Shown here in pieces: positions 1 to 64,000 of a stretch of 64,000 nt of DNA (its first letter is position 1; the number at the start of each line of letters is the position of its first letter). Under the pieces are notes generated by a model. That model was not told where the DNA came from. It worked only from the letters and a program-made list of their open reading frames with translations, and ran no database searches. The stretch covers positions 1-64,000 of the forward strand of contig QAZA01000056.1 of the NCBI GenBank assembly GCA_003054695.1, given 5' to 3'. Position numbers and translations under genes: made by a program. The DNA is from Verrucomicrobia bacterium LW23. Lineage in GTDB: Bacteria > Verrucomicrobiota > Verrucomicrobiia > Methylacidiphilales > UBA1321.

Positions 1-48
1 TCTAATTTCTTAGTGCGATCTTACGTTCATCGTCGGGTACCGCAATGA
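1..48 (+). CDS. 3' end of an upstream gene (partial)
   Basis: One reading frame is open from the first base to a TGA at 46-48 and encodes only 15 residues ending VHRRVPQ. The stop overlaps the ATG of the following gene in an ATGA arrangement, the translational coupling typical of operons, while the other two forward frames stop at once. It is therefore probably the end of a gene co-transcribed with dpdA. Fifteen residues are too few to identify it. A further preQ0 pathway or Dpd gene would fit the context, but that is only inference. Confidence 0.4.
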   Translation, partial: SNFLVRSYVHRRVPQ

Positions 49-1310
49 TTTTATTCTATTTTCCAGATAGCGTTGATGTAATAAATCCCTCCTATTGCTT
101 TTCCGAAGAAGAACACGAATTAGGTCGGCGACGCATGATTTCCGAGGCCTATCCACATGAAGTCTACGAGCATCCCCCGTACGATGGGATGCTAGTTTCA
201 AAGGCGATTGTGGATACAAGATATACGATGGCACAACGACAAAGAGTCATGCGTCAGGGTATCCGCCGATTCTTGAGGTTAGATTCGGAAAAGCACAAGA
301 ATCTCAAGATTATTGGCGATTGCGGAGCATTTAGCTATCGAAACGATCCAGAACCACCTTACAGTGTTACTGAGGTTATTGATTTCTATGATGGCCTTGG
401 CTTTGACTATGGAATTAGCCTTGACCATGTCATTTTAGGATATGAAGACGAAGACGACGCCGAATACTTAATTTTTCCCGATGGCGATAAGCAGGCTCGT
501 GAGGCAGGTTACGCATTACGCCAAAGTACTACGCTGCGACTAGCTAACGAATTTTTACATGAATGTAAAAGACGCTCGGTGAGCTTTTATCCTATGGGTG
601 TAGCGCAAGGGTGGAGCCCGAAATCCTATGCAAATGCTGTGGAGCAATTGCAAAACATGGGTTACGATTATATCGCACTTGGTGGAATGGTTCCATTAAA
701 AGCTAACGAGATTGAAGCATGTCTTAGACGTATTCAGAAAGTCCGCAAAGAGAATACGCGTTTCCATCTATTGGGTATTTCCAAAATTGATGATATTTCT
801 ACATTTTCTCAATATGGAGTTGTTAGCGCAGATAGCACAGCTCCACTTCTTCAAGCTTTCAAGAGTGACTGCAATAATTATCAACTTGGCTATCACAATT
901 ATATAGCATTGAGGGTTCAGCAAACTGGCGAAAATCACAAGCTAAAAAAGATGGTGCTTTCAGGCATCGTTCCTCAAGATGTCGCGCGTCGAATGGAACT
1001 CGAATGTATGCGATTACTGCGAGACTATGGCGATTATAAAGCTGAAGCTATTGAAGTCTTAGAAGCGCTTTGCCAATACGAAGCTCTTTTAACTCAAAAG
1101 AAGAAGATTAAAAATCGCGCCCAATACTTACTGACACTCAGCGAACGACCTTGGGAGAAATGCGAATGCCCTATCTGTAAGGAGTTAGGTATTCAAGTGA
1201 TAATTTTTAGAGGCGCAGAGCGGAACCGCCGCCGTGGATTCCACAACCTATACAACTATTACGGTATTTTAAAAGACAAACGCACCCTCAATTCGCACCA
1301 TGACTCCTAG
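45..1310 (+). CDS. dpdA: TGT-like 7-deazaguanine DNA transglycosylase DpdA
   Basis: DpdA proteins are relatives of tRNA-guanine transglycosylase that exchange guanine in DNA for a 7-deazaguanine such as preQ0. The 421-residue protein shows the TGT hallmarks. D92 in IGDCGAF and D263 in SADST lie where TGT has its catalytic aspartates, and YIALGGMVPL matches the base-recognition loop. C373, C375, C378 and H400 form the C-x-C-x2-C plus distal His zinc site. It overlaps the start of dpdB by 11 bases, and preQ0 genes queD/queC lie 4 kb away, which supports a role on DNA rather than tRNA. A true tRNA enzyme is the main alternative but would not explain the dpdB partner. Codon and base use are AT-rich relative to the transfer genes. 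Confidence 0.85.
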   Translation: MILFYFPDSVDVINPSYCFSEEEHELGRRRMISEAYPHEVYEHPPYDGMLVSKAIVDTRYTMAQRQRVMRQGIRRFLRLDSEKHKNLKIIGDCGAFSYRNDPEPPYSVTEVIDFYDGLGFDYGISLDHVILGYEDEDDAEYLIFPDGDKQAREAGYALRQSTTLRLANEFLHECKRRSVSFYPMGVAQGWSPKSYANAVEQLQNMGYDYIALGGMVPLKANEIEACLRRIQKVRKENTRFHLLGISKIDDISTFSQYGVVSADSTAPLLQAFKSDCNNYQLGYHNYIALRVQQTGENHKLKKMVLSGIVPQDVARRMELECMRLLRDYGDYKAEAIEVLEALCQYEALLTQKKKIKNRAQYLLTLSERPWEKCECPICKELGIQVIIFRGAERNRRRGFHNLYNYYGILKDKRTLNSHHDS

Positions 1311-2424
1311 CCTAAGAATTCCTGCGATACGATTTCGTCAAGGACTGAATCGTGAGTTATTCTCTTTCGTTGTTGACGGAAAAGAAATACCCCGATTTGC
1401 TAATATTGTAAGACTTGGTCGTAATCGACAGAATGAAAATGAGCTCTTTGGATATCAACGCCCTGAAGTTTTTTCGCACATAAAGGAGATTCGTAGATAT
1501 CTCGAATCTGAAAATCCTTTAATGCCCAATGCGCTTGTTGTTGCTTTCCAGACTCCACTTTATTTTCGAGAATTCGAGCAAGAACAGTTAGGGGACTGTC
1601 ACTCGGTCGCAGGAATCCTCGAAATTCCTTGCCCTGTAAGCATCTCAGAAAAAATTGGTTGGATTGTTGATGGTCAACAACGGACTGCCGCAATACGAGA
1701 CTCGCGCATTAATTCTTTTCCTGTCTCTGTCGTGGCGTTCATTGCGAATGAAAAGGAGCAACGAGAACAGTTTATTCTAGTTAACTCCACGAAACCTCTA
1801 TCAAAAGATCTTATCTATGAACTTCTACCTTCGACAGATACACGCTTAACGCACAATTTGGAGAAACGTAAAATTCCATCGGAGCTTGTTACGCGGCTAA
1901 ATTTCCCTGGCAACCTCATTGATCATGCCCCGTTTTCTGGTCGCATTAAGACGCCGACCAATTTTAACCCACAAGCAAATATCTCCTATAATGCTGTCCT
2001 GAAGATGCTAGAAAACTCTATAAGCAATGGAATCCTTTTGGAGTATTCAAAAAAAGAAAATCACTCCTCTGACTTGGATGAAATGCTTGCGGTGGTCAAT
2101 AATTACTGGCAAGCGGTTTCCGAGATTTTTCCAATAGCATGGAAACTGCCGCCAAGCAAATCACGACTTACACATGGCGCCGGCGTCGTAGCTATGGGAT
2201 TTTTAATGGACGCAATCTGTGAAAGAATGCAGTTCAAAGATCGAATCCGGAAAGAGGCTATTTATACTGAGCTGAAGAAAATTGAGCCCATATGCTCATG
2301 GACCCATGGCACGTGGAGCTTTCCCAAAGGCGATCTCCAATGGCAAGCACTACAAAATACCCCACGTGACATCGAAATTCTGGCTAGCTTTTTGCTTAGC
2401 TCATATTTAAGCGCTAGCACATGA
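1300..2424 (+). CDS. dpdB: DGQQR-motif protein DpdB
   Basis: DpdB is the DndB/ParB-like partner that is required with DpdA for insertion of 7-deazaguanine into DNA in known Dpd systems. The signature loop here is DGQQR at residues 124-128 in GWIVDGQQRTAAI. The N-terminus (RQ..ELFSFV, then GYQRPE) resembles that of the second DGQHR protein at 3228-4799, so the two are distant paralogues. The gene starts inside the end of dpdA and is surely co-translated. It converges on the HNH gene with only 7 bases between the stops. Assignment rests on the motif plus adjacency to dpdA; its biochemical activity cannot be read from sequence. Confidence 0.8.
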   Translation: MTPSLRIPAIRFRQGLNRELFSFVVDGKEIPRFANIVRLGRNRQNENELFGYQRPEVFSHIKEIRRYLESENPLMPNALVVAFQTPLYFREFEQEQLGDCHSVAGILEIPCPVSISEKIGWIVDGQQRTAAIRDSRINSFPVSVVAFIANEKEQREQFILVNSTKPLSKDLIYELLPSTDTRLTHNLEKRKIPSELVTRLNFPGNLIDHAPFSGRIKTPTNFNPQANISYNAVLKMLENSISNGILLEYSKKENHSSDLDEMLAVVNNYWQAVSEIFPIAWKLPPSKSRLTHGAGVVAMGFLMDAICERMQFKDRIRKEAIYTELKKIEPICSWTHGTWSFPKGDLQWQALQNTPRDIEILASFLLSSYLSAST

Positions 2425-2431
2425 TGCACCT

Positions 2432-3235
2432 TTAGTCAGGAAGATTCGCGGAGACTGTCTCTAGGTTATCTAAAAGAAAGTTTCCGCTTTCCACCTTTTT
2501 CCTAACTATCAGTTCTGTTTCCATCGGGCGACGAGCTGTGACACAGCACTTTTTGTCGCGTATTAGAACCGCGTATCGCAGAGATTCAGAAAGACTAAAG
2601 CTAGTTCCGGTATGCAACCACGCAATCTTAGAATAGTTAGCAACATAGTTAGGCCACTCCCCTTTGCCGCGATTGCACATTTCACATAGAAATTGCCAAT
2701 TCGTTCCACTTGAAGGGTCATCTCCAAAATGCCAAGGGAATATATGATCCAACTGCATGTTGCTACCATAATGTAGCTCGGTACCGCATGTAGCGCATCT
2801 GCCACACTGTTTTCCCAGGATCTCCTCAAACTTACTTCTATATCGGACTCTAACGTCACTTATAGTATACTTTCTCCTATTTTTCAGAGCCTTATCACGA
2901 AAATTATCTGCATAGTGTTTTAGCGCACTGACCACATCCTCTCTGGCTTCTAAGCCGTAATTTTTTAAATGTCGCCGAATAGCAGGTTTAATGAATTCCG
3001 ACTCTGACTGCAATGCTTCTTCAGGAATCAGTATTGAAAGAATTCGCATCCGAAGAACTTCAAATATCTCATTGTGGATTGCACTTTGCGATAGTTTAAG
3101 TGAATCCAAAAACTTACTATCTAGAAGGTCAACAAGCTTTACTTCTGTTTCACTAGTTGCATTTTCAGATCGTGCAAAGCATCTATTACTAGAATCAAAC
3201 GAAATTAATGATGCAAGATCCATTTCTTTATTCAT
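2432..3235 (-). CDS. HNH endonuclease, candidate restriction component
   Basis: A 267-residue protein with an HNH nuclease module in its second half. C147/C150 and C184/C187 form two CxxC zinc-binding pairs, L162-D163-H164 supplies the catalytic DH, and N179 and N188 occupy the N/H positions. The first 125 residues are helical and match nothing I recognise. It lies immediately downstream of, and overlaps by 8 bases, the DGQHR gene on the same strand, so the two form a unit. HNH nucleases commonly act as restriction enzymes. A role in cutting unmodified or foreign modified DNA is inferred from the Dpd context only. The canonical dpdC-dpdK restriction genes are not visible here. Confidence 0.75.
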   Translation of the reverse strand: MNKEMDLASLISFDSSNRCFARSENATSETEVKLVDLLDSKFLDSLKLSQSAIHNEIFEVLRMRILSILIPEEALQSESEFIKPAIRRHLKNYGLEAREDVVSALKHYADNFRDKALKNRRKYTISDVRVRYRSKFEEILGKQCGRCATCGTELHYGSNMQLDHIFPWHFGDDPSSGTNWQFLCEMCNRGKGEWPNYVANYSKIAWLHTGTSFSLSESLRYAVLIRDKKCCVTARRPMETELIVRKKVESGNFLLDNLETVSANLPD

Positions 3236-4799
3236 CTCTAAAAAGTTTGTGATTAGTAGTGCTTAGACCATCGTAAATATCACCAAAGTAATCACGTAAA
3301 GCTGCCTTCCCATCGGGATGATTCAAAGATCCTCTCCAGGGTTTAGTAAAATGCTTCTTCTCAAACTTTTCTAAGTATTTGTCTACTACCTTCGAATACG
3401 TTTTCATTATCTCCGCCTTGCGATCTGAGGAGTCGACGTCCTGAAGTTCAACCATCGACAGCATGCCGGAAGCTTTGATAAAAAATACTTCTTGGAAGAT
3501 AAGTAATCCTACTGCCGTCATTAGTTGACTTCCGTGGGGCACCCACATTCCGAGAGGCGCAAACTTTTGCTGAACTTTCTTCCAAAACTCTAGGAAGAAG
3601 GTGAACCAGTCAAGAGCTGTCGGGTCTTGCCACTTCTGAAACATAGTTTTCTTGGATAGCTTCTTTCCATCAGTTTTTTGGTAAAGCATCCTCATCAATT
3701 GATCTAAAGCCGCATTTTTACTCGGCTCGTACCACTGTTTTCCGAGGGTCTTCATCGTTTGATACCCCAGACCTTTTTGCGAATTGGCCCCAACTTTAAA
3801 TTCAATTAGTCCATTAAACGGACTTTCTTGAAAAAGACCGATTCGTTGCATTACCTCAACCTCCCACAGTTGCACACCAGCCTGAGAAAGCCTTTCAGTT
3901 AGCTTCTGTAATTCATCACCTGTTAGCGACATGCCTGCAAGCGCTGTGATAAACGGCTTAGGTATACCCTCTGCTCGGTCATTTATTACAGCAAATTGAA
4001 ATACTTGCTCCCTCCATTCAGGCTCCACCAATGCACATGCAAGAAACGGAATGTTTTCTTCTACCGAAGCGGCGCCAAATAACCTATGCTGACCATCGAT
4101 TACGAGGGCCGGTTTGAGCATGTCACACAACGTAGAGTATAGTTCATCTGTGACTTCCTCATCATGATCTAGTTTATCACGGAGCTTCTGAAGTATAGAG
4201 GTGCCAATTTCTAACGGTTGGTCTGGGCTGTCATCACCTTCTAAGTTATCTTCTTCCTCTGACTGTTCCTCTACTAGCGGCTCTAGGTAATCTGCACTTT
4301 CTTCTACGCTTTCACTTTGTGCAGCTTCAGCGTTAGCCTCCGCATCTTCATCTTTATCTATTTTCTTATTCTCATGAAGGCGCTGATCTAAAAATGATTT
4401 GGCCAAGCTGATGACTTCCGTTCGCTCAAGCTGCTCAGGAACACTATATTCAACCGAAAGCTTTTTGAACTCAATGCCAGGTAATTTGATACTATCATCG
4501 CCTAACTTGAGCGTGGTGAATTTAAATTTTGCGATCTCATTCTCATGTAGACTTAATACGATTGCTGTCGGAGAACAGTTTTGAGGTATGAGAAAGAACT
4601 TTTTTAGTTCCTCTGACACTCTTTTTTTATCGATAGCACGTTGATAGTTTGCTAAATTATGCTCACTTTTGCGAGCGACGCCACATAGATCGACAAGACG
4701 ATCAGAGGATGCTACGAATGCAAATAGCTCTGGTGACTGGGCATTTTGACGATATGAGAGCCCATAGAATTCGTACGTCTTAGTTTTTTCGGTACTCAT
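3228..4799 (-). CDS. DGQHR-domain protein (DndB/DpdB-like)
   Basis: A 523-residue protein containing the DGQHR signature at residues 235-239 (ALVIDGQHRLFGA). DndB-type DGQHR proteins regulate or assist DNA sulfur-modification and Dpd systems. Its N-terminus aligns by eye with DpdB across the road (ELFAFV, NYQR), but a strongly acidic, low-complexity insert at about residues 148-195 separates the N-terminal part from the DGQHR part. The long C-terminal half has no motif I recognise. It is the first gene of a two-gene unit with the HNH nuclease, with stop and start overlapping. Partner of the nuclease or transcriptional regulator are both possible; the sequence does not decide. Confidence 0.7.
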   Translation of the reverse strand: MSTEKTKTYEFYGLSYRQNAQSPELFAFVASSDRLVDLCGVARKSEHNLANYQRAIDKKRVSEELKKFFLIPQNCSPTAIVLSLHENEIAKFKFTTLKLGDDSIKLPGIEFKKLSVEYSVPEQLERTEVISLAKSFLDQRLHENKKIDKDEDAEANAEAAQSESVEESADYLEPLVEEQSEEEDNLEGDDSPDQPLEIGTSILQKLRDKLDHDEEVTDELYSTLCDMLKPALVIDGQHRLFGAASVEENIPFLACALVEPEWREQVFQFAVINDRAEGIPKPFITALAGMSLTGDELQKLTERLSQAGVQLWEVEVMQRIGLFQESPFNGLIEFKVGANSQKGLGYQTMKTLGKQWYEPSKNAALDQLMRMLYQKTDGKKLSKKTMFQKWQDPTALDWFTFFLEFWKKVQQKFAPLGMWVPHGSQLMTAVGLLIFQEVFFIKASGMLSMVELQDVDSSDRKAEIMKTYSKVVDKYLEKFEKKHFTKPWRGSLNHPDGKAALRDYFGDIYDGLSTTNHKLFRDE

Positions 4800-4847
4800 T
4801 TGCGTAGTAAGGTGGGTTCTAAATGCTATTGGGAAAATAAAGTCTTG

Positions 4848-4888
4848 CTAATCTATATGTAGCTCTCATTTCGCATTGAATAGATTAG
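4848..4888. repeat. 9-bp inverted repeat upstream of the DGQHR gene
   Basis: CTAATCTAT at 4848-4856 is repeated inverted as ATAGATTAG at 4880-4888, separated by 23 bases. It lies in the 204-bp AT-rich gap between queD and the DGQHR gene, about 50 bases upstream of the latter's ATG. It could be an operator or a weak queD-distal structure; in AT-rich DNA a chance repeat is also possible. Confidence 0.3.
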
Positions 4889-5003
4889 ATGTAAAGAGCG
4901 TTTTAGGCAGAAATTATAAAAATATCAATGAATAAATAAATTGATTGAAGAAATGTTTTGTTTGCGCTGTAAAATATTGAACTGTGTTCTGAGATTTCGA
5001 TGC

Positions 5004-5447
5004 TTATTTGTTTCTGACTGGAGTTAGGCGGACTGAATTTTTTTCATCTTCATGAAGCTCCAATTCGTTAATCCAAACACGATTTCCCTCGTTTGCCTCA
5101 ACTAATTCAGAAATTTTCAAGTAAAGATGCTGTGCTATTCCTTCACATGAAGCATTGTCCACCCAATAAGGTTTAAAGATGCCCTTCGGTGAGCTACTAA
5201 TGATTGAATGAGCTAGCGGATCATGATTCGAGAAAATGCACGCGTGATCGAGATGCTCGTCAAAATACTCTTTAATGTACTTTAGATTGCCAAAATCAAC
5301 GACAAAGCCATTATTATCAAAATGGCTACATGCAAAGGTAATTTTTATTGCCCAGTTATGCCCATGAATACGTGAGCACGGACCTGGATGGAGATGTTGC
5401 CTATGCGCAAACGGAATGTCGCCATAATATTTAGAACATGTGATCAT
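5004..5447 (-). CDS. queD: 6-carboxy-tetrahydropterin synthase QueD
   Basis: QueD converts dihydroneopterin triphosphate to 6-carboxytetrahydropterin, the second step from GTP to preQ0. The 147-residue protein has the family's usual length and its zinc and catalytic motifs. These are the N-terminal FAH, then the PCSRIHGHNW segment (catalytic Cys followed by HGH), and LDHACIF in the middle. It begins 10 bases after the end of queC on the same strand, so the two are one operon. FolE and QueE, needed for the first and third steps, are absent from the window and must be upstream or elsewhere in the genome. Confidence 0.9.
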   Translation of the reverse strand: MITCSKYYGDIPFAHRQHLHPGPCSRIHGHNWAIKITFACSHFDNNGFVVDFGNLKYIKEYFDEHLDHACIFSNHDPLAHSIISSSPKGIFKPYWVDNASCEGIAQHLYLKISELVEANEGNRVWINELELHEDEKNSVRLTPVRNK

Positions 5448-5457
5448 AAAGATTTAC

Positions 5458-6159
5458 TCAACCTTTTGTGGGTCTAAGTAAGCATGTTTCTATTGGTGGA
5501 GCATCGGATTCATAAATAGTAGGGTCTTCTAACTCAGCCAAATAAAATGCTTCACGCCTTTCCACACAAGTTCCACATTTTCCACAGTGTAGTTCATTGC
5601 CTTTATAGCAGGACCAAGTTCGAGAAAATGGTACCTTTAGTTTCGCCCCTAGCTTTGCAATATCAGTTTTGGCAAGATTCACAAAAGGTCTGTTCAAGGT
5701 TACGGAATGCCAGTCTGCCAGCGACATTACATGATCCATCCCCGCAGCAAACTCATCTCTACAATCAGGATAAATAGCGTGGTCACCGCTATGGGCTCCA
5801 TAGGAAACCGAACCAGCTTTTATAGAAATGGCCCACCCTGTCGCTATGGCCAGAAGAATCATATTGCGATTAGGAACCACAGTTGTCTTCATATTTTCCT
5901 CAGCATAGTGACCTTCTGGAATCTGAATATCAGGTGACGTTAAGCTGCTTCCAGCAAGAAGATCTGAGATTGATCGTAAATCGGCTATCCTGTGTTCGAC
6001 GCCTAATTCTGCACATATAGAAGCGGCGTGCTTCAACTCCTTTGAATGTTTCTGGCCATAATTGACTGATAGGGCACGAACTTGATGCCCGTCTTCCAGC
6101 AAATGGTAAAGTAAGACCGTCGAATCCATCCCACCCGAGTAGACTGCCACGGTATTCAT
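5458..6159 (-). CDS. queC: 7-cyano-7-deazaguanine synthase QueC
   Basis: QueC uses ATP and ammonia to convert 7-carboxy-7-deazaguanine to preQ0, the base donated to tRNA or to DNA by TGT-like enzymes. The PP-loop SGGMDST near the N-terminus binds ATP. The C-terminal Cys cluster ([16 protein letters not shown]) is the family's zinc site, and the length of 233 residues is normal. I place the start at the ATG at 6159 rather than the TTG one codon earlier. It is the first gene of the queC-queD unit and lies 174 bases from the end of the polymerase fusion. Its location beside dpdA suggests dedicated preQ0 supply for DNA modification. Confidence 0.92.
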
Positions 6160-6333
6160 CAACCAACTATTGACGTCTCTCCAAGAGATGCAAGGTCAAA
6201 ATACTTGAACAGAAATGATTTGGGATGAATTGGTGCTGCTAGTAATGATGAAATATTAGCCAGGTAAACTGTCTTTCCGGGTGAGGAAAAAGTCTTCTGT
6301 CCTTCTCCAAAAATTAGAATGAGAATAGCTACT

Positions 6334-9300
6334 CTAACTCGCTGTTAATCCTCTTGGCTGATTTATAACTGTTGCATCAAGCGAATTTCCAATTCCACTT
6401 TCGTAGGAATTGACTATACCTCTTATTTCCACAATAGGATATCGCACTGTGTTGATACCCGAACGCTCATAGGCATCCGCAAATATCTCTACTTCTGCAA
6501 TCCCGGTGGGATCACAAATGGAGATGAATTTCATCGTTCGGCCATCCACTTGATGATGCAACCTGTCTTCAATAATGAGTCCCGCCACTGTCACAGTTTG
6601 GCCAGGGAAACTGCCTATTTCGACAATGGGGCAGTAGCTTTCCCACGCGATTTCAGGAAATTGCTCAAGGGGATGACCACTTACAGTAAAGCCTAAGATT
6701 TCCATCTCAGCACGTAGTCGGTTCAAATGCTCGGGCTCTGATCGGACTGCGGGGGCTTCATCATGGAAGCCGAGTGGTAGGAGTGACTGATAGAGGCTTT
6801 CCGTTTTGAATGCGGCGCATCTTCGCCAGGCCCAGTATTGGGAAGTGCGGCTTGGATCCAGCGAATCGAAGCAGCCAACGCGGATCATGCTCTGCATTTC
6901 GTCATCCTGGGGTTTCACGCGCGTGCAGAAGTCTTCGATAGACTCGAAGGGATGCTCGGATCTTGCCTCGGTAATCCTCTCGAGACTCGCCTCAGTGAGG
7001 CCCTTGACCTGCTTGACTGGAACTCGAATACCTTGCACCTCAGGGTAGAACCTGTCCCATGAGTTGTTGATATCTGGGTGGAGGAAGCCTATGCCGAGGC
7101 TCCGGCACTCTATGGAATAGACGAGTCTGCTGTAGAACCCTTTTCCGTGTTCCAATACGTTGCAGAGGAACTCCTTTGGATGATTTAGCTTTAGACTGGC
7201 CGCCTGAAATGCCTCAATCCCGTACGCGGTGGAGTGAGCTCGGCAAAAGGCGTAGCCGCGAAACCCTACAAGCAAATCACCCACGGTTTTGATCTCGGAC
7301 TCCGACCGGCCAGCTTTTCGGGCGTAGTCGACAAATTCCCGGAGCATTTCTTCGATTTTGTCTATCTGCACTTTTACCAGAGCGCGCCGCAGCATGTCGG
7401 ATCGGCCTGGTGGCATATCTGCAAATGCCTCGCAAATTTCGAGCACGTGTTCTTCATATGCAACGACTCCGTAGGTGCTTGCCAACACCTTTTCCAGAGA
7501 GGGATGTGTGTAGTCTGGTTGCTCAAGTCCCTGGCATCGGCGCGCGAATTGCGTCTTTTTGAGACCATTAGCGCCGCCAGGACGAATAACTGAAACTATG
7601 GCGATTAAGTCATCGATTCGGCGCACTCCGCACATTTTGCTCAGCGAAAGCATGGCTGGACTTTCGATGTGATGGACTCCGCGACATCCACCTTGTGCTA
7701 TCATGCGCCAGATCTCCTCGTTCTCCCATGGTTCCAGCGACTTCAGATCCGTATGGATGCCTTTCGACTCCAGGATGCGCGTTGTATCGCGCATGACGGC
7801 CAGGCCAGCCTGGGCGAGGATATCCATCTTCACGAGACCAACATCCTCAACTGAATCCATGTTGAGATGGGTCGTAGGCCATCCCTTGCCGGATATAAAT
7901 GTTGGCGTCAACGAGTGGATCGGATCTCGCGATAACACCACGCCACACGGATGCATTTTTGGATGGCGGGGATAGCCATCGAGTCGGAATGCAAGCTCCA
8001 GGGCAGTCTTATAAGGATCTTCACCGAAGATTGAGTCACCGCATTCAACGGATTCGGCCACTGCCTGCGCCACATCGGTTGCCGAGGTACGGGGAATGCG
8101 TTGTGTAAGCCGGCGTATCTGGCTTTCCGAAACGCCCAGCACTTTCGCAATATCGCCAAACGACGAGCGCCCTTGATACGTATTGAAACCGCCAACGATG
8201 GCTGCATGAGGACCATACTTGGCCAGTATTGCTTCAACTACTTCGTCTCGCCTGTCATGAGGGAAATCGATGTCTATGTCCGGCAGTTTCCGCAGCGCCA
8301 TGCGATCGCGGTTAAGAAATCTTTTGAAGTACAGGCTGAACCTGACTGGACATACGTCCGAGATTCCCAAACAGTAGCAGACCAGCGAGTCTGCCGCGCT
8401 GCCTCGGGTAATCCAGTCGATTCCCATTCGCTTGCAGTCTTCAAGAATGTCCCAGCACAGGAGGAAGTACTCGTCATAACCGACCTCCGCAATGATCGAG
8501 AGCTCTTCCTCAACCTGGCTTCGCACCCGGTCAATAAGATCAGGCTTCTTTCCGTAACGCCTCTCCACACCTTCAAGTGTCAGGTGGCGAAGAAATTGAT
8601 TCGGCGTCGAATTATCAGCAGGCTTGTAGTGGGGAAATTTCAAGCCTCCCCACTCGAACTTAAAACGGCATCGTTCCAGCACCTGGTGGAGTGTTGAACT
8701 TTCCATCCCAAGCTCGCCACGGAAGTGGAATCGTCCATTCCGCTTCTCAGGATGCTTGTCATGAAGCAAAGTCAGAGTGCGTATGCTTTGGACAATATTG
8801 TAAAAGCGGATGTCTTCTCGCTCCGGATAGCGGACTTCAGGACCGCAATCGCAGACCGGCACGAAAACTAATCCTTTGCCGTGCGCACGTAACCTATCCT
8901 GCGTCAGCTTCTCCGTGGACAACAAGGCGCAAAGGTTGCAGTAGCCTTCAGCATCCTCTACGTACGCGTTGACGGCAGGAGCATCTACCGGCAAAAGCTC
9001 CGCCGCAATGATGGCGCGGATGCCTGCTTTTTCTGCTGCCTGGCAGATTTCAACGGCGCCATGAAGGTTTGGATCAGTAACGGCGATGGCGCTCAGATTG
9101 TGTTTCTTTGCCAGAGCAACTATGTCCTTGGGAGAAAGGAGCGAGTCGAGAAACGAGTAGTAACTCTTGAAATTGAGGATGGCGGTAAGTGCTTCCGATT
9201 TTCGTGGACTTGCTAGGGTACTTATGGGCGCGGCAGCCTTCTCGGTAGTCTTTATCGGCCTACCATCGGCTTTGGCTTCCTGCTGGCGAAGCCAAAGGTC

Positions 9301-10434
9301 ATGCCCTCTCATGATCGATCGATTGCCGAATTCTCCACGGATGGAATCTACCGCAGCAGAGAGATCCAGTTTGCGGCCCTGTCCCATAGTCGAGCAGACG
9401 CCATCAAGCTCGTCGTCGAACAACGCGTCGTAGACTCCACTGAGCTTCACCGAAACCAATCGCAAGCTTACCCGGCGTGACCATGCTTTGCGGAGAAGGA
9501 CGGCAAGCAACGCATAGATATCCGCCTCGTAGGATGTTGGTTCATCCAGGCTTTGGGATCTGCCCTCTTCCTCCATATCATTGTAGCGCACTCGGACGCT
9601 CACGGTACGCACCATTTTCCCATCACTGCGAACTTTTGCCATCAACTTGTCTGCGATGGATCTCAACTTTGCTATAACATAGGTCTCGTCTGTTTGATCG
9701 ATGACAAAGGTCTCCTGAGAGCCGTAGCTTTTGGCTGCGGGCGCTTCCGGCACGACAGGACGATCATCAATTCCCTGGGAGAACTGCCAGAGCTGGGGCG
9801 CCATGTTGCCCATGATAAGTGCCAGTTGATCCGGTTTTGTCAGGGCAATCTGCCCAATAAGCGAAAGACCCGCTGCGTTCAACCCTTGCGAGACTTTGGG
9901 ACCAATACCGGGCAGCCAGGTATTGGCGAGCGGCGCAAGGAAGTCCTTCTCACGGCCTTCTCTTACGTGGATGAGGTTGTCCGGCTTCTTAAATTTTGAG
10001 GCGATCTGGGAAACCAGCTTATTTGATCCCACACCTTCGCTGACCGTAATCTTGAGCGATTCCCGGATTGCCTTGCGAACTGTCACGGCAATGGATTCGG
10101 GATCATGCTTGCTGCCACGTACGCAAAAATAGCCTTCATCGACGCCTTGCACTTCCACGGTCGGCGTGAAGTCGTAGACATAAGTAAACATTCGCCTGGA
10201 GAAGAGTTCGTATTTCTCGAAATCTCCAGGAAGGACAATCAACTTCGGGCAGAGCTTCAATGCCCTGGCGGTCGGCATTGGGGTATAAACGCCGAAACGA
10301 CGCGCCTCGTAAGATGCAGAAGCGATGATTCCTCGCTTCGTGCCACCAACAGCAATGGCTTTTCCACGAAGCTTTGGATTCGCGGCCGCCTCGACCGAGG
10401 CGAAGAACGCGTCGGCATCCAGATGCACAATCAT
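6334..10434 (-). CDS. DinB (Y-family) - DnaE (C-family) DNA polymerase fusion
   Basis: A single 1366-residue protein joins two polymerases. Residues 1-385 are a Y-family DinB-like enzyme with all catalytic acids visible (D6, D8, D99, E100), a helix-hairpin-helix at 173-200 and a little-finger domain. After a linker (about 386-414) comes a DnaE-type alpha subunit. Its PHP region (about 415-480) lacks the usual H-x-H and reads TDPNLHG where active domains have TDH, so proofreading is probably lost. The palm acids D719, D721, D723 and D871 are present, and a C-terminal OB fold ends the protein. Family logic links it to the ImuB-DnaE2 mutasome, here in one chain and with an apparently active Y-family half. 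It follows the S24 gene by 15 bases, pointing to damage-inducible translesion synthesis. Confidence 0.88.
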   Translation of the reverse strand: MIVHLDADAFFASVEAAANPKLRGKAIAVGGTKRGIIASASYEARRFGVYTPMPTARALKLCPKLIVLPGDFEKYELFSRRMFTYVYDFTPTVEVQGVDEGYFCVRGSKHDPESIAVTVRKAIRESLKITVSEGVGSNKLVSQIASKFKKPDNLIHVREGREKDFLAPLANTWLPGIGPKVSQGLNAAGLSLIGQIALTKPDQLALIMGNMAPQLWQFSQGIDDRPVVPEAPAAKSYGSQETFVIDQTDETYVIAKLRSIADKLMAKVRSDGKMVRTVSVRVRYNDMEEEGRSQSLDEPTSYEADIYALLAVLLRKAWSRRVSLRLVSVKLSGVYDALFDDELDGVCSTMGQGRKLDLSAAVDSIRGEFGNRSIMRGHDLWLRQQEAKADGRPIKTTEKAAAPISTLASPRKSEALTAILNFKSYYSFLDSLLSPKDIVALAKKHNLSAIAVTDPNLHGAVEICQAAEKAGIRAIIAAELLPVDAPAVNAYVEDAEGYCNLCALLSTEKLTQDRLRAHGKGLVFVPVCDCGPEVRYPEREDIRFYNIVQSIRTLTLLHDKHPEKRNGRFHFRGELGMESSTLHQVLERCRFKFEWGGLKFPHYKPADNSTPNQFLRHLTLEGVERRYGKKPDLIDRVRSQVEEELSIIAEVGYDEYFLLCWDILEDCKRMGIDWITRGSAADSLVCYCLGISDVCPVRFSLYFKRFLNRDRMALRKLPDIDIDFPHDRRDEVVEAILAKYGPHAAIVGGFNTYQGRSSFGDIAKVLGVSESQIRRLTQRIPRTSATDVAQAVAESVECGDSIFGEDPYKTALELAFRLDGYPRHPKMHPCGVVLSRDPIHSLTPTFISGKGWPTTHLNMDSVEDVGLVKMDILAQAGLAVMRDTTRILESKGIHTDLKSLEPWENEEIWRMIAQGGCRGVHHIESPAMLSLSKMCGVRRIDDLIAIVSVIRPGGANGLKKTQFARRCQGLEQPDYTHPSLEKVLASTYGVVAYEEHVLEICEAFADMPPGRSDMLRRALVKVQIDKIEEMLREFVDYARKAGRSESEIKTVGDLLVGFRGYAFCRAHSTAYGIEAFQAASLKLNHPKEFLCNVLEHGKGFYSRLVYSIECRSLGIGFLHPDINNSWDRFYPEVQGIRVPVKQVKGLTEASLERITEARSEHPFESIEDFCTRVKPQDDEMQSMIRVGCFDSLDPSRTSQYWAWRRCAAFKTESLYQSLLPLGFHDEAPAVRSEPEHLNRLRAEMEILGFTVSGHPLEQFPEIAWESYCPIVEIGSFPGQTVTVAGLIIEDRLHHQVDGRTMKFISICDPTGIAEVEIFADAYERSGINTVRYPIVEIRGIVNSYESGIGNSLDATVINQPRGLTAS

Positions 10435-10449
10435 GGTGTTTCCCCAGGA

Positions 10450-11052
10450 CTATGTGCGACGAACCAAAGCCACCATTACGCCTTGAACAACCAGTTCCCG
10501 GGCCGGAACGATAGCGCGGAACCGAGGATTTTCGGCCTTTAGAAACGGCCTTCCGCTACGCAGGAAGTAGCGCTTTAATGTCATTTCCCCATCAACCAGA
10601 GCCGCAACCACCGCGCCATCATAAGGCGACTTAAACTCAAGGATCACCACATCTTTATCCAGGATTCCCGCTCCCACCATGGACTCGCCGCAGACCCGAA
10701 CCGCAAAGGTCCGGGCGTTGTTCGGAATTCCAATCGAACTGATGTCCACACCAATGCACCCGTCATCTTCCTGGCATTGCCCCCAGGGAGTTCCTGCGGG
10801 GATCGTACCCAAAATCGGAATCAGAACGTAGCTGGCGGGCAGAGGGGAGACCGTTGAACGCCGTGTGAACGCATGAATATTTACGGAGGCATTCCGAGTG
10901 CATTCCGATGAACGTGTATTCGCGGTCACATCACTTTGAATATTTCTCCTTGCATCATCGCAATCGATTGGAGATAAGGGGTTAATCTCGTCCGCTTCTG
11001 CTCTTGAATCCAGAACATCGTCCTGGCACAGCGGGGAGAAAGAAATATTCAT
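10450..11052 (-). CDS. S24-family self-cleaving protein (LexA/UmuD-like)
   Basis: A 200-residue protein whose second half is a serine/lysine autoprotease of the LexA/UmuD family. Numbered from the ATG at 11052, the A86-G87 cleavage bond sits in TIPAGTPW, the nucleophile is S124 in CGESMVG and the general base is K160 in MTLKRY, closely matching LexA spacing. The first 75 residues are polar and show no recognisable helix-turn-helix, so it is more like an extended UmuD than a standard LexA. A TTG start at 11076 would add eight residues but would run through the dyad at 11057-11084. It is the first gene of a unit with the polymerase fusion, so it may gate that enzyme's activity after RecA-stimulated cleavage. 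Confidence 0.8.
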   Translation of the reverse strand: MNISFSPLCQDDVLDSRAEADEINPLSPIDCDDARRNIQSDVTANTRSSECTRNASVNIHAFTRRSTVSPLPASYVLIPILGTIPAGTPWGQCQEDDGCIGVDISSIGIPNNARTFAVRVCGESMVGAGILDKDVVILEFKSPYDGAVVAALVDGEMTLKRYFLRSGRPFLKAENPRFRAIVPARELVVQGVMVALVRRT

Positions 11053-11056
11053 ACGA

Positions 11057-11084
11057 CCACTATTAGCCTTATCCAAAATAGTGG
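11057..11084. promoter_or_regulatory. Candidate damage-response operator (8-bp dyad)
   Basis: CCACTATT at 11057-11064 and AATAGTGG at 11077-11084 are perfect inverted arms 12 bases apart, ending four bases before the ATG of the S24 gene. Position and symmetry fit an operator for the S24-polymerase unit and possibly for the divergent DUF72 gene. It does not match the E. coli or Bacillus SOS boxes, so the assignment to LexA is inference. Confidence 0.45.
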
Positions 11085-11199
11085 CAAGATCGGTCTCTTT
11101 GCCCCCTCTGAAAAAAGTTTGAGGAGGGCCTAACCTGCCGCCCTTATTGGGTCGTTCTGTTGTCTTGTAAGGTCAAGCCAGGTCGCTTACCTTGTTTCC

Positions 11200-12165
11200 A
11201 TGCTCGGCGGACTATTCCGAGAATTCCCGTTACACCGTTTCTCGACCAGACTTCGTGAATTGGCGGCAAACGGAATTTATCTGGGAACCAGCAGTTGGAA
11301 GTATCCGGGATGGGTCGGAATGCTCTATGAGGAGCAGCGCTATCTGGTCCGCAATCGATTCTCGCTTAAGCGTTTCGAAGAGCAGTGCCTGAGTGAATAT
11401 GGGGAGACGCTGAGCACTGTCGGAGTCGATTCGACATACTATGCATTCCCTACGACTGAAAGCCTCGTGAAGTTGTCTGATCAAGTACCAGATGGCTTCA
11501 AGTTTGGCTTCAAGGTAACAGACACCATTTCGCTGCGCCGCTTTCCCCGGATTAAGCGATATGATTTCACTGCCGGCCTCGAAAACCCAGGCTTTCTCAA
11601 CGCAGATCTCTTCGTCGAGAGGTTTCTCGGTCCGTGTGAGCAAATTCGCGACAAGGTCGGCCCTCTCATGTTCGAGTTCAGCAGCTTCGAAGAACAGGGG
11701 GTAGAGAGAGAGGAATTCCTGGAGAAGCTGGAAGCGTTTTTTGCGAAGCTACCCCCAGGCTGGCTATACTGTACCGAGATCCGTGACTCCCCTTTGCTTG
11801 GGGAGGCGTATTTCTCGATGCTGGCTCGGTATGGTGTCGGCCATGTGTTCAACTCCTGGACCGCAATGCCACCGGTTCTTGCTCAACTGGATTTGCCCGG
11901 AAGCGTCGCGGGAAATTGCGTGGCAGCCCGATTCTTACTTCGCCCCGGTAAGACCTACGCGAAAGCCGTCGAGCGTTACGAACCGTTTGATCGGACGCAC
12001 GACATCTATCCCGATGGCAGAAAGGCTATTCGACACATGATCGATATGACTGTCCCTGCGAACGGATGTAAACGCGTTCCGAAATTTCTTTTCATCAATA
12101 ATCGGCTGGAGGGCAACGCATTAAATACAATCCTCGCGACCATTCAGGGAGAGAATACCACTTAA
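11200..12165 (+). CDS. DUF72 (YecE-like) family protein
   Basis: A 321-residue TIM-barrel-type DUF72 protein, recognised by the opening GTSSWKYPGW, then TVGVDSTYYAFPT and GFKFGFKVTD. No biochemical function is established for this family. The gene is divergent from the S24-polymerase unit with a 147-base gap that holds the dyad at 11057-11084, so it may share the same control. No membrane segment or signal peptide is visible. It converges on the relaxase gene. Confidence 0.75.
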   Translation: MLGGLFREFPLHRFSTRLRELAANGIYLGTSSWKYPGWVGMLYEEQRYLVRNRFSLKRFEEQCLSEYGETLSTVGVDSTYYAFPTTESLVKLSDQVPDGFKFGFKVTDTISLRRFPRIKRYDFTAGLENPGFLNADLFVERFLGPCEQIRDKVGPLMFEFSSFEEQGVEREEFLEKLEAFFAKLPPGWLYCTEIRDSPLLGEAYFSMLARYGVGHVFNSWTAMPPVLAQLDLPGSVAGNCVAARFLLRPGKTYAKAVERYEPFDRTHDIYPDGRKAIRHMIDMTVPANGCKRVPKFLFINNRLEGNALNTILATIQGENTT

Positions 12166-12170
12166 AAATG

Positions 12171-12207
12171 CTGCTGGATGCGAGCAGGAGCAGTACGCCT
12201 CCAGCAG
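12171..12207. terminator. Hairpin between convergent genes
   Basis: CTGCTGGA at 12171-12178 pairs with TCCAGCAG at 12200-12207, in the 49-base gap between the convergent DUF72 and relaxase genes. There is no T-run, so if it terminates transcription it is not a classical intrinsic terminator. Confidence 0.35.
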
Positions 12208-12214
12208 ATGTATC

Positions 12215-14794
12215 TCAGATTCCCATCGTTTGTTTCACTTCACGCACTAGCTGGCGAGAGCGAGCTTGTTCGATCGCTTGTCGACCGCTGTCGAGGTCGG
12301 TCACATAAATTGCCTGCTTTTCCCTGAATCGAGAGAGACTGACGTAAGCCTGTTGTAGGTTGGCTGCGGCAATTCCTTTTTGTGACATCAGCAGGATACT
12401 GTTGTCGACCGTCTTGCCCTGGGATGAATGGGAGGTGACAGCATATCCGTAGGTGAAACTCCTGTACCCAGCGGGCAAACTGCGCCCGTCATTCAGAACG
12501 ATTCGACCGTTCGGATCCACACTCTTCACGATGACGATATCGCCATTCTTCACCCCCACCGATTTTGCGTTTTCGCGAAGCAGCAGCCTCTCTCCTTCAG
12601 CAATTGCCAGTTTGTGCTGTGTTCCTACATCGAAGCCCTTCACCGCCTTTGGGTCCAGGGGCGTCTGGGCACCAGATGAGTCTTCTACGATCAGGAGATT
12701 TCCGGTCAGGCTGACCACTGAATACGTTGTTCCAGCGGAAAAGGAACCAGCATCTTTTTGGAATCTGATGGCGTCACCGGGAAGGTAATTGCTGGCTTCG
12801 GAGATCTGAGCTTTCGTCCACTGGTAGGACTGAAAGGCATATACGTTGACCTCTGAATCGCCGAGCTGCTGGTGATCTTTGAGTTTCGCGCGGACCTGAG
12901 CATTGAATGCGCGGATCTCCGACCAGACTGGAGAGATTGCGAGGCACGACTTTCCACGGAGTAAGGTTTGCACGTAGTCAGCAGCTGCGCGCTTCATGAG
13001 TTCTTCCTCGGATTGGATTTCGTGCACAGCTCCCATCTCGCTGAACTGCTTAAGCCCGCCGATTGCATCACCTTCCGCAAATTTCTTCACGGCAAGGCGA
13101 AACGACTCGATCTTCTGGCGCTGGATTTGAGTCAGAGTGGCCACCAGCGGTTCGCCATATTTGAGAACAGCTCGGAGTGCGTCTCCGGCTTCAACTGAAG
13201 AGTGCTGTTTGGTATCGCCGACGAGGAGGATTCGATTTCCATTTTCCTCGGAGAGGCGAAACAGAGCTGCCATTTGCCGCATGGACACGAGGCCGGACTC
13301 GTCGACGATCAGCGTATGGCCGGCGACTTTCCACTGGAGTTCCGGATTAGTAAGCAGTTGCTGAAGGGTATCTGCGCGGGGAGTCAGCTCTTTTCGGAGG
13401 ACATCAGCAGCGCCTGAAGTTGGGGCGCACGCAAACACCTGGTGGCCGCTCAACTGGATCCCTTCGACAACTGCGCGAAGAGTGGTGGTCTTACCGGTTC
13501 CTGCATCTCCCTGCAAAACTACCAGTCGATCTCTTGAGCCGAGAATTTGTTTTACCGCGAGGGTCTGCTCGTCGTTGAGATGCGATATGGATTGAGGGAC
13601 TACTCCAAAACCATGCGGGAACAACTCCTTCGCTTCCAAAGTCCAGGAAGTCACTTTGTTCTCAAGCTGGAGCGTTTCCCTTGTCGTAATCTTCGAGCCA
13701 ATTTTCTCGATGAAGCCACTCTCCATGAACTCTTGCAACTGACGCTTCAGCTCGGGAAGGTTTACATGCCCTCTCCCTACTTTTAAAGCTTCACGAAGCA
13801 GACCTTTCTTGTCGATGATGGAGCAACGTTCGAAAACGTGATCGATGGCAACACCGAGGGATTCGGATTCCCTGGACCTGTGGGGCTGATTTCCAGAGCC
13901 TTCTGCGGTGCGGATGAGAGAGCGAATGGCCCGCATGTCATCGGGACCGGCTTCTGTTTGCCAGGCTTCTTTCAATTCATCCAGCTCAGCGGCCTTTTTG
14001 GCAGCGCGGGAGGTTGCGGCGATTCGAAGAAGTGCATCTTGGGAGTGCACGCCGACTCGTTTTGCTTCCTCCGTAATCTCCTGCCTGCGCTTGCTAAACG
14101 TGGCTCTAGCATCAGCAGGCATTCCTTTGATTGTGAAGCCAAGCGAGCGGGTTCGTTCGAGTTGATACCCGCCCTGGATCATCCGAGAGGCCAATTTGTT
14201 GTAGCAGACTTCCCGGAAATAACTTTGGTGCAGATAATATCCGCCTGGCTCAACACCTTTCCACCGTTTCTCGGCGGCATCGTATGTCAGATTCATGATG
14301 CACAGATGCGTGTGAAGCTGCGGATCCTGACTACGACTTGCTTCGTGCTGGACAATGGCGGCCACCATGTTGCCTGTTTCACGCGTTTCATTGGCGCCGT
14401 GTTTTCTGACTCGAGTGCCCGTAGTTGATTCGATTTCGCGAAGTGTCTCCTGCACGGCTTCATTCCACCAGGATTCAATGCGCTTGTCTCCACCCACATA
14501 GAGAGCGATCGATACGTCCTTTGGCGCGGAAATCTGGCCGAAGTAGCACACGCGCCTCTTTTGATTTTCTCTCATTCCCAGCCGGTCGTTGGTAACGGGA
14601 TGCCGACCGTTGCACAGACGATCGAACGCTTCGGACTGGACATGACCTGAGAGGCCAAGCTTTTTGGCTCCCTCGCCGAACCACACCAGCTCGGATCGAT
14701 TGTTCTGGCTGAGATAATCTTTCGTGGCCATGTGGTCACGAAAATACCGAAGAGCACCTGCAGAACTGCAACAAGGTTGATCAAAGCGCACCAT
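12215..14794 (-). CDS. MobF-type conjugative relaxase-helicase (TrwC/TraI-like)
   Basis: This protein nicks oriT, becomes covalently bound to the 5' end and unwinds the strand to be transferred. The N-terminal relaxase domain shows candidate catalytic tyrosines Y17 and Y27. It also has the metal-binding triad H150, H161 and H163 in HEASRSQDPQLHTH, the MobF signature. The second half is a superfamily 1 helicase with Walker A GDAGTGKTTT at about residue 435 and later motifs VDESG, GDTKQ and the C-terminal TSHSSQGKT. The 859 residues are shorter than TrwC or F TraI, with no extra C-terminal domain. It is transcribed away from the repeat-rich region at 14795-15101, the expected position of oriT. 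Confidence 0.9.
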   Translation of the reverse strand: MVRFDQPCCSSAGALRYFRDHMATKDYLSQNNRSELVWFGEGAKKLGLSGHVQSEAFDRLCNGRHPVTNDRLGMRENQKRRVCYFGQISAPKDVSIALYVGGDKRIESWWNEAVQETLREIESTTGTRVRKHGANETRETGNMVAAIVQHEASRSQDPQLHTHLCIMNLTYDAAEKRWKGVEPGGYYLHQSYFREVCYNKLASRMIQGGYQLERTRSLGFTIKGMPADARATFSKRRQEITEEAKRVGVHSQDALLRIAATSRAAKKAAELDELKEAWQTEAGPDDMRAIRSLIRTAEGSGNQPHRSRESESLGVAIDHVFERCSIIDKKGLLREALKVGRGHVNLPELKRQLQEFMESGFIEKIGSKITTRETLQLENKVTSWTLEAKELFPHGFGVVPQSISHLNDEQTLAVKQILGSRDRLVVLQGDAGTGKTTTLRAVVEGIQLSGHQVFACAPTSGAADVLRKELTPRADTLQQLLTNPELQWKVAGHTLIVDESGLVSMRQMAALFRLSEENGNRILLVGDTKQHSSVEAGDALRAVLKYGEPLVATLTQIQRQKIESFRLAVKKFAEGDAIGGLKQFSEMGAVHEIQSEEELMKRAAADYVQTLLRGKSCLAISPVWSEIRAFNAQVRAKLKDHQQLGDSEVNVYAFQSYQWTKAQISEASNYLPGDAIRFQKDAGSFSAGTTYSVVSLTGNLLIVEDSSGAQTPLDPKAVKGFDVGTQHKLAIAEGERLLLRENAKSVGVKNGDIVIVKSVDPNGRIVLNDGRSLPAGYRSFTYGYAVTSHSSQGKTVDNSILLMSQKGIAAANLQQAYVSLSRFREKQAIYVTDLDSGRQAIEQARSRQLVREVKQTMGI

Positions 14795-15101
14795 TCTTCA
14801 ATGTACAGCTTTGTGTAGATAAGTATAAAACTACTTAGTAGCGAAATTTTGAAGCAAAATGAGGTTTCTAAAGAAGCTCTAAACGAGCCTTAATTCATTA
14901 TTGAAAATAGGAACACGCCTCCCCTTATACGCCACGTCGTAGCGATAAGTAGCTGTCAGGAGCGATCAAATAAATCACGCGACATCAGACACAGCATCAT
15001 GCAGCAGCACAAAGCATTACGCAGCAGAATGCAGACACCATAAGCAATCTCATGCAGGCGGCGAAATTCGCTACTAAGTAGTTTTTGCACAATCGCAAAT
15101 C
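14795..15101. other. Candidate origin of transfer (oriT) and divergent promoter region
   Basis: A 307-base non-coding region between the relaxase and the TraK-like gene. A perfect 19-bp inverted repeat (AAAACTACTTAGTAGCGAA) has arms at 14827-14845 and 15067-15085, and each arm contains its own short palindrome CTACTtAGTAG. Inside lie AGCGAT repeated 20 bases apart (14941, 14961) and two imperfect 15-mers with the same period. Position between a relaxase and relaxosome genes, plus this repeat content, suits an oriT. The nic site cannot be fixed from sequence. No gene is visible in it. Confidence 0.6.
14993..15027 (+). repeat. 20-bp-period direct repeat in the oriT region
   Basis: AGCATCATGCAGCAG at 14993-15007 recurs as AGCATTACGCAGCAG at 15013-15027, with 13 of 15 bases identical and starts 20 bases apart, close to two helical turns. 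It probably binds a relaxosome protein such as the adjacent TraK-like product; this is inference. Confidence 0.5.
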
Positions 15102-15545
15102 ATGCATTTAATAGTATGGCATATGAATGCCCCAAACCCATCGCTGCCAAAGCCTGCCACACTCTCGGAGGCGGCACACCAGTTTAGTCCCGTACATAAA
15201 CCAGCAGAAATGCTGGAGAAGCACAAAGAAGCTATCCTGCTCTTAAGAGCAAGAGGTGCTTCATATCCGGCAATCGCCCAGATGCTGATGAGTTACGGCG
15301 TCACCATTGGCGATGTAACCATTGCCAGATTTTGCAGGCAACATGATGCTGAGATAAGGCGATTAAAGATAAAGGATGAACATACTGATCAAGACGTGTC
15401 CGAGAACAAAGAAAACGCAGTGAACGCAGATCATGCAAGCTCCGGCCAGTTAACACATCCTGCCGCAGCAGCATCAAGTTTGCAGCAGCAGACTCCACCG
15501 TCATTCACACCAAACAAAATGCGCTCACTTAGAGGGAAGGTATAG
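15102..15545 (+). CDS. TraK-like oriT-binding protein candidate
   Basis: A 147-residue basic protein with a helix-turn-helix-like centre (about 40-85: AILLLRARGASYPAIAQML, then TIARFCRQH) and a disordered Gln/Ser-rich tail. Similarity to RP4 TraK is by position, not by clear sequence. In RP4 traK, traL and traM run divergently from the relaxase gene beside oriT, with products of about 134, 241 and 145 residues. Here the three genes encode 147, 252 and 177 residues in the same order. A start at the second ATG (15123) is equally possible and neither has a ribosome site. It likely binds the neighbouring repeats. Confidence 0.5.
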   Translation: MHLIVWHMNAPNPSLPKPATLSEAAHQFSPVHKPAEMLEKHKEAILLLRARGASYPAIAQMLMSYGVTIGDVTIARFCRQHDAEIRRLKIKDEHTDQDVSENKENAVNADHASSGQLTHPAAAASSLQQQTPPSFTPNKMRSLRGKV

Positions 15546-15564
15546 CAGTACGTAACAATTGCCT

Positions 15565-16323
15565 ATGAGTACAAACACTAACGTGAAGAACAACCAAAAC
15601 ACTGGCAAACGCATCATCTTCGTTACCGGCGATAAAGGTGGCGTCGGAAAGAGCTTCGTCGCTCGTGCGCTTGTGCAGTACTTCCTCGATCGGAAGGTGC
15701 AGTTCAGAGCTTACGATCTGGATCCGGTGAATCCTAACCTGGCACAATTCTATCCGCAGCAAACCACCCAACTAGATATCGACGAGCCCGGAGGCCTCGA
15801 CATCATCCGCAACGATCTGGACTCGCACTCGCTGCTCATTGTTGACTGTGCAGCACGCGCCATTGGGGAGCTGGACGCCTGGTTTATCGACATGGCGCTG
15901 CTGGAGCAACGCAAGGAGCTGAGGCTGTCACTCACCATTGCCTTCGTGGTAACGCCGGACAAAAGTTGCACCATCATTATGCGTGACGCACTGGACAGGT
16001 TCGGCGATCAGGCAACCTACCTGGTCGTTCGAAACCTTGGAAAAGGGAGCAACTTCTCCATCTACGAGGGCTCGCAGCTTAAAAAGACATTGCAGGCCAG
16101 CCATGGCGGTCACGAGATATCTGTGCCCGCATTGCTGGAAAGAACTGTCGTGCTTCTCGATTCGAACGACGTGTCGTTTGGCGAGGCAGCCAACAGCCCC
16201 ATGACAACTTCGGCTGACCGATCACGGGTGGCTGGCTTTCTGATGAGGACTTATACCCAGTTCGATAATGTCAGGTCGCTTTTGCTTCCCGACCCAACCG
16301 TAACCGAACGTGTCGAAAAATGA
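15565..16323 (+). CDS. ParA/TraL-like P-loop ATPase
   Basis: A 252-residue deviant-Walker ATPase of the ParA/MinD superfamily. The loop GDKGGVGKSFVAR lies near residue 23, AYDLDPVNPN is the second motif and LIVDCAA is Walker B. RP4 TraL is of the same type and size and is found in the same gene position beside oriT. Its exact role in transfer is not known to me. The start is set at ATG 15565, which follows CCT and has no Shine-Dalgarno; a TTG two codons upstream is less likely. It overlaps the TraM-like gene by 14 bases. A partition ParA is an alternative, but no ParB neighbour is present. Confidence 0.65.
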   Translation: MSTNTNVKNNQNTGKRIIFVTGDKGGVGKSFVARALVQYFLDRKVQFRAYDLDPVNPNLAQFYPQQTTQLDIDEPGGLDIIRNDLDSHSLLIVDCAARAIGELDAWFIDMALLEQRKELRLSLTIAFVVTPDKSCTIIMRDALDRFGDQATYLVVRNLGKGSNFSIYEGSQLKKTLQASHGGHEISVPALLERTVVLLDSNDVSFGEAANSPMTTSADRSRVAGFLMRTYTQFDNVRSLLLPDPTVTERVEK

Positions 16324-16843
16324 GCGTCCGAGTCAGGAGCTTCGTTCGCCGGAGGAAGTCTTCAATGGGGACAATCTCCCGGATGATCTCAAGTGGGTGA
16401 TGACTCACTTCGGATTGCCTAAGAACGATCCGTTTGTCGTTCTCCTCGCGTGGCACTGGCACCGGGTCCAGAGCAACAAAGATGTCCTGGAATCTGCCAG
16501 ACAGGAGATGGATACCTCACTCGACGCGAAACTTAAAGCATTCGAGGAGATCGCCGCCAAGAGCGTAAGTCTGAAAGACGAGATTCGGCGTCTGGAAGCG
16601 CTCATGGCACGAAGCCCGGATACCATCGCCGAGGAATGGCGAACGAAGTGGGATGCATCACTCAAGAAGGGCATGGCCGACGTCAAGGCCCTTTCCGACA
16701 GCCTGAACACTCTGCTGCCGCAGACGAAAAGCGCGTTCAGGACACTACGAATTCACCAAATGCTCGCCGTGTTCTTCAGCGGGCTCGCTTCAGGTTCCCT
16801 CATTGGCATATGGATCCATTCTCTCTTATCCTCGCGGCTTTAA
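16310..16843 (+). CDS. TraM-like membrane-anchored coiled-coil protein
   Basis: A 177-residue protein starting at GTG 16310, inside the end of the TraL-like gene. The middle (about 60-140) is rich in heptad-like charged and Leu/Ala positions suggesting a coiled coil. The C-terminus carries one hydrophobic segment (MLAVFFSGLASGSLIGIWIH), so it is probably tail-anchored in the inner membrane. It corresponds by order to RP4 TraM, but I see no convincing sequence identity. It overlaps the coupling-protein gene by 34 bases, implying tight co-translation. Confidence 0.55.
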   Translation: MSKNERPSQELRSPEEVFNGDNLPDDLKWVMTHFGLPKNDPFVVLLAWHWHRVQSNKDVLESARQEMDTSLDAKLKAFEEIAAKSVSLKDEIRRLEALMARSPDTIAEEWRTKWDASLKKGMADVKALSDSLNTLLPQTKSAFRTLRIHQMLAVFFSGLASGSLIGIWIHSLLSSRL

Positions 16844-18279
16844 GTTTGGGCGGAGGGATTGCCCTTGCGGCGCTTCTTCCATGGCCGCTCAATCTGTCCG
16901 CCGGCCTTTTCATCGGGCCGGTTGCCTGGTTTGCGTATGAAGGCTGCTACGGCGTATACGCACGCAACAAGGACTTGCCCTCACCCTGGGCATGTTCACT
17001 TGGTGGAGTGTACTTTGACGACGACGCCTTTTGCCGCGGCTGGGATATCTCAGGAAAGACCGGCTCGGGTAAAACGTCCAGCGGAGTTATCCCTCTGCTT
17101 TATTCGCTGAAGCAGAATCGCCCGAATGCCGGAATTCTGGTTCTGGACACAAAAGGAGATCTCGCAGACCCTCTGGTTGAGATTTCCAAAGAGTTGAGCT
17201 GCACCAACAGTCTCCGCATTATCGAAGTGCGGCCTGAAGGAGCACTGCCAAACTGGTCGCCGCCGTTCACCATGAACTTCCTGGCGGACAAGTCCGTACC
17301 ATATTCCACCTACGCAAAGCTTCTCGTCGATATCGCGACGGCGGCCGGTCAAAAGGGGGGGCAGGCGTTCTTCAAGACGGCTGCTCAGTCAGCCATTTAT
17401 CACGGGTTCGCCGCACTGGATGCGCTGGACTGGCCGGTAACCATCGAGAACTGCTTCTCCCTGATTACCGACCAATCCGATTTGCAGAACGCTGCAACCG
17501 AATTGGCTAACCGGGCAAACCCTCAGCACGAATGGATAGTGGCGTACTTCGCCGAAATGCTTCAGCAACCAGCGGAGCAGCTTGGAGGTATTCGATCCAC
17601 AGTCGCAAACTATCTCCAGCCCTTTGTTCAGCCGGACATTGCTGAGGTATTTTGCCCGGTCACCGATCCGACGTTCAGGATGGAGGAAATGGATGCCGGA
17701 GCGCTCGTCTGTGTCCGCATCCCTCAAAAATACCAGGTCGAGAAGAAATACATCAGCCTCCTGCTCAAAGTGCTGTTTTATCTCCATGCCCTGCGCCGTT
17801 ACGACCTGCCCACCGCAGACCGGAAAGCAAAGAACCTGATTGTGATGGCGCTGGACGAGGCCCAGGAGACGGTTCTGGTCAGCGAAGACGGTATCAGCGA
17901 CTTCAACGTGGTGGACAAGATCAGAGGAGCGCGAGCTACCACGATAAACTCGACGCAATCGCCAACTTCCTACATCCCGCCGATGGGCGGAAAGGAAAAA
18001 GCAGAAGTGTTCCTGCTCAACCTCGCCAACAAAATCTTCTTCACGGCTGCTGACAGCGTAGCCTCAGAGATGATCGCCAATTCGATCGGCAAGCACACCG
18101 TTAAAAAGAAAACCTACGGTCGCTCAGCCGGTAAAGCCAACCTCAGTTGGACGGACGACGATCAGCACTACATCAAGCCGCATCAGCTCCGGGCACTTCC
18201 CAAGCACTGCGCCATTGTGAAGCACTGTGAGCAACGGCACAGGCAGGTTAGGCTCAGGCCAACACGGTTCACTTCATGA
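16810..18279 (+). CDS. Type IV coupling protein (VirD4/TraG-like)
   Basis: The coupling ATPase carries the relaxase-DNA complex to the secretion channel. Two N-terminal hydrophobic segments (about residues 4-24 and 28-45) anchor it in the inner membrane. Walker A is GKTGSGKT at 82-89, and Walker B is LIVMALDEAQ at about two-thirds of the length. At 489 residues it is shorter than RP4 TraG and lacks an obvious C-terminal tail. The frame is open from 16636, but the ATG at 16810 begins the membrane segment and overlaps the TraM-like gene by 34 bases, so I use that start. It ends the relaxosome operon before a GC-rich hairpin region. Confidence 0.85.
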   Translation: MDPFSLILAALSLGGGIALAALLPWPLNLSAGLFIGPVAWFAYEGCYGVYARNKDLPSPWACSLGGVYFDDDAFCRGWDISGKTGSGKTSSGVIPLLYSLKQNRPNAGILVLDTKGDLADPLVEISKELSCTNSLRIIEVRPEGALPNWSPPFTMNFLADKSVPYSTYAKLLVDIATAAGQKGGQAFFKTAAQSAIYHGFAALDALDWPVTIENCFSLITDQSDLQNAATELANRANPQHEWIVAYFAEMLQQPAEQLGGIRSTVANYLQPFVQPDIAEVFCPVTDPTFRMEEMDAGALVCVRIPQKYQVEKKYISLLLKVLFYLHALRRYDLPTADRKAKNLIVMALDEAQETVLVSEDGISDFNVVDKIRGARATTINSTQSPTSYIPPMGGKEKAEVFLLNLANKIFFTAADSVASEMIANSIGKHTVKKKTYGRSAGKANLSWTDDDQHYIKPHQLRALPKHCAIVKHCEQRHRQVRLRPTRFTS

Positions 18280-18296
18280 AGATTTCCCCCGGGAGC

Positions 18297-18339
18297 AAAG
18301 GGAACGTGCCACGCTTGCGGCAAGCGTGGCACGCCCTTT
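18297..18339. terminator. Strong GC-rich hairpin after the coupling-protein gene
   Basis: CGTGCCACGCTTGC at 18305-18318 pairs perfectly with GCAAGCGTGGCACG at 18320-18333 around a single base. The stem is extended by AAAGGG at 18297-18302 and CCCTTT at 18334-18339 with a two-base bulge. It lies 17 bases after the coupling-protein stop in a gap between convergent genes. A bidirectional terminator or a mobile REP-like element are both possible. Confidence 0.55.
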
Positions 18340-18361
18340 GCGGTGACGGAGATAAAGTTAG

Positions 18362-18414
18362 AATGCCCGCCCGGCGCCCCCGAGTTGTCAGGAGAGGGAC
18401 GGCGGGCGGGCATT
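18362..18414. repeat. 12-bp GC-rich inverted repeat
   Basis: AATGCCCGCCCG at 18362-18373 and CGGGCGGGCATT at 18403-18414 are perfect inverted arms with a 29-base interval. It is the second large hairpin in the 244-base gap between the coupling protein and the response regulator; the rest of the gap shows no gene. Confidence 0.5.
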
Positions 18415-18523
18415 GGGGGTTGGCGGTGCGCTCATTGCCGCGCGGGCTAGAGGCGAGAGAGATGCACGAGGCGAGAGAGGGGATGCTTCCGCAGATGAGC
18501 AATCTCCACAGAAAATATGGGCT

Positions 18524-19549
18524 CTATCTGCCAGATGGCAGCGAATAGATTGCACTGCTTCCCGATCCCTCTCGCCTCACAATGCCGGCTTCAACCAACT
18601 TCCGTAGTGCATCCTTTATTTCTTCGACAGAGAAACCCATGCGATTGGCGATTTGCCGTCGCGTTTTCTGTCCTCGGACCAGTGCAAGGCATATAGCTCT
18701 TTCCTTCGAATTAGGTCCAACTTCTGGCGGTAATGCAGCCAGGTCACCTTCTCGAACCCGAATTTTAGGACTGAAGTGATACCCATTGTGGTTTTCATTC
18801 GCAATGATGTCATGGCGCTCGCAGCGATATCCATGTGCAGCAAGCTGACTTGAGCATAACGATCTAAAGGTATAGAAAGCCTCTCTCACTGCAGCATCTC
18901 CTCGGAATCCTGCATTTACATTCTCCGCAATTACCTTGCCAGACATAGAGCGAAGATCGCCGCTTTCGTATTTCTTACGAAGAAACTCCAGGATAGAGCG
19001 CATTAGCGCATCTTTTCTGTATCCAGATACCCTTACTTTAAATCGATCAAAATGAAGTTCGACCCATTCTGGGAAGAAGACTAGCTCGCCACCAGTGAAA
19101 GGTTTCAGGTGTTGTAACGATGATTCCCTGATCTTAAGAGATGCAATAAGAGCATCCTGAATCTTACTCTCCAAATTTACCTTAGAATTATCAAAAGGCT
19201 TATTTATGAAATCCGTCGCTCCAAGCTTCATTAGACTTACAGCTAAATCAGGAGAATCACTTCCGTAAGCCGTGGTAATTATGATGGGTATGCCAGAGTA
19301 GCCTGGTCTTTTACGAATCGAAGCCAGCAGATTCCTGCCATTCTGTTCTCGAGGCCTGCCACCTGGATTGCTCGGTATATTTATATCAAGCAGAACGTAA
19401 TCAAAAAGTGTGTCGTCCATTAAGTTGTCCGCTTCTAGTTGATTAGATGCAACGACAACTTTATGTCTCATCGAGCCCAATCGATCTCTAAGCTCTGCAA
19501 CAATGGTCTTATTATCTTCGACTACTAACGCAATAATCGATCCGGGCAT
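18524..19549 (-). CDS. Response regulator with C-terminal winged-helix-like domain
   Basis: A 341-residue response regulator. Residues 1-125 form a receiver domain with ED at 11-12, the phosphorylated Asp in YVLLDINIPS, the switch Thr in TTAYGS and Lys in INKPF. The middle (about 140-255) matches no family I know. The last 65 residues (RAICLALVRGQKTRRQIANR, then VEEIKDALRKLVEAGIV) look like a winged helix, so DNA binding is likely. A good Shine-Dalgarno AAGGAG sits seven bases before the ATG. It follows the histidine kinase gene by three bases; the pair is one operon. Confidence 0.75.
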   Translation of the reverse strand: MPGSIIALVVEDNKTIVAELRDRLGSMRHKVVVASNQLEADNLMDDTLFDYVLLDINIPSNPGGRPREQNGRNLLASIRKRPGYSGIPIIITTAYGSDSPDLAVSLMKLGATDFINKPFDNSKVNLESKIQDALIASLKIRESSLQHLKPFTGGELVFFPEWVELHFDRFKVRVSGYRKDALMRSILEFLRKKYESGDLRSMSGKVIAENVNAGFRGDAAVREAFYTFRSLCSSQLAAHGYRCERHDIIANENHNGYHFSPKIRVREGDLAALPPEVGPNSKERAICLALVRGQKTRRQIANRMGFSVEEIKDALRKLVEAGIVRREGSGSSAIYSLPSGR

Positions 19550-19552
19550 TTC

Positions 19553-20668
19553 TTACTCCTTTAATATGTCTAGGATTACAACAGTACCCCTGTTCCGATC
19601 GCTGCTAATGTGAAGCTTTCCTCCGTCAGCTAGAATGTTGCGATAGGCAATTGGCAGTCCATATCCAGTGCCACCTCTTTTTGATGAACGACCCGGAACA
19701 AAAGCTAGAATCTCTGATAGATCTTCCGCGTCTATTCCACGACCGTTATCAGTAATGTTTATAGATAGCTTGCTTTCGCTATCAAGAAAACAAATTCTTA
19801 TTATCGCTTCTTGCTCCAATGCTATTCCTTCATATGACTCAATTGCATTCTGGATTATATTTGTAAGTGATATAAGAAGACGAGACCTCGAAGCCCGTAA
19901 TCTAACGTCCTTCTCGATGTCCAAGATCAGGTTCACTCTGCCAGTATCGGGGAACCGAGAAACGGCGGCTTCTCGCGCGAGCCTGAATGCTGTGTGAATT
20001 AGCGCCTGGCAGGAAGAGGTGGATCGAAGGCGCCGAAAAGGTCTCGAGTATTCCGTCATGTCTCGCACGAGACGTTCCAAAAATTCTGCATCGTGCTTAA
20101 TAGCTTCGACGTCTCGACGAAGAGGATGCTCGGGCCTGACCACCTTTGAAAAGTGAGCTGAAGCACGCTTTATGGAGGCCAGAATGGTTCGGATGTCATG
20201 TACGATGACTCGAATCTGCTGCGAGGTCATATCCTCTGCGTACTGTGCTGTTGCCGTGGCGGCATCTGCGCCAAAGGTTTTCTCGATATCGCGCAATCTT
20301 TCGTTCAGCCGCACATAAGGTGACGGAGAGTCTGATAGCTGTATAGTCCTGCGCAGGCTTATCTGACGTGCAGCACGGCTTACCTTTTGACTTCGATCAT
20401 CCGCCAGAACAGTTGCCGCAGCAAAAAACGCCCGATTGGGAAGCGCATGCAGCATTTTGCATGCGGCATATCGTACCTGCCAGTGGGAGTGCCTGATGAG
20501 TCGATTGAAAAGCGAGACCGCGGAATCGTCACCGTCTCGGAGAGCTTTCACGAAGTTAGAATCCCGGAAGCAGCAGTCCTTCCAGGGAACTTGTATCCCC
20601 AGGCCAAGCTTTTCCTCCACGCTGCGCCAGCAGTCGCTGTTTACTCCGGTAGGGTGCAATGATTTCAT
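19553..20668 (-). CDS. Soluble histidine kinase with N-terminal HEAT-like repeat
   Basis: A 371-residue kinase without membrane segments, so the signal is cytoplasmic. The N-terminal 110 residues contain HEAT-like helices (FNRLIRHSHWQVRYAACKML). The phospho-accepting His is in VIVHDIRTIL near residue 155. The C-terminal ATPase domain has an N box (NIIQNAIES), G1 (DNGRGID) and G2 (GGTGYGLPIA). The next gene on the strand is its probable response regulator. HEAT repeats usually bind proteins, so a protein ligand of the transfer element is a reasonable guess. The region upstream, 20669-21050, has no gene. Confidence 0.78.
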   Translation of the reverse strand: MKSLHPTGVNSDCWRSVEEKLGLGIQVPWKDCCFRDSNFVKALRDGDDSAVSLFNRLIRHSHWQVRYAACKMLHALPNRAFFAAATVLADDRSQKVSRAARQISLRRTIQLSDSPSPYVRLNERLRDIEKTFGADAATATAQYAEDMTSQQIRVIVHDIRTILASIKRASAHFSKVVRPEHPLRRDVEAIKHDAEFLERLVRDMTEYSRPFRRLRSTSSCQALIHTAFRLAREAAVSRFPDTGRVNLILDIEKDVRLRASRSRLLISLTNIIQNAIESYEGIALEQEAIIRICFLDSESKLSINITDNGRGIDAEDLSEILAFVPGRSSKRGGTGYGLPIAYRNILADGGKLHISSDRNRGTVVILDILKE

Positions 20669-21050
20669 CCTGATTCAAGTGATGGTTCTTTTATGGCTGT
20701 ACGTACGTCCCATGCAATTCCCACGTCTCGCAATTTTGCCTGTCCACGGTCCTGCCAAGTACAACGGACAGACTGAAAAACGACCATTTATCCAATCGAC
20801 AAGTACCAGCGATTGGCTCAGCGCGATGTCTACTCGGGATAAAGTGGGGATATGCGGCCACGCCGCAAATATCTACCAGATTGTAACGTAGAAATCTCTA
20901 ACTGGATCCAAGATCCCCACATGGGATTAAACTGTCCCACGTTGACGCTACATGGATACACATTGCGTTCAATATGGATACAATACGGAGTTCCTAATCC
21001 CTTGTCACTCCTTATATTCGAGGAATTCAATCTGTGAAAGTTTGTGGAGC
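20669..21050. other. Intergenic region between kinase and ArdC operon
   Basis: A 382-base gap between divergent units. I see no convincing gene. It contains a TGCGGC-CAC-GCCGCA mini-palindrome near 20854, CTGTCC/GGACAG arms at 20740-20745 and 20766-20771, and ATGGATACA repeated twice within 35 bases near 20952-20985. Promoters for both directions should be here but no clear -35/-10 pair stands out. Confidence 0.4.
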
Positions 21051-21209
21051 ATGAAACCTCTGCCACCTTCCAAAGCTCGAATCTATCTCAAAGAGCTTCG
21101 TGAGATTCGCCACAGACGCCGACTCGTCGGTCTTCAACTGGAAAAGCTTCAGCGTCGGGAGGAGCAGCTTGTTTCCCGACTCAATCCAAAGAGGAGCAAA
21201 GGAAAATGA
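21051..21209 (+). CDS. Small basic coiled-coil protein
   Basis: A 52-residue, strongly basic protein (MKPLPPSKARIYLKELREIR) that is probably one long helix. I do not recognise it. The frame continues upstream to 20952, but the ATG at 21051 fits the charged helix better. Its TGA overlaps the ATG of the next gene, so it belongs to the ardC operon. A nucleic-acid-binding or toxin-antitoxin-like role would fit the size and charge but is unsupported. Confidence 0.5.
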   Translation: MKPLPPSKARIYLKELREIRHRRRLVGLQLEKLQRREEQLVSRLNPKRSKGK

Positions 21210-21547
21210 CAAACGATAAGTTCCAGTTACTCAACGTCCGCCGTCAGCCAGGAAGAATGAATATCGAAGATGCTGGTGTGTGCCTGGGGTTTGCGCTGCA
21301 TGAAATGAGGGTTCTGGTGGCAGCCGGACTAATTTCTCCATTGGGAAAGCCCTTGCCTTCGGGAGTCAAGTACTTCGCCTCCGCAGAAATTGAGAGACTA
21401 CGCTGCGATGCAGAGTGGCTGGCCAAAGCCTGCGATTGCATTGCCGGTGTCTGGCAGTCACGAAACCAGAAGTTGCGGAAAGACCATCCTGCCGAAACCG
21501 CCGCTGCAAAAGACCGAACCTTCGCCCCCAGAGGCTCTCGCTCATAA
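21206..21547 (+). CDS. Small helix-turn-helix-like DNA-binding protein
   Basis: A 113-residue protein whose residues 18-65 (NIEDAGVCLGFALHEMRVLV, GVKYFASAEIERL) resemble the winged-helix fold of excisionase/MerR-type proteins, in which a short helix-turn-helix reads DNA. It overlaps the previous gene by four bases and precedes a 59-residue protein and ardC. A regulator or directionality factor for the mobile element is likely; the specific role is not evident. Confidence 0.5.
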   Translation: MTNDKFQLLNVRRQPGRMNIEDAGVCLGFALHEMRVLVAAGLISPLGKPLPSGVKYFASAEIERLRCDAEWLAKACDCIAGVWQSRNQKLRKDHPAETAAAKDRTFAPRGSRS

Positions 21548-21552
21548 CCACC

Positions 21553-21732
21553 ATGCATGAAAAAATCTTAGACGAATACTTCTGGCACTACGTGGACAGG
21601 GGAACGCTTCCCCAGGACACTCCGTTATTCATCAATCCCTTCATGGCTGCGGTAATTGCTGCCGAGCATCAGCTTTCCCCAGAAGAGGCAGCCGCCGCTT
21701 TGGAAAATGCTCAAAAGGAGGTGATGGAATGA
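21553..21732 (+). CDS. Small acidic protein preceding ardC
   Basis: A 59-residue protein beginning MHEKILDEYFWHYVDRGTLP. The frame is open further upstream, but this ATG begins just after the preceding stop and a CC-rich context. Its TGA overlaps the start of ardC. The helical C-terminal part (LSPEEAAAALENAQKEVME) is acidic. I do not recognise the family; the tight coupling suggests an ArdC accessory or regulator. Confidence 0.5.
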   Translation: MHEKILDEYFWHYVDRGTLPQDTPLFINPFMAAVIAAEHQLSPEEAAAALENAQKEVME

Positions 21733-22703
21733 AGGACATTCTCAAAGACATCACCGAGCGATTTATCAAGCAGCTTGAGCAGGGCACAGTGCCGTGGCGA
21801 AAACCATGGATCTCATCGCAAAATATCATTTCCCGTAAGCCCTATCGTGGCATCAACACGCTGTTGCTTGGATCTACGCAGTTCTCTTCGCCCTGGTGGA
21901 TGACCTTCAAGCAGGCCCGGGATCTCGGTGGCAACGTGGCAAAGGGAGCCAGGGCGACTCCCATCGTGTACTTCAAGTTTGTCGATAAGTTAGATAAATC
22001 CGGCAATGTTATGCTGAGCAAGAGCGGCAAGGCCGTTCAGATCCCTTTTGTCAGGTGGTCTATGGTTTTCAATCTTGATCAGACCGAAAAGGTAAAAGCC
22101 CCAGAGATCCAGGTGCAACAGAGACCGGATCGTCCCCTTGAAGCCGCAGCTTCTATTGTGAAAAGCGGGAACCTCTGCCCCATCAAACATGGGGGTTTTG
22201 CAGCTCTCTACTCTCCGAAGGAAGATGTCATTCGAATGCCGCACCAGAAACTCTTCCATTCACCGGAGGACTATTACCACACGCTCTATCACGAGGCCAC
22301 CCACGCGACCGGGCACGAATCCAGGCTGAACAGGGAAGGCGTTACGACGCCGGCCAAGTTTGGCTCTGAAAGGTACTCTAAGGAAGAGCTTGTGGCCGAA
22401 CTCGGTGCGGCCTTCCTTTCCAACGAGGCAGGGATATTGGACAAGGTTCGGTTCGACAGCTCAGCGTCGTACCTCAGTTCTTGGATTTCCAAGCTGAAAG
22501 CAGACCCCAATCTCCTGCTTTCCGCCGCCTCGCAGGCTCAAAAAAGCGCCGACTTTATCATGGGGATCAAGCACACTGAAAAGGAGTCACCCGAGAATGT
22601 CGAGCAACCCGAGATTGAGCGAAAGAGTGCGGATATTACTCAGGCAACCGGGATCGGCGCCAGGCCCGAGGCGGTAAATGCCCGCCTTAAGCCTTCCATG
22701 TGA
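21729..22703 (+). CDS. ardC: ArdC-like antirestriction protein with zincin domain
   Basis: ArdC proteins bind single-stranded DNA and protect incoming conjugative DNA from restriction. The N-terminal domain (LEQGTVPWRKPW, YRGINTLLL, WMTFKQARDLGG, KGARATPIVYFK) is the classic ArdC/DUF1738 block. The C-terminal half has the metalloprotease-like HEATHATGH motif near residue 190, with an acidic residue about 28 further on. At 324 residues it has the usual length. It ends a four-gene overlapping operon and converges on the XRE gene with three bases between stops. It fits well beside transfer genes and a modification system. Confidence 0.85.
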   Translation: MKDILKDITERFIKQLEQGTVPWRKPWISSQNIISRKPYRGINTLLLGSTQFSSPWWMTFKQARDLGGNVAKGARATPIVYFKFVDKLDKSGNVMLSKSGKAVQIPFVRWSMVFNLDQTEKVKAPEIQVQQRPDRPLEAAASIVKSGNLCPIKHGGFAALYSPKEDVIRMPHQKLFHSPEDYYHTLYHEATHATGHESRLNREGVTTPAKFGSERYSKEELVAELGAAFLSNEAGILDKVRFDSSASYLSSWISKLKADPNLLLSAASQAQKSADFIMGIKHTEKESPENVEQPEIERKSADITQATGIGARPEAVNARLKPSM

Positions 22704-22706
22704 TTC

Positions 22707-22958
22707 CTACTCCCCGTATAGCCAGCCCACACTTACATTCAGCACTTTGGCCAGCGCAAGTACCTCAAAGTCCATGGCATAGCGCTGCTCAAGCTCCAAC
22801 CGGGCAACAGCGCTTCTGTCCATAACGATGCCGTGGACCGCGAGCCTCCCCGCCAGATCCTCCTGGCTGCATGGAGGACTCTGCGCGAATCGAGCCTGGC
22901 GAACTCGCCGGCCGATAATGTTGCGCTGTTGCACTCTTTGCCTGTTCGACGATTTCAT
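22707..22958 (-). CDS. XRE-family regulator, pair 1
   Basis: An 83-residue helix-turn-helix protein (SQEDLAGRLAVHGIVMDRSA then VARLELEQRYAMDFEVLALA). It shares with two other small regulators of this region the opening RN(I/S)(I/V)G followed by VRxxR and the ending DFE(L/V)xxLA, so the three are one subfamily. It is back to back with a receiver-domain gene, and palindromic sites GTGTGAA-TTCACAC lie between them, the nearer one 16 bases before this ATG. Autoregulation and control of the neighbour are likely. Confidence 0.75.
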   Translation of the reverse strand: MKSSNRQRVQQRNIIGRRVRQARFAQSPPCSQEDLAGRLAVHGIVMDRSAVARLELEQRYAMDFEVLALAKVLNVSVGWLYGE

Positions 22959-22974
22959 TCAAGCCTGGGTAATT

Positions 22975-23043
22975 GTGTGAAGAACACACATCTGACTTGA
23001 AGATGTAGGGAACTACGAGTATGCGTGCGTGTGAACTTCACAC
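22975..23043. promoter_or_regulatory. Paired palindromic operator of XRE pair 1
   Basis: GTGTGAACTTCACAC at 23029-23043 is a perfect 15-base palindrome with a central C. GTGTGAAGAACACAC at 22975-22989 matches it at 12 of 15 positions, keeping both outer GTGTG/CACAC arms. Centres are 54 bases apart between the divergent XRE and receiver genes. Confidence 0.6.
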
Positions 23044-23102
23044 AATCCGTTCGGCAATTCCATTTTCAATGCCATCGACCTTGGCGAACACCAAACACTG
23101 CC

Positions 23103-23507
23103 GTGAAAAACTCAACTTTGAATCATCGACTGTTGTGCGTGGACGACAATTCTACCTTCCTTGGATTGCTCCAGGTCGGATTGGAATCGTACGGTTACGA
23201 AGTAGTCACCGCCGCGCACGGCCTGGATGCTCTCATGCAGTATCATGCGCACTCAGGACAGTTTCACGCCGTTATCTCCGATTGCGATATGCCCCGCATG
23301 AATGGCGCGGAGTTCACTGCCGAACTTCGGCAGCGCGGATATAAGGGTGCCATCCTTGTAATGTCAGGTCATCTCACCAATGACGTGCGGCTGGCATTTC
23401 GAGACTGCGATATCAGCCGCTTCTATCGGAAACCGTTTCACGTTAGAAATCTCGTGAACGATCTGGATCTTCTCTCCTGCGGCGGAAATCAGGCAGCGGA
23501 AAGCTAA
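23103..23507 (+). CDS. Single-domain response regulator
   Basis: A receiver domain only, 134 residues from a GTG at 23103. It has DD in LLCVDDNSTF, phospho-acceptor Asp in VISDCDMPRMNG, the switch Ser in LVMSGH and Lys in FYRKPF. The frame opens 26 codons earlier at a GTG, but that would place an operator palindrome inside the gene, so the later start is preferred. Without an output domain it may act like CheY by protein contact or pass phosphate on. It is convergent with the kinase-like gene at 23535-24338 and its sequence resembles the truncated receiver at 25431-25760. Confidence 0.7.
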   Translation: MKNSTLNHRLLCVDDNSTFLGLLQVGLESYGYEVVTAAHGLDALMQYHAHSGQFHAVISDCDMPRMNGAEFTAELRQRGYKGAILVMSGHLTNDVRLAFRDCDISRFYRKPFHVRNLVNDLDLLSCGGNQAAES

Positions 23508-23534
23508 GTAGTAGGCGAATCTCGCTGATCCAAA

Positions 23535-24338
23535 TCAGGCAATGGAGATTGGTTTTCGCAGAGGGACTCTGATCAATGCCTTGAGTATCGAACTTCGTCG
23601 GATCGCCAGCAATAAATGTCCATTCAGGTTGGCAACATAGTTAGCAGCGATATTTAACCCAACCAGATTGGGCTTTCTGCTTAGGTATAACTTTTCAACA
23701 GATTGGCGTATTTCCTGCACTTCAAGCGATTCGCCATTCTCAACGTGCATTGAGATTATCGCTTCCTTTTTACATTTCTGAAAATGAATATGAATTAATT
23801 TCGCCGCCTTCTGCCTACGACTGGCCGAAGTAAAGCAACGAAATAAGCAAGTTAATGTCTTTTGGAGATGATGCCTGCCGATCTCCACACGAAAGTCCTT
23901 CCCGTCACATTTGAAGCCACCACAATTTGCCTCTCCAACGGAGAGAGATGAAGAGGTACTTTGGCAAGCCTCCACAATGATCTCCTTCATTGACTCTATC
24001 GTATACACGACTTTTTTCCGTGGAGCAGTAAACTCATTGAGCTGTATCGCCAGATGATGGAGAGCGGAAACGTTTTGTCGGAGATTTTGCCGATGTGCTT
24101 GTCCAGCCAGCACTGAAAGATCTGAATCCACAGAAAGGCGAGATGTGGCACCATTGAGAGAAGTCAGTGTAGTTCTGAGTTCATGGGCCAATTCTCTTAT
24201 GCCCAGGGCGCACTTGTCTTCGCTGTAGTTCTTGGCTGCCTTCGCCATTTCCACGCCATACCCTGCTTCAAATAACGAAGGTAAACTCGATAAAGGAAAT
24301 ACGGGCTGTAAATCCTGAGGAGATGATTGGGATTTCAT
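23535..24338 (-). CDS. Histidine kinase-like protein with degenerate ATPase domain
   Basis: A 267-residue soluble protein. The dimerisation/His domain is clear: ELAHELRTTLTSLNG near residue 50. The following domain keeps the HATPase outline but lacks a proper N box, has VENGESLE instead of DNGxG and NLVGLNIAANYV in place of the G2 loop. It may not bind ATP, and could be a phosphotransfer or phosphatase partner for the adjacent receiver. The ATG at 24338 follows GAGGA at the right distance, so this start is preferred to one six codons upstream. It is divergent from XRE pair 2. Confidence 0.65.
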   Translation of the reverse strand: MKSQSSPQDLQPVFPLSSLPSLFEAGYGVEMAKAAKNYSEDKCALGIRELAHELRTTLTSLNGATSRLSVDSDLSVLAGQAHRQNLRQNVSALHHLAIQLNEFTAPRKKVVYTIESMKEIIVEACQSTSSSLSVGEANCGGFKCDGKDFRVEIGRHHLQKTLTCLFRCFTSASRRQKAAKLIHIHFQKCKKEAIISMHVENGESLEVQEIRQSVEKLYLSRKPNLVGLNIAANYVANLNGHLLLAIRRSSILKALIRVPLRKPISIA

Positions 24339-24435
24339 ATTCGTCCTCAAAGGCAATCTGTAATTATCGTCTGTATTGGAAGCGTCTCATCAATCTTCGG
24401 AAGATGACAAAGAAAAACTTACAGAAAAATCGATT

Positions 24436-24496
24436 GATCCCTATGGGGAACACATAGCTCCATCGGATCACTATTGTCAAGTTCCCCATGGGGAAC
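24436..24496. promoter_or_regulatory. Paired palindromic operator of XRE pair 2
   Basis: GTTCCCCATGGGGAAC at 24481-24496 is a perfect 16-bp palindrome that includes the ATG (24488-24490) of the XRE gene. GATCCCTATGGGGAAC at 24436-24451 matches it at 14 of 16 positions. Centres are 45 bases apart. Binding to both would block transcription and probably translation start of the XRE gene. Confidence 0.7.
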
Positions 24497-24775
24497 TCTA
24501 CTCGATTCCGCAATTCTGTTGGCCCGTCGATACGACGGGTCCGGAATCGACTCAAGCTCACCCAGTCTCAGCTCGCAGCACGGCTTCAAGTTGCTGGGCT
24601 TGATCTGGATCGCGCCGGTGTAGGAAAGGTTGAATCTCAACTTCGGTCCGTATTCGACTTTGAGCTCATTGTACTGGCGCGCTGCCTGAAGGTTCCGATC
24701 GAAGAGTTGTTGCCCAACAAAGAAGAGTTGGACGCCTGGCTTCCGGATCTGAAGGAAGGGGAACGCGCTAAATAG
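24488..24775 (+). CDS. XRE-family regulator, pair 2
   Basis: A 95-residue helix-turn-helix protein (LTQSQLAARLQVAGLDLDRA, GVGKVESQLR, DFELIVLARCLKVPIEELLP). It belongs to the same subfamily as the XRE genes at 22707 and 25901. Its ATG lies in the centre of a perfect palindrome, which strongly suggests autorepression. It is divergent from the kinase-like gene at 24338, with a second copy of the site between them. Confidence 0.75.
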   Translation: MGNSTRFRNSVGPSIRRVRNRLKLTQSQLAARLQVAGLDLDRAGVGKVESQLRSVFDFELIVLARCLKVPIEELLPNKEELDAWLPDLKEGERAK

Positions 24776-24793
24776 CATAATCCGCTTGCGCTG

Positions 24794-25162
24794 CTAATCG
24801 ACCGCAGGCACTGCATCTGGCTTGGAAAAGTGCGACAGTATCCTGAGAATCCCTTCTGCCACTGGATCTGGGCTGCAAAGTTCAAACGCAGTCAGATCTC
24901 CATGGGCATTCTCTTCCAACAGTAACACCACAACGACCTGCGAAGATCCAAAATCCGGCTCAAGCGAGAGCGCGGCCTCGTGTCCCTGAACATCTGAAAA
25001 GCGGAGGATGATGCAGGTATCAAGATCCTCATCAACCCGTACTTGCAGCTTTTGAGAAAAGACAGGCATGTGCTCGGCAACTCGAGTGAGCGCCGCGCTG
25101 AACTTGGCTGTGGTTTGTTCAACCCGCCGGGAGAAAGCCTCAAGTGATTCGGTGGGAGACAT
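24794..25162 (-). CDS. Hypothetical protein, partner in XRE pair 3
   Basis: A 122-residue soluble protein without motifs I recognise. An N-terminal helix (ESLEAFSRRVEQTTAKFSAA) is followed by alternating strands and helices (TCIILRFSDVQGHEAALSLE). It converges on the XRE gene of pair 2 and is divergent from that of pair 3 with 74 bases between. By analogy with the other pairs it may be the protein whose synthesis or action is tied to the XRE regulator; that is inference. Confidence 0.5.
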   Translation of the reverse strand: MSPTESLEAFSRRVEQTTAKFSAALTRVAEHMPVFSQKLQVRVDEDLDTCIILRFSDVQGHEAALSLEPDFGSSQVVVVLLLEENAHGDLTAFELCSPDPVAEGILRILSHFSKPDAVPAVD

Positions 25163-25191
25163 GGTAATTAAGGGGTTTGGAAAGCTTAGCC

Positions 25192-25236
25192 GATCTCAAT
25201 TTGCGATCAAGGAAAACTTGAGCTCAAGATGAGATC
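25192..25236. promoter_or_regulatory. Palindromes upstream of XRE pair 3
   Basis: CTTGAGCTCAAG at 25217-25228 is a perfect 12-bp palindrome. An outer inverted repeat GATCTCA (25192-25198) and TGAGATC (25230-25236) brackets it and ends exactly at the ATG of the XRE gene. Likely operator for the divergent pair. Confidence 0.5.
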
Positions 25237-25527
25237 ATGGAGAAGGCTATTTATGGACGTCATGCTGAGCGCCTACAGGAGACCCTTGTGCGAATGAGAC
25301 AAGATGCCGGACTGACACAACGCCAGTTGGCGGCCAAATTGGGAGTAGTCCACAGCTTCGTAGGCAGAGTGGAAATCGGAGAAAGGCGATTGGACCTTGT
25401 AGAGTTTTGGCACTACGCCCGCATTTGCGGTCAGGATCCGGCTGTGGCAGCCAAAGCCTTGATGGAAGATTTCAACGGCATTCCAGAGACCTCCGGTTCA
25501 TCGATCGACCCAGGCGGAGCACGCTGA
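25237..25527 (+). CDS. XRE-family regulator, pair 3
   Basis: A 96-residue Cro/CI-type protein with a standard helix-turn-helix (MRQDAGLTQRQLAAKLGVVH, SFVGRVEIGERRLDLVEF). It is more like common XRE repressors than the other three regulators of this block and lacks their RNxxG opening. It is divergent from the 122-residue gene, and its last 97 bases overlap the 3' end of the receiver fragment on the other strand, so one of the two ends has shifted by deletion or insertion. Confidence 0.72.
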   Translation: MEKAIYGRHAERLQETLVRMRQDAGLTQRQLAAKLGVVHSFVGRVEIGERRLDLVEFWHYARICGQDPAVAAKALMEDFNGIPETSGSSIDPGGAR

Positions 25528-25760
25528 CACTTGAAAGTCATATCTGTACCGCTTGCCGGGAACTCGGCGCGTGCGATCACAGCATAAAACTTTCCTGCCG
25601 ATCCCCTGTATTGCATGACTGCATCAATGCCAGGGTAGGCCACAGTCACTTCAAACCCCTGCGCTTCCAGTCCAGCCTTTATCAGGCTGAGGAATTCGGA
25701 GTCTTCGTCAACGCAAAGGATTCGCACAGGGGCTGTAATTGGACAAGTCACGGCCAGCAA
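25431..25760 (-). CDS. Truncated receiver-domain protein, partner in XRE pair 4
   Basis: The first 60 residues match the receiver at 23103-23507: ILCVDEDSEFLSLIKAGLEA aligns with LLCVDDNSTFLGLLQVGLES, and DAVMQYRGSAGKFYAVI with DALMQYHAHSGQFHAVI. Where the phosphorylated Asp should follow (VISDCDMP) this protein has VIARAEFP. The domain then breaks off into an unrelated 40-residue end that overlaps the antiparallel XRE gene. It is either a pseudo-receiver or a decaying gene. The start is uncertain: TTG at 25760 or GTG at 25727. Confidence 0.5.
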   Translation of the reverse strand: MLAVTCPITAPVRILCVDEDSEFLSLIKAGLEAQGFEVTVAYPGIDAVMQYRGSAGKFYAVIARAEFPASGTDMTFKCQRAPPGSIDEPEVSGMPLKSSIKALAATAGS

Positions 25761-25835
25761 TGGGTATGGAATTGCAAAGGACCAGCGATTTCACATCACA
25801 CGTGCGGAAACTCTTCCGTGTTCACGCGCAATATC

Positions 25836-25898
25836 GTGCTGAATTCAGCACGTATCTAAGCAGTATAATCCAGTAAGGTCAAGTGCTCAATTCAGCAC
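25836..25898. promoter_or_regulatory. Paired palindromic operator of XRE pair 4, with -10 box
   Basis: GTGCTGAATTCAGCAC at 25836-25851 is a perfect 16-bp palindrome and GTGCTCAATTCAGCAC at 25883-25898 differs at one base. Centres are 47 bases apart. A consensus TATAAT lies between them at 25864-25869, and the second site ends two bases before the ATG of the XRE gene, so binding would cover the promoter and the start. Confidence 0.72.
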
Positions 25899-25900
25899 CT

Positions 25901-26137
25901 ATGAAACGTCCACGTAATATAGTTGGCCCCCAGGTAAGGCGGGTTCGCGCACAGATTGGACTGTCACAACCACAACTCGCCGCGAAATGCCAGCTCATCG
26001 GCTGGGATGTCGGACGGGATGCAATTGCGAAGATCGAAGGCCAAACCCGCTGGGTTGCGGATTTTGAACTATTGAATTTGGCGAAGGCGCTTGAGACTCA
26101 TCCCATGGTTTTGCTAAGCGTCGACGCGTCTACTTAA
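25901..26137 (+). CDS. XRE-family regulator, pair 4
   Basis: A 78-residue helix-turn-helix protein (LSQPQLAAKCQLIGWDVGRD, AIAKIEGQTRWVADFELLNL) of the same subfamily as the regulators at 22707 and 24488. I use the ATG at 25901; the upstream GTG at 25883 lies in the operator. A near-perfect pair of 16-bp palindromes flanks its TATAAT box, predicting autorepression. It is divergent from the truncated receiver gene and convergent with the reverse transcriptase gene. Confidence 0.75.
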   Translation: MKRPRNIVGPQVRRVRAQIGLSQPQLAAKCQLIGWDVGRDAIAKIEGQTRWVADFELLNLAKALETHPMVLLSVDAST

Positions 26138-26156
26138 AGGCGGCAAAATGTTACCT

Positions 26157-27782
26157 TTATTCGTCATCTAACTCGCTATCTTCGTGGTCATCATCAACTG
26201 GCTCATAATCCCAAAAATCAGATTGAGAATAATCTGAATCCGTTTCTTCATCGCCTTGAGATGTATTTCTGCTAGCTCTGCTAGTGCTAAAAATGTAGTG
26301 CAGAACATTAACATCAAGGAATGAGACGCCGTGCTGCCTTAGCGCGGCAAAATCAGGATCTAATGATATAACGTCAACCCCAGCAGTGTTTCTTAGCCAA
26401 CCTTTTACAGAAGCTTCATATGTCATTAACCAATGCGGGCCACGCAAGTTTTCTTGTGTTATAAAAGAATTAAGGGTATCAAAAACGGTTGGAGTAGCAA
26501 CCTTCCCGATGGATCTTAAATAAAGAGCCATGAGGAGGCAAACGGGATCTTGCATTTCAACTAATAGAGAGCAACAATTTGCATCCAAATGGAGCCCGAA
26601 AATGATATGTCCCCATAGACTCCAAGCTACTTCACTAGAATGACCTCGTGGCGAGTTAGATTCAATCAAATAGGTGAGGCATGGGTGAACTTTGGTCCCA
26701 ACTTCGTTGATTCGAGTGGGGTCTCGGACTAACGATGCTAACACAAACGGCAAAACTCCAGGCTCGATAAATGCTGATCGGATCAATAAATCTTCTAATA
26801 TTGTTCTATTGGCGGTGTCGATTGTTAAATATCTCATTCTACCACATAAGAACTTTAAGACATTTTCACCTGGATAACTATCTCTGAATGAAAAGGCCTT
26901 TTCAAAGCTGGATACTAATTCTATTTTTTGGCGTCTTGCGTTTCCCGAAAATCTTATAAGGTTTAATGCATTCACCCAATCGGTATTTAGCTTTTTTGCA
27001 AAATCCGGTGTTAGCTTCTGGGTTTTTAAACTGTTGACATCCAGTTGATAATGGCGAAATATATTAAATAATTTATTTTCAATCAAATCGGCTTCTTGCA
27101 TATTTCGGCAAGCAAAAAAATAATCATCGACGTAACGAATTCCTTTGATGTTACCAATTTGAGCTAATTCTTCGTCAATAGCAGACAAAAGAATTTCTGA
27201 TACAAGTAAAGATATATCAGGCCCTGTTGGAATACCAATAGTCTGCTCGTCTTGACAATTGCGTATCAGTAAATCTAGATGGTTACCTAAAAGTTGAGTC
27301 GGAAAACGATACTGCTTTGCAGTGGCTTTAGTATGCATCGCCCATGGGATGGCATGGGTGTATATGGAGCTGTAAAATTTAGCAATATCTGTCGTGAATA
27401 TAATTGGAGCTTGCGATGCTAAACTTAATTTGAGATAAGGAAGTTCTGAAAGCGAGGTGGCTCTTTCGATGGCTCTTCGTGTAGAAACAATTGGTGAAGA
27501 TTTTGAGAATCGTGATCTTTGAGTTTGCCTCTCCAAAGCGGACCAATTCTGGCTGACAAAAGTAGCTAACCTAAAGTAAGAAATTGGGTTTAAAAGATCA
27601 AGTTTTCGACGCAAATGACCCGCTCTTACCAAATCATAACTTCCAGGCTTTGTCCCTTTTTTGTAATCCGGAAACGTATTAGGGGCTTGTAGACCGAACT
27701 GTCCAAAACTATGACTTTTAAAGCATGGAGGGAGTTCACGCGGCAAAAAGCCGTATCCGAGAAGACGTTCTAGGCTAGCCAT
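26157..27782 (-). CDS. Defence-type reverse transcriptase (UG/Abi-like)
   Basis: A 541-residue reverse transcriptase. Motif A is FTTDIAKFYSSIYTHAIPWA (D132), the next motif is GIPTGPDISLL at 183-193 and the catalytic YVDD is at 217-220. The opening GYGFLPRELPPCF and the YTHAIPWA segment are typical, as I recall them, of the 'unknown group' and Abi-type RTs that act in phage defence. The C-terminal 230 residues are helical and end in a very acidic tail. There is no maturase domain and no group II intron around it. I cannot fix the subtype; a second RT, as in two-RT systems, is not present. The gene is strikingly AT-rich, suggesting recent insertion between the regulators and the conjugation genes. 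Confidence 0.75.
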   Translation of the reverse strand: MASLERLLGYGFLPRELPPCFKSHSFGQFGLQAPNTFPDYKKGTKPGSYDLVRAGHLRRKLDLLNPISYFRLATFVSQNWSALERQTQRSRFSKSSPIVSTRRAIERATSLSELPYLKLSLASQAPIIFTTDIAKFYSSIYTHAIPWAMHTKATAKQYRFPTQLLGNHLDLLIRNCQDEQTIGIPTGPDISLLVSEILLSAIDEELAQIGNIKGIRYVDDYFFACRNMQEADLIENKLFNIFRHYQLDVNSLKTQKLTPDFAKKLNTDWVNALNLIRFSGNARRQKIELVSSFEKAFSFRDSYPGENVLKFLCGRMRYLTIDTANRTILEDLLIRSAFIEPGVLPFVLASLVRDPTRINEVGTKVHPCLTYLIESNSPRGHSSEVAWSLWGHIIFGLHLDANCCSLLVEMQDPVCLLMALYLRSIGKVATPTVFDTLNSFITQENLRGPHWLMTYEASVKGWLRNTAGVDVISLDPDFAALRQHGVSFLDVNVLHYIFSTSRASRNTSQGDEETDSDYSQSDFWDYEPVDDDHEDSELDDE

Positions 27783-27930
27783 AATTCGCCTTATACTGAA
27801 TTCAATTATCTTTGTGTAGCTAAAAATGCGCTTTCTTAGATTCGCACTAAAGTTTTGCGCTGCATCGATTTATCAAGTGGATAGATTCCTATCGCTAATA
27901 ATCGAATAGAAGAGAGCAGCTATGTCGAAG

Positions 27931-28794
27931 CTAATTCAAGAGCCTCTGCATAACCATATTCTGCAGCTTTCGCTCCACTATGTTTCGCATGGGACGGGCG
28001 CCAAGAGTCCGATGGAAGCCCTCTCTGATAAGCTCCTCAACCAAGCTCGGCGTGATGACGAGGTCATACCCTAGCTTTTGTAGTCGCAGCCTCTCCTTCT
28101 CGATCATTGCTTCACAGATTTCTCTCTGGACCGCAAACGTCAGCCGGGTAAATACGATCTTCTCATTGATACGCGCGACGAGCTCGGGGCGCAGTGCCTG
28201 GTCCAGGCGTTTGAGAACGGTCCGCTCAATCGCAGCGAAACCGGAGTGCTCCATACGCATCGCTTCCGAGGCGCCAACGTTAGAGGTTAGGACTATATAA
28301 TAGCCGCTGAGATCCTTCGTTTCTCCATTGGCAAGAGTGATTCTTCCGGCGTCCAGAATCTGAAGGAAAAGATCAAGAACAAGCGGATGCGCCTTTTCCA
28401 TCTCGTCGAAGAGAAGGACTCCATGCTTATTGTTGTTAGTAGCCTTTCCCAGAAGTCCACATTCCGCACTGTTGGCCCCTAAGAGCAGACCCACGGAGGA
28501 CTGATTTTGAAACTCCGACATGTCGAAGCGATGGACATGTCCTGGGCCGAAAAGATAGTCGCTGAAGCTGAGAGTGATTTCTGTTTTGCCAACGCCTGTG
28601 GGTCCGACAAACAGGAACGAGCCCCTGGGGCGGCCGGGATTGGAAAGGCCCAGTTCCCCACGGATCAGGACTGAGCTAACACGTTCTATAACATGATCTT
28701 GCCCTTTGATGGCGAGGCGAAGATGGGGGGCAAGATTCTGAAGTTTTTCCTTCAATAGAGAGGTGCAGATCATATTGCCGGTATTTTCGCCCAA
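27931..28794 (-). CDS. Stand-alone ClpA/ClpB D2-type AAA+ ATPase
   Basis: A 287-residue protein equal to one AAA+ module of the ClpA/ClpB second type. It has GQDHVIERV at the N-terminus, Walker A GPTGVGKTE, Walker B LLFDEMEKAHP, sensor 1 LTSNVG and the C-terminal D2-small domain with GARPMRN. The first ATPase module, N-domain and middle domain of Clp proteins are missing, so this is not a normal disaggregase or a ClpP partner. It sits divergent from the T4SS genes, where no VirB11-type ATPase is found. A role in assembling or energising transfer is possible but unproven. The 148 bases before the RT gene hold no recognisable gene. Confidence 0.75.
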   Translation of the reverse strand: MGENTGNMICTSLLKEKLQNLAPHLRLAIKGQDHVIERVSSVLIRGELGLSNPGRPRGSFLFVGPTGVGKTEITLSFSDYLFGPGHVHRFDMSEFQNQSSVGLLLGANSAECGLLGKATNNNKHGVLLFDEMEKAHPLVLDLFLQILDAGRITLANGETKDLSGYYIVLTSNVGASEAMRMEHSGFAAIERTVLKRLDQALRPELVARINEKIVFTRLTFAVQREICEAMIEKERLRLQKLGYDLVITPSLVEELIREGFHRTLGARPMRNIVERKLQNMVMQRLLN

Positions 28795-28896
28795 AAAATG
28801 CCCGGAAAAAGTACCTGCTCAACTGATTTTGGATAATTAGCTAGGAATTGCAGCCAATTAACGGCCTATGAATTAACAGTGGAAGGAGAGTTTGTG

Positions 28897-29256
28897 GTGA
28901 AATTATCGACATCACCTATGACATCTCTCTATTCCATTATCAGTCTGCTTTCTGCTTCAGTAACTACCACGTTCCCATCTTTGGGCAAGAACGTTATGCC
29001 GGTTATTGCGCAGGTCGGAGGCACAACGGATCAGCTTAAGGAAGGATTCAACCTCGCCCTCGGCATCATGTTCATGTTCGGGTTCATTTGGGGCGTCATT
29101 AAGATCTGGTCGGGCGCCAATGCCATTTCCAAAGGCGACCCGGACGGCAAGGCGGGCATTGTGGCGGGCATCATCATTGCCGGTGCTGCGGCGATTATGG
29201 GCGCGCTCTTTGCCATCTTTGGCCTGTCGGGAGCGACGCTTACCCCGACGTTCTAA
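28897..29256 (+). CDS. VirB2/TrbC-like major pilin
   Basis: A small hydrophobic protein of 119 residues with the VirB2 layout: N-terminal leader region, then two membrane segments (about 55-72 and 85-110, the latter GIVAGIIIAGAAAIMGALFA) separated by a short polar loop (GANAISKGDPDG). The frame opens at 28879, but GGAAGGAG at 28881-28888 is the ribosome site for the GTG at 28897. An ATG at 28918 after CCT is an alternative. It is the first gene of the mating-pair operon and would form the conjugative pilus. Confidence 0.78.
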   Translation: MKLSTSPMTSLYSIISLLSASVTTTFPSLGKNVMPVIAQVGGTTDQLKEGFNLALGIMFMFGFIWGVIKIWSGANAISKGDPDGKAGIVAGIIIAGAAAIMGALFAIFGLSGATLTPTF

Positions 29257-29297
29257 TCTGGTAAGCCACACTTCTAACCTGATCTAAAGCGAGCCCC

Positions 29298-29660
29298 ATG
29301 CCTGACCTACGATTTTGCGACACCAACGCTGCCGACGATTCCGCAGGTTCGGTGTGGGGTCTCGACGGAGACCTGTTCCTGCCGGTGGTCATTTCCGCCG
29401 CCGCGTCAATTGGCCTGATGCTGGTGCTGTTTGCGGCGCTGAGCGTTCACTGGCTTGTCAGTGGATTGCTGGCGGCCATCCCATTCGTCGGAACGCTTTC
29501 CTACGTGCTGTTCCTGAAGCAAGGCAAGCCTGCCGGGTATGACCGAGACCTGTTTGAGCTGCTGATTTCCGGCCCGGGTTTCCAGTTTCAGTCCAAAGGT
29601 CAGCAGCACTATCGCCGTCCGGCAAAAACCACTGATTTGTCTTCGTCGTCTCGTTCCTGA
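29298..29660 (+). CDS. VirB3/TrbD-like inner-membrane protein
   Basis: A 120-residue protein with two adjacent membrane segments (about 28-48 and 50-72) followed by GKPAGYDRDLFELLI, a pattern common in VirB3/TrbD-type proteins, and a Ser-rich polar end. It lies between the pilin and the VirB4 ATPase genes, the conserved position of virB3. It is expected to anchor VirB4 to the membrane. Sequence similarity in this family is low, so the call leans on order and topology. Confidence 0.7.
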   Translation: MPDLRFCDTNAADDSAGSVWGLDGDLFLPVVISAAASIGLMLVLFAALSVHWLVSGLLAAIPFVGTLSYVLFLKQGKPAGYDRDLFELLISGPGFQFQSKGQQHYRRPAKTTDLSSSSRS

Positions 29661-29666
29661 TTCTTC

Positions 29667-32324
29667 ATGAAACGTCATAATTTCGCTCCCAACGGTCATT
29701 TTGCCGAGGGGTTGATCCTGTATGGCAATCTGGAAGCCGGCGCTCTGGTGAGCAAAGGCTTCTTTGTGGAGCCGCCCGATTTGCACAACGCATCGGTGGG
29801 GCTTCTCAATGATTTCCAGGACAAGATCCGCCTCTTCCTTGCGTCGCTTGGCCCCACCCAGCAGGCGCAGATCCAGTGGACTTGCAACGCTGACTACCGT
29901 CAGGAGTTGCTTTCGTACCACGACAACACGCAGCGCGCAAAGGAGCCGGCAGTGCGCCGTGTTCGCAATGAGCGCTTTATCCGATACTGGCAGAAGATGC
30001 TAAATCGCGAGCTCCGCCGCGAGCAGCTTGTCATTTTTATCTCGCAAGGCGTCGAGAGCTATTCTGGCAACCTCCAGACCAAGAATGGCCTCTACGACTA
30101 TTATGAAAAGACGCTGGCACAACTCAAAAATGATTTCGCAGAGATTGAAAATACACTCGGGCTTACATTCGGCAGCGGAACCACCGTCCGTGGAATGACC
30201 GATCTGGATCATTTCACTTACTATTCCCAGTTTCTCAATCCCAGCATCGGCGAGCGGCTGGAGTTCGACTTTTCCACTCTCTACTTTCCGGATCAGTCCA
30301 TCCAGGAACTTTGCTGGAACGGCGACGGCATGGGACTGGACAAGCAGCCCGTCTTCTACCTCGACGGTTTCTATCATCAGATTTTTGCTCTCAAGCGCTG
30401 GCCGCAAAAAACATATCCCGGCATCAGCCACCGTCTTACGGGACTGCCCTTTCTCGACTATCAGATCACGATCCATATTGAGCCTTTGCCGGTGAAGGAT
30501 GAAATCGCCAGAGAGGAGAAAGCGATGGACCGCCTTCGCGGCGACTACCAGGCGGACGGAAAGCACTCGATGCTCGTAGCTCTCCACAAGAAAGAGCGCA
30601 AAATCGATTCGCTCGCGCAGGGCTTTTCGTATCCGTTCAACGTGCAGTATTTGATTCGCGTCTGGGATCGCACTTTGTCCGGCCTTCAAAGCAAATCTGC
30701 GGCAGTGAAAAACGCTGTGAACAATATGAACGGCGCGCAGGTCTACGAGATCGCACTGCCGACCACTGTTCGCAAGCTGTTCTTCGCATCGTGGCCGGGA
30801 TGGACTGGCAGCGCCGATCTCACCCGCCACCTCTATGCGGAGGACCGATACCTCGCCGATCTGCTTCCATTCTCTTCGACGTTTACGGCCCATCTTGGTG
30901 AAGCTGAAGCGATTTATGACGGGACAAACAAGAACCTCGCAGGAGTGCGAACGTTCGTCGGAGGCACCCCGCAGCATTCGGTGCTCATCGGCATGACCGG
31001 CGCGGGCAAGTCCTACTTTATGGAGGACCTGCTTTTACAGACACAGGCGCGCTACCACTACAACGTCATCATTGAGGAAGGCTTTTCATATAAGCGCTTT
31101 ACCGAGGCCCTGGGCGAAACTCCGATCATCATCCATCCCGACGGGCAACTAACTCTCAACTACCTGGACACTCAGGGCCTGCCGCTGAATCAGCTCCACA
31201 TCGCCTCGGCGGTAGCGCTGATTGCCAAGATGATTGGTGAAGCTCCGGATCCAGAAAAGCAGCAGCTTCGTCAGGCACAAATCGGGCAGTACGTTCAGCA
31301 GCTCTATTCCGACACCTTTGCAGACTGGTCGCAGCGACATTCCAACCTGATGCCAGGCATCCAACGGCAGGCTTGCGCCGTAAATCTGTGGCGGTCGAAA
31401 CACATGGAAATGGGAAGCACGTTCCTCGAATCCTACACGGAATTTCGCGACCGGCTTGCTGCGCAAGATCCCAAAGCGTTGGAGGTGCATCACTCCATCA
31501 CGGAGGAGGAAATCACCCGATTTGCCAAGGAGCCCAGCACGGAACGGCTGGTGATGTCGATCGCCTACTCTGCGTTCAAGCCGGAGGACTATCCGACACA
31601 TTCGGCTCTTATCGACCAGCTCTTCTTCTCCCGCATGCCTGAGCACAAGAAAGAGGAAATTGACCATCTCGCCACGCTTCTGACCGCGTGGACCGCCGGA
31701 GGCCAGTACGGAAAGCTGTTCGACGGAATCACCAACGTCAGCCTTACAGGCAAGGTAGCTCACTTCGAACTTGGCTACATTCCTGAGCAGGCAGTTGAAC
31801 TTAAGACTGCGGCGGGCTTGCTGATCTCCGGCTTTACCCGACAACACATCATCACGCTGCCGCGTAACATGTGGAAGCGCATCATCTTTGAGGAAGTGGC
31901 GAGGTTTCTCGATGTGCCCGGTGGCGAAAAGATCGTCGCCGAAAGCTACGCACAGTTGCGCAAATTCAACTGCTGGACGCTCTCCATCGTGCAGCAATAC
32001 AGCAAGTTCAAGTCGACGCGAATCCGCCCTGTGATTATGGGGAATTCCAAGCAGTTCTTTTTGATGAGGCAGTTTGACAGGTCCGACCTCCAGGACATTG
32101 CAGCGGACATCCAGCTGCCCGAGGTCACGATCGACGCCATTCAGCATTACCCGCTGCCGGAACAGCAGGCGGCGAACGCCAAGTTTTCCTCCCTTTGCTA
32201 CTACTCACCCACCGTACAGCCAGCGCTGTGCGGAACCATCCGCCACGTTGGCGGAATCGAAGCAGTCTCCGTACCTGTCTCAGTAAACCCCGAGGATAAT
32301 CCGTCGGTCACTCCCCACGAATGA
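29667..32324 (+). CDS. VirB4/TrbE-like conjugation ATPase
   Basis: The largest T4SS ATPase, 885 residues, which energises pilus assembly and substrate transfer at the inner membrane. Walker A is GMTGAGKS near residue 445, and KRIIFEEVARFLD is the Walker B region. The N-terminal half is the mixed VirB4 domain (RFIRYWQKMLNRELRREQLV, TDLDHFTYYSQFL). Length is normal for the family. The stop overlaps the start of the lipoprotein gene. Long open frames on the opposite strand are compositional shadows. Confidence 0.88.
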   Translation: MKRHNFAPNGHFAEGLILYGNLEAGALVSKGFFVEPPDLHNASVGLLNDFQDKIRLFLASLGPTQQAQIQWTCNADYRQELLSYHDNTQRAKEPAVRRVRNERFIRYWQKMLNRELRREQLVIFISQGVESYSGNLQTKNGLYDYYEKTLAQLKNDFAEIENTLGLTFGSGTTVRGMTDLDHFTYYSQFLNPSIGERLEFDFSTLYFPDQSIQELCWNGDGMGLDKQPVFYLDGFYHQIFALKRWPQKTYPGISHRLTGLPFLDYQITIHIEPLPVKDEIAREEKAMDRLRGDYQADGKHSMLVALHKKERKIDSLAQGFSYPFNVQYLIRVWDRTLSGLQSKSAAVKNAVNNMNGAQVYEIALPTTVRKLFFASWPGWTGSADLTRHLYAEDRYLADLLPFSSTFTAHLGEAEAIYDGTNKNLAGVRTFVGGTPQHSVLIGMTGAGKSYFMEDLLLQTQARYHYNVIIEEGFSYKRFTEALGETPIIIHPDGQLTLNYLDTQGLPLNQLHIASAVALIAKMIGEAPDPEKQQLRQAQIGQYVQQLYSDTFADWSQRHSNLMPGIQRQACAVNLWRSKHMEMGSTFLESYTEFRDRLAAQDPKALEVHHSITEEEITRFAKEPSTERLVMSIAYSAFKPEDYPTHSALIDQLFFSRMPEHKKEEIDHLATLLTAWTAGGQYGKLFDGITNVSLTGKVAHFELGYIPEQAVELKTAAGLLISGFTRQHIITLPRNMWKRIIFEEVARFLDVPGGEKIVAESYAQLRKFNCWTLSIVQQYSKFKSTRIRPVIMGNSKQFFLMRQFDRSDLQDIAADIQLPEVTIDAIQHYPLPEQQAANAKFSSLCYYSPTVQPALCGTIRHVGGIEAVSVPVSVNPEDNPSVTPHE

Positions 32325-32608
32325 CACGCTTTCTCCCTTCGATTGCCGTCTCCCTGATCCTGCTGCTCCTGACCGGTTGCGGTTCGCTCCTTCCTCGCAC
32401 GCCAAGCCAGGCGTGGAAGGAAGGCTACAACCTGGGCCGCAGCGACACGGCTAAGCAGCAGTACTGGATCGCACAAAATCTCCAGCGCGACTCGCGCTCG
32501 GAACCACGGGCCAAAGTCTCCTATGTGCCCATCGCCGTCCCCGCCACCACCAACAGTGCCGGGGTCTCCACCGTACCCACCACCTACAAGCTCCGTTTCG
32601 AGAACTGA
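32321..32608 (+). CDS. T4SS lipoprotein (VirB7/TrbH position)
   Basis: A 95-residue protein with a lipoprotein signal peptide ending LTGC, so the mature protein starts at Cys 20 and is lipid-anchored, probably in the outer membrane. The remainder is polar with no known domain. It overlaps virB4 by four bases and precedes the TrbJ-like gene by three. In such operons a small lipoprotein stabilises the VirB9-VirB10 core complex; that role is inferred from type and place. Confidence 0.65.
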   Translation: MTRFLPSIAVSLILLLLTGCGSLLPRTPSQAWKEGYNLGRSDTAKQQYWIAQNLQRDSRSEPRAKVSYVPIAVPATTNSAGVSTVPTTYKLRFEN

Positions 32609-32611
32609 CCT

Positions 32612-33409
32612 ATGAAATACAACATCCTTCTCTCCGCATTTGCCGCATTTGTCATGCTTGCCGTTCCCGCTCGGGCGCAAATGTCTGTCGCCATTGTGGC
32701 CGACCCCATGGCGGATTTGCGGCATATCCAGGATCTGGCCCAGTGGAGCGAATCCATTGCGCGGCTCAATCAGCAGATCCAGCAGATGCAGCAATATATC
32801 GAACTCGCCACCACGATGAAGAACGTCGTCGGTGATCCCGCTTCCGCTATTGATCTCATCGGACTTGATGGCCTTGGTACCGGCGACCTCACGCGATCCA
32901 TCGGCCAGCTTACCGGCGAAATCACAAACCTGGCCGATGGTGCCATGGCGCTTGCCGACTCCGGCCAGGGCCTGTTCAGCCCTATTGAGTTCAAGACGCC
33001 TGGGGGCTTCGACATGGAATTCGATACATCCATGTTCCGACGGTTCGGCGCGGTACAGCAACACGGAGTCAACCTGAACGCGGTAATCGATGACACCTCG
33101 CGCCGGATGGAGAGACTGAAGCAGGAGAAAGCTACGACGCTCTCCCAGATCAAGATGGCGACTGACCAGTCCTCGGTTCAAAAGCTGTCCGCCAAGATTA
33201 ATGCGCTCGATGGCGAAATCGCGGCTCTGGGCCACCAGCAAACGACGGCGAGCCAGCAACTCATGGCGCAGGAGATCGCTAATCGTAACGACATGGAGAG
33301 ACAGCAGTTGGCGGCTTCCCAGGCCGCAGATAAGGAATTGACGCTCTCCATCACAAACTATTCCCGCTGGCAGGGAAGAATCACCGCGGGACGTCAGCCC
33401 TTCCGTTAG
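32612..33409 (+). CDS. TrbJ/VirB5-like periplasmic protein
   Basis: A 265-residue exported protein with a signal peptide (MKYNILLSAFAAFVMLAVPA, cleaved near ARA). The mature part is mostly helical: residues 45-75 (LNQQIQQMQQYIELATTMKN) are a TrbJ-like coiled-coil segment followed by a DP-rich loop and two more long helical stretches near 150-250. TrbJ and VirB5 proteins act at the pilus tip or in the periplasm. The ATG follows CCT without a Shine-Dalgarno sequence. Order between the lipoprotein and VirB6-like genes supports the call. Confidence 0.75.
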   Translation: MKYNILLSAFAAFVMLAVPARAQMSVAIVADPMADLRHIQDLAQWSESIARLNQQIQQMQQYIELATTMKNVVGDPASAIDLIGLDGLGTGDLTRSIGQLTGEITNLADGAMALADSGQGLFSPIEFKTPGGFDMEFDTSMFRRFGAVQQHGVNLNAVIDDTSRRMERLKQEKATTLSQIKMATDQSSVQKLSAKINALDGEIAALGHQQTTASQQLMAQEIANRNDMERQQLAASQAADKELTLSITNYSRWQGRITAGRQPFR

Positions 33410-33475
33410 CAGTCAGCTCTCGGCTGAATCGCTGTGTCCGTCAACGCTTCGCATTCACAAAATAAGGAGGTTTTC

Positions 33476-34570
33476 ATGGAAATTGGAGATCTGATCCCCG
33501 AGCTTCGGCCGCTGGCCGAACAGGTAAGCCAGACACTGCGCTACATCTGCTTCTTCCTTCTGACCGCTTCCATTATCACGAAGGCGGCGCGCCCTGGCGG
33601 GCACAGCATAAGTATGCTGATGAAGCCGATCATCACGGCAGCACTGCTGACTGGGATCATCGCCACTCTGCCCCAGTGGTTCAATATTGTGCGGGATACA
33701 TTCTGGGGGATCGCAGTCGCTATCCGAAACGAGTTTGCCTCCAGCATCTCGCCCACGGGCACGCTGCTCATCCAGCTCATTTTTCCGCCGGAAGGAGGAA
33801 TCAACTGGATGGACGCAACGCACTCGATGCTGAAATCGATCATGTTCGCCATTGCCTGGATGGTCGTGTGCTTCGGTGCACTGATCCAGTTGCCCATGAT
33901 GCTGGTGCAGTTTGTTGCCGAGTGCCTGTGCTACATGTTTCTGCCGATCGCCGTCTCCATGCTGTCGCTTGAAACCACGCGCGGCCTGGCGGTCCGGTAT
34001 ATCCAGCAAACGCTAGCGGTGCTGGCCTGGCCAATTGGCTTCGCCATTGTAGATCTCGTCGGCTACGCGCTGCTGTCTGGACCGTATGCCGCACTGGATA
34101 ACGTTCTGTTGGGAAAAGGCTACGTACCAGCATTAATGCTTCCCACCGGTCTTGTAGCCCTCTGGCTGATTCTCGGAAGTCTGGCAACGCCGGTTCTCAT
34201 GCAAATGCTGTTCTGCTCCGGCACGCCGCTTTCATCGGCCATCGGCCAATCAGTTCAGACAGGAGCTTCCATTGCCGGATACATCGGCCTGGCGAAAGGC
34301 GTGTTGGCAAGCGCCATGACACAGAACGCGATGGCCGCCACTAAGCAAGCTTCTGGATCCGCAGGCGGGGGAGGAAGTCCGGGAGGAGGTGCACTCGGCT
34401 CTGGCGCTTCGTCGTCGGAATCCGGATGCCCGCCTTCTGCGGAAAGTCGCCACCACCAGTCTCCATCCGCACAGGTTTCCGTTCCACCTTCCGCTAACGA
34501 TCCCTATGGGGATCAGCTAGCAGCTTCGATCCTCGCCACCCAACGCATTCCGCAGCCTGTCCGCTACTAA
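33476..34570 (+). CDS. VirB6/TrbL-like polytopic membrane protein
   Basis: A 364-residue protein with at least six hydrophobic segments, the VirB6/TrbL channel component in the inner membrane. The frame begins at 33434, but a perfect AAGGAGG at 33464-33470 is spaced correctly for the ATG at 33476, which I use. The C-terminal 75 residues are a Gly/Ser/Pro-rich cytoplasmic or periplasmic tail (SAGGGGSPGGGALGSGASSS) without fold. Gene order between TrbJ-like and VirB8-like genes supports the assignment. Confidence 0.78.
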   Translation: MEIGDLIPELRPLAEQVSQTLRYICFFLLTASIITKAARPGGHSISMLMKPIITAALLTGIIATLPQWFNIVRDTFWGIAVAIRNEFASSISPTGTLLIQLIFPPEGGINWMDATHSMLKSIMFAIAWMVVCFGALIQLPMMLVQFVAECLCYMFLPIAVSMLSLETTRGLAVRYIQQTLAVLAWPIGFAIVDLVGYALLSGPYAALDNVLLGKGYVPALMLPTGLVALWLILGSLATPVLMQMLFCSGTPLSSAIGQSVQTGASIAGYIGLAKGVLASAMTQNAMAATKQASGSAGGGGSPGGGALGSGASSSESGCPPSAESRHHQSPSAQVSVPPSANDPYGDQLAASILATQRIPQPVRY

Positions 34571-34577
34571 ACTGCCT

Positions 34578-35228
34578 ATGACGTTAAACACAACAACGGT
34601 TCCACCGCAGCCGTCCGATCCGCCACGCCGCAGTGGCTCATCTTCAACGCTTCTGAAGCTGTTCGCCGACCATTCGTGGGCTGCCAGGCTCTGGTTCTGG
34701 GTGGCCGTGGTGGCAGTCGTACTTGCCATCGCTCAGCCCTACTTCCTCGTTTCAGCTTACCGGCAAAGGGAGCGGGTTGTCATTCTGGATGAGGCCGGGA
34801 CATTCCATGTCTCTCCCCTGCTATCTTTCGAGGAAGCAGAGAAGCTTCACGTTGCCCAAGCCTTGCTGGCGACACTGGCGCTTTTCCAGCGGAATCCCGC
34901 CGGCTTCGATTACCCAGAAATCCTGAACAAGATCTTCCTCAAGGAAGGTCTGGATCAGCTCAAGAAAAAGCTGATTGCGGAGAAGGCCGAGTTTGCGGCC
35001 AAGCAGATCCACCAAAAGGTGGAAGTCTTCCGCGTGGATGTTCTCCGGACGCGTAGTGATGAAGTGCTGGTGGAGGTGTCCGGGCAGCTCATCCGCGTGG
35101 GTCTATTCAATGGTGAGCCCTTTACCGAATCGCCCCGTTTCAATCTCCGCCTGACACTCGTACGCAACCCTAACCTCGCAGCCAATGGTCGGTATCCGCT
35201 CGCCGTATGGCGGGCGCAAATCCAATGA
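34578..35228 (+). CDS. VirB8/TrbF-like protein
   Basis: A 216-residue bitopic protein with one N-terminal membrane segment (about 39-60, LWFWVAVVAVVLAIAQPYFL) and a periplasmic domain with the VirB8-like alternation of helices and strands. VirB8 proteins nucleate the channel at the inner membrane. It follows the VirB6-like gene by seven bases with the start context GCCTATG, and its end overlaps the next gene. Confidence 0.72.
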   Translation: MTLNTTTVPPQPSDPPRRSGSSSTLLKLFADHSWAARLWFWVAVVAVVLAIAQPYFLVSAYRQRERVVILDEAGTFHVSPLLSFEEAEKLHVAQALLATLALFQRNPAGFDYPEILNKIFLKEGLDQLKKKLIAEKAEFAAKQIHQKVEVFRVDVLRTRSDEVLVEVSGQLIRVGLFNGEPFTESPRFNLRLTLVRNPNLAANGRYPLAVWRAQIQ

Positions 35229-36118
35229 GATATCCTTTCCTTCCCATCATCATAATGATGATTCCTTTGGAGCTGATCCACGGTCAGACCACATCGCCCG
35301 CATCCAAGGAAATTCGTCAATATCCTCTGGATGACCGGACGGTTTACCAGCTTGGAATCGGGGTAAATGCCGTTACCACCCTGACATTCCCTGGTCCCAT
35401 TATGGCGCTTGAGGCCGCCAATGTAACCGCGGATCCGAAGGTTCCGGCGCAAATGCTGATGGCTTACAAGCCGGGCCGCCCGTTCTTTTCCGTACGAGCG
35501 CTGGCGCAGAATGCTGTCGGCCAGGTCAATGTCGTATGGAATGACAAGACCTACGTCCTGAAGTTTGCCGCTGGAAATGATGCGCTGTCCTCAGTGCGAT
35601 TTTATGTGGAGGAGTCACAGGATGCTCTCGCGAAATCAAAATCGCCCCAAGGCGCATCCCAACTCCTCTCGCTGCTCGACCGGGCCAAGGCTTATCCACT
35701 CATCAAGCAGCAGCATCCGGAGCTCGTTCCACAGCTCGACTGCTCGAATCCGGGCAATGTCATCAGGTACAAGGACTTCGATGTCGTGGTCAACGAAGTC
35801 TACCGGTTTGATCCCGAAGATGCTCTTGTCTTCCGACTTTTGTTTCTGAACCGCTCGGAGGCTGAAACCGCTTACGTGCCGAAAGGTCTAGCCATGCGGG
35901 TCGGCCCTCAGATCTACCCCTTTGCCATTACCGACGCCGATGGAGTCCTGCCTCCCGGACAGAAGAACTCGAAGGAGGAAGTGCTGCCAAGCGTGACGGT
36001 GATCTACGCCGCCGTGGTGGGAAGGCCGGACGGAGGACGTAACAACCTGGCCGTCAAAAACACTTTCAACATCCTGGTTCCCAGAGCCAAAGCCGCAGCT
36101 TCGACATCTCGCCCATGA
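35225..36118 (+). CDS. VirB9/TrbG-like core-complex protein
   Basis: A 297-residue exported protein with signal peptide (MRYPFLPIIIMMIPLELIHG) and a beta-rich mature part. VirB9 forms the outer ring of the T4SS core with VirB7 and VirB10. The start at 35225 is chosen because it overlaps the previous stop as ATGA and begins the signal peptide; the frame is open six codons earlier. The motif SVRALAQNAVGQVNVVWNDK near residue 90 fits the VirB9 N-terminal domain. The stop overlaps the VirB10-like ATG. Confidence 0.75.
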   Translation: MRYPFLPIIIMMIPLELIHGQTTSPASKEIRQYPLDDRTVYQLGIGVNAVTTLTFPGPIMALEAANVTADPKVPAQMLMAYKPGRPFFSVRALAQNAVGQVNVVWNDKTYVLKFAAGNDALSSVRFYVEESQDALAKSKSPQGASQLLSLLDRAKAYPLIKQQHPELVPQLDCSNPGNVIRYKDFDVVVNEVYRFDPEDALVFRLLFLNRSEAETAYVPKGLAMRVGPQIYPFAITDADGVLPPGQKNSKEEVLPSVTVIYAAVVGRPDGGRNNLAVKNTFNILVPRAKAAASTSRP

Positions 36119-37161
36119 ACATCCGCAAACTTCTCGACTTCTTTAACACTAACACTGGGAAGTTCCTGGTGTTCGCCTTCATCGCAGGTGTCGGGGGAGC
36201 GGTCTACTACGGTTATCGCCACCAGTATCCGGCTCCCCCGCCTGAAAAGGCTGCCAGTTCGGAAGGCGCTAAAGGTCAAGGCTCATCGGCCGAAGGCTCC
36301 GGCCCTACGACAGACAATCGCGCCTCAGTGCCGCTGAATCTACCAAGTGGCAATAAGACTTCAACTAACTCGCCGACCACCGGACAGGACGGAGCGAAAG
36401 CTCAGAAGCCACCGCCCGTTCTTCCCATAACCCTGTACGACTCAGGACCGGACCAAACCCCTCCGTTGTCGGAGAACTTTGCCCCCTATGGACGCCTCAT
36501 TCCCTGCGAAACAGTTGTCACTATAGATAGCGCTTCGATTGCCACACCTATCATAGGCTTCGTTACCGAAGATATCTGGCACAACGGGAAGCTCATCATT
36601 CCCGCAGGGGCGGAAGTCCACGGAAAGGCCCAGGTGGACCGTTCTCGCGAACGCATCGCCAGTGATTCGCAATGGCTGATTGTCTGGAGGACCAAAGACC
36701 AACTCAACGGCGCCGAGCTACCTTTGAAGGGTCTTGCGCTGGACATGGAGAAGGACGCTCGCACGGGACGCTGGGCGATTACGGATGGATCTGCCGGGTT
36801 GCGAGGGGAAATCATCAAGAGCGACAACCTCGCCGAGATCAAACTCTTCGCTTCCACCTTCATCGCCGCTGCTGCGTCCGGACTTCAGGACACTCAGCAA
36901 ACTACCAATGCTGTAACCGGCGAAACGCAGCGCAGTCCGCTGGACTCACCAAAGAATGCGGCTCTCCAGGCAACGAGTGCGGTCATCAATAAATACGCCG
37001 ATCAGATCGCGGAAAGCATCAAACGCGATGGGTTCTACGTCCGCGTGCCAGCAGGCAAGCAGTTCTATCTCTACGTCACCCAAACCATCGATCAGAACAA
37101 TGCCCGGCTCGGCGGATCGCGAGTGCGACAGACGCCCGAACCGGCAAAACAAGGAGGTTAG
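36115..37161 (+). CDS. VirB10/TrbI-like core-complex protein
   Basis: A 348-residue protein that spans both membranes in known systems. It has a cytoplasmic start, one membrane segment (about 15-38), then a Pro/Ser-rich periplasmic linker (about 40-105). The C-terminal beta domain contains the TrbI-type LIPCETVVTIDS, LIIPAGAEVHG and VPAGKQFYLYVTQTI blocks. Its start overlaps the stop of the VirB9-like gene. Length is slightly below the family average because the linker is short. Confidence 0.85.
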   Translation: MNIRKLLDFFNTNTGKFLVFAFIAGVGGAVYYGYRHQYPAPPPEKAASSEGAKGQGSSAEGSGPTTDNRASVPLNLPSGNKTSTNSPTTGQDGAKAQKPPPVLPITLYDSGPDQTPPLSENFAPYGRLIPCETVVTIDSASIATPIIGFVTEDIWHNGKLIIPAGAEVHGKAQVDRSRERIASDSQWLIVWRTKDQLNGAELPLKGLALDMEKDARTGRWAITDGSAGLRGEIIKSDNLAEIKLFASTFIAAAASGLQDTQQTTNAVTGETQRSPLDSPKNAALQATSAVINKYADQIAESIKRDGFYVRVPAGKQFYLYVTQTIDQNNARLGGSRVRQTPEPAKQGG

Positions 37162-37164
37162 CCC

Positions 37165-37842
37165 ATGAAGATACAGCCCCGACTTGCCCTTTGCTTCACA
37201 ACGGCACTGGCCGTGAGTCTTTCCGCATGCGCCAGCAAAAAGCCCGAAGTCCGGGCTGCACTTCCAGTTTCGCCCGCACCGGCGCGAATTAGTAGCCCGC
37301 CCAAAACTGCAAAAACGATCAAAAAGTCCGCTCAGATTCGAAAGCCCGAGGTGATCCGGCCTTACCGCGTCGGCCGGCAGGAAGATCCCGCCAATCCCGG
37401 CGTACTTCACGATGAGCACACGGTATATCGCACCGAAACCACGCCGTCGTGGAACATGCTTCCCAGTGAAGATGCGGACGCGCCTGCCGAGACCAGCGTC
37501 GGCAAATCCACCGAAGTCACGACCAGCACGGAGAAGCTTGCCGCCGAGCTCCGGGCCAAGATTGAGCAGCAGAACCAGCTTTTGGCGGCGACCACGGAGC
37601 AGAACGAACGCCTCGCAGCGGAGATCGAAAAGTTCCAGGCATTCTCCACTAACCGAGCGCCGTCTAGTCCTCCGTCCACGCCATCGGTTCCTTCAACAAA
37701 TCCGCCACCGACCCTTGATCCTATTCCCGCGCCCCCGTCTCCCGCCAAATCGGCCCCGACTCCGGAGCCAGCTCCGGCGCCCGCGCCCACACCGCCTTCC
37801 ACCAATGGGCCGCCACGGCCCTGGTACCAGTGGTGGAAGTAA
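37165..37842 (+). CDS. Proline-rich lipoprotein of the transfer operon
   Basis: A 225-residue lipoprotein with signal peptide ending LSAC (mature start near Cys 22). A basic region comes first, then a coiled-coil segment (about 115-150, LAAELRAKIEQQNQLLAATT), and a C-terminal 65 residues dominated by Pro, Ala, Ser and Thr, ending WYQWWK. No family is recognised. Such proteins can span the periplasm or peptidoglycan. It begins three bases after the VirB10-like gene, so it is a part or accessory of the mating apparatus. Confidence 0.6.
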   Translation: MKIQPRLALCFTTALAVSLSACASKKPEVRAALPVSPAPARISSPPKTAKTIKKSAQIRKPEVIRPYRVGRQEDPANPGVLHDEHTVYRTETTPSWNMLPSEDADAPAETSVGKSTEVTTSTEKLAAELRAKIEQQNQLLAATTEQNERLAAEIEKFQAFSTNRAPSSPPSTPSVPSTNPPPTLDPIPAPPSPAKSAPTPEPAPAPAPTPPSTNGPPRPWYQWWK

Positions 37843-37906
37843 ACGAACCGTCTTCTTCATTCCATAAACCTCAGCCTTCACACCCGTCCCCGATCCCCAC
37901 TCCATC

Positions 37907-38164
37907 ATGACCTACATCACCATCCCGCTGCCCGACAACGTCATGCAGCAATACGAAGAGGCTTCCCGGCAACTTACCGAGTATCTCGGTCCGGGAGCCG
38001 CAGCTCCGGATCCCAGCACGCTCATGCGGTTCGTTCTCGCCAGTAAAACGACCGCTGATCTGGTCTGGGAATTCGACTACGCCCTCCGAAATCTCACCGG
38101 CGCACCTATGCCCAACGAGCCCGAGCGCTGGCTCATGCCGCCCGAAGGCAATACCGGCGCCTGA
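37907..38164 (+). CDS. Hypothetical protein after the T4SS operon
   Basis: An 85-residue soluble protein of mixed helix and strand (MTYITIPLPDNVMQQYEEAS, LMRFVLASKTTADLVWEFDY). It begins with a pattern resembling small antitoxin or ribbon-helix-helix-type openings, but the match is weak. I do not recognise it. It lies in line with the transfer genes. Confidence 0.5.
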   Translation: MTYITIPLPDNVMQQYEEASRQLTEYLGPGAAAPDPSTLMRFVLASKTTADLVWEFDYALRNLTGAPMPNEPERWLMPPEGNTGA

Positions 38165-38215
38165 TCCCATTGCTTCACCTTCACCACTACTAACACCACT
38201 TATTTCTAACCGCCT

Positions 38216-38689
38216 ATGGCTATCAAGCAACGCCCCGCAGAAGGTCCCCCTCCGCTTCAGATGGTTCCGGACAATGGTGATACACCCACGGCAAGAACGT
38301 CCGAGATTCCCACACCGGCGGCAGCCAAACAGCACGCTTCCAATCCCAAACTGGACGCCCGGCTCGACGCCTACATGAAGGCGGATCCCAAGATGACCGA
38401 GTACTTCGCTAATCTTGTTCAGCAAAGCCCCGATCGTGCTGTACGCAAGCTGATGCTGAACGAGATGAACAAACACGACCAGAACATGCAATACGTCTCC
38501 AAAGTCATGCCCCAGGTCAAAGAATGGCTCAGCCAGCAGACTCCCGAGGTACAGCAGCGCATCCAGGAGCGTATTCAGAATGTTCCCCCGGTTCACCAGG
38601 AAGTGGCACTGGTCCGCGAGGCCAAAGCCGTCAAAATGCGAATGGATTTCGCACCCAAACCCCGTCAGGCGATGGCTGCCTCCGTCTGA
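38216..38689 (+). CDS. Helical protein, tandem paralogue A
   Basis: A 157-residue soluble protein. After a disordered 45-residue start comes a helical domain: RLDAYMKADPKMTEYFANLV, LMLNEMNKHDQNMQYVSKVM, PEVQQRIQERIQ, then VPPVHQEVALVREAKAVKMR. The same blocks occur in the next gene, so the two arose by duplication. No known motif is present. The ATG follows CCT. Position after the T4SS operon suggests a transfer accessory, but that is context only. Confidence 0.6.
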   Translation: MAIKQRPAEGPPPLQMVPDNGDTPTARTSEIPTPAAAKQHASNPKLDARLDAYMKADPKMTEYFANLVQQSPDRAVRKLMLNEMNKHDQNMQYVSKVMPQVKEWLSQQTPEVQQRIQERIQNVPPVHQEVALVREAKAVKMRMDFAPKPRQAMAASV

Positions 38690-38702
38690 TAAGCCCCGCC
38701 GT

Positions 38703-38735
38703 TGCAGGGAGCTTCACGGCATCTGGCTCCCTGCA
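38703..38735 (+). repeat. 10-bp hairpin between tandem paralogues
   Basis: TGCAGGGAGC at 38703-38712 and GCTCCCTGCA at 38726-38735 form a perfect stem with a 13-base loop between the two paralogous genes. No T-run follows. It may be an RNA-stability element, an attenuator or a weak terminator. Confidence 0.45.
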
Positions 38736-38754
38736 GCGCGCATTCCTTCCAAGT

Positions 38755-39195
38755 ATGGCCATCAAGCGGACGCAATCTAAGCACTCCATGGTTTCTGAAC
38801 CGATGAAAGCATCCATTGAGCGACTTGCCCGCCTCTCCAGGGCTAAGAAGCGATATGTAAGTGACGTTGGCACAGCGTCACGCCTCGGGGACTTCATGAA
38901 AGCCGATCCTGCTTTACTGGCCCACTACACGAAGCTCGTCGCTGACGATCCCCGAAACGCCGTACGGCTACTGATGCTTCACGACATGCGCAGGCACTAC
39001 AGGGAAATGGCCTTTGTCAGCAAGGCTCTGCCTGATGTCAGAGTCTGGCTGGCCGGGCAATCTCCCGAGGTCCAGCAATCCATTCGCAATCGAATCAACA
39101 CAGTCGCGCCAATCTACCGGGACAAAGCCTTGCTACGCGAGGCGAACAAAGCCAGATACGCCCACAAGGCTCAAAACAGGATTGGCTCTGCTTAA
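38755..39195 (+). CDS. Helical protein, tandem paralogue B
   Basis: A 146-residue relative of the preceding protein. DFMKADPALLAHYTKLVADD aligns with AYMKADPKMTEYFANLVQQS, LMLHDMRRHYREMAFVSKAL with LMLNEMNKHDQNMQYVSKVM, and QSPEVQQSIRNRIN with QTPEVQQRIQERIQ. The frame is open from 38524, but that start would lie inside the upstream gene; the ATG at 38755 gives MAIK as in paralogue A. It is more basic than A. Function unknown. Confidence 0.6.
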   Translation: MAIKRTQSKHSMVSEPMKASIERLARLSRAKKRYVSDVGTASRLGDFMKADPALLAHYTKLVADDPRNAVRLLMLHDMRRHYREMAFVSKALPDVRVWLAGQSPEVQQSIRNRINTVAPIYRDKALLREANKARYAHKAQNRIGSA

Positions 39196-39212
39196 CAACC
39201 AGAAGGATCAAT

Positions 39213-39437
39213 ATGACGCTAAATACACCACTATCAGTTAAGTTTGGTCCGGAAACGCGCAAAGAGTTAAAGCGAGTAGCGCAACTGCTCAACTACTCGG
39301 AGAATCATATTGTTCAGGAATGTGTAAAGGCAATCGTTCTCATGAGCAAACAAACCGGGCGGGAAGAACTTCCGCTCATTATTTCCCTCATACGAACTGC
39401 GGAAACGCATTTCAAAGAAACTCAGAAACTCCGATGA
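39213..39437 (+). CDS. Small ribbon-helix-helix-like protein
   Basis: A 74-residue protein whose first 45 residues (TPLSVKFGPETRKELKRVAQ, NYSENHIVQECVKAIV) have the strand-helix-helix pattern of CopG/Arc-type DNA-binding proteins, followed by a helical tail. It is the last gene of the transfer region and is followed by a terminator hairpin. A copy-control or operon regulator role would be typical for the family; the target is not visible. Confidence 0.55.
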   Translation: MTLNTPLSVKFGPETRKELKRVAQLLNYSENHIVQECVKAIVLMSKQTGREELPLIISLIRTAETHFKETQKLR

Positions 39438-39494
39438 CATAAATGAACTCGGCTGAATTGCCGTAAGCCATAACACGCAGGTAGTTGCGAAAAC

Positions 39495-39526
39495 GAACTG
39501 CAATGGATTGTGTCGCATTGCAGTTC
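39495..39526. terminator. Bidirectional hairpin terminator
   Basis: GAACTGCAATG at 39495-39505 pairs perfectly with CATTGCAGTTC at 39516-39526 around a 10-base loop. It stands between the convergent ribbon-helix-helix and pstS genes, separating the transfer region from the metal island. TTTC follows on the plus strand and CGTTTT on the other. Confidence 0.65.
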
Positions 39527-39556
39527 TTTCGCTGGATCTGAGATGGTGCTCCGCGC

Positions 39557-40564
39557 TTATTTTACCGGAGTGCGTTCCATGATAGCCTTTACCGGCAGCC
39601 CGATGGCGGACTCACCACGGAAGCACGTGCCGGTCTGACGGCTGGCGAAACGTTTTGAAGACAGTTCATAGGCTTCGGCGGGAAGCGGTAGATACTTGGC
39701 CTCAGCAACGATTCTGGCCACATTCTTGAGGTAGAATTCAACGAAGGCGCGGACTTCGGGTTTGCTGTCAGCCGCCTTCTTGTTCACATAAATGAAGAGC
39801 GGGCGGGAAAGCGGATTGTAGTTTCCTGCAATGACTGCCGACAGGCTGGGCGCGCTGGGACGATTACCGAGTACCTTGCCGTTACGGGAATCAATGTCCC
39901 ACTCAATCTCGACAGCTTTCATGCGTTTGGCATGAGGTTCGTAATAAGCATAGGGCAAATATCCGAGGGAAGAACGGTTGTCTTCGATACCCTTGACGAT
40001 GACATTGTCATCTTCACTGGCTGTGTAGTCATTCCGGCTCGATTTTGCCTTCCCAACGATTGCTTCCGTAAAGTAGTCGAAAGTTCCGGAATCTTCTCCG
40101 GCGCCGAACAACTTGATTTCCTGATCGGGCCAGACAGCACGGATCTGGCTCCATTTGGTGATTTTACCCTCCGCGCCTGGCTCCCACAGTTTCTTGAGTT
40201 CGGATACCTTGATTGAGGTAACCCAGTGATTTTCGGGGTGCACGGCTATGGTCAGAGCGTCAAAGCAGATGGGCAGTTCGATAAACTCAACACCGTGCTG
40301 GCGAGCCTGCGCGATTTCATCTGTGACGATAGGACGCGACGCGTTTTGAATGTCTGTTTCTCCGCGCACAAACTTTCTGAATCCGCCGCTGGTTCCAGAG
40401 ACCTCGACGGTAACCTTAGCATTTCCCGCCTTCTGAAATTCCTGAGCCACGGCTTCGCTGACTGGGTACACCGTGCTCGATCCGTCAACCTTGACGACCT
40501 GAGCATGCAATAGAGAAGAAAACGTCAGCATCAGGGCGGACGCGGCAAGAAATAGTCGATTCAT
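39557..40564 (-). CDS. pstS: Phosphate-binding periplasmic protein PstS (first copy)
   Basis: The periplasmic receptor of the high-affinity phosphate ABC transporter, 335 residues from ATG 40564, which begins a clean signal peptide (MNRLFLAASALMLTFSSLLH). An ATG seven codons upstream is less likely. Phosphate-binding signatures are visible: DGSSTVYPVSEAV, SGTSGGFRKFVRGETDIQNA and GAGEDSGTFDYF. It is divergent from the ArsR-ArsC fusion, with an ArsR-type site between them, so it is probably arsenic-regulated. Arsenate is a phosphate mimic, so a selective phosphate receptor would help cells take up phosphate under arsenate stress; this is inference. Confidence 0.82.
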   Translation of the reverse strand: MNRLFLAASALMLTFSSLLHAQVVKVDGSSTVYPVSEAVAQEFQKAGNAKVTVEVSGTSGGFRKFVRGETDIQNASRPIVTDEIAQARQHGVEFIELPICFDALTIAVHPENHWVTSIKVSELKKLWEPGAEGKITKWSQIRAVWPDQEIKLFGAGEDSGTFDYFTEAIVGKAKSSRNDYTASEDDNVIVKGIEDNRSSLGYLPYAYYEPHAKRMKAVEIEWDIDSRNGKVLGNRPSAPSLSAVIAGNYNPLSRPLFIYVNKKAADSKPEVRAFVEFYLKNVARIVAEAKYLPLPAEAYELSSKRFASRQTGTCFRGESAIGLPVKAIMERTPVK

Positions 40565-40628
40565 TACATCGGCAGCCAAGCGCATCCAAATGGCTAACGC
40601 GTGTCATTCACGCGTCGGAATTGCAAAT

Positions 40629-40648
40629 ATATTCCTGTATGAGTATAT
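40629..40648. promoter_or_regulatory. ArsR-type operator between pstS and arsR-arsC
   Basis: ATATTCCTGTATGAGTATAT matches the clearer palindrome at 41710-41729 in 16 of 20 positions, including the outer ATAT arms and the central CTG. It lies in the 224-base gap between the divergent pstS and arsR-arsC genes, where a repressor could control both. Confidence 0.55.
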
Positions 40649-40788
40649 TCTCGTTGTGGAATTCAATAGACTAGACATCATCATTCAGTGTCTGAATCCA
40701 CAACTTGAAATTGTCCGTCGACAAAGATCGCTCCGCAGCTATAGATCGGAGTGCCTGCCACCTGTGATTGAACTCTCCTGCTACAGCG

Positions 40789-41631
40789 ATGCGTCTGACC
40801 GAAATTTACCAGTGCTTTTGTGACGAGACACGCCTGAGAATCCTTAACCTTCTCACCAGCGGGCCGCTTTGTGTCTGTCACTTTCAGGATATTCTCCAGC
40901 TTCCCCAGGTAAAGGTATCGAAGCACCTAGCTTATCTTAGGGAGCACAATACAGTCGAGAGCTATCGAGATCAGAACTGGATGGTCTATTCCCTCCCAAA
41001 AGCGCCGACACGAGAACTCCTCGCCAACTTGCGTTGCCTGGAAGAATGTCGTACGGAGGAACCGATTTTCGCGGCAGATATGGAACGTCTCCAGAAACTG
41101 CTTCCCGAGATGCGGGTGCCGCCTTCTCCGGCCCGCCGGCAGACGCAGCAGAGCGACCCGGCAAGGGTACTGTTTCTTTGCACGGGTAATTCTGCGCGAA
41201 GCATTCTGGCGGAGTACTTGATTCGCAAAATCGACTCTCGACGCTTCGAGTCTTACAGCGCGGGTGCCGCCCCACGGAAGCACGTCAATCCTCTGGCGGT
41301 TCGGACTCTTCAGGAAATCTACGGCATTGATGCTTCCGGAGCAAAGTGCAAGTCCTGGAAGACATTCCACTCCGTTCCCTTTGATTTTGTGATTTCCCTC
41401 TGCATGGAGGCCCGAAATGCGGCGCCTCGGCTGAACGGCGATCCAATCAGCGCCCACTGGCAGGAGGACGATCCTGCCGCTTTTGAGGGCACTCCTGAAG
41501 AGTGTTACCAGAACTTTATCGCAACAGCCGCGCGGATTGAGACGCAGTTGCAGCGCTTTGCGGCGATTCCGCTGGAGCAGCGTGAACGGCTGCGTCTGGA
41601 GCATGAAGTGCGTCAGTTAGGCACAGTGTAG
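40789..41631 (+). CDS. ArsR repressor fused to LMW-phosphatase-type arsenate reductase
   Basis: A 280-residue two-domain protein. Residues 1-105 are an ArsR winged helix whose arsenite ligands are C28 and C30 in GPLCVCHFQDIL, with the recognition helix QVKVSKHLAYL. Residues 126-280 are an ArsC of the low-molecular-weight phosphatase fold: the P-loop LFLCTGNSARS has the nucleophile C131, and VPFDFVISLCMEA follows. It can sense As(III) and reduce As(V). The separate arsR and arsC genes at 49332-50155 overlap by four bases and have the same domain order, so the fusion probably arose from such a pair. ATG 40789 is preferred to a TTG seven codons upstream. The fusion gene is divergent from pstS. 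Confidence 0.88.
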   Translation: MRLTEIYQCFCDETRLRILNLLTSGPLCVCHFQDILQLPQVKVSKHLAYLREHNTVESYRDQNWMVYSLPKAPTRELLANLRCLEECRTEEPIFAADMERLQKLLPEMRVPPSPARRQTQQSDPARVLFLCTGNSARSILAEYLIRKIDSRRFESYSAGAAPRKHVNPLAVRTLQEIYGIDASGAKCKSWKTFHSVPFDFVISLCMEARNAAPRLNGDPISAHWQEDDPAAFEGTPEECYQNFIATAARIETQLQRFAAIPLEQRERLRLEHEVRQLGTV

Positions 41632-41709
41632 AGAAGCATTGGGGAGGACGGGCGGATCTGTGGGAAGCGGAAGATTGTCACGGGATCGTTTCTGTATGCT
41701 CATTGAAGA

Positions 41710-41729
41710 ATATTCCTGAATCGGAATAT
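41710..41729. promoter_or_regulatory. ArsR-type operator before the pstS-pstC-pstA operon
   Basis: ATATTCCTGAATCGGAATAT contains perfect arms ATATTCC and GGAATAT around TGAATC. It lies 46 bases before the ATG of the second pstS and resembles the site at 40629-40648 (16 of 20 identical), suggesting control of phosphate uptake by the ArsR-ArsC fusion or another ArsR of the island. Confidence 0.6.
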
Positions 41730-41775
41730 AGTTGAGGCCGGTGCACGTTTTGCGCCGTATCAACCATCACTTCCC

Positions 41776-43023
41776 ATGAAAGCACTACCGACGTTTTGCC
41801 TGCTCGTTGCCGCAGTGTTTGGATTCGCGCTCTCCGCAGGAGCGCAGCAGATCACCCTCAAAGGTTCAGACACGATGGTCATCCTCAACCAGAAATGGTC
41901 CGAGGAGTACATGAAGAAGAATCCCGGCGTGAGCATCCAGGTCACGGGCGGAGGCTCCGGCACCGGCCTGGCGGCGCTCAAGAACGGTACGACCGACGTT
42001 GCCGCATCTTCCCGGCAAATGAAATCCAAGGAGACGCAGGATTTCCTCGTCCAGTTTGGCGGCAAGCCGCTTTGCTATGAGGTTGCGCTGGACGGTCTCG
42101 CCGTCTATGTCCACGCGTCCAATCCTGTGAAGGAACTAACTGTGGAGCAGGTGGCGCAGCTTTACCTGGGCAAGATCACGAACTGGAAGCAGCTTGGCGG
42201 CGACGACGTGCCCGTGGTGCTCTATGGCCGCGAATCCAACTCCGGCACCTACGGCTATTTCAAGGAATTCGTGCTGAAGGAGAGCGATTTCAGCCCCCAG
42301 ACGCAGACACTGGCAGGAACAGGTGCGGTGATTGATGCGGTCAGCAAGGACAATAAAGGAGTCGGATATGGCGGCATTGCATACTCCCACCATGTGAAGG
42401 CGCTGCCGCTGCGATTTGACAACTCTCCGAATTCGGTTGCCGTCCTCCCCACGATGGAAAATGTGGAGTCGCGTAAATACCCGCTCTCTCGTCCGCTCTA
42501 TTTTTATGTGAGTCCCAAGAACACCAGACCAGAACTTGCGGCATTCATCCGCTGGGTGACTGGCAAGGAAGGGCAGAAGGTTGTGACGGACGTTGGCTAT
42601 TATCCTCTGCCGGGGGCAGTTGCCGCCAATGATAAGGACAAAGAAAAGGATAAAGGCAAAGAGGCGTCCCAGGCACCTAAGCCTGCGCCGGTAAGTGCGC
42701 CGGTGGCGGCGGCAGAAGCAAAACCGGCACCGAAGCCTGAGCTTAGGCCCGAACCCACAGCGCCGGTGGCTCCCGCGCCCGCGACTGTTCCCGCCGAAAC
42801 CCCAGCCATCCCGGCCCAGTCGGTGGCGGCAACCAAAGAAGAACGCCCCGTCGCGCCTCAGCCAGCAGCTTCGCCTGATGAAATCGCAGCGCTTACCCGC
42901 CGCGAGGCCGCGCTGCGCAACCGCGAGAGTTCCGTTGCCGAGCGAGAGGACGAAGTTGCGAAAAGGGAGGCTGCGGTCGCCAGCCGGGAAATCGCCATGC
43001 GCCGCGCCTACAGGGGCCGCTAA
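41776..43023 (+). CDS. pstS: Phosphate-binding protein PstS with proline/coiled-coil tail (second copy)
   Basis: A 415-residue PstS. A signal peptide (MKALPTFCLLVAAVFGFALS) leads to a normal phosphate-binding domain up to about residue 275 (LKGSDTMVILNQKW, GGGSGTGLAALKNGTTDVAA, GRESNSGTYGYFKEFV). It then carries 140 extra residues: a Lys/Glu stretch, a long Pro/Ala-rich linker and a charged coiled-coil (LTRREAALRNRESSVAERED). Ordinary PstS ends with the first domain. The tail may reach across the periplasm or mediate oligomers. It is the first gene of an operon with pstC and pstA and has an ArsR-type site upstream. Confidence 0.85.
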   Translation: MKALPTFCLLVAAVFGFALSAGAQQITLKGSDTMVILNQKWSEEYMKKNPGVSIQVTGGGSGTGLAALKNGTTDVAASSRQMKSKETQDFLVQFGGKPLCYEVALDGLAVYVHASNPVKELTVEQVAQLYLGKITNWKQLGGDDVPVVLYGRESNSGTYGYFKEFVLKESDFSPQTQTLAGTGAVIDAVSKDNKGVGYGGIAYSHHVKALPLRFDNSPNSVAVLPTMENVESRKYPLSRPLYFYVSPKNTRPELAAFIRWVTGKEGQKVVTDVGYYPLPGAVAANDKDKEKDKGKEASQAPKPAPVSAPVAAAEAKPAPKPELRPEPTAPVAPAPATVPAETPAIPAQSVAATKEERPVAPQPAASPDEIAALTRREAALRNRESSVAEREDEVAKREAAVASREIAMRRAYRGR

Positions 43024-43044
43024 AGCCTTTTACCTATAGCCGCC

Positions 43045-44292
43045 ATGAGTGCTTCTCCCAAAAGGCAGCCCGAGATTCCGCCGAACAGTTTTCCCGACGA
43101 CCTTTATGCGGACCTGTGCAAACGGGAAGTGATTACCGACGACATAGCAGGGCGGATCATGCTTGCCCTGTCGACTCTCTCCATCCTCGCCGTTGTCCTG
43201 ATCTTTGTCTTTGTTGCCAAGGAGTGTCTGCCCGTTCTAACCGGGCAGACCTCTACAGTGCGGTCCGGCAAAACGATTGATCCGGAAACTGCGGCGAAGA
43301 TGCCCGCAGAGGAAATTGCGGCCTATCTTCAGCAGCCGGTTCCGACTATCCGGAGCCTGACGCCGGATGTGCTGAAGCAACTCGTGGCGTTGCGGAATGA
43401 AGAACTTGCCGGAAGCAAGAATTCTGATGACGCCCTCAATACCACCTCGTGGGCGCTCATGCTCATGCCACACCAGTGGCAGGGGTACAGCGAGCCAGCC
43501 TATATCTGGCAGCCTACATCGAAAATTGAGAAATATAACCTGGTGCCGCTGTTTCTGGGCACATGCAAAGTCGCGTTCATTGCGCTGGTGATTGCCGTAC
43601 CGCTGGCTCTTCTGGCCGCAATTTACGTTTCGCAGATTGCATCGGTAAGGGTGCGGGAAATCATGAAACCGCTGATCGAACTTCTTGCTGGCGTGCCGTC
43701 GGTCGTTCTCGGCTTTCTAGCCCTTATTGCATTGGCCACAATCTTCCAAAGCATCTTCCACTACGAGGCCCGCCTCAATTCCTTTGTCGCCGGGTTTGCC
43801 CTCGCGTTCGCGGTTATTCCTCTCATTTTCACGGTGGCGGAGGATGCGCTTTCAGCCGTTCCACGGGCGCATAAGGATGCAGCCCTGGCGCTGGGAGCGA
43901 CGGAATGGGAGTGCGCCTGGCGCGTCATGGTCCCGGCTGCGCTGCCCGGAATATTTGCTGCGGTGGTGCTCGGCTTTGGCCGGGCTATCGGCGAAACGAT
44001 GGTGGTGCTGTTCGCCTCAGGCAATTCGTCAATCATGAGCCTGTCGCCGTTTGATTCAGTCCGAACGATTACGGCAACCATCGGCTCTGAACTGGCCGAC
44101 GCGGCTTCCGGCAGCGCCCACTATCAGGTCCTTTTCCTGATCGGCGGACTTCTGTTCCTCATCACCTTTACGTTCAACCTTCTGGCCGACCTGGCGATTG
44201 GCCGCCTGCGCAGCCGTATTGAAGCGCTGGCGGGCCGTGAGACGTACAGCATTATTCAGCCTAAAGCCTATTCCGGAGATGCCGCAATATGA
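43045..44292 (+). CDS. pstC: Phosphate ABC transporter permease PstC
   Basis: A 415-residue inner-membrane permease with about six C-terminal membrane segments and the EAA loop typical of ABC importers (DAALALGATEWECAWRVMVP). After the first membrane segment (about 33-55) there is a long periplasmic insert (about 60-165), usual in the larger PstC type. It is followed by pstA with a four-base overlap. The partner ATPase PstB is missing from the window, so the transporter must borrow one encoded elsewhere. Confidence 0.88.
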   Translation: MSASPKRQPEIPPNSFPDDLYADLCKREVITDDIAGRIMLALSTLSILAVVLIFVFVAKECLPVLTGQTSTVRSGKTIDPETAAKMPAEEIAAYLQQPVPTIRSLTPDVLKQLVALRNEELAGSKNSDDALNTTSWALMLMPHQWQGYSEPAYIWQPTSKIEKYNLVPLFLGTCKVAFIALVIAVPLALLAAIYVSQIASVRVREIMKPLIELLAGVPSVVLGFLALIALATIFQSIFHYEARLNSFVAGFALAFAVIPLIFTVAEDALSAVPRAHKDAALALGATEWECAWRVMVPAALPGIFAAVVLGFGRAIGETMVVLFASGNSSIMSLSPFDSVRTITATIGSELADAASGSAHYQVLFLIGGLLFLITFTFNLLADLAIGRLRSRIEALAGRETYSIIQPKAYSGDAAI

Positions 44293-45260
44293 CTCCACCT
44301 TCCATTGACAACGGCGAGCCAATTGATCTGTTCAGCAAATCCGGTTCCATGCGTCAGCGGGCGTCCCTCGAATTGTCCCGAACCGCAGCGTGGTTTCTGG
44401 CCTGTTCCACGCTTCTGCTGGTGAGTTATGTGCTTTTGCAAGGCTACCAGGGCCTTAATCCCAGCTTCATTTTGTCGCGGGCAACTGCGGGCACCGGGGA
44501 CGGGATGTTCGACGTTCACACGGCTGGCGTCTTTGACATGGTTGTCGGCACGGTGCTGCTGGTATTCCTCATGACGCTGATCGTGATGCCCCTTGGCGTC
44601 ATTACCGGGATTTACCTTAACGAATTCGCGCCGCAGCATACATGGACAACGCGGGTGCTGCGTTCAGCAGTCAATAATCTGGCGGGCGTACCATCCATTA
44701 TCTTCGGATTGTTCGGCGTTGGATTCTTTATCTACTTCATTGGCGGGTCTATCGATAAGTTCGTTCTGTTCACCACCACGCCGGTATGGGGACAGCCAGC
44801 TTTGCTCTGGGCCGCCCTGACTCTCGCCATCCTGACTTTGCCGGTCGTGGTTATCAGCACCGAGCAGGCCCTGCGTGCCGTACCAGCGGGAACACGGGAC
44901 GCGGCGCTGGCCATGGGCGCGACCAAAGTGCAGATGCTGACCTGGATAGTTCTGCCGCAGGCAGGCCCTGGCATCCTCACCGGCGGAATCCTCGCGGTAA
45001 GCCGCGGAGCCGGTGAAGTGGCTCCAATCATGTTTACCGGAGCCGCCTATTATCTGGCGCATCTGCCCAACAGCCTCAACAGCCAGTTCATGGAACTCGG
45101 CTACCACATTTATGTCCTGAGCACGCAGTCACCCAATATCGACAAGACGCGCCCCTTGCTCTTCTCGACCGTAGTGACGCTGCTGCTTCTGACCTTCCTG
45201 CTGAACGTCCTGGCAATTGTGGCCCGCTCATGGGCGAGGCGGAAACAGCGCACTGACTGA
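44289..45260 (+). CDS. pstA: Phosphate ABC transporter permease PstA
   Basis: A 323-residue permease with six membrane segments and an EAA loop (DAALAMGATKVQMLTWIVLP). It forms the membrane channel with PstC. Motifs GVPSIIFGLFGVGFF and IYLNEFAP are characteristic. The start overlaps the pstC stop. It ends the operon; the following gene has its own operator, and no pstB or phoU follows, unlike the common pstSCAB-phoU order. Confidence 0.88.
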   Translation: MTPPSIDNGEPIDLFSKSGSMRQRASLELSRTAAWFLACSTLLLVSYVLLQGYQGLNPSFILSRATAGTGDGMFDVHTAGVFDMVVGTVLLVFLMTLIVMPLGVITGIYLNEFAPQHTWTTRVLRSAVNNLAGVPSIIFGLFGVGFFIYFIGGSIDKFVLFTTTPVWGQPALLWAALTLAILTLPVVVISTEQALRAVPAGTRDAALAMGATKVQMLTWIVLPQAGPGILTGGILAVSRGAGEVAPIMFTGAAYYLAHLPNSLNSQFMELGYHIYVLSTQSPNIDKTRPLLFSTVVTLLLLTFLLNVLAIVARSWARRKQRTD

Positions 45261-45296
45261 AAATTACGAGGTCTCCAAAATTTAGTTGCGCCGTGA

Positions 45297-45332
45297 TCAT
45301 GCATCGGTATGTTCCGATATACCGATGCATGA
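45297..45332. promoter_or_regulatory. 14-bp dyad operator overlapping the arsR start codon
   Basis: TCATGCATCGGTAT at 45297-45310 and ATACCGATGCATGA at 45319-45332 are perfect inverted arms with an 8-base spacer. The right arm contains the ATG (45325) of the arsR gene. It differs in sequence from the ATATTCC-type sites, so it probably serves this ArsR alone. Confidence 0.65.
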
Positions 45333-45711
45333 CCTCATTCTTTTCTGCAAAGCGCTTAGCGATCCGACACGGGTGCGCATCGTAAAATTGCTGTGTCTGA
45401 CGGAAGCGTGCGTCTGTGAGTTGTGCGATGCGTTGGAAATAAGCCAGTCGACGCTTTCGACACATCTTCAGGTCATTAGGCAAGCCGGATTGGTTGTTAC
45501 CCGCAAGAAAGGGACGTGGATCTACTACAGTATTGAGCCGGGTATTCTGGGGCTCATCGAGACTTTATTCGCGCACAATCAGGATGCACTTCGCACCGAT
45601 AGGCGAATGGAAACGGACAAACAACGAATTCAACAGCGCATTACTCTGCGTGAAGCGGGGGATTGCCTGCTTGGCTTCGATGTACTTCAACCAGGAAAGG
45701 AGGTGAAGTGA
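45325..45711 (+). CDS. arsR: ArsR-family metalloid-responsive repressor
   Basis: A 128-residue winged-helix repressor. C29 and C31 in EACVCELCDAL form the classic ArsR arsenite site, with C34 nearby as a third ligand, and STLSTHLQVIRQAGLV is the recognition helix. The frame opens 13 codons earlier, but the ATG at 45325 lies in a 14-bp operator dyad and gives a normal N-terminus (MHDLILFCKALSDPTRVRIV). It is followed by a Cys-rich exported peptide gene three bases later with an excellent ribosome site, so the two are co-transcribed. Confidence 0.88.
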   Translation: MHDLILFCKALSDPTRVRIVKLLCLTEACVCELCDALEISQSTLSTHLQVIRQAGLVVTRKKGTWIYYSIEPGILGLIETLFAHNQDALRTDRRMETDKQRIQQRITLREAGDCLLGFDVLQPGKEVK

Positions 45712-45713
45712 CC

Positions 45714-45872
45714 ATGATTCGAATCATAATGCTGACTGCCTGCTGCGCAGCTCTCTTTTCGGCCTATTCAGTATATGCCTCTGAGAAAGGAGACTGTCCC
45801 GCGAGTTCGGGATGTTCCTCGGATGCAGAATGTTCAGAACGGAAGGATTGTCCTCCCTGTGAACAGTGCTGA
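45714..45872 (+). CDS. Small Cys-rich exported peptide in an ars operon
   Basis: A 52-residue precursor: signal peptide MIRIIMLTACCAALFSAYSV cleaved near YAS, then a mature peptide of about 29 residues with six cysteines (DCPASSGCSS, ECSERKDCPPCEQC). The near-perfect Shine-Dalgarno AAAGGAGGTGA at 45696-45706 confirms the start at 45714. It directly follows arsR. A secreted or periplasmic metal(loid)-binding peptide, such as a small thiol trap for As(III), is a reasonable idea, but disulfide-bonded peptides look similar. I know no named family for it. Confidence 0.65.
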   Translation: MIRIIMLTACCAALFSAYSVYASEKGDCPASSGCSSDAECSERKDCPPCEQC

Positions 45873-45894
45873 TTGAGGACTCGGAATTACTGAG

Positions 45895-45921
45895 AAATCG
45901 GAGGTCCCATCCCTCCGATTT
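45895..45921. terminator. Bidirectional hairpin terminator
   Basis: AAATCGGAGG at 45895-45904 pairs with CCTCCGATTT at 45912-45921 around a 7-base loop, between the convergent Cys-rich peptide gene and trxB. The A/T ends of the stem provide a short U-run in both directions. Confidence 0.65.
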
Positions 45922-45933
45922 ACAAGTTGAACT

Positions 45934-46899
45934 TTATGGAACCGCGACCTGCTCCACGACTGGTGAGTCGCACGCAGCAAGATAGCGCTCCGCATCTATC
46001 GCCGCCATGCAACCCATTCCGGCTGCGGTAATGGCCTGACGATAGACGCTGTCTGCGCAGTCACCCGCGACAAATACGCCGGGCACGCTGGTGCGGCTTC
46101 CGCCCAGCAGCCGGACATAGCCGTCCTCGTCCAGTTCTACCTGATCTCGGAAAATGGCGGTGTTGGGGACGTGGCCGATGGCAACGAATACACCCGCGCA
46201 CGGGAGTACGCTTTGCTCGCCGGTAACGACGTTGCGCAGTCGCACGCCGGTGACGTGGCCGCTGGCCCGGTCCAGCACTTCTTCAACCACGGAATCCCAT
46301 ACTGGCTCGATCTTAGGATTAGCCAGGGCGCGTTCGGCCATAATCTTTGAGGCGCGAAGGGAATCGCGGCGATGCACCAGATAGACCTTTGAGCCAAACC
46401 GGGTCAGATAACCGGCTTCCTCGCAGGCGCTGTCGCCTCCGCCTACGACCACCAGCGGCTGATTGCGATACCGGGGAAAAGCCCCGTCGCAAGTGGCGCA
46501 GAATGTCACGCCCTTGTTCTCAAGTTCATGTTCGCCCGGAACGCCCAGGTGCCGATGGCCAGCGCCGACCGCAATGATTACCGTCTCGGCCCGCACTTCC
46601 TCGTCGTCCACCCACAGCCTGAAGGGGCGGCTGGAGAATTCGACTTTTTCAACGAGTGAGCAGAGTTTAACGCGGGTTCCAAAACGCTCCGCCTGCGCCT
46701 GCATTTCGCTCATCAGAGCATAGCCATCGATGCCGTCTCGAAAACCGGGGAAGTTTTCGACCGTCGTTGTTGTGGTCAGCAGGCCACCCGGCTGGGCTCC
46801 CGTGATAAGCAAAGGACTGAGGTTGGCCCGCGCCGTATAGATGGCCGCAGTCCAGCCCGCGCACCCCGATCCGATAATGACAACCTTTTCTGTATTCAT
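45934..46899 (-). CDS. trxB: Thioredoxin reductase
   Basis: An FAD/NADPH enzyme of 321 residues that reduces thioredoxin, which in turn recycles arsenate reductases. The FAD loop is GSGCAG near residue 10, the redox CATC is at 134-137, the NADPH loop is GGGDSA and the C-terminal FAD motif is VFVAGDCAD. Start at ATG 46899; the frame continues 17 codons upstream without a better signal. It is on the same strand as arsC and acr3 and lies downstream of them, so it may be the electron supplier for the LMW-type ArsC proteins. No thioredoxin gene is present. Confidence 0.9.
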   Translation of the reverse strand: MNTEKVVIIGSGCAGWTAAIYTARANLSPLLITGAQPGGLLTTTTTVENFPGFRDGIDGYALMSEMQAQAERFGTRVKLCSLVEKVEFSSRPFRLWVDDEEVRAETVIIAVGAGHRHLGVPGEHELENKGVTFCATCDGAFPRYRNQPLVVVGGGDSACEEAGYLTRFGSKVYLVHRRDSLRASKIMAERALANPKIEPVWDSVVEEVLDRASGHVTGVRLRNVVTGEQSVLPCAGVFVAIGHVPNTAIFRDQVELDEDGYVRLLGGSRTSVPGVFVAGDCADSVYRQAITAAGMGCMAAIDAERYLAACDSPVVEQVAVP

Positions 46900-46916
46900 G
46901 ACTTTTAGGATGTGAA

Positions 46917-47057
46917 TCAACGTAGTCCGCCACTGATTCTTTCGATCCACTGGACGACGAGAAGAATCGCCGTAAGGCCCACCGCCGAGACAATGCTCAC
47001 AACGATGATGAATGACGTCAGCGTCAGGATGGCCGATGCTTTCTGCAGCATGGTCAT
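46917..47057 (-). CDS. Possible single-pass small membrane protein
   Basis: A possible 46-residue protein, MTMLQKASAILTLTSFIIVV and onward, almost entirely one or two hydrophobic helices with a basic end. No ribosome site is visible, and the start could be at 47135. It lies between arsC and trxB on the same strand, in a 303-base gap otherwise without genes. Reported because its composition is typical of real small membrane proteins, but it may be chance. Confidence 0.3.
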   Translation of the reverse strand: MTMLQKASAILTLTSFIIVVSIVSAVGLTAILLVVQWIERISGGLR

Positions 47058-47152
47058 GTCATCACGCGGAGGAGAATTGAACAGCGAGAGAGTCCACCGG
47101 CAGAACGAACCGGGACAGTGGAACATGCCTTTCATAGCAGGCGGCCATGGGG

Positions 47153-47186
47153 AGAGAGCCTGCACCTTTTCGTGGCGCGGCTCTCT
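47153..47186 (-). terminator. Hairpin after arsC
   Basis: AGAGAGCC at 47153-47160 and GGCTCTCT at 47179-47186 pair around an 18-base loop, 16 bases after the arsC stop as read on the minus strand. There is no U-run, so it may only attenuate transcription into trxB. Confidence 0.35.
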
Positions 47187-47202
47187 GTTTGGATTATCCG
47201 TT

Positions 47203-47652
47203 TTAAGCGGGAACTGCGGCCTTGATCTGGTCGATCCTGCCTGCCGCATAAGCTTCAAACGTGGCGCGGATCTCGTCGCGGACGCGGCGGAATACGGCCA
47301 TGATTTCCTCGTCGGTTCCGGTGGCATGCGCGGGATCGTCGAAACCCCAGTGATGCCGGTTGACCTGGCCGGGGAACAGAGGGCAAGCCTGATCGGCATT
47401 GCCGCACACGGTGATAACCGTTTCGACATCGCTTTGCAGGAATTCCTGAAGGTGCTTGGAGCGGTGGCCGGATATATCAATATCGATTTCCTTCAACGCT
47501 TCGATGGCCTTGGGATGCACATAGCCCGCCGGTTTGGAACCGGCACTCTGGACGTCCAGAATGTCGCCCGCAGCGGCGCGAAGGATGCCTTCGGCCATGT
47601 GGCTGCGGCAGGAGTTACCAGTGCAAAGAATGAGGACGACGGGTTTGGTCAT
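47203..47652 (-). CDS. arsC: Thioredoxin-coupled arsenate reductase ArsC (LMW phosphatase fold)
   Basis: A 149-residue reductase of As(V) to As(III). The P-loop [14 protein letters not shown] contains the nucleophilic Cys and Arg. The later [11 protein letters not shown] supplies the second and third cysteines of the thioredoxin-linked cascade, and [11 protein letters not shown] fits this ArsC class. The start overlaps the acr3 stop by four bases (ATGA), so reduction and efflux are translated together. The trxB gene downstream fits thioredoxin-dependent recycling. Confidence 0.9.
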
Positions 47653-48761
47653 AGTGTTACCGATGATGTGTTTTTGTCGGGTTGGTTTTCGGAATCGTTC
47701 TGATACCACCTGCGGCTTTGCAGGCACAGAGAGCAGACGGAGAGCATTGCCGGTACTTCAACAAGCACGCCGACGACTGTGGCGAGCGCTGCAGGACTGG
47801 CCGGGCCAAAGAGTGTGATGGCCACGGCTACAGCAAGTTCAAAGAAGTTGCTGGCGCCGATGAGGGCTCCGGGAGTCGCCACATTGTGCGGAACCCCAAA
47901 CCACTTCATGAGGCCATAAGTCAGGCCCGCATTAAAATAGACCTGGATGAGGATTGGCACCGCCAGCAGGAATACAACTACCCAATTCGTCAGGATATTA
48001 TCCGCCTGAAAAGCGAAGATGAGGGTAAGCGTCGCCAGCAGGGAAATGATGGCTACCGGGCGGAAAAGAGGAAGCAGCTTGTGCTCCAGCCAATCCGCAC
48101 CGGCCAGCTTGATCGCCAGCACGCGGCTCAGCCAGCCCGCCGCCAGGGGAATGACGATAAACACAACGACCGACGTCAACAGGACCTCCCAGGGCACATG
48201 TACGCCGCTGACTCCGACCAGAAAAGCCACAATCGGCGCGAAGGCAAACACCATGATAAGGTCATTGATGGCGACCTGTGCCAGAGTGTAAGGACCGTCA
48301 CCATCCGTGAGGTAACTCCAGACGAAAACCATAGCCGTACAGGGAGCCGCCGCGAGGATGATAAGTCCCGCCACGTAGTTCTTCGCCGCATCAGCGGGAA
48401 TCCACCCCAGAGTGTTGGAAAGCAGCCCCTGGATGAAGAGCCAGCCAAGGACCGCCATGCTGAACGGCTTCACCAGCCAGTTGACGAACAGCGTGACGAG
48501 CAGGCCTTTCGGTTTGCCAAAGACTCCGCGAATACCGCCGAAATCGATCTTCAGCATCATGGGGTAGATCATGAGCCAAATGAGGATCGCGATTGGCACG
48601 TTAACGTGGGAATCCTTACCAAATTCCCACGAGCTAAGCTGCTTCGTCACGTCCGGCAGCAGCCTGCCGAACGCGATGCCTGCAACCATACAAGCTGCCA
48701 CCCACAGGGACAGATAGCGCTCGAAAAAATCGAGGCGCTTTACGGTATTATCCGCGCTCAT
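47649..48761 (-). CDS. acr3: Arsenite efflux permease Acr3
   Basis: A 370-residue inner-membrane carrier with about ten hydrophobic segments, exporting As(III). The conserved [12 protein letters not shown] segment contains the essential Cys of Acr3 proteins, and [18 protein letters not shown] is a second family block. The C-terminal 25 residues are polar. The start overlaps the preceding DUF6428 stop (ATGA at 48758-48761), and the end overlaps arsC, giving a tightly coupled arsR-arsC-DUF6428-acr3-arsC run. Confidence 0.92.
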
Positions 48762-49291
48762 GAGCAGCATCCTGCTTTGGGTGAGCAGCAGCTCGAAGCT
48801 TCAGCTTCAGTCTTTGCCTCGTCTTCGTCGGAGTCTCCGCCGCAGCAGCCGCCTGCTTCTTCGCCTTCCTGTCCGGGAGCAAGACCGCAGCGCTCCATGG
48901 CCAGACAGGCAGTATGCTTGGTTTCCAGCGTGAAGACCAGTTTGCCGTCTTCCACAGCGCCGCTTTTCACCGGATACTGGGAAATGACGCATTGTTCAAA
49001 CTCCACCTCGATGGGGTAATCTTCGCCGCCAAAAATCGGCGCGGCTTTTTCAAAGATACGGGCCAGAACGCCGGGCGTCAGACGGTGATCGGTATCGGTG
49101 TACTCCCACACCTGCAAATGGCTGGTAACGGTGCGGTGCGGCTTTCCGCCGCAGTCGATAAACAGCTTTTCCACTTTGCCAATTTCCGTGACGTGGGAAT
49201 GGACAGCTACAACGTCGCCGTCAGGCAGAACAAAGCGAAGCTCCGCGTCGGGATTGGCATTGAGGAGGGATACAAATTCAGTCTGGTTCAT
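48758..49291 (-). CDS. DUF6428-type protein with Cys-rich tail
   Basis: A 177-residue soluble protein. The first 140 residues are a compact domain (MNQTEFVSLLNANPDAELRF, SHVTEIGKVEKLFIDCGGKP) of a type often found in ars operons. The C-terminal 40 residues are an acidic and Cys-rich tail (EAGGCCGGDSDEDEAKTEAE, then [12 protein letters not shown]) with three CC pairs. Binding of As(III) by the tail, as a chaperone or buffer before Acr3 export, is a plausible inference; no activity is known to me. The gene sits between arsC and acr3 in one operon. Confidence 0.65.
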   Translation of the reverse strand: MNQTEFVSLLNANPDAELRFVLPDGDVVAVHSHVTEIGKVEKLFIDCGGKPHRTVTSHLQVWEYTDTDHRLTPGVLARIFEKAAPIFGGEDYPIEVEFEQCVISQYPVKSGAVEDGKLVFTLETKHTACLAMERCGLAPGQEGEEAGGCCGGDSDEDEAKTEAEASSCCSPKAGCCS

Positions 49292-49331
49292 AGAAGTTTT
49301 TCTCGTTGGGCGATGATATTGGGGCGATCTT

Positions 49332-49787
49332 TCAGCTCACGCTGAGGGTTTCGAGTTTGTCGGCCGGGAGCGACGTGAACATTTTGAGTCGGCGATTGAT
49401 TTGCTCGGCAACCTGCCAGAATGCCCGCTCCTGCCTGTCTGGTGCTCCTTCAACTGCGGCAGGGTCAGGCATGCTCCATGAGGCGAGGATCGGTTTGCCG
49501 GGCCAGTCCGGACAAGGCTCGAGCTCTTTGTCACAGAGGGTAATGATGAAATCGAACTTCGTGTCCCGGTACTCTTCCCAGGACTTGCTGCGAGCTTTGG
49601 AAACGTCGGCACCGTACTTTTCGGACAGGACTTTCAGCGCCAAGGGATGGGGAGACGGCCTGGGCTCGGAGCCCGCGCTGTGGCTCTCGAAATCGTGAGG
49701 TGCAATGCGACGAATCAGATGTTCGGCGATGATGCTGCGGGCGGAGTTACCTTTGCAAAGAAACAGGATTTTGAAGGGGGAGTTCAT
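49332..49787 (-). CDS. arsC: Arsenate reductase ArsC (LMW phosphatase fold), second copy
   Basis: A 151-residue ArsC with the P-loop LFLCKGNSARSIIAEHLIRR and the later FDFIITLCDKELEPCPDWPG and SWSMPDP segments. It resembles the ArsC half of the fusion at 40789-41631 more than the ArsC at 47203-47652. Its ATG lies within the end of the upstream arsR (four-base overlap). It likely uses thioredoxin or a related thiol for recycling. Confidence 0.88.
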   Translation of the reverse strand: MNSPFKILFLCKGNSARSIIAEHLIRRIAPHDFESHSAGSEPRPSPHPLALKVLSEKYGADVSKARSKSWEEYRDTKFDFIITLCDKELEPCPDWPGKPILASWSMPDPAAVEGAPDRQERAFWQVAEQINRRLKMFTSLPADKLETLSVS

Positions 49788-50155
49788 GAGCAGTCACAGG
49801 TTTTACTGGCGGCTTCATCCAGCCACGCCGCTTCATTCTCGCGGGCAGCCGGAAGCTTCTCGAGGTCCGAGCGAAAGACAGGATTCGTCTGAACACAGTC
49901 CTGAAGGCACTTCAGGTTCGTTTCCAGTTCTGCGGAAGGCTGGGCTGGCAGGCTGTAGATCATCCAGGCGCCCCGGCGCTTGCACTCCACGATCTCCCGC
50001 TTCCGCAGATAAGCCAGATGCTGCGAGACCTTCGTCTGGGGAACTTCCAGAATGTCCTGGAAATGGCAGACGCAAAGCGGTCCCTTGGTCAGCAGGTGGA
50101 TGATGCGAAGCCGGGTTTCGTCGCAGAAGCACTGGTAAATCTGGATGAGCTGCAT
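49784..50155 (-). CDS. arsR: ArsR-family arsenic repressor
   Basis: A 123-residue winged-helix repressor with arsenite ligands C28 and C30 in GPLCVCHFQDIL and the recognition helix TKVSQHLAYLRKREIV. It is close in sequence to the ArsR half of the fusion protein (IYQCFCDETRLRI is shared). The C-terminus ends KTCDCS, offering two more thiols. It is the first gene of the arsR-arsC-DUF6428-acr3-arsC operon and overlaps arsC. An operator-like site at 50165-50184 is directly upstream. Confidence 0.9.
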   Translation of the reverse strand: MQLIQIYQCFCDETRLRIIHLLTKGPLCVCHFQDILEVPQTKVSQHLAYLRKREIVECKRRGAWMIYSLPAQPSAELETNLKCLQDCVQTNPVFRSDLEKLPAARENEAAWLDEAASKTCDCS

Positions 50156-50164
50156 GCAGACAAT

Positions 50165-50184
50165 ATATGCGTGAAAACGAATAT
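50165..50184. promoter_or_regulatory. ArsR-type operator upstream of the main ars operon
   Basis: ATATGCGTGAAAACGAATAT has near-perfect arms ATATGCGT and ACGAATAT (7 of 8) and the same 20-base ATAT-N12-ATAT frame as the sites at 40629 and 41710. It lies nine bases before the arsR ATG on the minus strand and may also affect the divergent sigma-factor gene. A further ATATTC half-site follows near 50198. Confidence 0.5.
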
Positions 50185-50334
50185 GTGTAAAGAAGGATAT
50201 TCGAAAGAATGCATGCGCCTCGCGAGCTTATGGCATATTCTCCTCGGCAATCGCGCGCCCTTTTCTTGAAAATTTTATGCGTCCTTCAGTCGATTCCGGC
50301 GTCAATAAAGACAGCGCCCTTAGCCCCAAAATCC

Positions 50335-50916
50335 ATGACCGACAAATCCTTAAACAGCCCTGAGCTGCGACTTTCCCTGCTCAATTTTGTTCGGGCAAGA
50401 GTGCACGATTTCCATGCGGCTGAAGATCTGACTCAGGTCATCCTCATGCGAGCTGTTTCGAGCCGCGCTTACCTGAAAAGTGATGAAAGGCTGGAGGCAT
50501 GGCTTTTCCGAATTGCCCGAAACGTCATTTGTGATCATTACCGCAAGCCAGCGCGTACGACCTCACTTGATGATAAGGAATATCTCACCGGAGTGGTGGA
50601 GAACGGGCATCTGGACGAGGAAGACGCTCTGCTTCGCGAAAGGTTGGCTGCGTATGTGCGAGGAGTTGTGGAGGGGCTGCCGCTCCTGTATCGGGATGCA
50701 TTGCGGTTTACCGATTACGAAGGGCGCTCTCAGGTGCAGCTCGCCGAATCGGCTGGAATCACGGTGTCTGCGGCAAAATCCAGGGTGCAGCGTGCGCGTA
50801 AAGAGGTCCAAAAGATTATCGAAGCATGCTGTCACGTGGAAACCGATCGCTATGGCGATGTCGTGGAGATGCGGAAAAGGGAACCTTCCGGCAACAACAG
50901 CACGAAGTCCGCATAA
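50335..50916 (+). CDS. ECF sigma factor (SigZ-like)
   Basis: A 193-residue sigma-70 family protein. Region 2 is AAEDLTQVILMRAVSSRAYL followed by AWLFRIARNVICDHYRK. Region 4 is LPLLYRDALRFTDYEGRSQV to AAKSRVQRARKEVQ. The ending IIEACCHVETDRYGDVVEMR, with a CC pair, is typical of the SigZ group. The ATG at 50335 is chosen because the family N-terminus begins there; the frame is open further upstream. No anti-sigma gene is adjacent, so the C-terminal thiols might sense metal directly (inference). It is divergent from the ars operon and precedes the MerT-like gene. Confidence 0.8.
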   Translation: MTDKSLNSPELRLSLLNFVRARVHDFHAAEDLTQVILMRAVSSRAYLKSDERLEAWLFRIARNVICDHYRKPARTTSLDDKEYLTGVVENGHLDEEDALLRERLAAYVRGVVEGLPLLYRDALRFTDYEGRSQVQLAESAGITVSAAKSRVQRARKEVQKIIEACCHVETDRYGDVVEMRKREPSGNNSTKSA

Positions 50917-51007
50917 AAAAGTATGCGTCTTTTCGGAATGGAACGCGTCAGCGATGGTAAGCAGGCAGGCATCTGTCTTTATTCTGCCCAGCTCACTCAC
51001 CCTTTAT

Positions 51008-51628
51008 ATGTCAAAATTGTCTTTTTCTCTGGGAGGACTACTGGCCGCTCTATTGGCCTCCACTTGTTGCATAGCGCCATTGCTTTCGGGTGCTATATTA
51101 CTTGGATTAAGCACGTCGCAGATAACGCTTCTTGCAAGTATAAAGCCCTATTTGATGGCAGTTAGTCTGGGGTTGATTCTATATAGCCTGATACAGGCTT
51201 ACCGGCCAACTGTTGCAGCCAGATGTTGTAATGCGGGCAATGAATCTGCTCAACCTAAAGGCGGACTGGCGTTTTTTGGTTCAAAAGTGTTTCTGTGGTC
51301 CAGCGCAGTTGTTGCTGTTGTCATCTTGGCCTTGCCCTATACTTCATTCAGTATTGCATCAAATACGGATGATCCTCACAAATCGCAAGTTTTCATGAAC
51401 ACTAACGAGCATGAAGCAAAAACTTCGTTCATTCTTACAGGTATGAATAAGGAGTGCTGTGTCTCCCTTGTAGAAAACGCTTTGAGAGAAGGTGGTGGTA
51501 TAATCAGGATGGAGGCGGATATTTCCACGCAAAGGATAAACGTCTTCTATGACTCCACCAAGACAGACATTACTCGCCTTGAGACTGCGCTTAATAATAC
51601 TCCGTATAAAGCAACATTAATCCGGTAA
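51008..51628 (+). CDS. MerT-like membrane protein fused to an HMA domain
   Basis: A 206-residue protein. The first 110 residues have three membrane segments with a CC pair at 20-21 (LASTCCIAPLL) as in MerT mercury importers, and a second CC at 73-74. After a short linker, residues 140-206 are a ferredoxin-like heavy-metal domain where the usual GMxCxxC has become GMNKECC. Fusion of MerT and MerP is known (MerTP). No MerR or mercuric reductase is nearby, so mercury specificity is doubtful; an island-specific metal(loid) transporter is possible. Start at ATG 51008 begins the first helix. Confidence 0.72.
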   Translation: MSKLSFSLGGLLAALLASTCCIAPLLSGAILLGLSTSQITLLASIKPYLMAVSLGLILYSLIQAYRPTVAARCCNAGNESAQPKGGLAFFGSKVFLWSSAVVAVVILALPYTSFSIASNTDDPHKSQVFMNTNEHEAKTSFILTGMNKECCVSLVENALREGGGIIRMEADISTQRINVFYDSTKTDITRLETALNNTPYKATLIR

Positions 51629-51659
51629 GTTTGCTCCCTCGATTCAAACTTCTTTTTTT

Positions 51660-53081
51660 ATGAAATTACCCGTAGCAATTGTAGGAGCCGGTCCCGTTGG
51701 TCTGGCCGCAGCAGCTCACCTTTGGGAACGAGGCGAAACTCCGCTTGTACTGGAAGCTGGAAACTCGGTTGGCCACAGCGTTTTAAACTGGGCGCATGTC
51801 CGCATGTTTTCGCCCTGGCGCTACAATATGGATGCAGCAAGCAAGCGGTTGCTTGTCTCAACCGGCTGGATCGAGCCTGATGCAGATCATCTGCCAACAG
51901 GCGCCGAAATCGTGAAGCATTATCTTGAACCGCTGGCGCAACGCACCCCGCTGGCACCTCACATCAAACTCAACACTCGCGTTATCTCCATTTCTCGTCG
52001 TGGTCTCGACAAAGTCCGTTCGAAAGGCCGCGAATCTCAGCCATTCTCGATAAGGGCCACCAGCGCTGAGGGCGAGGAAACGGAATTCCTGGCGAAAGCA
52101 GTCATTGATGCCAGCGGCACCTGGCGGACACCGAACCCCATGGGTGCGATAGGAGAAGGGTGCGTGAGAGAAAGGATTGATTACGGTATCCCCGATGTTC
52201 TGGGTGCCAAACGAGCGGACTACGCCGGGTCCGAGATTGTCGTCGTGGGCAGCGGACACTCCGCCTTCAACGTCGTTCTGGATCTCCTTACGCTAAAGGA
52301 AGATGTACCGGAGACACTGATCCGCTGGGTGATGAGAAAGCAGTCCTTGGATAAAGTTTTCGGCGGAGGTGCCGCCGACGCGCTGCCGGCACGCGGAGCA
52401 CTTGGACAGAGGGCCCGCGATGCGGTCGCAAGCGGTGCTGTGGAGCTCATTACGCCGTTCACCATCAATCAACTATCTCGAACGGAACACGGTCAGGCCC
52501 TCATAAAAGGTGAGCTACCCACAGGGCCAAAGTCAGTGACCACCGACCGCATCGTTGTCACCACAGGTTTTCGTCCGGATCTGGATATCCTGCGCGAAGT
52601 TCGTCTGGAAATGGACCCGGCTCTTGAATCCGTCCGTGCGCTGGGCCCGTTGATTGATCCCAACGTCCATAGCTGCGGATCCGTTCGCCCCCACGGAGCC
52701 CGCGAGTTAGCCCACCCGGAAAAAGACTTCTACATCGTCGGGATGAAAAGCTATGGCCGGGCGCCCACATTCCTGATGGCGACTGGATATGAGCAAGTTC
52801 GGTCCGTAGTTGCGGAGCTGACGGGAGATCATGAAGCAGCGGAGCGAGTTGAACTGGATTTGCCAGAAACCGGCGTGTGTAGCCTTTCCGACAATGAAAA
52901 CGCGTCTGAAGCTGATGCAGAGCCGACATGCTGCGGCGAAACCTCCCAAAACAAGGAACAGTCTTGCTGCGGTAATTCAGCAGAAGCTATAACCGAATCT
53001 GGCCCGGCCAGTGATTGCACTGCTTCCTGCAATTCCACTCCCGTAAAGCCTGCTAAATCGCCTTCCGCCTGCTGCGGTTGA
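51660..53081 (+). CDS. FAD-dependent oxidoreductase with Cys-rich tail
   Basis: A 473-residue flavoprotein. An N-terminal FAD loop GAGPVGLAAAAHL and a second nucleotide loop VVVGSGHSAFNVVLDL near residue 195 give a two-dinucleotide-domain oxidoreductase or monooxygenase. The C-terminal 50 residues are Cys-rich (TCCGETSQ, SCCGNS, DCTASCNST, ACCG). Such proteins occur in ars operons and have been called ArsO-like, but substrate and reaction are unknown to me. It is followed 19 bases later by an MFS transporter, a likely functional pair that oxidises and exports one compound. Confidence 0.72.
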   Translation: MKLPVAIVGAGPVGLAAAAHLWERGETPLVLEAGNSVGHSVLNWAHVRMFSPWRYNMDAASKRLLVSTGWIEPDADHLPTGAEIVKHYLEPLAQRTPLAPHIKLNTRVISISRRGLDKVRSKGRESQPFSIRATSAEGEETEFLAKAVIDASGTWRTPNPMGAIGEGCVRERIDYGIPDVLGAKRADYAGSEIVVVGSGHSAFNVVLDLLTLKEDVPETLIRWVMRKQSLDKVFGGGAADALPARGALGQRARDAVASGAVELITPFTINQLSRTEHGQALIKGELPTGPKSVTTDRIVVTTGFRPDLDILREVRLEMDPALESVRALGPLIDPNVHSCGSVRPHGARELAHPEKDFYIVGMKSYGRAPTFLMATGYEQVRSVVAELTGDHEAAERVELDLPETGVCSLSDNENASEADAEPTCCGETSQNKEQSCCGNSAEAITESGPASDCTASCNSTPVKPAKSPSACCG

Positions 53082-53100
53082 CGCTTCTCCCCTCATCCCG

Positions 53101-54336
53101 TTGGCAAAAGAGATTACAGAGAATTCCCTGCGCAAATCGCCACAGACTCCGGACCTTCCATGGGGATTAGCCTGGCGAATCGCGATAGGCCAGATTGTGG
53201 CCTGGGGAACCCTTTTCTATGGCTTTTCAGTCATAGCCGGTCCGATGGAAACCAGCACCGGCTGGTCCAGGCAGTTCATCAATGCTGGCTTGTCACTGGG
53301 GCTGCTGGTATGGGGAATCGGCGCAGCTCCAGTAGGTGCGTGGATACAGCGCTTCGGAGGACGTGGCGTCATGACGCTGGGCTCATTGGTCGGCGGCCTG
53401 GCGCTGATCCTCATGGGCACTTGGGTTAACCCTGTCGTGTATGTAGCGTGCTGGATCGCATTGGGGGCGGGCATGGCCGCCCTTCTTTACGAGCCGGCAT
53501 TTGCGGTCATTACCGTAGCTTTCCATTCCCACTACAAAAGGGGAATAATCCTCATTACCCTCGTGGCAGGGCTGGCGAGCTCCGTCTTCATTCCTGCTTC
53601 CGACTATCTGGTAAAGCTCTGGGACTGGCAACACACTCTGGTTGTCCTGGGTCTCATTCAGCTCATCGTCGGCGTGCCCCTGCACTATTTTGGTATGCCA
53701 CAGGGCCTGATCTCCGAAGTGCAGGACAATTCATTTCAGGCGCCGTTGCATCTTCGCTTCAAAAATTGGCTGGCAGGACTTGGCCACGAGCTGACCGACC
53801 GAAAATTCATCGGCCTGGCATTCTGGTTCTCCACGCACGCCGCAGCTTTCTCCGGACTGACATTCCTGCTCATTCCGATGAACAAGAATCTGGCCTTCGA
53901 TCCGTCAACCCTCATGTTTGCCATTGCGCTCATCGGGCCCATGCAGGTTACGGGACGCCTGGTGCTGGCTTTCTATGGAGAACACTTTTCAGCGATACAG
54001 GTAGGTGCGTGGGCGATGACTTCCCTCATCATCGCCGCCGGTTTACTGATGATCCAGCCTCCCTCTGTCGCCGCGCTTTTTCTTTTTGCCGTGCTCTACG
54101 GTACAGGCAACGGCCTGATGACCATCGTTAAGGGTACGGCAGTGGCAGAGCTTTTTGGCAGAGAGCGATATGCCGAGCTAAACGGATTGCTCGCAGCCCC
54201 GGCAGTCTTGGCAAAAGCCGGTTCACCGCTGGCACTGGCCGCGCTGTGGTCAGCGACGGATAACCCGAGGGTGGCGATTGGATCGGTAATTGTCCTCTTG
54301 CTGGCTGGTTTTCTGGGCCTTCTCAGCGCGAGGTGA
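53101..54336 (+). CDS. MFS transporter paired with the flavoprotein
   Basis: A 411-residue major-facilitator protein with about twelve membrane segments (for example WRIAIGQIVAWGTLFYGFSV, AGLSLGLLVWGIGAAPVGAW). The central loop (about 205-235) is cytoplasmic and polar. It begins at TTG 53101, close behind the flavoprotein gene. In ars islands such MFS proteins export arsenicals or related compounds, but the substrate here is not evident from sequence. It converges on the TSUP gene. Confidence 0.75.
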   Translation: MAKEITENSLRKSPQTPDLPWGLAWRIAIGQIVAWGTLFYGFSVIAGPMETSTGWSRQFINAGLSLGLLVWGIGAAPVGAWIQRFGGRGVMTLGSLVGGLALILMGTWVNPVVYVACWIALGAGMAALLYEPAFAVITVAFHSHYKRGIILITLVAGLASSVFIPASDYLVKLWDWQHTLVVLGLIQLIVGVPLHYFGMPQGLISEVQDNSFQAPLHLRFKNWLAGLGHELTDRKFIGLAFWFSTHAAAFSGLTFLLIPMNKNLAFDPSTLMFAIALIGPMQVTGRLVLAFYGEHFSAIQVGAWAMTSLIIAAGLLMIQPPSVAALFLFAVLYGTGNGLMTIVKGTAVAELFGRERYAELNGLLAAPAVLAKAGSPLALAALWSATDNPRVAIGSVIVLLLAGFLGLLSAR

Positions 54337-54371
54337 AGAAACGCCTGATGCGAGGCCTCTGCCTGGGAACG

Positions 54372-55109
54372 TCAAAAAAGGATAAGTTTGAATCCAGCAA
54401 TAAGAAGGATAAATCCCAGTATGCGTTGGATGGCCCAGGCTGGAAGGTAAGCCGCACCCAGCTGAGAGCCCACCGCCCCTCCTGACACTGCGGCCAGCGC
54501 CAGGAACGGCAGGTAAGCAGGCAGATGCCGGGTCGTAGCCAGGTGACCAGCCAAAGTTGCCAGGGAATTCAGAAGGATGAACGCAGCTGACATTCCGGCC
54601 GCTGACTTTGTGGAAGCCCAGCGCCAGAAGAGCATAAGCGGGGTGATAAGAACACCACCGCCCATACCGGTGAGACCGGACAAGAGACCGATGGTTCCCC
54701 CTGATGCCAGAGCGGACGTAAACTGCGGCGGAGCAACGGTTCCTTCATCTGCTGGCCTACGAACGAAGAAAGGTAAGGCTGCGGTGAGCAGAAGCACGCC
54801 CAAAAGCAGATTAAACGCTCGTACGGGAAGCGTGATTGCTCCACCTAGTGCTGCAGCCGGGATGGAAGCAAGAGCAAATGGCCAAAGTAAGCTCCATGAG
54901 ATGTATCCGGCCTGATAAAACCGGACAACTACGATCATGGAGACAAGAATGTTAAGGATAAGCGCCGTGGATTTGAGAGAGTCTGGAGCCAGGCCAAACA
55001 ATGCCATTGCCGCAATAAATCCCGAAGCCCCCGCTTGTCCGGCAGATGAGTAAAGAAGTGCCACCAGAAAAAGGGAGACGCACAACAATGTCAGATTAAG
55101 CGGAGACAT
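54372..55109 (-). CDS. TSUP-family permease (TauE/SafE-like)
   Basis: A 245-residue membrane protein with about eight hydrophobic segments and the family's two related halves. One is near the start (LYSSAGQAGASGFIAAMALF), the other in the middle (GTIGLLSGLTGMGGGVLITP). TSUP proteins move sulfite, sulfonates or other small anions. In metal islands they often accompany thiol chemistry, but the substrate here is unknown. It is a single gene with its own 96-base upstream region. Confidence 0.75.
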   Translation of the reverse strand: MSPLNLTLLCVSLFLVALLYSSAGQAGASGFIAAMALFGLAPDSLKSTALILNILVSMIVVVRFYQAGYISWSLLWPFALASIPAAALGGAITLPVRAFNLLLGVLLLTAALPFFVRRPADEGTVAPPQFTSALASGGTIGLLSGLTGMGGGVLITPLMLFWRWASTKSAAGMSAAFILLNSLATLAGHLATTRHLPAYLPFLALAAVSGGAVGSQLGAAYLPAWAIQRILGFILLIAGFKLILF

Positions 55110-55205
55110 CCAGGATCATAGTGCATTAACTTCGTCTGGCCACACTTGTCAAATGTAGATGGTATTTGCGCCCAATTCCACGTAGATGACGTCGCGACAA
55201 ACCTG

Positions 55206-55559
55206 CTAGTGAATAGCTACTCCGCATTCAACCGGAGTGCCGGAGACTTTGCAGGCCAGCACACTGTCTACCCCTTTGCCAGGCCGCTTTTTCTGGATCA
55301 TCGTGTGGCATTTGATGTCGGAGCTGGCCCGCGCCACGGTGTTGCGGCCCTTCGAGTGGGTCTCGTAGATTCTCGTGACGGGAGTTGGCTTCATCATTTC
55401 GCATTGATCAAGCGGCCTGGTATATTTGGGATCGGGAAAAGCAGGGGAGCCAGTGGGAGTGATGCGATTGGCCTTTGAAGTCTCGCCAACTCCGGCATTC
55501 GCGGGAGAGGCCATGAGGATGAGCAAAGTTAAGGCTAAGAGGCCCTGAAGTAATTTCAT
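55206..55559 (-). CDS. Exported protein of unknown function
   Basis: A 117-residue protein with a clear signal peptide (MKLLQGLLALTLLILMASPA, cleaved near ANA). The mature part has three cysteines (QCEMMKPTP, IKCHTMI, LACKVSG), a terminal VECGVAIH and many basic residues. AAAGGAAC before ATG 55559 supports this start rather than the longer frame. I do not recognise it. It follows the P-type ATPase gene on the same strand and may be a periplasmic helper in metal handling. Confidence 0.6.
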   Translation of the reverse strand: MKLLQGLLALTLLILMASPANAGVGETSKANRITPTGSPAFPDPKYTRPLDQCEMMKPTPVTRIYETHSKGRNTVARASSDIKCHTMIQKKRPGKGVDSVLACKVSGTPVECGVAIH

Positions 55560-55633
55560 GTGTTCCTTTGTCGAGACGCAATGTTTCGAGGCATCGGTCT
55601 CTGATTGTGAAACGAGAAATACGAGGCAACCCC

Positions 55634-57901
55634 TCATGAATTATCCTCTGGAGTTTGTAATAGTCGAAGTGCATTGGCGATGACCAGAAGCGTGGCGCCG
55701 GTATCAGCTGCGATGGCAAGCCAAAGGCTGGTGTAGCCGATTAGCGCGAGGATCAGGAAAACGGCCTTGATGACGAGTGAGAACACAATATTGAACTGGA
55801 TAATGCCGAGTGTCTTGCGACCGAGGACCACAGCGTCGGCCACTTTGCTTAGGTCGTCTTTCATCAGGGCCATATCGGCAGTTTCCAGGGCCGTATCGGT
55901 TCCCGTGCCCATGGCGATGCCGACCGTGGCAGCGGCCATAGCAGGCGCGTCGTTGACGCCGTCTCCAATCATGCCGACATGCTTGCCTTCCTTAATCATT
56001 GCTTTTACCCACTCGATTTTCTGATCGGGCAGGAGATCTCCCATCGCTTTGTCGATGCCGGCCTTTTTGGCAATCGCATCGGCGGTACGCTGATTGTCGC
56101 CACTCAGCATCACAATCTGCTTGATGCCGGCAGCATGCAGGGCCTTGACGGATTCGGCTGCGTTGGAACGAATCTCGTCGCCCACGGCCAGTACTCCGAG
56201 GACTTCACCCTTGTCTTCCTGATTCGGCTTTCTGCCGACGACGACCACCGAGTACGCTTCCGCTTCGATCTCTGCGAGTTTGCGCTCAAGCTCCGGACTG
56301 CAAACTTTGAGGTCGTGAGCAAGTCGATGATTGCCGACGAAATAAGGCTGACCGTCAATATCTGCTTCAGCACCTCGTCCTGTCCTGGCCTGATAGTTGG
56401 TGCTGCGCGGGAAGTTGATACCCTTCTCCTTTGCGTAGGCAATGACTGCCTGAGCAAGCGGATGCTCGGAATGACTGTCGATACTGGCCGCGATACTCAC
56501 GATGCGCTTTTCATCTGACTCGGCTTCCGAGACCACTTTGACAACGCGAGGCTTTCCTTCGGTTATCGTGCCGGTCTTATCGACGGCCAGAGCGTTGAGA
56601 CGTCCCACAGCTTCAAGAACAACCCCTCCCTTGATGAGCACGCCCCGCCGTGCCATTGCCGTAAGTCCGCTCACCACCGAAACCGGTGTTGAGATGACGA
56701 GAGCGCAAGGGCATGCGATTACCAGCAAAACAAGACCCTTATAGATCCAAGTCATCCATTCCCAATGGAGCAGCAGCGGCGGCAGGATGGCCACGAGGAT
56801 AGCCAGAACCATCACGGAAGGTGTGTAATATCGCGCGAAAACATCAACAAACTGCTGTGACGGAGCTTTCTGGGACTGGGCTTCCTCAACAAGGTGGATG
56901 ATCTTGGATAGAGTGGTGTCTGAATAAGCTTTGGTCGCCTTCACCTCCAAAGAGCCTGTGCCATTGATAGTGCCGCCGAAAACGCTGTCGCCTTCCTTCT
57001 TTTCGACAGGCATGGATTCGCCAGTGATGGGAGCCTGGTTGATGCTGGAATTACCACTGGTTACCACGCCATCCAGAGGCACGCGGGAGCCGGATTTGAC
57101 ATAGAAGATCGTACCAACCTCGACTTCTGCCACGGGGACCTCGCGAGTGGAATCACCGTCTTTGACCATTGCCGTTTCCGGAGCGAGCTTCATTAGCGAC
57201 TGGATAGCCTTACGGGCGCGGGCCAGGCTAAACGCCTCAAGCAGCTCGGAAAGCGAGAACAGAAAGGCAACCGCGGCACCTTCTGAGTACTCCTGGATGA
57301 TCACCGCGCCGATGACCGCCACGGTCATCAGTACATTCATATCGAGTGAGAACCGGCGCAGGGCTCCGATGGCTTTGGGTACGATGAACCAGCCTCCTGC
57401 GATTATGGCGGCGAAGAAGGCGGAGTCTGCAACCCATGCAGGAGCAACGGACGTCCACTGCAACACCAGCCCGATTCCGGTAAGAGCTCCGGAAATCCAT
57501 ACAGCCATCTGGCGGTAGTATCTGGAGCGCTCGAGGTCAGCGTCGTCGTCGCCTCCAGTCTTATTGGCGGGTGATGCGGTAAGCCCTGCTTTGCTGATCG
57601 CCTTGATAAGCCCGGCCTCGTCAACGGAATCGTCGTGATTGACGGTCACTTTGCCGCCCATCAGGTTTACCTTAATTTCCTTTATCCCCTTGATCGGGCG
57701 AAGTTCATTCTGCAGCGCAGCGACTTCGTCGGCGCAATCCATTCCTGCCACCTTTAAGGTGGTTTCCCGACTGGCCTTTACGTCATCATTAAGCTTGATG
57801 CTACTGGGCACATCGTCGTGATTGTGATCGTGTCCATCTTTAGCATCATGTTGATGATTGTCGTCGCACTTGCAGGAATCGCAATTCTTAGATGGTTCCA
57901 T
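55634..57901 (-). CDS. P1B-type heavy-metal-exporting ATPase (Zn/Cd/Pb type)
   Basis: A 755-residue pump. The start is a Cys- and His-rich stretch (NCDSCKCDDNHQHDAKDGHD) followed by an HMA domain with GMDCADE, where the second Cys of the usual GMxCxxC is replaced by Glu. Eight membrane segments carry the CPC metal site (ACPCALVISTP). Catalytic parts are ITGESMPV, DKTGTITEG, SEHPLAQA and GDGVNDAPA. CPC with Glu/His-rich N-terminus favours divalent Zn/Cd/Pb over Cu. It follows the retropepsin-like gene by 15 bases on the same strand. Confidence 0.88.
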   Translation of the reverse strand: MEPSKNCDSCKCDDNHQHDAKDGHDHNHDDVPSSIKLNDDVKASRETTLKVAGMDCADEVAALQNELRPIKGIKEIKVNLMGGKVTVNHDDSVDEAGLIKAISKAGLTASPANKTGGDDDADLERSRYYRQMAVWISGALTGIGLVLQWTSVAPAWVADSAFFAAIIAGGWFIVPKAIGALRRFSLDMNVLMTVAVIGAVIIQEYSEGAAVAFLFSLSELLEAFSLARARKAIQSLMKLAPETAMVKDGDSTREVPVAEVEVGTIFYVKSGSRVPLDGVVTSGNSSINQAPITGESMPVEKKEGDSVFGGTINGTGSLEVKATKAYSDTTLSKIIHLVEEAQSQKAPSQQFVDVFARYYTPSVMVLAILVAILPPLLLHWEWMTWIYKGLVLLVIACPCALVISTPVSVVSGLTAMARRGVLIKGGVVLEAVGRLNALAVDKTGTITEGKPRVVKVVSEAESDEKRIVSIAASIDSHSEHPLAQAVIAYAKEKGINFPRSTNYQARTGRGAEADIDGQPYFVGNHRLAHDLKVCSPELERKLAEIEAEAYSVVVVGRKPNQEDKGEVLGVLAVGDEIRSNAAESVKALHAAGIKQIVMLSGDNQRTADAIAKKAGIDKAMGDLLPDQKIEWVKAMIKEGKHVGMIGDGVNDAPAMAAATVGIAMGTGTDTALETADMALMKDDLSKVADAVVLGRKTLGIIQFNIVFSLVIKAVFLILALIGYTSLWLAIAADTGATLLVIANALRLLQTPEDNS

Positions 57902-57916
57902 ATATAGATTTCAGTG

Positions 57917-59209
57917 TTAGAATTCAGGCCACAGGGAAATAACCTTCTTTTTGTAGTTAAACGATATGGGTTGTCGGCTTAAAAAGCTATAGCCCAGAAG
58001 GGCAGGGAACCGATTCTGTGTAGCAGCGGCGATGAAGGGGACATCGGAAACAATAAACGGCATTTTGCCGTAGTCCAGACCACCCAGTCCAATCTGAGAA
58101 ATCCGGCCGGATTGATAGGATCGAGGAGAACCCCATACCGACGTAACCGTTTTTTCACCTTCGTCCTGAAAAGAATCGGCGATCTGTTCTTTCAAAGTAT
58201 TGTTAATGACATTGATGGAAAGTCCGGTGTCAATAGCAAGTTTGGCTTTAATATCTCCAATGTTACCTTCAATAACGGGTATGTGATCAATGAGTTCAAA
58301 ATTAATGTCAGATACAGACATATCCTCTTTCTTTTTGGACAGCCTGCATCCATCGTTATCCAGTGCATAAAAGGTCAGCAGATTCTTGGCGTAGTCTATT
58401 TTGACTTCGTGATTAGATATCTGATCCGCGCCAATAATCCCTAGGATATCCATCTTAAAATAGCGGCTGACGTGATCCAGGTTCTTGCTGGCTGCCTCGA
58501 AGGAGCTAAGTCGCATTTCGCCCCATTCGAGGTCCTCAACAACGACGCATTCCAGGGATACGGAAGTTCCCTGAGCGCCCAGATGAAGTACAGGTTCCGA
58601 ACTGGCTTTCACCGGAGGAAAGAAAGCCGAATTCAGCGTCATCCCTTTGGTTCCTGTATCGAGGAAAAAATGGCCTTCTTTTCCATTCACCTTAGCTTCG
58701 GCGAGAATCAGGCCGTTGTGGAGTTGGAAAGGCACAGTAAAAACTGAAGGTGAAAAAGCGTATTTTGGGCTGAAAGTTGATCTGGGAGTGATCAAGCCCA
58801 GTTCGGAAAATGTGCCGACAGGACTTATACGAAACTGGCTTTTGCGCGTGCCATCAGAACATTGAAGCATGACCTCCACATCCATCGAGCCGTCAGCCAG
58901 TTGAGTCTTGTTCTGTATAGTGAGACAGCGAATGGTGCGGGGATAGTTTTCGACGATTTGTTTCAGAGCCTCCCTTGCCGCGTCACCCGTTAAATGGCCC
59001 ACCTTGTAATCGGGTGCAAGCAGCGGTTCAAGTAATGCCGTGTCTTTCGCGTTCAGAGTATTTACAAGCGAGGTTAGAGCCCGCTTTACAGCAGTTTGAT
59101 TATTTCCGAGAGTTGACAAATTGGCGCAATAGATCGCAATCGCCAGGATTGTCCCTGCAATCGCTATCGTAAGTTTGGCGTAGGCAAAAGCAGTGAATGT
59201 GCGGAACAT
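57917..59209 (-). CDS. Membrane-anchored retropepsin-like aspartic protease
   Basis: A 430-residue protein from ATG 59209, whose first helix (MFRTFTAFAYAKLTIAIAGT) anchors it or is a signal peptide. Residues about 40-135 resemble a small cone-shaped NTF2/SnoaL-like domain. Two retropepsin-like units follow, with catalytic FFLDTGTKG and LAIDTGLSINV, so both Asp-Thr-Gly sites sit in one chain and can form an active pair. Such proteins cut or bind periplasmic substrates. It lies between the His-rich protein and the metal ATPase, an unusual place for a protease. The frame continues upstream without a better start. Confidence 0.7.
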   Translation of the reverse strand: MFRTFTAFAYAKLTIAIAGTILAIAIYCANLSTLGNNQTAVKRALTSLVNTLNAKDTALLEPLLAPDYKVGHLTGDAAREALKQIVENYPRTIRCLTIQNKTQLADGSMDVEVMLQCSDGTRKSQFRISPVGTFSELGLITPRSTFSPKYAFSPSVFTVPFQLHNGLILAEAKVNGKEGHFFLDTGTKGMTLNSAFFPPVKASSEPVLHLGAQGTSVSLECVVVEDLEWGEMRLSSFEAASKNLDHVSRYFKMDILGIIGADQISNHEVKIDYAKNLLTFYALDNDGCRLSKKKEDMSVSDINFELIDHIPVIEGNIGDIKAKLAIDTGLSINVINNTLKEQIADSFQDEGEKTVTSVWGSPRSYQSGRISQIGLGGLDYGKMPFIVSDVPFIAAATQNRFPALLGYSFLSRQPISFNYKKKVISLWPEF

Positions 59210-59264
59210 AAGAACAAGACTGGCAATACCGTGGCTCCCGTTTTGAAGATGAGGCAACCGAAGT

Positions 59265-59296
59265 GGTTTCCCCGCCATGCCGGGGGCGGGGAAACC
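59265..59296 (-). terminator. Strong hairpin between the His-rich protein and protease genes
   Basis: GGTTTCCCCGCC at 59265-59276 pairs perfectly with GGCGGGGAAACC at 59285-59296 around 8 bases, in the 131-base gap between the two genes. It probably separates the RND pump unit from the protease-ATPase unit, or limits read-through. Confidence 0.6.
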
Positions 59297-59340
59297 ATTC
59301 AGCATACGCCGGGAGAAGCGACGAACGGTGTGCGATGAGG

Positions 59341-59853
59341 TTAATGCTTATGGTTGGGATCGTTGTGATCGTGGCCCTTGTGGTCATCACCGTGCTCGCA
59401 GATACATGCGTACTCGGCATATTTGCAGGTGGGGCACTTGGCGAGATTCAGGTTGAATTTCTCCGTTGCCGCCTTGGCGTCGGGCTTCACCTTGATCTGA
59501 ACAACGGTGGGAATTTCGTTGCCGTCCGGAATCGCTTTGTCCGAGATGAGTTTGTCGCCGTCTTTGGCAAACGTCAGCTTCGTGGGGGCACTGCGATCAC
59601 CCATAGTGACGCTGACTGACTGGTCGGCGGGAGGAACTACCTTGTTGGAGTCGTCAACGAAGCGGATCTCCACTTTCTTATCGGCGTTGACGAAGAATTC
59701 GGCATGAGGTTCCACCTTGGTGAGAATTCGTCCGCCCGTGGGGCCAGCAACGGGTTTGTCATCATGCTTGTGGGCATCCGCTGCGTGTACCGGGGCGAAC
59801 TGGCTGAAGGCGAGGCCCAGAAAAAGGCCGGCTGTGAGAAGTAGACTTTTCAT
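59341..59853 (-). CDS. Periplasmic His/Cys-rich metal-binding protein
   Basis: A 170-residue exported protein: signal peptide MKSLLLTAGLFLGLAFSQFA, cleaved near VHA, then a His-rich start (DAHKHDDK), a beta-rich domain of about 90 residues, a Cys cluster (KCPTCKYAEYACICEH) and a His-rich end (DDHKGHDHNDPNHKH). I do not know the family. The layout suits a metal-binding buffer or chaperone for the adjacent CzcA/CusA pump, whose gene ends 48 bases upstream on the same strand. Confidence 0.65.
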   Translation of the reverse strand: MKSLLLTAGLFLGLAFSQFAPVHAADAHKHDDKPVAGPTGGRILTKVEPHAEFFVNADKKVEIRFVDDSNKVVPPADQSVSVTMGDRSAPTKLTFAKDGDKLISDKAIPDGNEIPTVVQIKVKPDAKAATEKFNLNLAKCPTCKYAEYACICEHGDDHKGHDHNDPNHKH

Positions 59854-59901
59854 TATTTTGATGTGTGTTTGTTGGGTTGTCCGGTTAAGAACCGGGTGAG
59901 C

Positions 59902-62900
59902 CTAGCCCACGGCGGCAGCGTTCTGCTTTAGTGCCTGCTCCGCAGCCTTGCGACCGAGGAGCCAGAACATTGCAGGCGTTACCGCCATGTCCAGGAAGGT
60001 GGAAGAAACAAGACCGCCGACGATGACCACCGCGACGGGGTGCAGAATTTCTTTGCCGGGCTGGTCGGCAGCGAGGACGAGCGGGATCAGACCAATACCG
60101 GCGGAAAGCGCAGTCATCATCACGGGCACAAGCCGTTCCAGCGTGCCGCGGATGACCATCTGTTTCGTAAAGCCTTCACCTTCATGCTTCATGAGGTGGA
60201 GATAGTGGGAGATCATCATGATGCCGTTTCGGGCCGCAACGCCGCCGACGGCGATGAAACCGACCAGCGTGGCAATACTGATGTTATTGGTCTGCCAGTA
60301 GGTGAAAGCCAGGCCTCCCATGAGTGCCAGGGGGATGTTGACCAGCACCTGCAAGGCAAGGGATGCGCTGGCGAAGTAGCTGTAGAGCATCATGAAGACG
60401 ACGACAAAGACCACGCTCGAGAGAATCATGATGCGCTGGGTGGCTTCCTGCTGTGCCTGAAACTCGCCTTCGTAGGTGAGGAAATACCCTTCGGGGAGTT
60501 TCACATTGGCGGCCACATCCTTCTGAAGCGTCTGAACGAGCGTCGAAACGTCGCGAACGGAGGGCTTGATCGCCAGGGCAAATCGGCGCTGGCTGTTTTC
60601 CCGGAAGATCACGTTCGGCCCCTTTGCCTGGCGGACTTCTGCAATCATCTGGAGAGGTATTCGCTGCTTAGTGTCGGTCTCAATCGGAAGTTCCGCGATC
60701 TTGTCCGCTGAATCGCGCCATTCCAACGGCAGTCGGGTAACGAGGCCAATGGCGCGCTGGCCTTCGCGAAGCTCGGCGACCTTCTCTCCGCCTACCATGG
60801 AGGAAATTTGCTCGTTGAGTTTGCCCGGCGTGATTCCGTAGGCCTGCGCTTTTTCCCGGTCAACTTCAACGCGGAGCTGCGGGATGGCGGATGTCTGATC
60901 CAGCTTTGTGTCTTCAAACCCAGGGATTTTTTTGGCAACGGTCTGGATTTCCGTACCGATCTGGCGCAGGACATCAAGATCAGGACCGAAAACCTTGATG
61001 GCGACCGGAGCTGCTACACCGCTCATCATGTGACCAATACGATCAGCCAGTGGACCACCCACGACAGCGAAGACGCCGGGGACTTCGCGGGCCTTGGCAC
61101 CGAGGGCTTCGAGCACCTCCTTGCGACTGCGGGGCTTGTGCGAAGCTCCATCCTTTCCTTCCGGAGCTTTTCCTTCCGCTCCATCGCCGGAAAGGAAGTC
61201 GACGTCAAATTCCACCGTAGAGACGGGTACAACGTGATCTCCGCGCTCTGCACGTCCCAGACGGCGACCCACCTTGTGCACCTCGGGAACGCTGAGCAAC
61301 TGCCCTTCAATGACGTCCGAAATCTTATTCATCTCCTCAAGGCTTGTGCCTGGGGCGCCGGCCACGGCAATAAGCGCCGTTTCTTCGCGGAACTTCGGCA
61401 GGAAGTCTTTACCCATGTAAGGATAAAGTGAAAGCGAACCGGCCAGCAGCGCGGCGGCCACAGTCAGCACGAACAAAGGGCGCTCTATCGCGATTCGCAG
61501 TAGGGTCTTCTCGAGAATCCACTTCATGAACGTGACGAGCCTGCCGTCATCGTGGTCGTGGCCAGCAGCGGGGCGCAGCAGGAACGAGCAGAGCACGGGG
61601 ATAGCCGTCAAAGAGACAAGAAACGATGCGAGCATCGAAATTATGGTGGCGATGGCAATAGGGGCGAAAAGCTTGCCTTCCACACCACTCAGGCCCAGCA
61701 GCGGGAGGAATACCAGGACGATGAGGACTGTCGCGTAAAGGATCGAGTTACGCACTTCCCCGGACGCTCGTGCTATTACCTCAAGGTTGGGCTCAGGTTT
61801 GGGCAATGACGCGTTTTCCCGTAGTCGCCGGAAGACGTTCTCGACATCCACAATGGCGTCATCGACGACCATGCCGACGGCGACCGCCAAACCGCCAAGC
61901 GTCATGGAGTTGACGCTGATCCCCATCTGCTGGAACACGATCATGGTGATGCCGAAGCTCAAAGGCATAGCCATCAGGGTGATGAACGTGGTTCTGAGGT
62001 TCAGCAGGAAGAGAAACAGGATGACCGTCACCATTATTGCACCGTCCCGAATCGCCTCGATCAGGTTGCCAATGGCGTGGTCAATGAAAGTCTTTTGCTG
62101 AAACAGCAAAGTCGTCTCCACCCCCGGCGGCAGCGTATTTTTCAGCTCTTCGAGTGCCTGATTGATCTGAAGCGTCAGTGCACGGGTGTCGAAACCCGGG
62201 GCCTTGGTGATGCTCATGATCACACCGTAAGTCGGCGTCTTTTCCGGGCTTACGCTGACAGTGGCGTCCCCGCGCATAGGTTCTATGCCCCATGCCACGG
62301 TCGCCACATCCCGTATAGAAATGGGGCGGGCGTTGACGCGTTTGATGACGGTACTGGCGATGTCGTTGAGGTCCACGGTCATCGCAAGATTGCGGACCAT
62401 GATTTCCGTGGTGCCGGTATTGATAAAGCCGCCGGTGGTAGTGCTTGCCACCTGTTTGGCTGCACTCTCAAGCTCTTCCAGCGTCACGCCGTTGGACTGC
62501 ATCCGGTAAGGGTCGGGCTGGATTTCGATCTGCTTGATGCCGCCACCCATATTCAGGACTTCCGCAACACCGTTGATGCTTTGGAGACGGCGGCGGATCG
62601 TCCAGTCGGCAATGCTCCTGACTTCCCGAGGCGGAAGGTAGTTGGGTTGTCCTTCTTTGACGGTAGACCGTACGCCCACAAGCAGAATTTCGCCCATAAG
62701 CGAAGCCACTGGCGTCATGAATGGCGAAACGCCTTCAGGCAGCTGATCACGTGCGGCCTGGAGCCGCTCTTGCACCAGCGTTCTCGCGCGATAGATGTCT
62801 ACGTCCCAGCCGAACTCAACATAGACAAGGCTCAGGGCGACGTCGGAGTTGGATCGCAGTCTGGTGACACCGGCAACGCCCATAAACGCGGTTTCCAACG

Positions 62901-63102
62901 GTTGGGTAACTCGCGTTTCTACCTCCTCCGGAGCAAGCCCGGGCGCTTCCGTCAGGATGGTGACGGTAGGCTTCGTAAGGTCGGGCAGCACCTCAACCGG
63001 AAGCCGCGTTGCAATTCTGACTCCTGCAACCATCAGCAGGACCGCGATCCCCAGCACCAGAAGGCGGTTGCTGAGGGACCACTTGATCATGGAATTTAAC
63101 AT
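59902..63102 (-). CDS. RND heavy-metal efflux pump (CzcA/CusA family)
   Basis: A 1066-residue inner-membrane antiporter of the HME-RND type, moving metal from periplasm or cytoplasm to outside. It shows the usual twelve-segment plan with two large periplasmic loops. Motifs include LPVEVLPDLTKPTVTILTEA at the start, VGMVVDDAIVDVENVFRRL in the fourth segment region, and GGVAARNGIMMISHYLHL in the C-terminal half. VVDDAIVD, with acidic residues, belongs to the proton relay. Metal specificity cannot be set by eye. It follows the adaptor gene by two bases. Confidence 0.9.
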   Translation of the reverse strand: MLNSMIKWSLSNRLLVLGIAVLLMVAGVRIATRLPVEVLPDLTKPTVTILTEAPGLAPEEVETRVTQPLETAFMGVAGVTRLRSNSDVALSLVYVEFGWDVDIYRARTLVQERLQAARDQLPEGVSPFMTPVASLMGEILLVGVRSTVKEGQPNYLPPREVRSIADWTIRRRLQSINGVAEVLNMGGGIKQIEIQPDPYRMQSNGVTLEELESAAKQVASTTTGGFINTGTTEIMVRNLAMTVDLNDIASTVIKRVNARPISIRDVATVAWGIEPMRGDATVSVSPEKTPTYGVIMSITKAPGFDTRALTLQINQALEELKNTLPPGVETTLLFQQKTFIDHAIGNLIEAIRDGAIMVTVILFLFLLNLRTTFITLMAMPLSFGITMIVFQQMGISVNSMTLGGLAVAVGMVVDDAIVDVENVFRRLRENASLPKPEPNLEVIARASGEVRNSILYATVLIVLVFLPLLGLSGVEGKLFAPIAIATIISMLASFLVSLTAIPVLCSFLLRPAAGHDHDDGRLVTFMKWILEKTLLRIAIERPLFVLTVAAALLAGSLSLYPYMGKDFLPKFREETALIAVAGAPGTSLEEMNKISDVIEGQLLSVPEVHKVGRRLGRAERGDHVVPVSTVEFDVDFLSGDGAEGKAPEGKDGASHKPRSRKEVLEALGAKAREVPGVFAVVGGPLADRIGHMMSGVAAPVAIKVFGPDLDVLRQIGTEIQTVAKKIPGFEDTKLDQTSAIPQLRVEVDREKAQAYGITPGKLNEQISSMVGGEKVAELREGQRAIGLVTRLPLEWRDSADKIAELPIETDTKQRIPLQMIAEVRQAKGPNVIFRENSQRRFALAIKPSVRDVSTLVQTLQKDVAANVKLPEGYFLTYEGEFQAQQEATQRIMILSSVVFVVVFMMLYSYFASASLALQVLVNIPLALMGGLAFTYWQTNNISIATLVGFIAVGGVAARNGIMMISHYLHLMKHEGEGFTKQMVIRGTLERLVPVMMTALSAGIGLIPLVLAADQPGKEILHPVAVVIVGGLVSSTFLDMAVTPAMFWLLGRKAAEQALKQNAAAVG

Positions 63103-63104
63103 GA

Positions 63105-64000
63105 TTAGTGGCCCCCACTTTTACTGTTCGAGCCTGCTCCGGCAGGAACTTTGTCACGAGAGGCGTGCGCGGACTCGCTCAGCTCCGGATTGGAGTTTGA
63201 ATGTGGCTGAGAAAGCGCGCTCTTCGTTGAAGACGCTGTCGCGTGAGTGTCCTGATCTTCTGTTGCCAGAAAAGTATCTTGTTCCTTAGATTCATCCTTG
63301 TTTTCCGGACCGCTTCTGAAAAGCAGTGATATAAGAAGAAGCGCGAAGAGTCCGGCACTGGTGTACATCCAGAAGTCGCTGTTGCCCGCCGCCGCGGCCG
63401 GTTGCGCCGCTGCGTTGCCACCCTTTTCCTTCGCCTTCTTGGCCTCCATTTCGGCTTTCTTTGCTGGTGTCAGCTCCGAGCCATCGGCAGCGTGTTCGTG
63501 GCCATGCGCGGCATCCAGCGCGTCTTTCAGAGACATGCTACCGGTGCCGACAAAGCCCAGAGAGTAGGAGCCGCGCGTCACCACTTCATCCGCCGCAAAC
63601 AATCCGGAGATGATTTCGACGTAACGATCGTTCATCTCGCCGACAACCACCGGCGTTTTGATGAAGGCCCTGGGGAGGTTGAAGTCCTTGACGTACACGA
63701 AGCGATTGGCAGCTTCTCCCTGCAAAGCGCTACGAGGAATGCTCAGGATGTTGGTCCGTCGTCCAAGAATAATCGAAAACTCAGCGCGCATCTCGGGCCT
63801 GAGCAGGCCGCCGGGATTTCCCATGCGAAATACCGCATCCAATGTCCCGTTTTCCCGATCTGCCGAGGTGCCGAAGCGCAGCAACGTTCCTTCAAACTTC
63901 TCTTTGGGGAGAGCAGTGACAGTGATACGCGCTTTGTTCGCATCCGAAACGCCAGCATTTGTACCAGGAGCCGGAGCTTTCATTTTTCCTGCCAGGTGTT
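63105..64000 (-). CDS. RND membrane-fusion adaptor (partial), with C-terminal anchor
   Basis: The frame is open through the edge of the window, so the gene starts beyond position 64000. The visible 298 residues begin inside the beta-barrel part of a CusB/CzcB-type adaptor (KEKFEGTLLRFGTSADRENG, LLRPEMRAEFSIILGRRTNI, NRFVYVKDFNLPRAFIKTPV) and the membrane-proximal domain (DRYVEIISGLFAADEVVTRG). They then continue with about 150 extra residues: a His-containing and Lys/Glu stretch, a hydrophobic segment (FWMYTSAGLFALLLISLLFR) and a Ser/His tail. Ordinary adaptors end before that, so this one probably has a second membrane anchor. Confidence 0.8.
   Translation of the reverse strand, partial: HLAGKMKAPAPGTNAGVSDANKARITVTALPKEKFEGTLLRFGTSADRENGTLDAVFRMGNPGGLLRPEMRAEFSIILGRRTNILSIPRSALQGEAANRFVYVKDFNLPRAFIKTPVVVGEMNDRYVEIISGLFAADEVVTRGSYSLGFVGTGSMSLKDALDAAHGHEHAADGSELTPAKKAEMEAKKAKEKGGNAAAQPAAAAGNSDFWMYTSAGLFALLLISLLFRSGPENKDESKEQDTFLATEDQDTHATASSTKSALSQPHSNSNPELSESAHASRDKVPAGAGSNSKSGGH

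Follow-up and report, generated by a model that had tools for sequence, protein, structure and literature searches.

In the window (the 64,000 nucleotides analysed here, positions 1 to 64,000 of contig QAZA01000056.1 from Verrucomicrobia bacterium LW23), a single gene encodes two DNA polymerases, one of the Y family and one of the DnaE type. Judging from its sequence, the fusion is probably a one-chain translesion mutasome of the SOS type, in which a putatively RecA-binding, apparently active Y-family polymerase (PolY) is joined to a proofreading-deficient DnaE, with the S24 autopeptidase of the same operon acting as UmuD.

Two polymerases in one reading frame

The fusion gene runs from 10434 to 6334 on the minus strand (as do all the domains of the fusion and the S24 gene described below), starts with ATG and encodes 1366 amino acids with no internal stops. 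Pfam places IMS (residues 5-147, 5e-41) and IMS_C (235-334, 4e-19) in the Y-family half, and PHP (422-511, 1.5e-12), DNA_pol3_alpha (614-874, 2e-66), the finger domain (878-1041, 2e-29) and HHH_6 (1114-1197, 6e-20) in the DnaE half. We thus delimit a Y-family (DinB/Pol IV-type) polymerase domain at residues 1-340 (9415-10434), a DnaE-type palm, thumb and fingers at residues 614-1041 (7312-8595) and a helix-hairpin-helix domain at residues 1114-1197 (6844-7095). The first-pass annotation had described DinB and a DnaE-type polymerase on one chain, and the uninterrupted frame with Pfam domains of both bears this out.

Both halves score far above noise against NCBIfam and below the equivalog cut-offs for standard Pol IV and the alpha subunit; the Y-family half reaches 247-265 bits with the Pol IV models vs 58.8 bits with the UmuC model. 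The nearest solved structures are Pol IV for the Y-family half and DnaE-type alpha subunits for the DnaE half. In an AlphaFold2 model of residues 1-1200 (mean pLDDT 78.6, pTM 0.61, with a poorly modelled Y-family palm), the top fold matches of residues 1-336, a low-confidence part of the model, are Pol IV structures, while the DnaE palm, thumb and fingers match DnaE structures with Z of 32-40. Because of the low confidence of the Y-family palm and the pTM of 0.61, the model gives no relative placement of the two halves. PADLOC had no match for the fusion.

Distribution and origin of the fusion

A profile of the junction (residues 301-493) was run against a collection of genomes from 84,980 species and gave 120 relatives; the best 80 of these 120 were retrieved and are, by their labels, practically all from Verrucomicrobiota, one of them from a single-cell genome (L115). 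A few carry the labels Klebsiella or Acidobacteria, which are seemingly metagenome labels. The first-pass annotation had proposed searching for proteins with both domains and mapping their taxonomic spread; DinB and DnaE matches share one ORF at 88 of the loci examined (a few of which duplicate one another). Near-full-length fusions, 72 with the window copy included, form the alignment used throughout, and the roughly five to six closest single-chain homologues, from related genomes, align with the window copy end to end at 51-59% identity.

A sample of 388 genomes from the phylum held the fusion in only four by profile search, the window's own genome included; the matches spanning both parts in the other three were G267, G373 and G416, and the remaining profile hits were to DinB alone or to DnaE PHP regions alone. 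A single-sequence census of the same 388 genomes found two others. The fusion is therefore widespread yet sporadic in the phylum. It was absent from the viral contigs searched, no phage record matched with 80% query coverage, and the plasmid records with 80% coverage carried the polymerases as separate genes in all those inspected. A search of the main texts of open-access papers returned no published account of the fusion.

In one genus (g6), polY and dnaE are separate genes with about 494 bp between them. This is what one would expect if the fusion were an artefact, two genes joined by a sequencing or assembly error, a reading to which we give a negligible probability. Single-frame fusions occur in dozens of independent assemblies, and g6 nests among the fusions in both our trees with moderate support (92 and 90; the trees are quick ones whose support values are SH-aLRT alone, and some of their branches are long), which favours a later fission over a pre-fusion state. 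Full-length, single-ORF homologues in so many assemblies, including the single-cell genome, exclude the missed stop, frameshift or chimeric assembly that might have undone the first-pass reading. For the fusion family, the artefact reading is refuted.

Catalytic residues and the PHP region

The acids that the first-pass annotation had called intact are present and invariant. In the Y-family half, wherever the alignment column has letters, D6 and D8 are found in 70/70 and D99 and E100 in 72/72 of the 72 aligned homologues; the palm acids of the DnaE half (D719, D721, D723 and D871) are found in 72/72. Both polymerases of the fusion thus appear to be under selection for activity, and the pairing of a seemingly live translesion polymerase with an error-tolerant DnaE on one polypeptide, as first described from the window copy, is both right and recurrent.

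Alternatively, one half could be merely a scaffold, the Y-family half (as in ImuB) or the DnaE half doing the recruiting while the other polymerises. There is precedent in the dead-scaffold Y-family partners of the ImuA-ImuB-DnaE2 and Streptomyces systems among those described in PMC12926913, and the N-terminal acids are missing from the ImuB-like protein of the host itself. However, scaffolds lose their acids, and here all eight are invariant where present over 72 fusions, although the six closest are just 51-59% identical to the window copy. We regard a scaffold role as unlikely.

The PHP region (residues 420-583; 8686-9177) is shortened and probably inactive. It matches the alpha-subunit PHP fold and is shorter than in most relatives, and the window copy reads Y-Y-S and TDP in place of H-x-H and TDH, the loss noted in the first-pass annotation. 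The intact PHP metal-site motif, a mark of proofreading-competent DnaE, is absent from the window copy. None of the 72 fusions has kept TDH and only part of them have kept H-x-H, and PHP proofreading is therefore unlikely.

RecA-NT motif, linker and clamp-like motif

Between the two polymerases lies a RecA-NT-like motif (residues 353-383, RKLDLSAAVDSIRGEFGNRSIMRGHDLWLRQ; 9286-9378). Its residues 353-376 (RKLDLSAAVDSIRGEFGNRSIMR) resemble the N-terminus of the host's own RecA with a score of 51, the best match within the first 640 residues; none of 5000 shuffles reached 51, the top shuffle scoring 50. R366, G370, R376 and H378 of this region are conserved among the homologues. A RecA-NT motif is known in the Y-family subunits of mutasomes (PMC6511836; PMC12926913), and by this similarity we identify residues 353-376 as that motif, with RecA as its putative binding partner.

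The motif is followed by a predicted flexible inter-polymerase linker (residues 391-415; 9190-9264; pLDDT < 50), and the segment 383-419 varies from 27 to 101 aa among relatives. A clamp-binding peptide suggested for residues 386-414 was not found in this linker, which is variable and predicted to be disordered. A clamp-binding-like peptide, QSLLPL, may instead lie at residues 1216-1221 (6772-6789), as inferred from the position of the DnaE clamp motif. The consensus at that position is QGW[LI][LI], with Q in 63/72 and W in 54/72 relatives, and the window peptide deviates from it.

An S24 autopeptidase gene upstream of the fusion

A gene for a UmuD-like S24 autopeptidase (10450-11076, with a possible ATG start at 11049; PF00717, 4e-15) lies 15 bp upstream of the fusion on the same strand. 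Its product matches LexA and UmuD structures and, in the alignment, retains the A-G cleavage site and the catalytic Ser and Lys; neither Pfam nor a PF01726 search of the genome detected a LexA winged HTH in it. The linkage is common: 64 of the 81 fusions with visible upstream DNA have a same-strand S24 gene within 800 bp upstream (49 of them within 100 bp), while the other 17 have none nearby.

Most relatives have a complete LexA, winged HTH included, as their S24 neighbour. The HTH is lost, with the A-G site and the Ser/Lys pair kept, in the window and at the loci L028/L042 and L091/L148. The loss in the window is separate from that in L028, since L027, the sister fusion of the window copy (support 99), has a full LexA. 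In genus g6, the partner has shrunk to a stub of some 105 aa that has neither the cleavage site nor the Ser and Lys, although it still overlaps polY. The series from full LexA through HTH-less autopeptidase to stub parallels LexA, UmuD and UmuD'.

Is the S24 protein then a polymerase subunit, or only a local repressor or the remnant of a LexA? Where the neighbour is a whole LexA, as in most relatives, a repressor role alone would explain the linkage, and LexA boxes do occur upstream. Yet the S24 core has outlived the HTH in at least three lineages, together with its cleavage site and Ser/Lys pair; even the catalytically dead stub of g6 (105 aa) has kept its overlap with polY; and there is no obvious reason to retain a repressor that has lost its HTH. 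Such persistence of HTH-less partners and of the stub is as predicted if the S24 protein is retained as a subunit. We find the repressor-or-remnant account doubtful, if still a serious one.

LexA boxes and possible SOS regulation

We searched the promoters for TGTTC-N4-GAACA, which we take to be the LexA box of Verrucomicrobia and which is validated here solely via its enrichment in relatives. A perfect copy lies upstream of the S24 gene in 8/64 cases and directly upstream of the fusion in 4/15 of those without an adjacent S24 gene, vs 0/3200 in shuffled regions. These 12 loci include close relatives (L114/L115/L117, L116/L125 and L053/L057/L059), so the independent cases are fewer. Other fusion promoters have palindromic variants of the box at similar positions.

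No palindromic LexA box was found for the window copy; the best candidate is TGGTCGTATGAATA, with 8/10 positions, a match expected by chance in about one in ten shuffled regions. In the absence of the palindrome, SOS control of the window copy itself is no more than putative. Its genome contains four perfect boxes, hardly above the three counted for a reversed-pattern control, and encodes two HTH-bearing LexA proteins elsewhere.

Genomic setting

The window carries a conjugative element, either a plasmid or an ICE. It encodes a MobF relaxase, a coupling protein, ArdC, TrbI and a TraG-like ATPase, and also holds DpdA/DpdB and QueC/QueD-type genes; the fusion itself is flanked by the S24 gene, QueC and a DUF72 gene. 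The fusion thus lies in a mobile region, and the same genome carries an ImuB-like/DnaE2 pair on another contig (C50).

Because the window copy adjoins the MobF relaxase and T4SS genes, the fusion might be a replication polymerase of the mobile element, its task being to copy a conjugating plasmid or ICE instead of bypassing lesions. However, a relaxase was matched, weakly, near only one of the other fusion loci searched. Most fusions instead belong to lexA operons, of which some have a clear promoter of the SOS type, and a degraded PHP region together with a Y-family half fits low fidelity rather than replication. A role in element replication is thus very improbable.

Comparison with known systems

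The closest published counterpart is the putative DnaE2B-PolY-RecA mutasome of Bacteroidetes (Cellulophaga algicola in Fig. 8 of PMC6511836; PMC12926913). Going by conserved residues and motif only, both systems pair an apparently active Y-family polymerase bearing a RecA-NT motif with an active accessory DnaE. Their DnaE proteins also cluster together: in our tree, the DnaE half of the fusion groups with the DnaE of Bacteroidetes PolY operons and that of Desulfosarcina (SH-aLRT 99). On Emticicia and Chryseobacterium plasmids, dinB likewise adjoins dnaE. The Bacteroidetes system differs in consisting of two genes and, in the published description used here, names no UmuD or LexA subunit, whereas the fusion is one chain with an S24 operon-mate and belongs to Verrucomicrobiota. 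A genome free of imuA and imuB, a trait of DnaE2B-PolY-RecA, is not the case here, as the ImuB-like/DnaE2 pair is present.

Pol V (UmuD'2C-RecA) resembles our system in gene order, with an S24 autopeptidase gene directly upstream of a Y-family gene that has a RecA-NT motif, and in an S24 partner with a cleavage site and a Ser/Lys pair. Unlike Pol V, the fusion has a Y-family half that is DinB-like by score rather than UmuC-like, and a DnaE polymerase replaces the C-terminal tail of UmuC. MucAB and RumAB are plasmid-borne forms of Pol V. SamAB is another (PMC3901139); like these, the fusion and S24 gene of the window are carried by a conjugative element.

With ImuA-ImuB-DnaE2, the fusion shares a Y-family protein, an accessory DnaE and LexA-type control, but its Y-family acids are intact, it is a single chain, no ImuA was seen next to it, and its DnaE half falls in another clade. 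The imu DnaE2 proteins form a separate branch (99), into which the Streptomyces DnaE2B-type protein also fell, on a long branch. From DinB (DNA polymerase IV) it has the Y-family domain and fold, and it departs from this enzyme in scoring below the NCBIfam equivalog cut-offs and in adding the RecA-NT motif and the DnaE extension.

Eleven mutasome types are distinguished in PMC12926913; going by its main text, none is a fusion or a combination of PolY, DnaE and UmuD. Operons with an active PolY and DnaE have already been published in Bacteroidetes, while the covalent fusion with a LexA/UmuD partner is new. The initial interpretation of the window copy was right in outline, but omitted the S24 partner, the RecA-NT motif and these published two-gene systems.

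A possible mechanism and its implications

If the fusion works as a one-chain mutasome, DNA damage would lead to RecA activation, and activated RecA would induce the S24 partner to cleave itself at the A-G bond. The RecA-NT helix would serve as the docking site for RecA, and the sliding clamp would anchor the enzyme via its DnaE half. One active site might then insert a nucleotide opposite the lesion and the other extend the distorted end, with the flexible tether favouring hand-over between the two. Such direct hand-over of a primer end within the fusion, already envisaged in the first-pass annotation, is plausible. More tentatively, it is possible that this is a phylum-wide enzyme with two active sites and internal hand-over on a single polypeptide, whose UmuD-type subunit has repeatedly evolved from the LexA of its own operon as the DNA-binding domain was lost.

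A standing question about translesion synthesis is whether two polymerases act at a lesion one straight after the other, the first inserting and the second extending. The fusion is a natural 1:1 tethered polymerase pair with separately mutable sites, which makes this question directly testable. If our reading is true, a single family of operons would document, in living sequences, the passage from LexA to UmuD and so a repressor becoming a polymerase subunit, and the mobile elements of Verrucomicrobiota would gain a counterpart to plasmid-borne Pol V.

Probable accessory genes and apparently damaged copies of the fusion

In the window, the fusion of a Y-family polymerase and a DnaE-type polymerase is adjoined by QueD/PTPS-like and QueC genes, which accompany a 7-deazaguanine DNA modification (Dpd) gene set (45-4799 and 5004-6162). 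This set includes DpdA (45-1310, + strand), DpdB (1300-2424, +) and a DpdB-like protein (3228-4799, -), and together with the QueD/PTPS-like and QueC genes it is probably cargo of the element. A 541-aa reverse transcriptase (RVT_1) ORF lies within the conjugative region (26157-27782, -).

The same genome (G000) carries a second copy of the fusion (locus L040, contig C55, 8281-9567), but this copy is broken; only a fragment is present, covering fusion residues 77-167 (79% identical) and continuing into tyrosine-recombinase-like sequence. At L042 in another genome (G007, 6981-8768), an HTH-less S24 autopeptidase gene precedes Y-family residues 1-262, which are fused to histidine-kinase/receiver-like sequence. 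This join is either a broken or rearranged copy of the fusion or a misassembly.

Regulation and neighbouring genes

Upstream of the S24 gene at four loci of the fusion family (L030, L031, L034 and L042), we found the alternative palindromes TATAC-N4-GTATA and TATTC-N4-GAATA. They sit close to the position of the LexA box (TGTTC-N4-GAACA), suggesting that LexA specificity has drifted among these operons.

At two other loci, an SRAP-like gene with an MCGR start (L148, 4563-5348; L091, 4851-5648) directly precedes the fusion and its HTH-less S24 partner gene. In the window, a DUF72 gene (11200-12165, +) is oriented divergently to the S24 gene and the fusion. Another 13 loci of the family also have DUF72 matches, and a Desulfosarcina plasmid has the gene order lexA-DUF72-polY-dnaE. 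An SOS-linked role for DUF72 is possible.

Follow-up and report, generated by a model that had tools for sequence, protein, structure and literature searches.

Candidate controller-protein-like switch cassettes, each a small XRE regulator with paired operators and a divergent gene, clustered in Verrucomicrobia bacterium LW23

The window analysed here, a stretch of 64,000 nucleotides from Verrucomicrobia bacterium LW23, contains at positions 22707-26137 four divergent XRE/partner gene pairs, recognised by ORF layout and domain search (Table 1). The array is flanked by ArdC and T4SS genes, a DRT-type defence reverse transcriptase adjoins it, and an intact kinase/regulator pair lies nearby. An earlier note on this DNA had described four back-to-back pairs in 3.4 kb, one subfamily comprising three of the XRE proteins, palindromes between the genes of each pair, a degenerate kinase and a broken receiver, and all these descriptions hold. 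XRE1, XRE2 and XRE4 are mutually related (XRE4 and XRE1 are 47% and 35% identical to XRE2, respectively) and, within their own genome, have only one another as relatives at a meaningful E-value, with XRE3 standing apart at only 24% identity to XRE1. In each of the four gaps the palindrome-pair score exceeded 300 out of 300 dinucleotide shuffles, and the operators of XRE1, XRE2 and XRE4 are unlike one another.

Table 1. Genes and control elements of the four XRE/partner pairs (window positions).
Pair	Feature	Position	Strand	Basis
1	XRE1 (83 aa, one HTH domain), in the linker-insertion branch of the subfamily	22707-22958	-
1	XRE1-proximal operator copy, GTGTGAAGAACACAC	22975-22989		palindrome search and shuffles
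1	XRE1-distal operator copy, GTGTGAACTTCACAC	23029-23043		palindrome search and shuffles
1	Receiver protein, partner of XRE1 (predicted GTG start at 23103)	23103-23507	+
2	Degenerate histidine-kinase-like protein, partner of XRE2	23535-24356	-	domain search
2	XRE2 distal operator, GATCCCTATGGGGAAC	24436-24451
2	TATTGTCAA element: putative XRE2 -10; on the opposite strand, putative -35 (TTGAC) of the kinase-like gene	24472-24480	+
2	XRE2 proximal operator, GTTCCCCATGGGGAAC, containing the XRE2 ATG (24488)	24481-24496
2	XRE2, 95 aa	24488-24775	+
3	122-aa protein without family, partner of XRE3	24794-25162	-
3	Nested palindromes, including CTTGAGCTCAAG at 25217-25228	25192-25236
3	XRE3, 96 aa, HTH_31 type, outside the subfamily	25237-25527	+
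4	Broken receiver, partner of XRE4	25431-25760	-
4	XRE4 distal operator, GTGCTGAATTCAGCAC	25836-25851
4	XRE4 TAAGGTCAA element	25874-25882	+
4	XRE4 proximal operator, GTGCTCAATTCAGCAC	25883-25898
4	XRE4, 78 aa	25901-26137	+

The partner genes are heterogeneous. In the kinase-like protein, which is similar to the kinase at 19553-20668, HisKA stayed under the cut-off, HATPase_c gave no match at E<=1 and the DHp His is retained (by eye); no relative besides itself was found in 12 genomes of the host's family. The first receiver, whose longest ORF begins at 23025, within the operator region, has the phospho-Asp, Ser and Lys (by eye). The broken receiver is 44% identical to it over 80 aa, has lost the phospho-acceptor Asp (AVIARAEFP vs AVISDCDMP), and its homology stops at the XRE3 end, cut where module 3 begins. 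With a kinase without recognisable ATPase domain, a first receiver without output domain and a second without phospho-Asp, these genes do not make up a two-component system. The 122-aa protein and XRE3 have no relatives in 62 genomes of the host's order besides their own genome. The single-sequence structure models of the kinase-like protein (pLDDT 35.5) and of the 122-aa protein (pLDDT 40.0) were unusable.

The XRE subfamily is present in 110 of the 385 genomes of the host's class and also elsewhere in the phylum; thus, the array brings together cassettes that are common. The class XREs analysed are a part of the class matches, taken from among the matches listed. The control region of the family, apparently undescribed, consists of a palindrome with 5-bp arms in two copies, 46-47 bp start to start, the second of which abuts the XRE start codon and directly follows an invariant TANNGTCAA. 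Operator pairs scoring at least 18/20 at spacing 44-49 were found for 64 of 164 XREs, and with core 6 and spacing 46 the count was 28 XREs, compared to 0.07 per distance in shuffles. TANNGTCA lies upstream of 46/156 XREs (4.6 expected; 9/663 in control stretches), with an operator pair beside it in 45 of these 46 (0.73 expected). Of the 36 regions with spacing 46-47, 32 have GTCAA at the end of the spacer, most other spacer positions being variable. In the 45 regions that bear the motif, and that were selected by it, the T and A of TANNGT equal GTCAA in invariance; across the 28 regions picked at 46 bp solely for their operators, these two bases reach 0.86 and 1.00. Furthermore, a DNA-only pattern scan of the genome contigs returned nine matches, of which eight have a family XRE directly behind and the ninth a remnant of an XRE. 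A 46-bp pair could not be detected for about 60% of the XREs sampled; in the linker-insertion branch, that of XRE1, the pair was found in 9/33 and the motif in 2/33, and outside the host's class the architecture was found in 4/16 XREs only.

Within the array, XRE2 and XRE4 fit the subfamily architecture, each combining an A3 profile match with an operator pair inside the 44-49 bp range (45 and 47 bp, respectively) and TANNGTCAA. XRE1 is a variant: it has the A3 profile domain match and paired operators, these are 54 bp apart vs a norm of 45-48 bp, and its gap has no TANNGTCAA. XRE3 lacks the combination of profile match and operator pair, and its gap, also without TANNGTCAA, has an architecture unlike that of the subfamily; by analogy only, module 3 may run on the same plan as the others.

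Operator specificity was compared after dropping 4 of the 64 operator pairs as off position (L157, L050, L064 and L175), and the covariation test used 42 of the remaining 60 rows, 18 odd-core rows being left out. XRE4 residues 40, 41, 44 and 47 covary with half-site bases (z 8.9, 4.6, 7.3 and 9.0, respectively). Among pairs at most 60% identical, prediction from the recognition segment gets 4.37 of 5 half-site bases right, vs a baseline of 2.91 and 3.29 for the rest of the domain; this covariation is partly inherited by descent, a share that the identity limit reduces and does not remove. Since these four recognition-helix residues covary with operator bases, it is possible to tell which operator belongs to which XRE. 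The XRE4 operator has no other site anywhere in the 6.6-Mb genome, and for the XRE1 and XRE2 operators the window contains no convincing second site at a promoter, with one internal look-alike at 34499-34514. Most likely, each XRE controls itself and its divergent neighbour via its own operators.

We consider it probable that the three subfamily pairs are autonomous, controller-protein-like autoregulatory switch cassettes, each made of an XRE, private operators, a two-way promoter and a divergent gene. These three units would have come to lie next to one another on a conjugative element. Compatible with this reading, and having a real if smaller chance of being correct, is the view that the array is a decaying store of acquired cassettes, in which single units may work and the whole has no joint function. 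Coherently with decay, one receiver has lost its phospho-Asp and is cut at module 3, the kinase is degenerate, partners have no relatives in the searched genomes, and a receiver remnant lies elsewhere in the same genome (L002). However, all four XRE frames are intact and all the operators are well preserved, those of the broken receiver best of all.

The promoter polarity, activation, repression and timing of such a cassette we infer from its geometry. In one direction, TANNGTCAA may be a -10 (TANNGT) that lacks a -35 and has the distal operator at -41.5; in the other, it may be the -35 (TTGAC) of the partner promoter. This assignment comes from consensus matching and could be wrong in this phylum. 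The cassette would comprise a small XRE, a private palindromic operator pair, a two-way promoter between the operators and any divergent gene, and an XRE dimer would bind both operators. At low level, the XRE bound at the distal position, next to a -10 without -35, is expected to activate its own gene; at high level, its binding to the proximal operator, which lies over the predicted transcription start, should switch that gene off. As the partner start would lie under the distal operator, the XRE should also repress the partner, which would be on when the XRE is absent or inactivated, e.g., just after entry into a new cell, and would fall as the XRE accumulates. At XRE1, the 54-bp spacing would move the distal site to about -49.5, away from the class II position.

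A simpler mechanism, which we regard as possible though rather unlikely, is that the XREs only repress, TANNGTCAA being the partner -35 only and the XRE gene having an ordinary weak promoter; without activation there would be no bistability. Small XRE proteins most commonly regulate their own genes negatively, both predicted starts are covered by operators, and the invariance of GTCAA is expected of a -35. However, a -35 alone does not need the invariant T and A of TANNGT, the distal operator sits at a class II activator position, and in promoter scoring the forward -35 falls below shuffles (z -6.1); the reverse -10 scores above them (z 6.3).

The earlier note had interpreted the locus as a duplicated and diversified module, perhaps a multi-input switch for transfer; receiver, kinase and XREs would then work together as a signalling array that controls conjugation. 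We now find this improbable, although some observations are in its favor: the array is bordered by ArdC and T4SS genes, with the intact kinase/regulator pair close by, and receivers are the commonest recognised partner (8 of the 114 partners scanned); a receiver also occurs beside an XRE of another subfamily with a palindrome of its own (L203). The 114 partners come from 122 complete partner ORFs, of which 8, mostly short, were left out; 18 open-ended ORFs were excluded. Partners are freely exchanged between XREs: among XRE pairs 60-70% identical, the partner was homologous in only 2/91. On these two counts we reject a receiver or kinase as the defining partner; signalling partners are no general feature. 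Its idea that each regulator controls itself and a signalling partner survives in its first half, as recurrent paired operators and helix covariation argue for control of self and neighbour. The note had also named conservation of the palindromes between related elements as a check, and the paired-operator architecture does recur in the XRE relatives. Duplication is only partly right: the array XREs have unlike operators, and the same types of operator occur with their relatives in other genomes, so separate cassette acquisition fits as well as local duplication. Lastly, the XRE4 operator is unique in the genome, the XRE1 and XRE2 operators have no convincing second promoter site within the 64,000 nucleotides, neither the kinase-like nor the 122-aa gene has a relative among the other genomes searched, and one receiver is broken; we found no good evidence linking the array to transfer control.

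Toxin-antitoxin or defence units, with the XRE as antitoxin or repressor, are very improbable: XRE2-4 weakly match XRE antitoxin models and the reverse transcriptase is adjacent, but the partners are divergent rather than co-operonic and no toxin family is among the matches listed, so that no toxin co-transcribed with an XRE, as in type II systems, was found.

Parts of the proposed logic are known from other systems. Lambda CI at OR activates itself from a site near -42, represses from a site over the start, and acts on divergent promoters between operators; it differs from the family in having three sites, in being another protein and in being phage-specific. The Streptomyces WhiJ-type XRE/DUF397/ATPase clusters are likewise rich in small paralogous XRE genes that have a partner next to them, but their partners belong to fixed families.

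The nearest solved relatives are restriction-modification (R-M) controller (C) proteins (profile matches: C.AhdI 8.7e-6, C.BclI 9.1e-6). C proteins (C.AhdI, C.BclI and C.Esp1396I, and the wide-spaced C.Csp231I and C.EcoO109I) are single-domain and about 80 aa long, like the array XREs (78-95 aa, single-domain), and both have two palindromic sites upstream of their own gene. The family differs in its 30 bp between sites, the invariant TANNGTCAA, its many mutually different operator specificities, its divergent exchangeable partners and the absence of R-M genes: none lies beside the array and none is among the 25 families listed for the 114 partners (9 further families are unlisted). According to PMC4321490, the C.Csp231I site has two 5-bp arms around 5 bp, with 18 bp between sites (25 bp for EcoO109I), and in other C-protein systems the distal site activates and the proximal one represses. 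Judging by promoter geometry only, the same may apply to the array XREs. Rco of the Bacillus plasmid pLS20, as described in PMC4207663, acts at overlapping divergent promoters, activating and repressing its own and repressing the divergent one. This resembles the proposed switch in regulation; Rco differs by looping to a second operator and by being a single conjugation-specific switch, with no cassette family. Our literature search pointed to nothing on such regulators in this phylum, on controller proteins without R-M, or on XREs with receivers and integrative elements; overlap with Sorokin et al. 2009 (control proteins and sites) is possible.

For the family as a whole, we judge the chances evenly balanced that it is a phylum-wide portable two-way switch. 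Its chassis, fixed at 46 bp, would consist of two operators flanking a 30-bp overlapping divergent promoter, and its interchangeable operator sequences would coevolve with four recognition-helix residues. Plugged before many unrelated genes, it would yield natural orthogonal regulator/operator pairs, three of them gathered here beside a fourth, unrelated one, and every pair would serve its own gene alone. If so, one small regulator family of a poorly studied phylum would provide many orthogonal pairs that share a promoter chassis and have a specificity code readable in residues 40, 41, 44 and 47, and would make the avoidance of crosstalk between paralogues directly testable. Many unannotated partner genes would gain a regulator and a predicted control site, ready parts for genetic circuits would become available, and controller-protein logic would be suggested to extend far outside restriction-modification.

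Common viral carriage was also considered and rejected: a shortened pattern gave 18 IMG/VR matches, none with a family XRE behind, which look like chance. One XRE4 relative was found among plasmid records.

The array of four divergent XRE/partner pairs is carried by a conjugative element, and the window covers the first 64 kb of its 551,645-base contig, in a genome of 6.6 Mb. Window gene calls and domain scans showed that all four pairs proposed in the earlier note are real: XRE1 with a receiver, XRE2 with a degenerate kinase-like protein, XRE3 with a 122-aa protein, and XRE4 with a broken second receiver. XRE1, XRE2 and XRE4 do form one subfamily, as had been claimed. On the other flank, the reverse transcriptase and the ClpB-like ATPase possibly form a DRT defence unit. 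The element also carries an ImuB-DnaE2-like fusion, a 1366-aa ORF joining a Y-family polymerase (IMS, IMS_C) to a DnaE-type polymerase III alpha (PHP, alpha, finger, HHH).

Features of the element in and around the array (window coordinates)
Feature	Position	Strand	Remarks
1366-aa ORF	6334-10434	(-)	
TrwC relaxase	12215-14794		
Coupling protein	16636-18279		
Kinase and receiver-protein pair	18524-20668	(-)	near the array; kinase with HEAT-like repeats and intact ATPase domain; receiver protein next, weak winged-helix match
ArdC	21729-22703		
XRE/partner array	22707-26137		four pairs
Reverse transcriptase, DRT4/DRT6 kind	26157-27782	(-)	flanks array on other side; best match PADLOC Drt6 model (2.7e-147), also Drt4
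ClpB-like ATPase, 287 aa	27931-28794	(-)	beside reverse transcriptase
VirB4-like large ORF	29667-32324		resemblance by eye

The palindromes reported in all four intergenic gaps are beyond chance: among 300 dinucleotide-shuffled versions of each gap, none had a best palindrome pair scoring as high as the real one. Pairs 1, 2 and 4 contain two near-identical copies, spaced 54, 45 and 47 bp start to start, and those of pair 3 are nested, in an arrangement unlike the others. The paired-operator architecture recurs in the subfamily. Scoring four 5-bp half-sites across the two operators (maximum 20), 64 of 164 members, whose related sequences are not independent of one another, reached at least 18 at spacings of 44-49. 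Core 6 counts were 28 at 46 bp, 8 at 47 bp and 5 at 45 bp, against 0.07 per distance in shuffles, and a looser score gave z>3 in 30% of the 164 upstream regions, compared with 3% of the 492 control stretches drawn from these loci. The spacer is mostly variable, with TANNGTCAA at its end; GTCAA closes it in 32/36 cases at spacing 46-47. The motif TANNGTCA lies upstream of 46/156 members (4.6 expected from shuffles; 9/663 control stretches), and an operator pair adjoins it in 45 of these 46 regions (0.73 expected). XRE2 (TATTGTCAA) and XRE4 (TAAGGTCAA) both conform; XRE1, with its 54-bp spacing, belongs to a linker-insertion branch where the motif is rare (2/33). This architecture is apparently undescribed, as far as the open-access papers searched on the phylum's regulators and on controller proteins without R-M show.

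A subfamily profile built from 17 members matched in 22/62 genomes of the order (E<=1e-6), 110/385 of the class (1e-10) and 32/387 of the phylum (1e-12), nine of the last outside the class; the 165 distinct members studied come from retrieved loci and are part of all profile matches. Scanning genome contigs by DNA only, with one operator class plus the motif, gave nine matches, at least two of them on contigs already in the member sample (L188, L190). Seven have a family XRE immediately behind; the eighth locus (L193) ends too early, but an XRE lies directly behind the same sequence on its contig, and the ninth (L189) retains only an N-terminal XRE remnant. Among 16 out-of-class XREs, pair and motif were present in four (0.17 expected) and absent in 12. 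In all four the recognition helix is of the type that goes with the scanned operator class, and three share contigs with the scan matches. A contig titled as a Klebsiella pneumoniae MAG (L195) bears a family XRE with operators; the title is probably wrong. L033 holds a 212-aa ORF (1480-2118) with apparently two family XRE domains in tandem, judged by eye. On two contigs of one genome (L230, L233), two family XRE genes lie head to tail, with the full operator architecture at the first and none at the second.

Operator sequence tracks the recognition helix. In Mantel tests of residue identity against operator similarity over 42 even-core operator pairs, the best-tracking XRE4 residues were 44, 47, 40 and 41 (r 0.72, 0.38, 0.38 and 0.33; z 7.3, 9.0, 8.9 and 4.6). 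When comparison partners were restricted to <=60% identity, the partner closest in the recognition segment predicted 4.37 of 5 half-site bases; one chosen by the remainder of the domain predicted 3.29, and any partner 2.91. Moreover, the XRE2 operator GTTCCCC was found again at two loci with XRE2-like helices (L124, L181), the XRE4 operator GTGCT in L020 and L092, and the XRE1 operator GTGTGAA in L065. Allowing two free positions, the XRE4 operator had no site in the genome besides its own two. Within ORF 33434-34570, the perfect palindrome GATCCCTATGGGGATC (34499-34514) is one base from the XRE2 distal operator and could be either chance or a second XRE2 site.

Promoter elements were assigned by consensus. 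Taking TANNGT as the -10 (-12 to -7) at 46-bp spacing, the distal operator would span -49 to -34, centred at -41.5, and the proximal one would cover the start, from about -3 to +13. No -35 was found on the XRE strand, where consensus matching scored under shuffles (1.12 vs 1.71, z -6.1); the opposite strand carries TTGAC followed by -10-like hexamers at 16-18 bp (2.49 vs 1.86 in shuffles, z 6.3). This geometry is probably that of a self-activator: the XRE at the distal operator would activate its own promoter in class II manner, repress it at higher level, and repress the divergent partner gene. The closest relatives of the subfamily with solved structures are C proteins, which are described as activating and then, at higher level, repressing their own promoters (PMC4321490); Rco of pLS20 is described as behaving comparably at overlapping divergent promoters (PMC4207663). 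For the present family this behaviour is predicted from DNA geometry.

The partners vary. By simple ORF calls, rough in unannotated DNA, the upstream neighbour was divergent for 106/157 XREs, 34/43 with motif and pair, and 58/132 control genes; the nine non-divergent motif-and-pair cases look mostly like shadow ORFs, and one (L009) has a transposase-like gene. Scanning 114 divergent ORFs returned eight receivers, six GYF_2 and a few zinc ribbons, the remainder being single families or none. Partners were homologous in 2/91 XRE pairs at 60-70% identity and 8/27 above 70%. The window receiver's closest relatives in three other genomes face a divergent subfamily XRE (L011), face a divergent XRE from a different subfamily across a gap holding a perfect 16-bp palindrome (L203), or lack an XRE (L201); thus, the receiver-XRE pairing recurs but is not obligatory, and a signalling partner, as proposed in the earlier note, is not the rule. 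In the window's own genome, a receiver remnant related to the window receiver (L002, contig C38, 10733-10834) lies without a family XRE.

A gathering of cassettes, some of whose partners decayed, fits the array's origin best. The second receiver shares 44% identity over 80 residues with the first and lacks the phospho-Asp; its homology ends at the start of module 3, suggesting an insertion of that module into the receiver. The kinase-like partner of XRE2 is similar to the kinase at 19553-20668 (25% identity, E 5e-8); in its place L124, with the same operator as XRE2, faces an unrelated protein that is GYF_2-like by eye.
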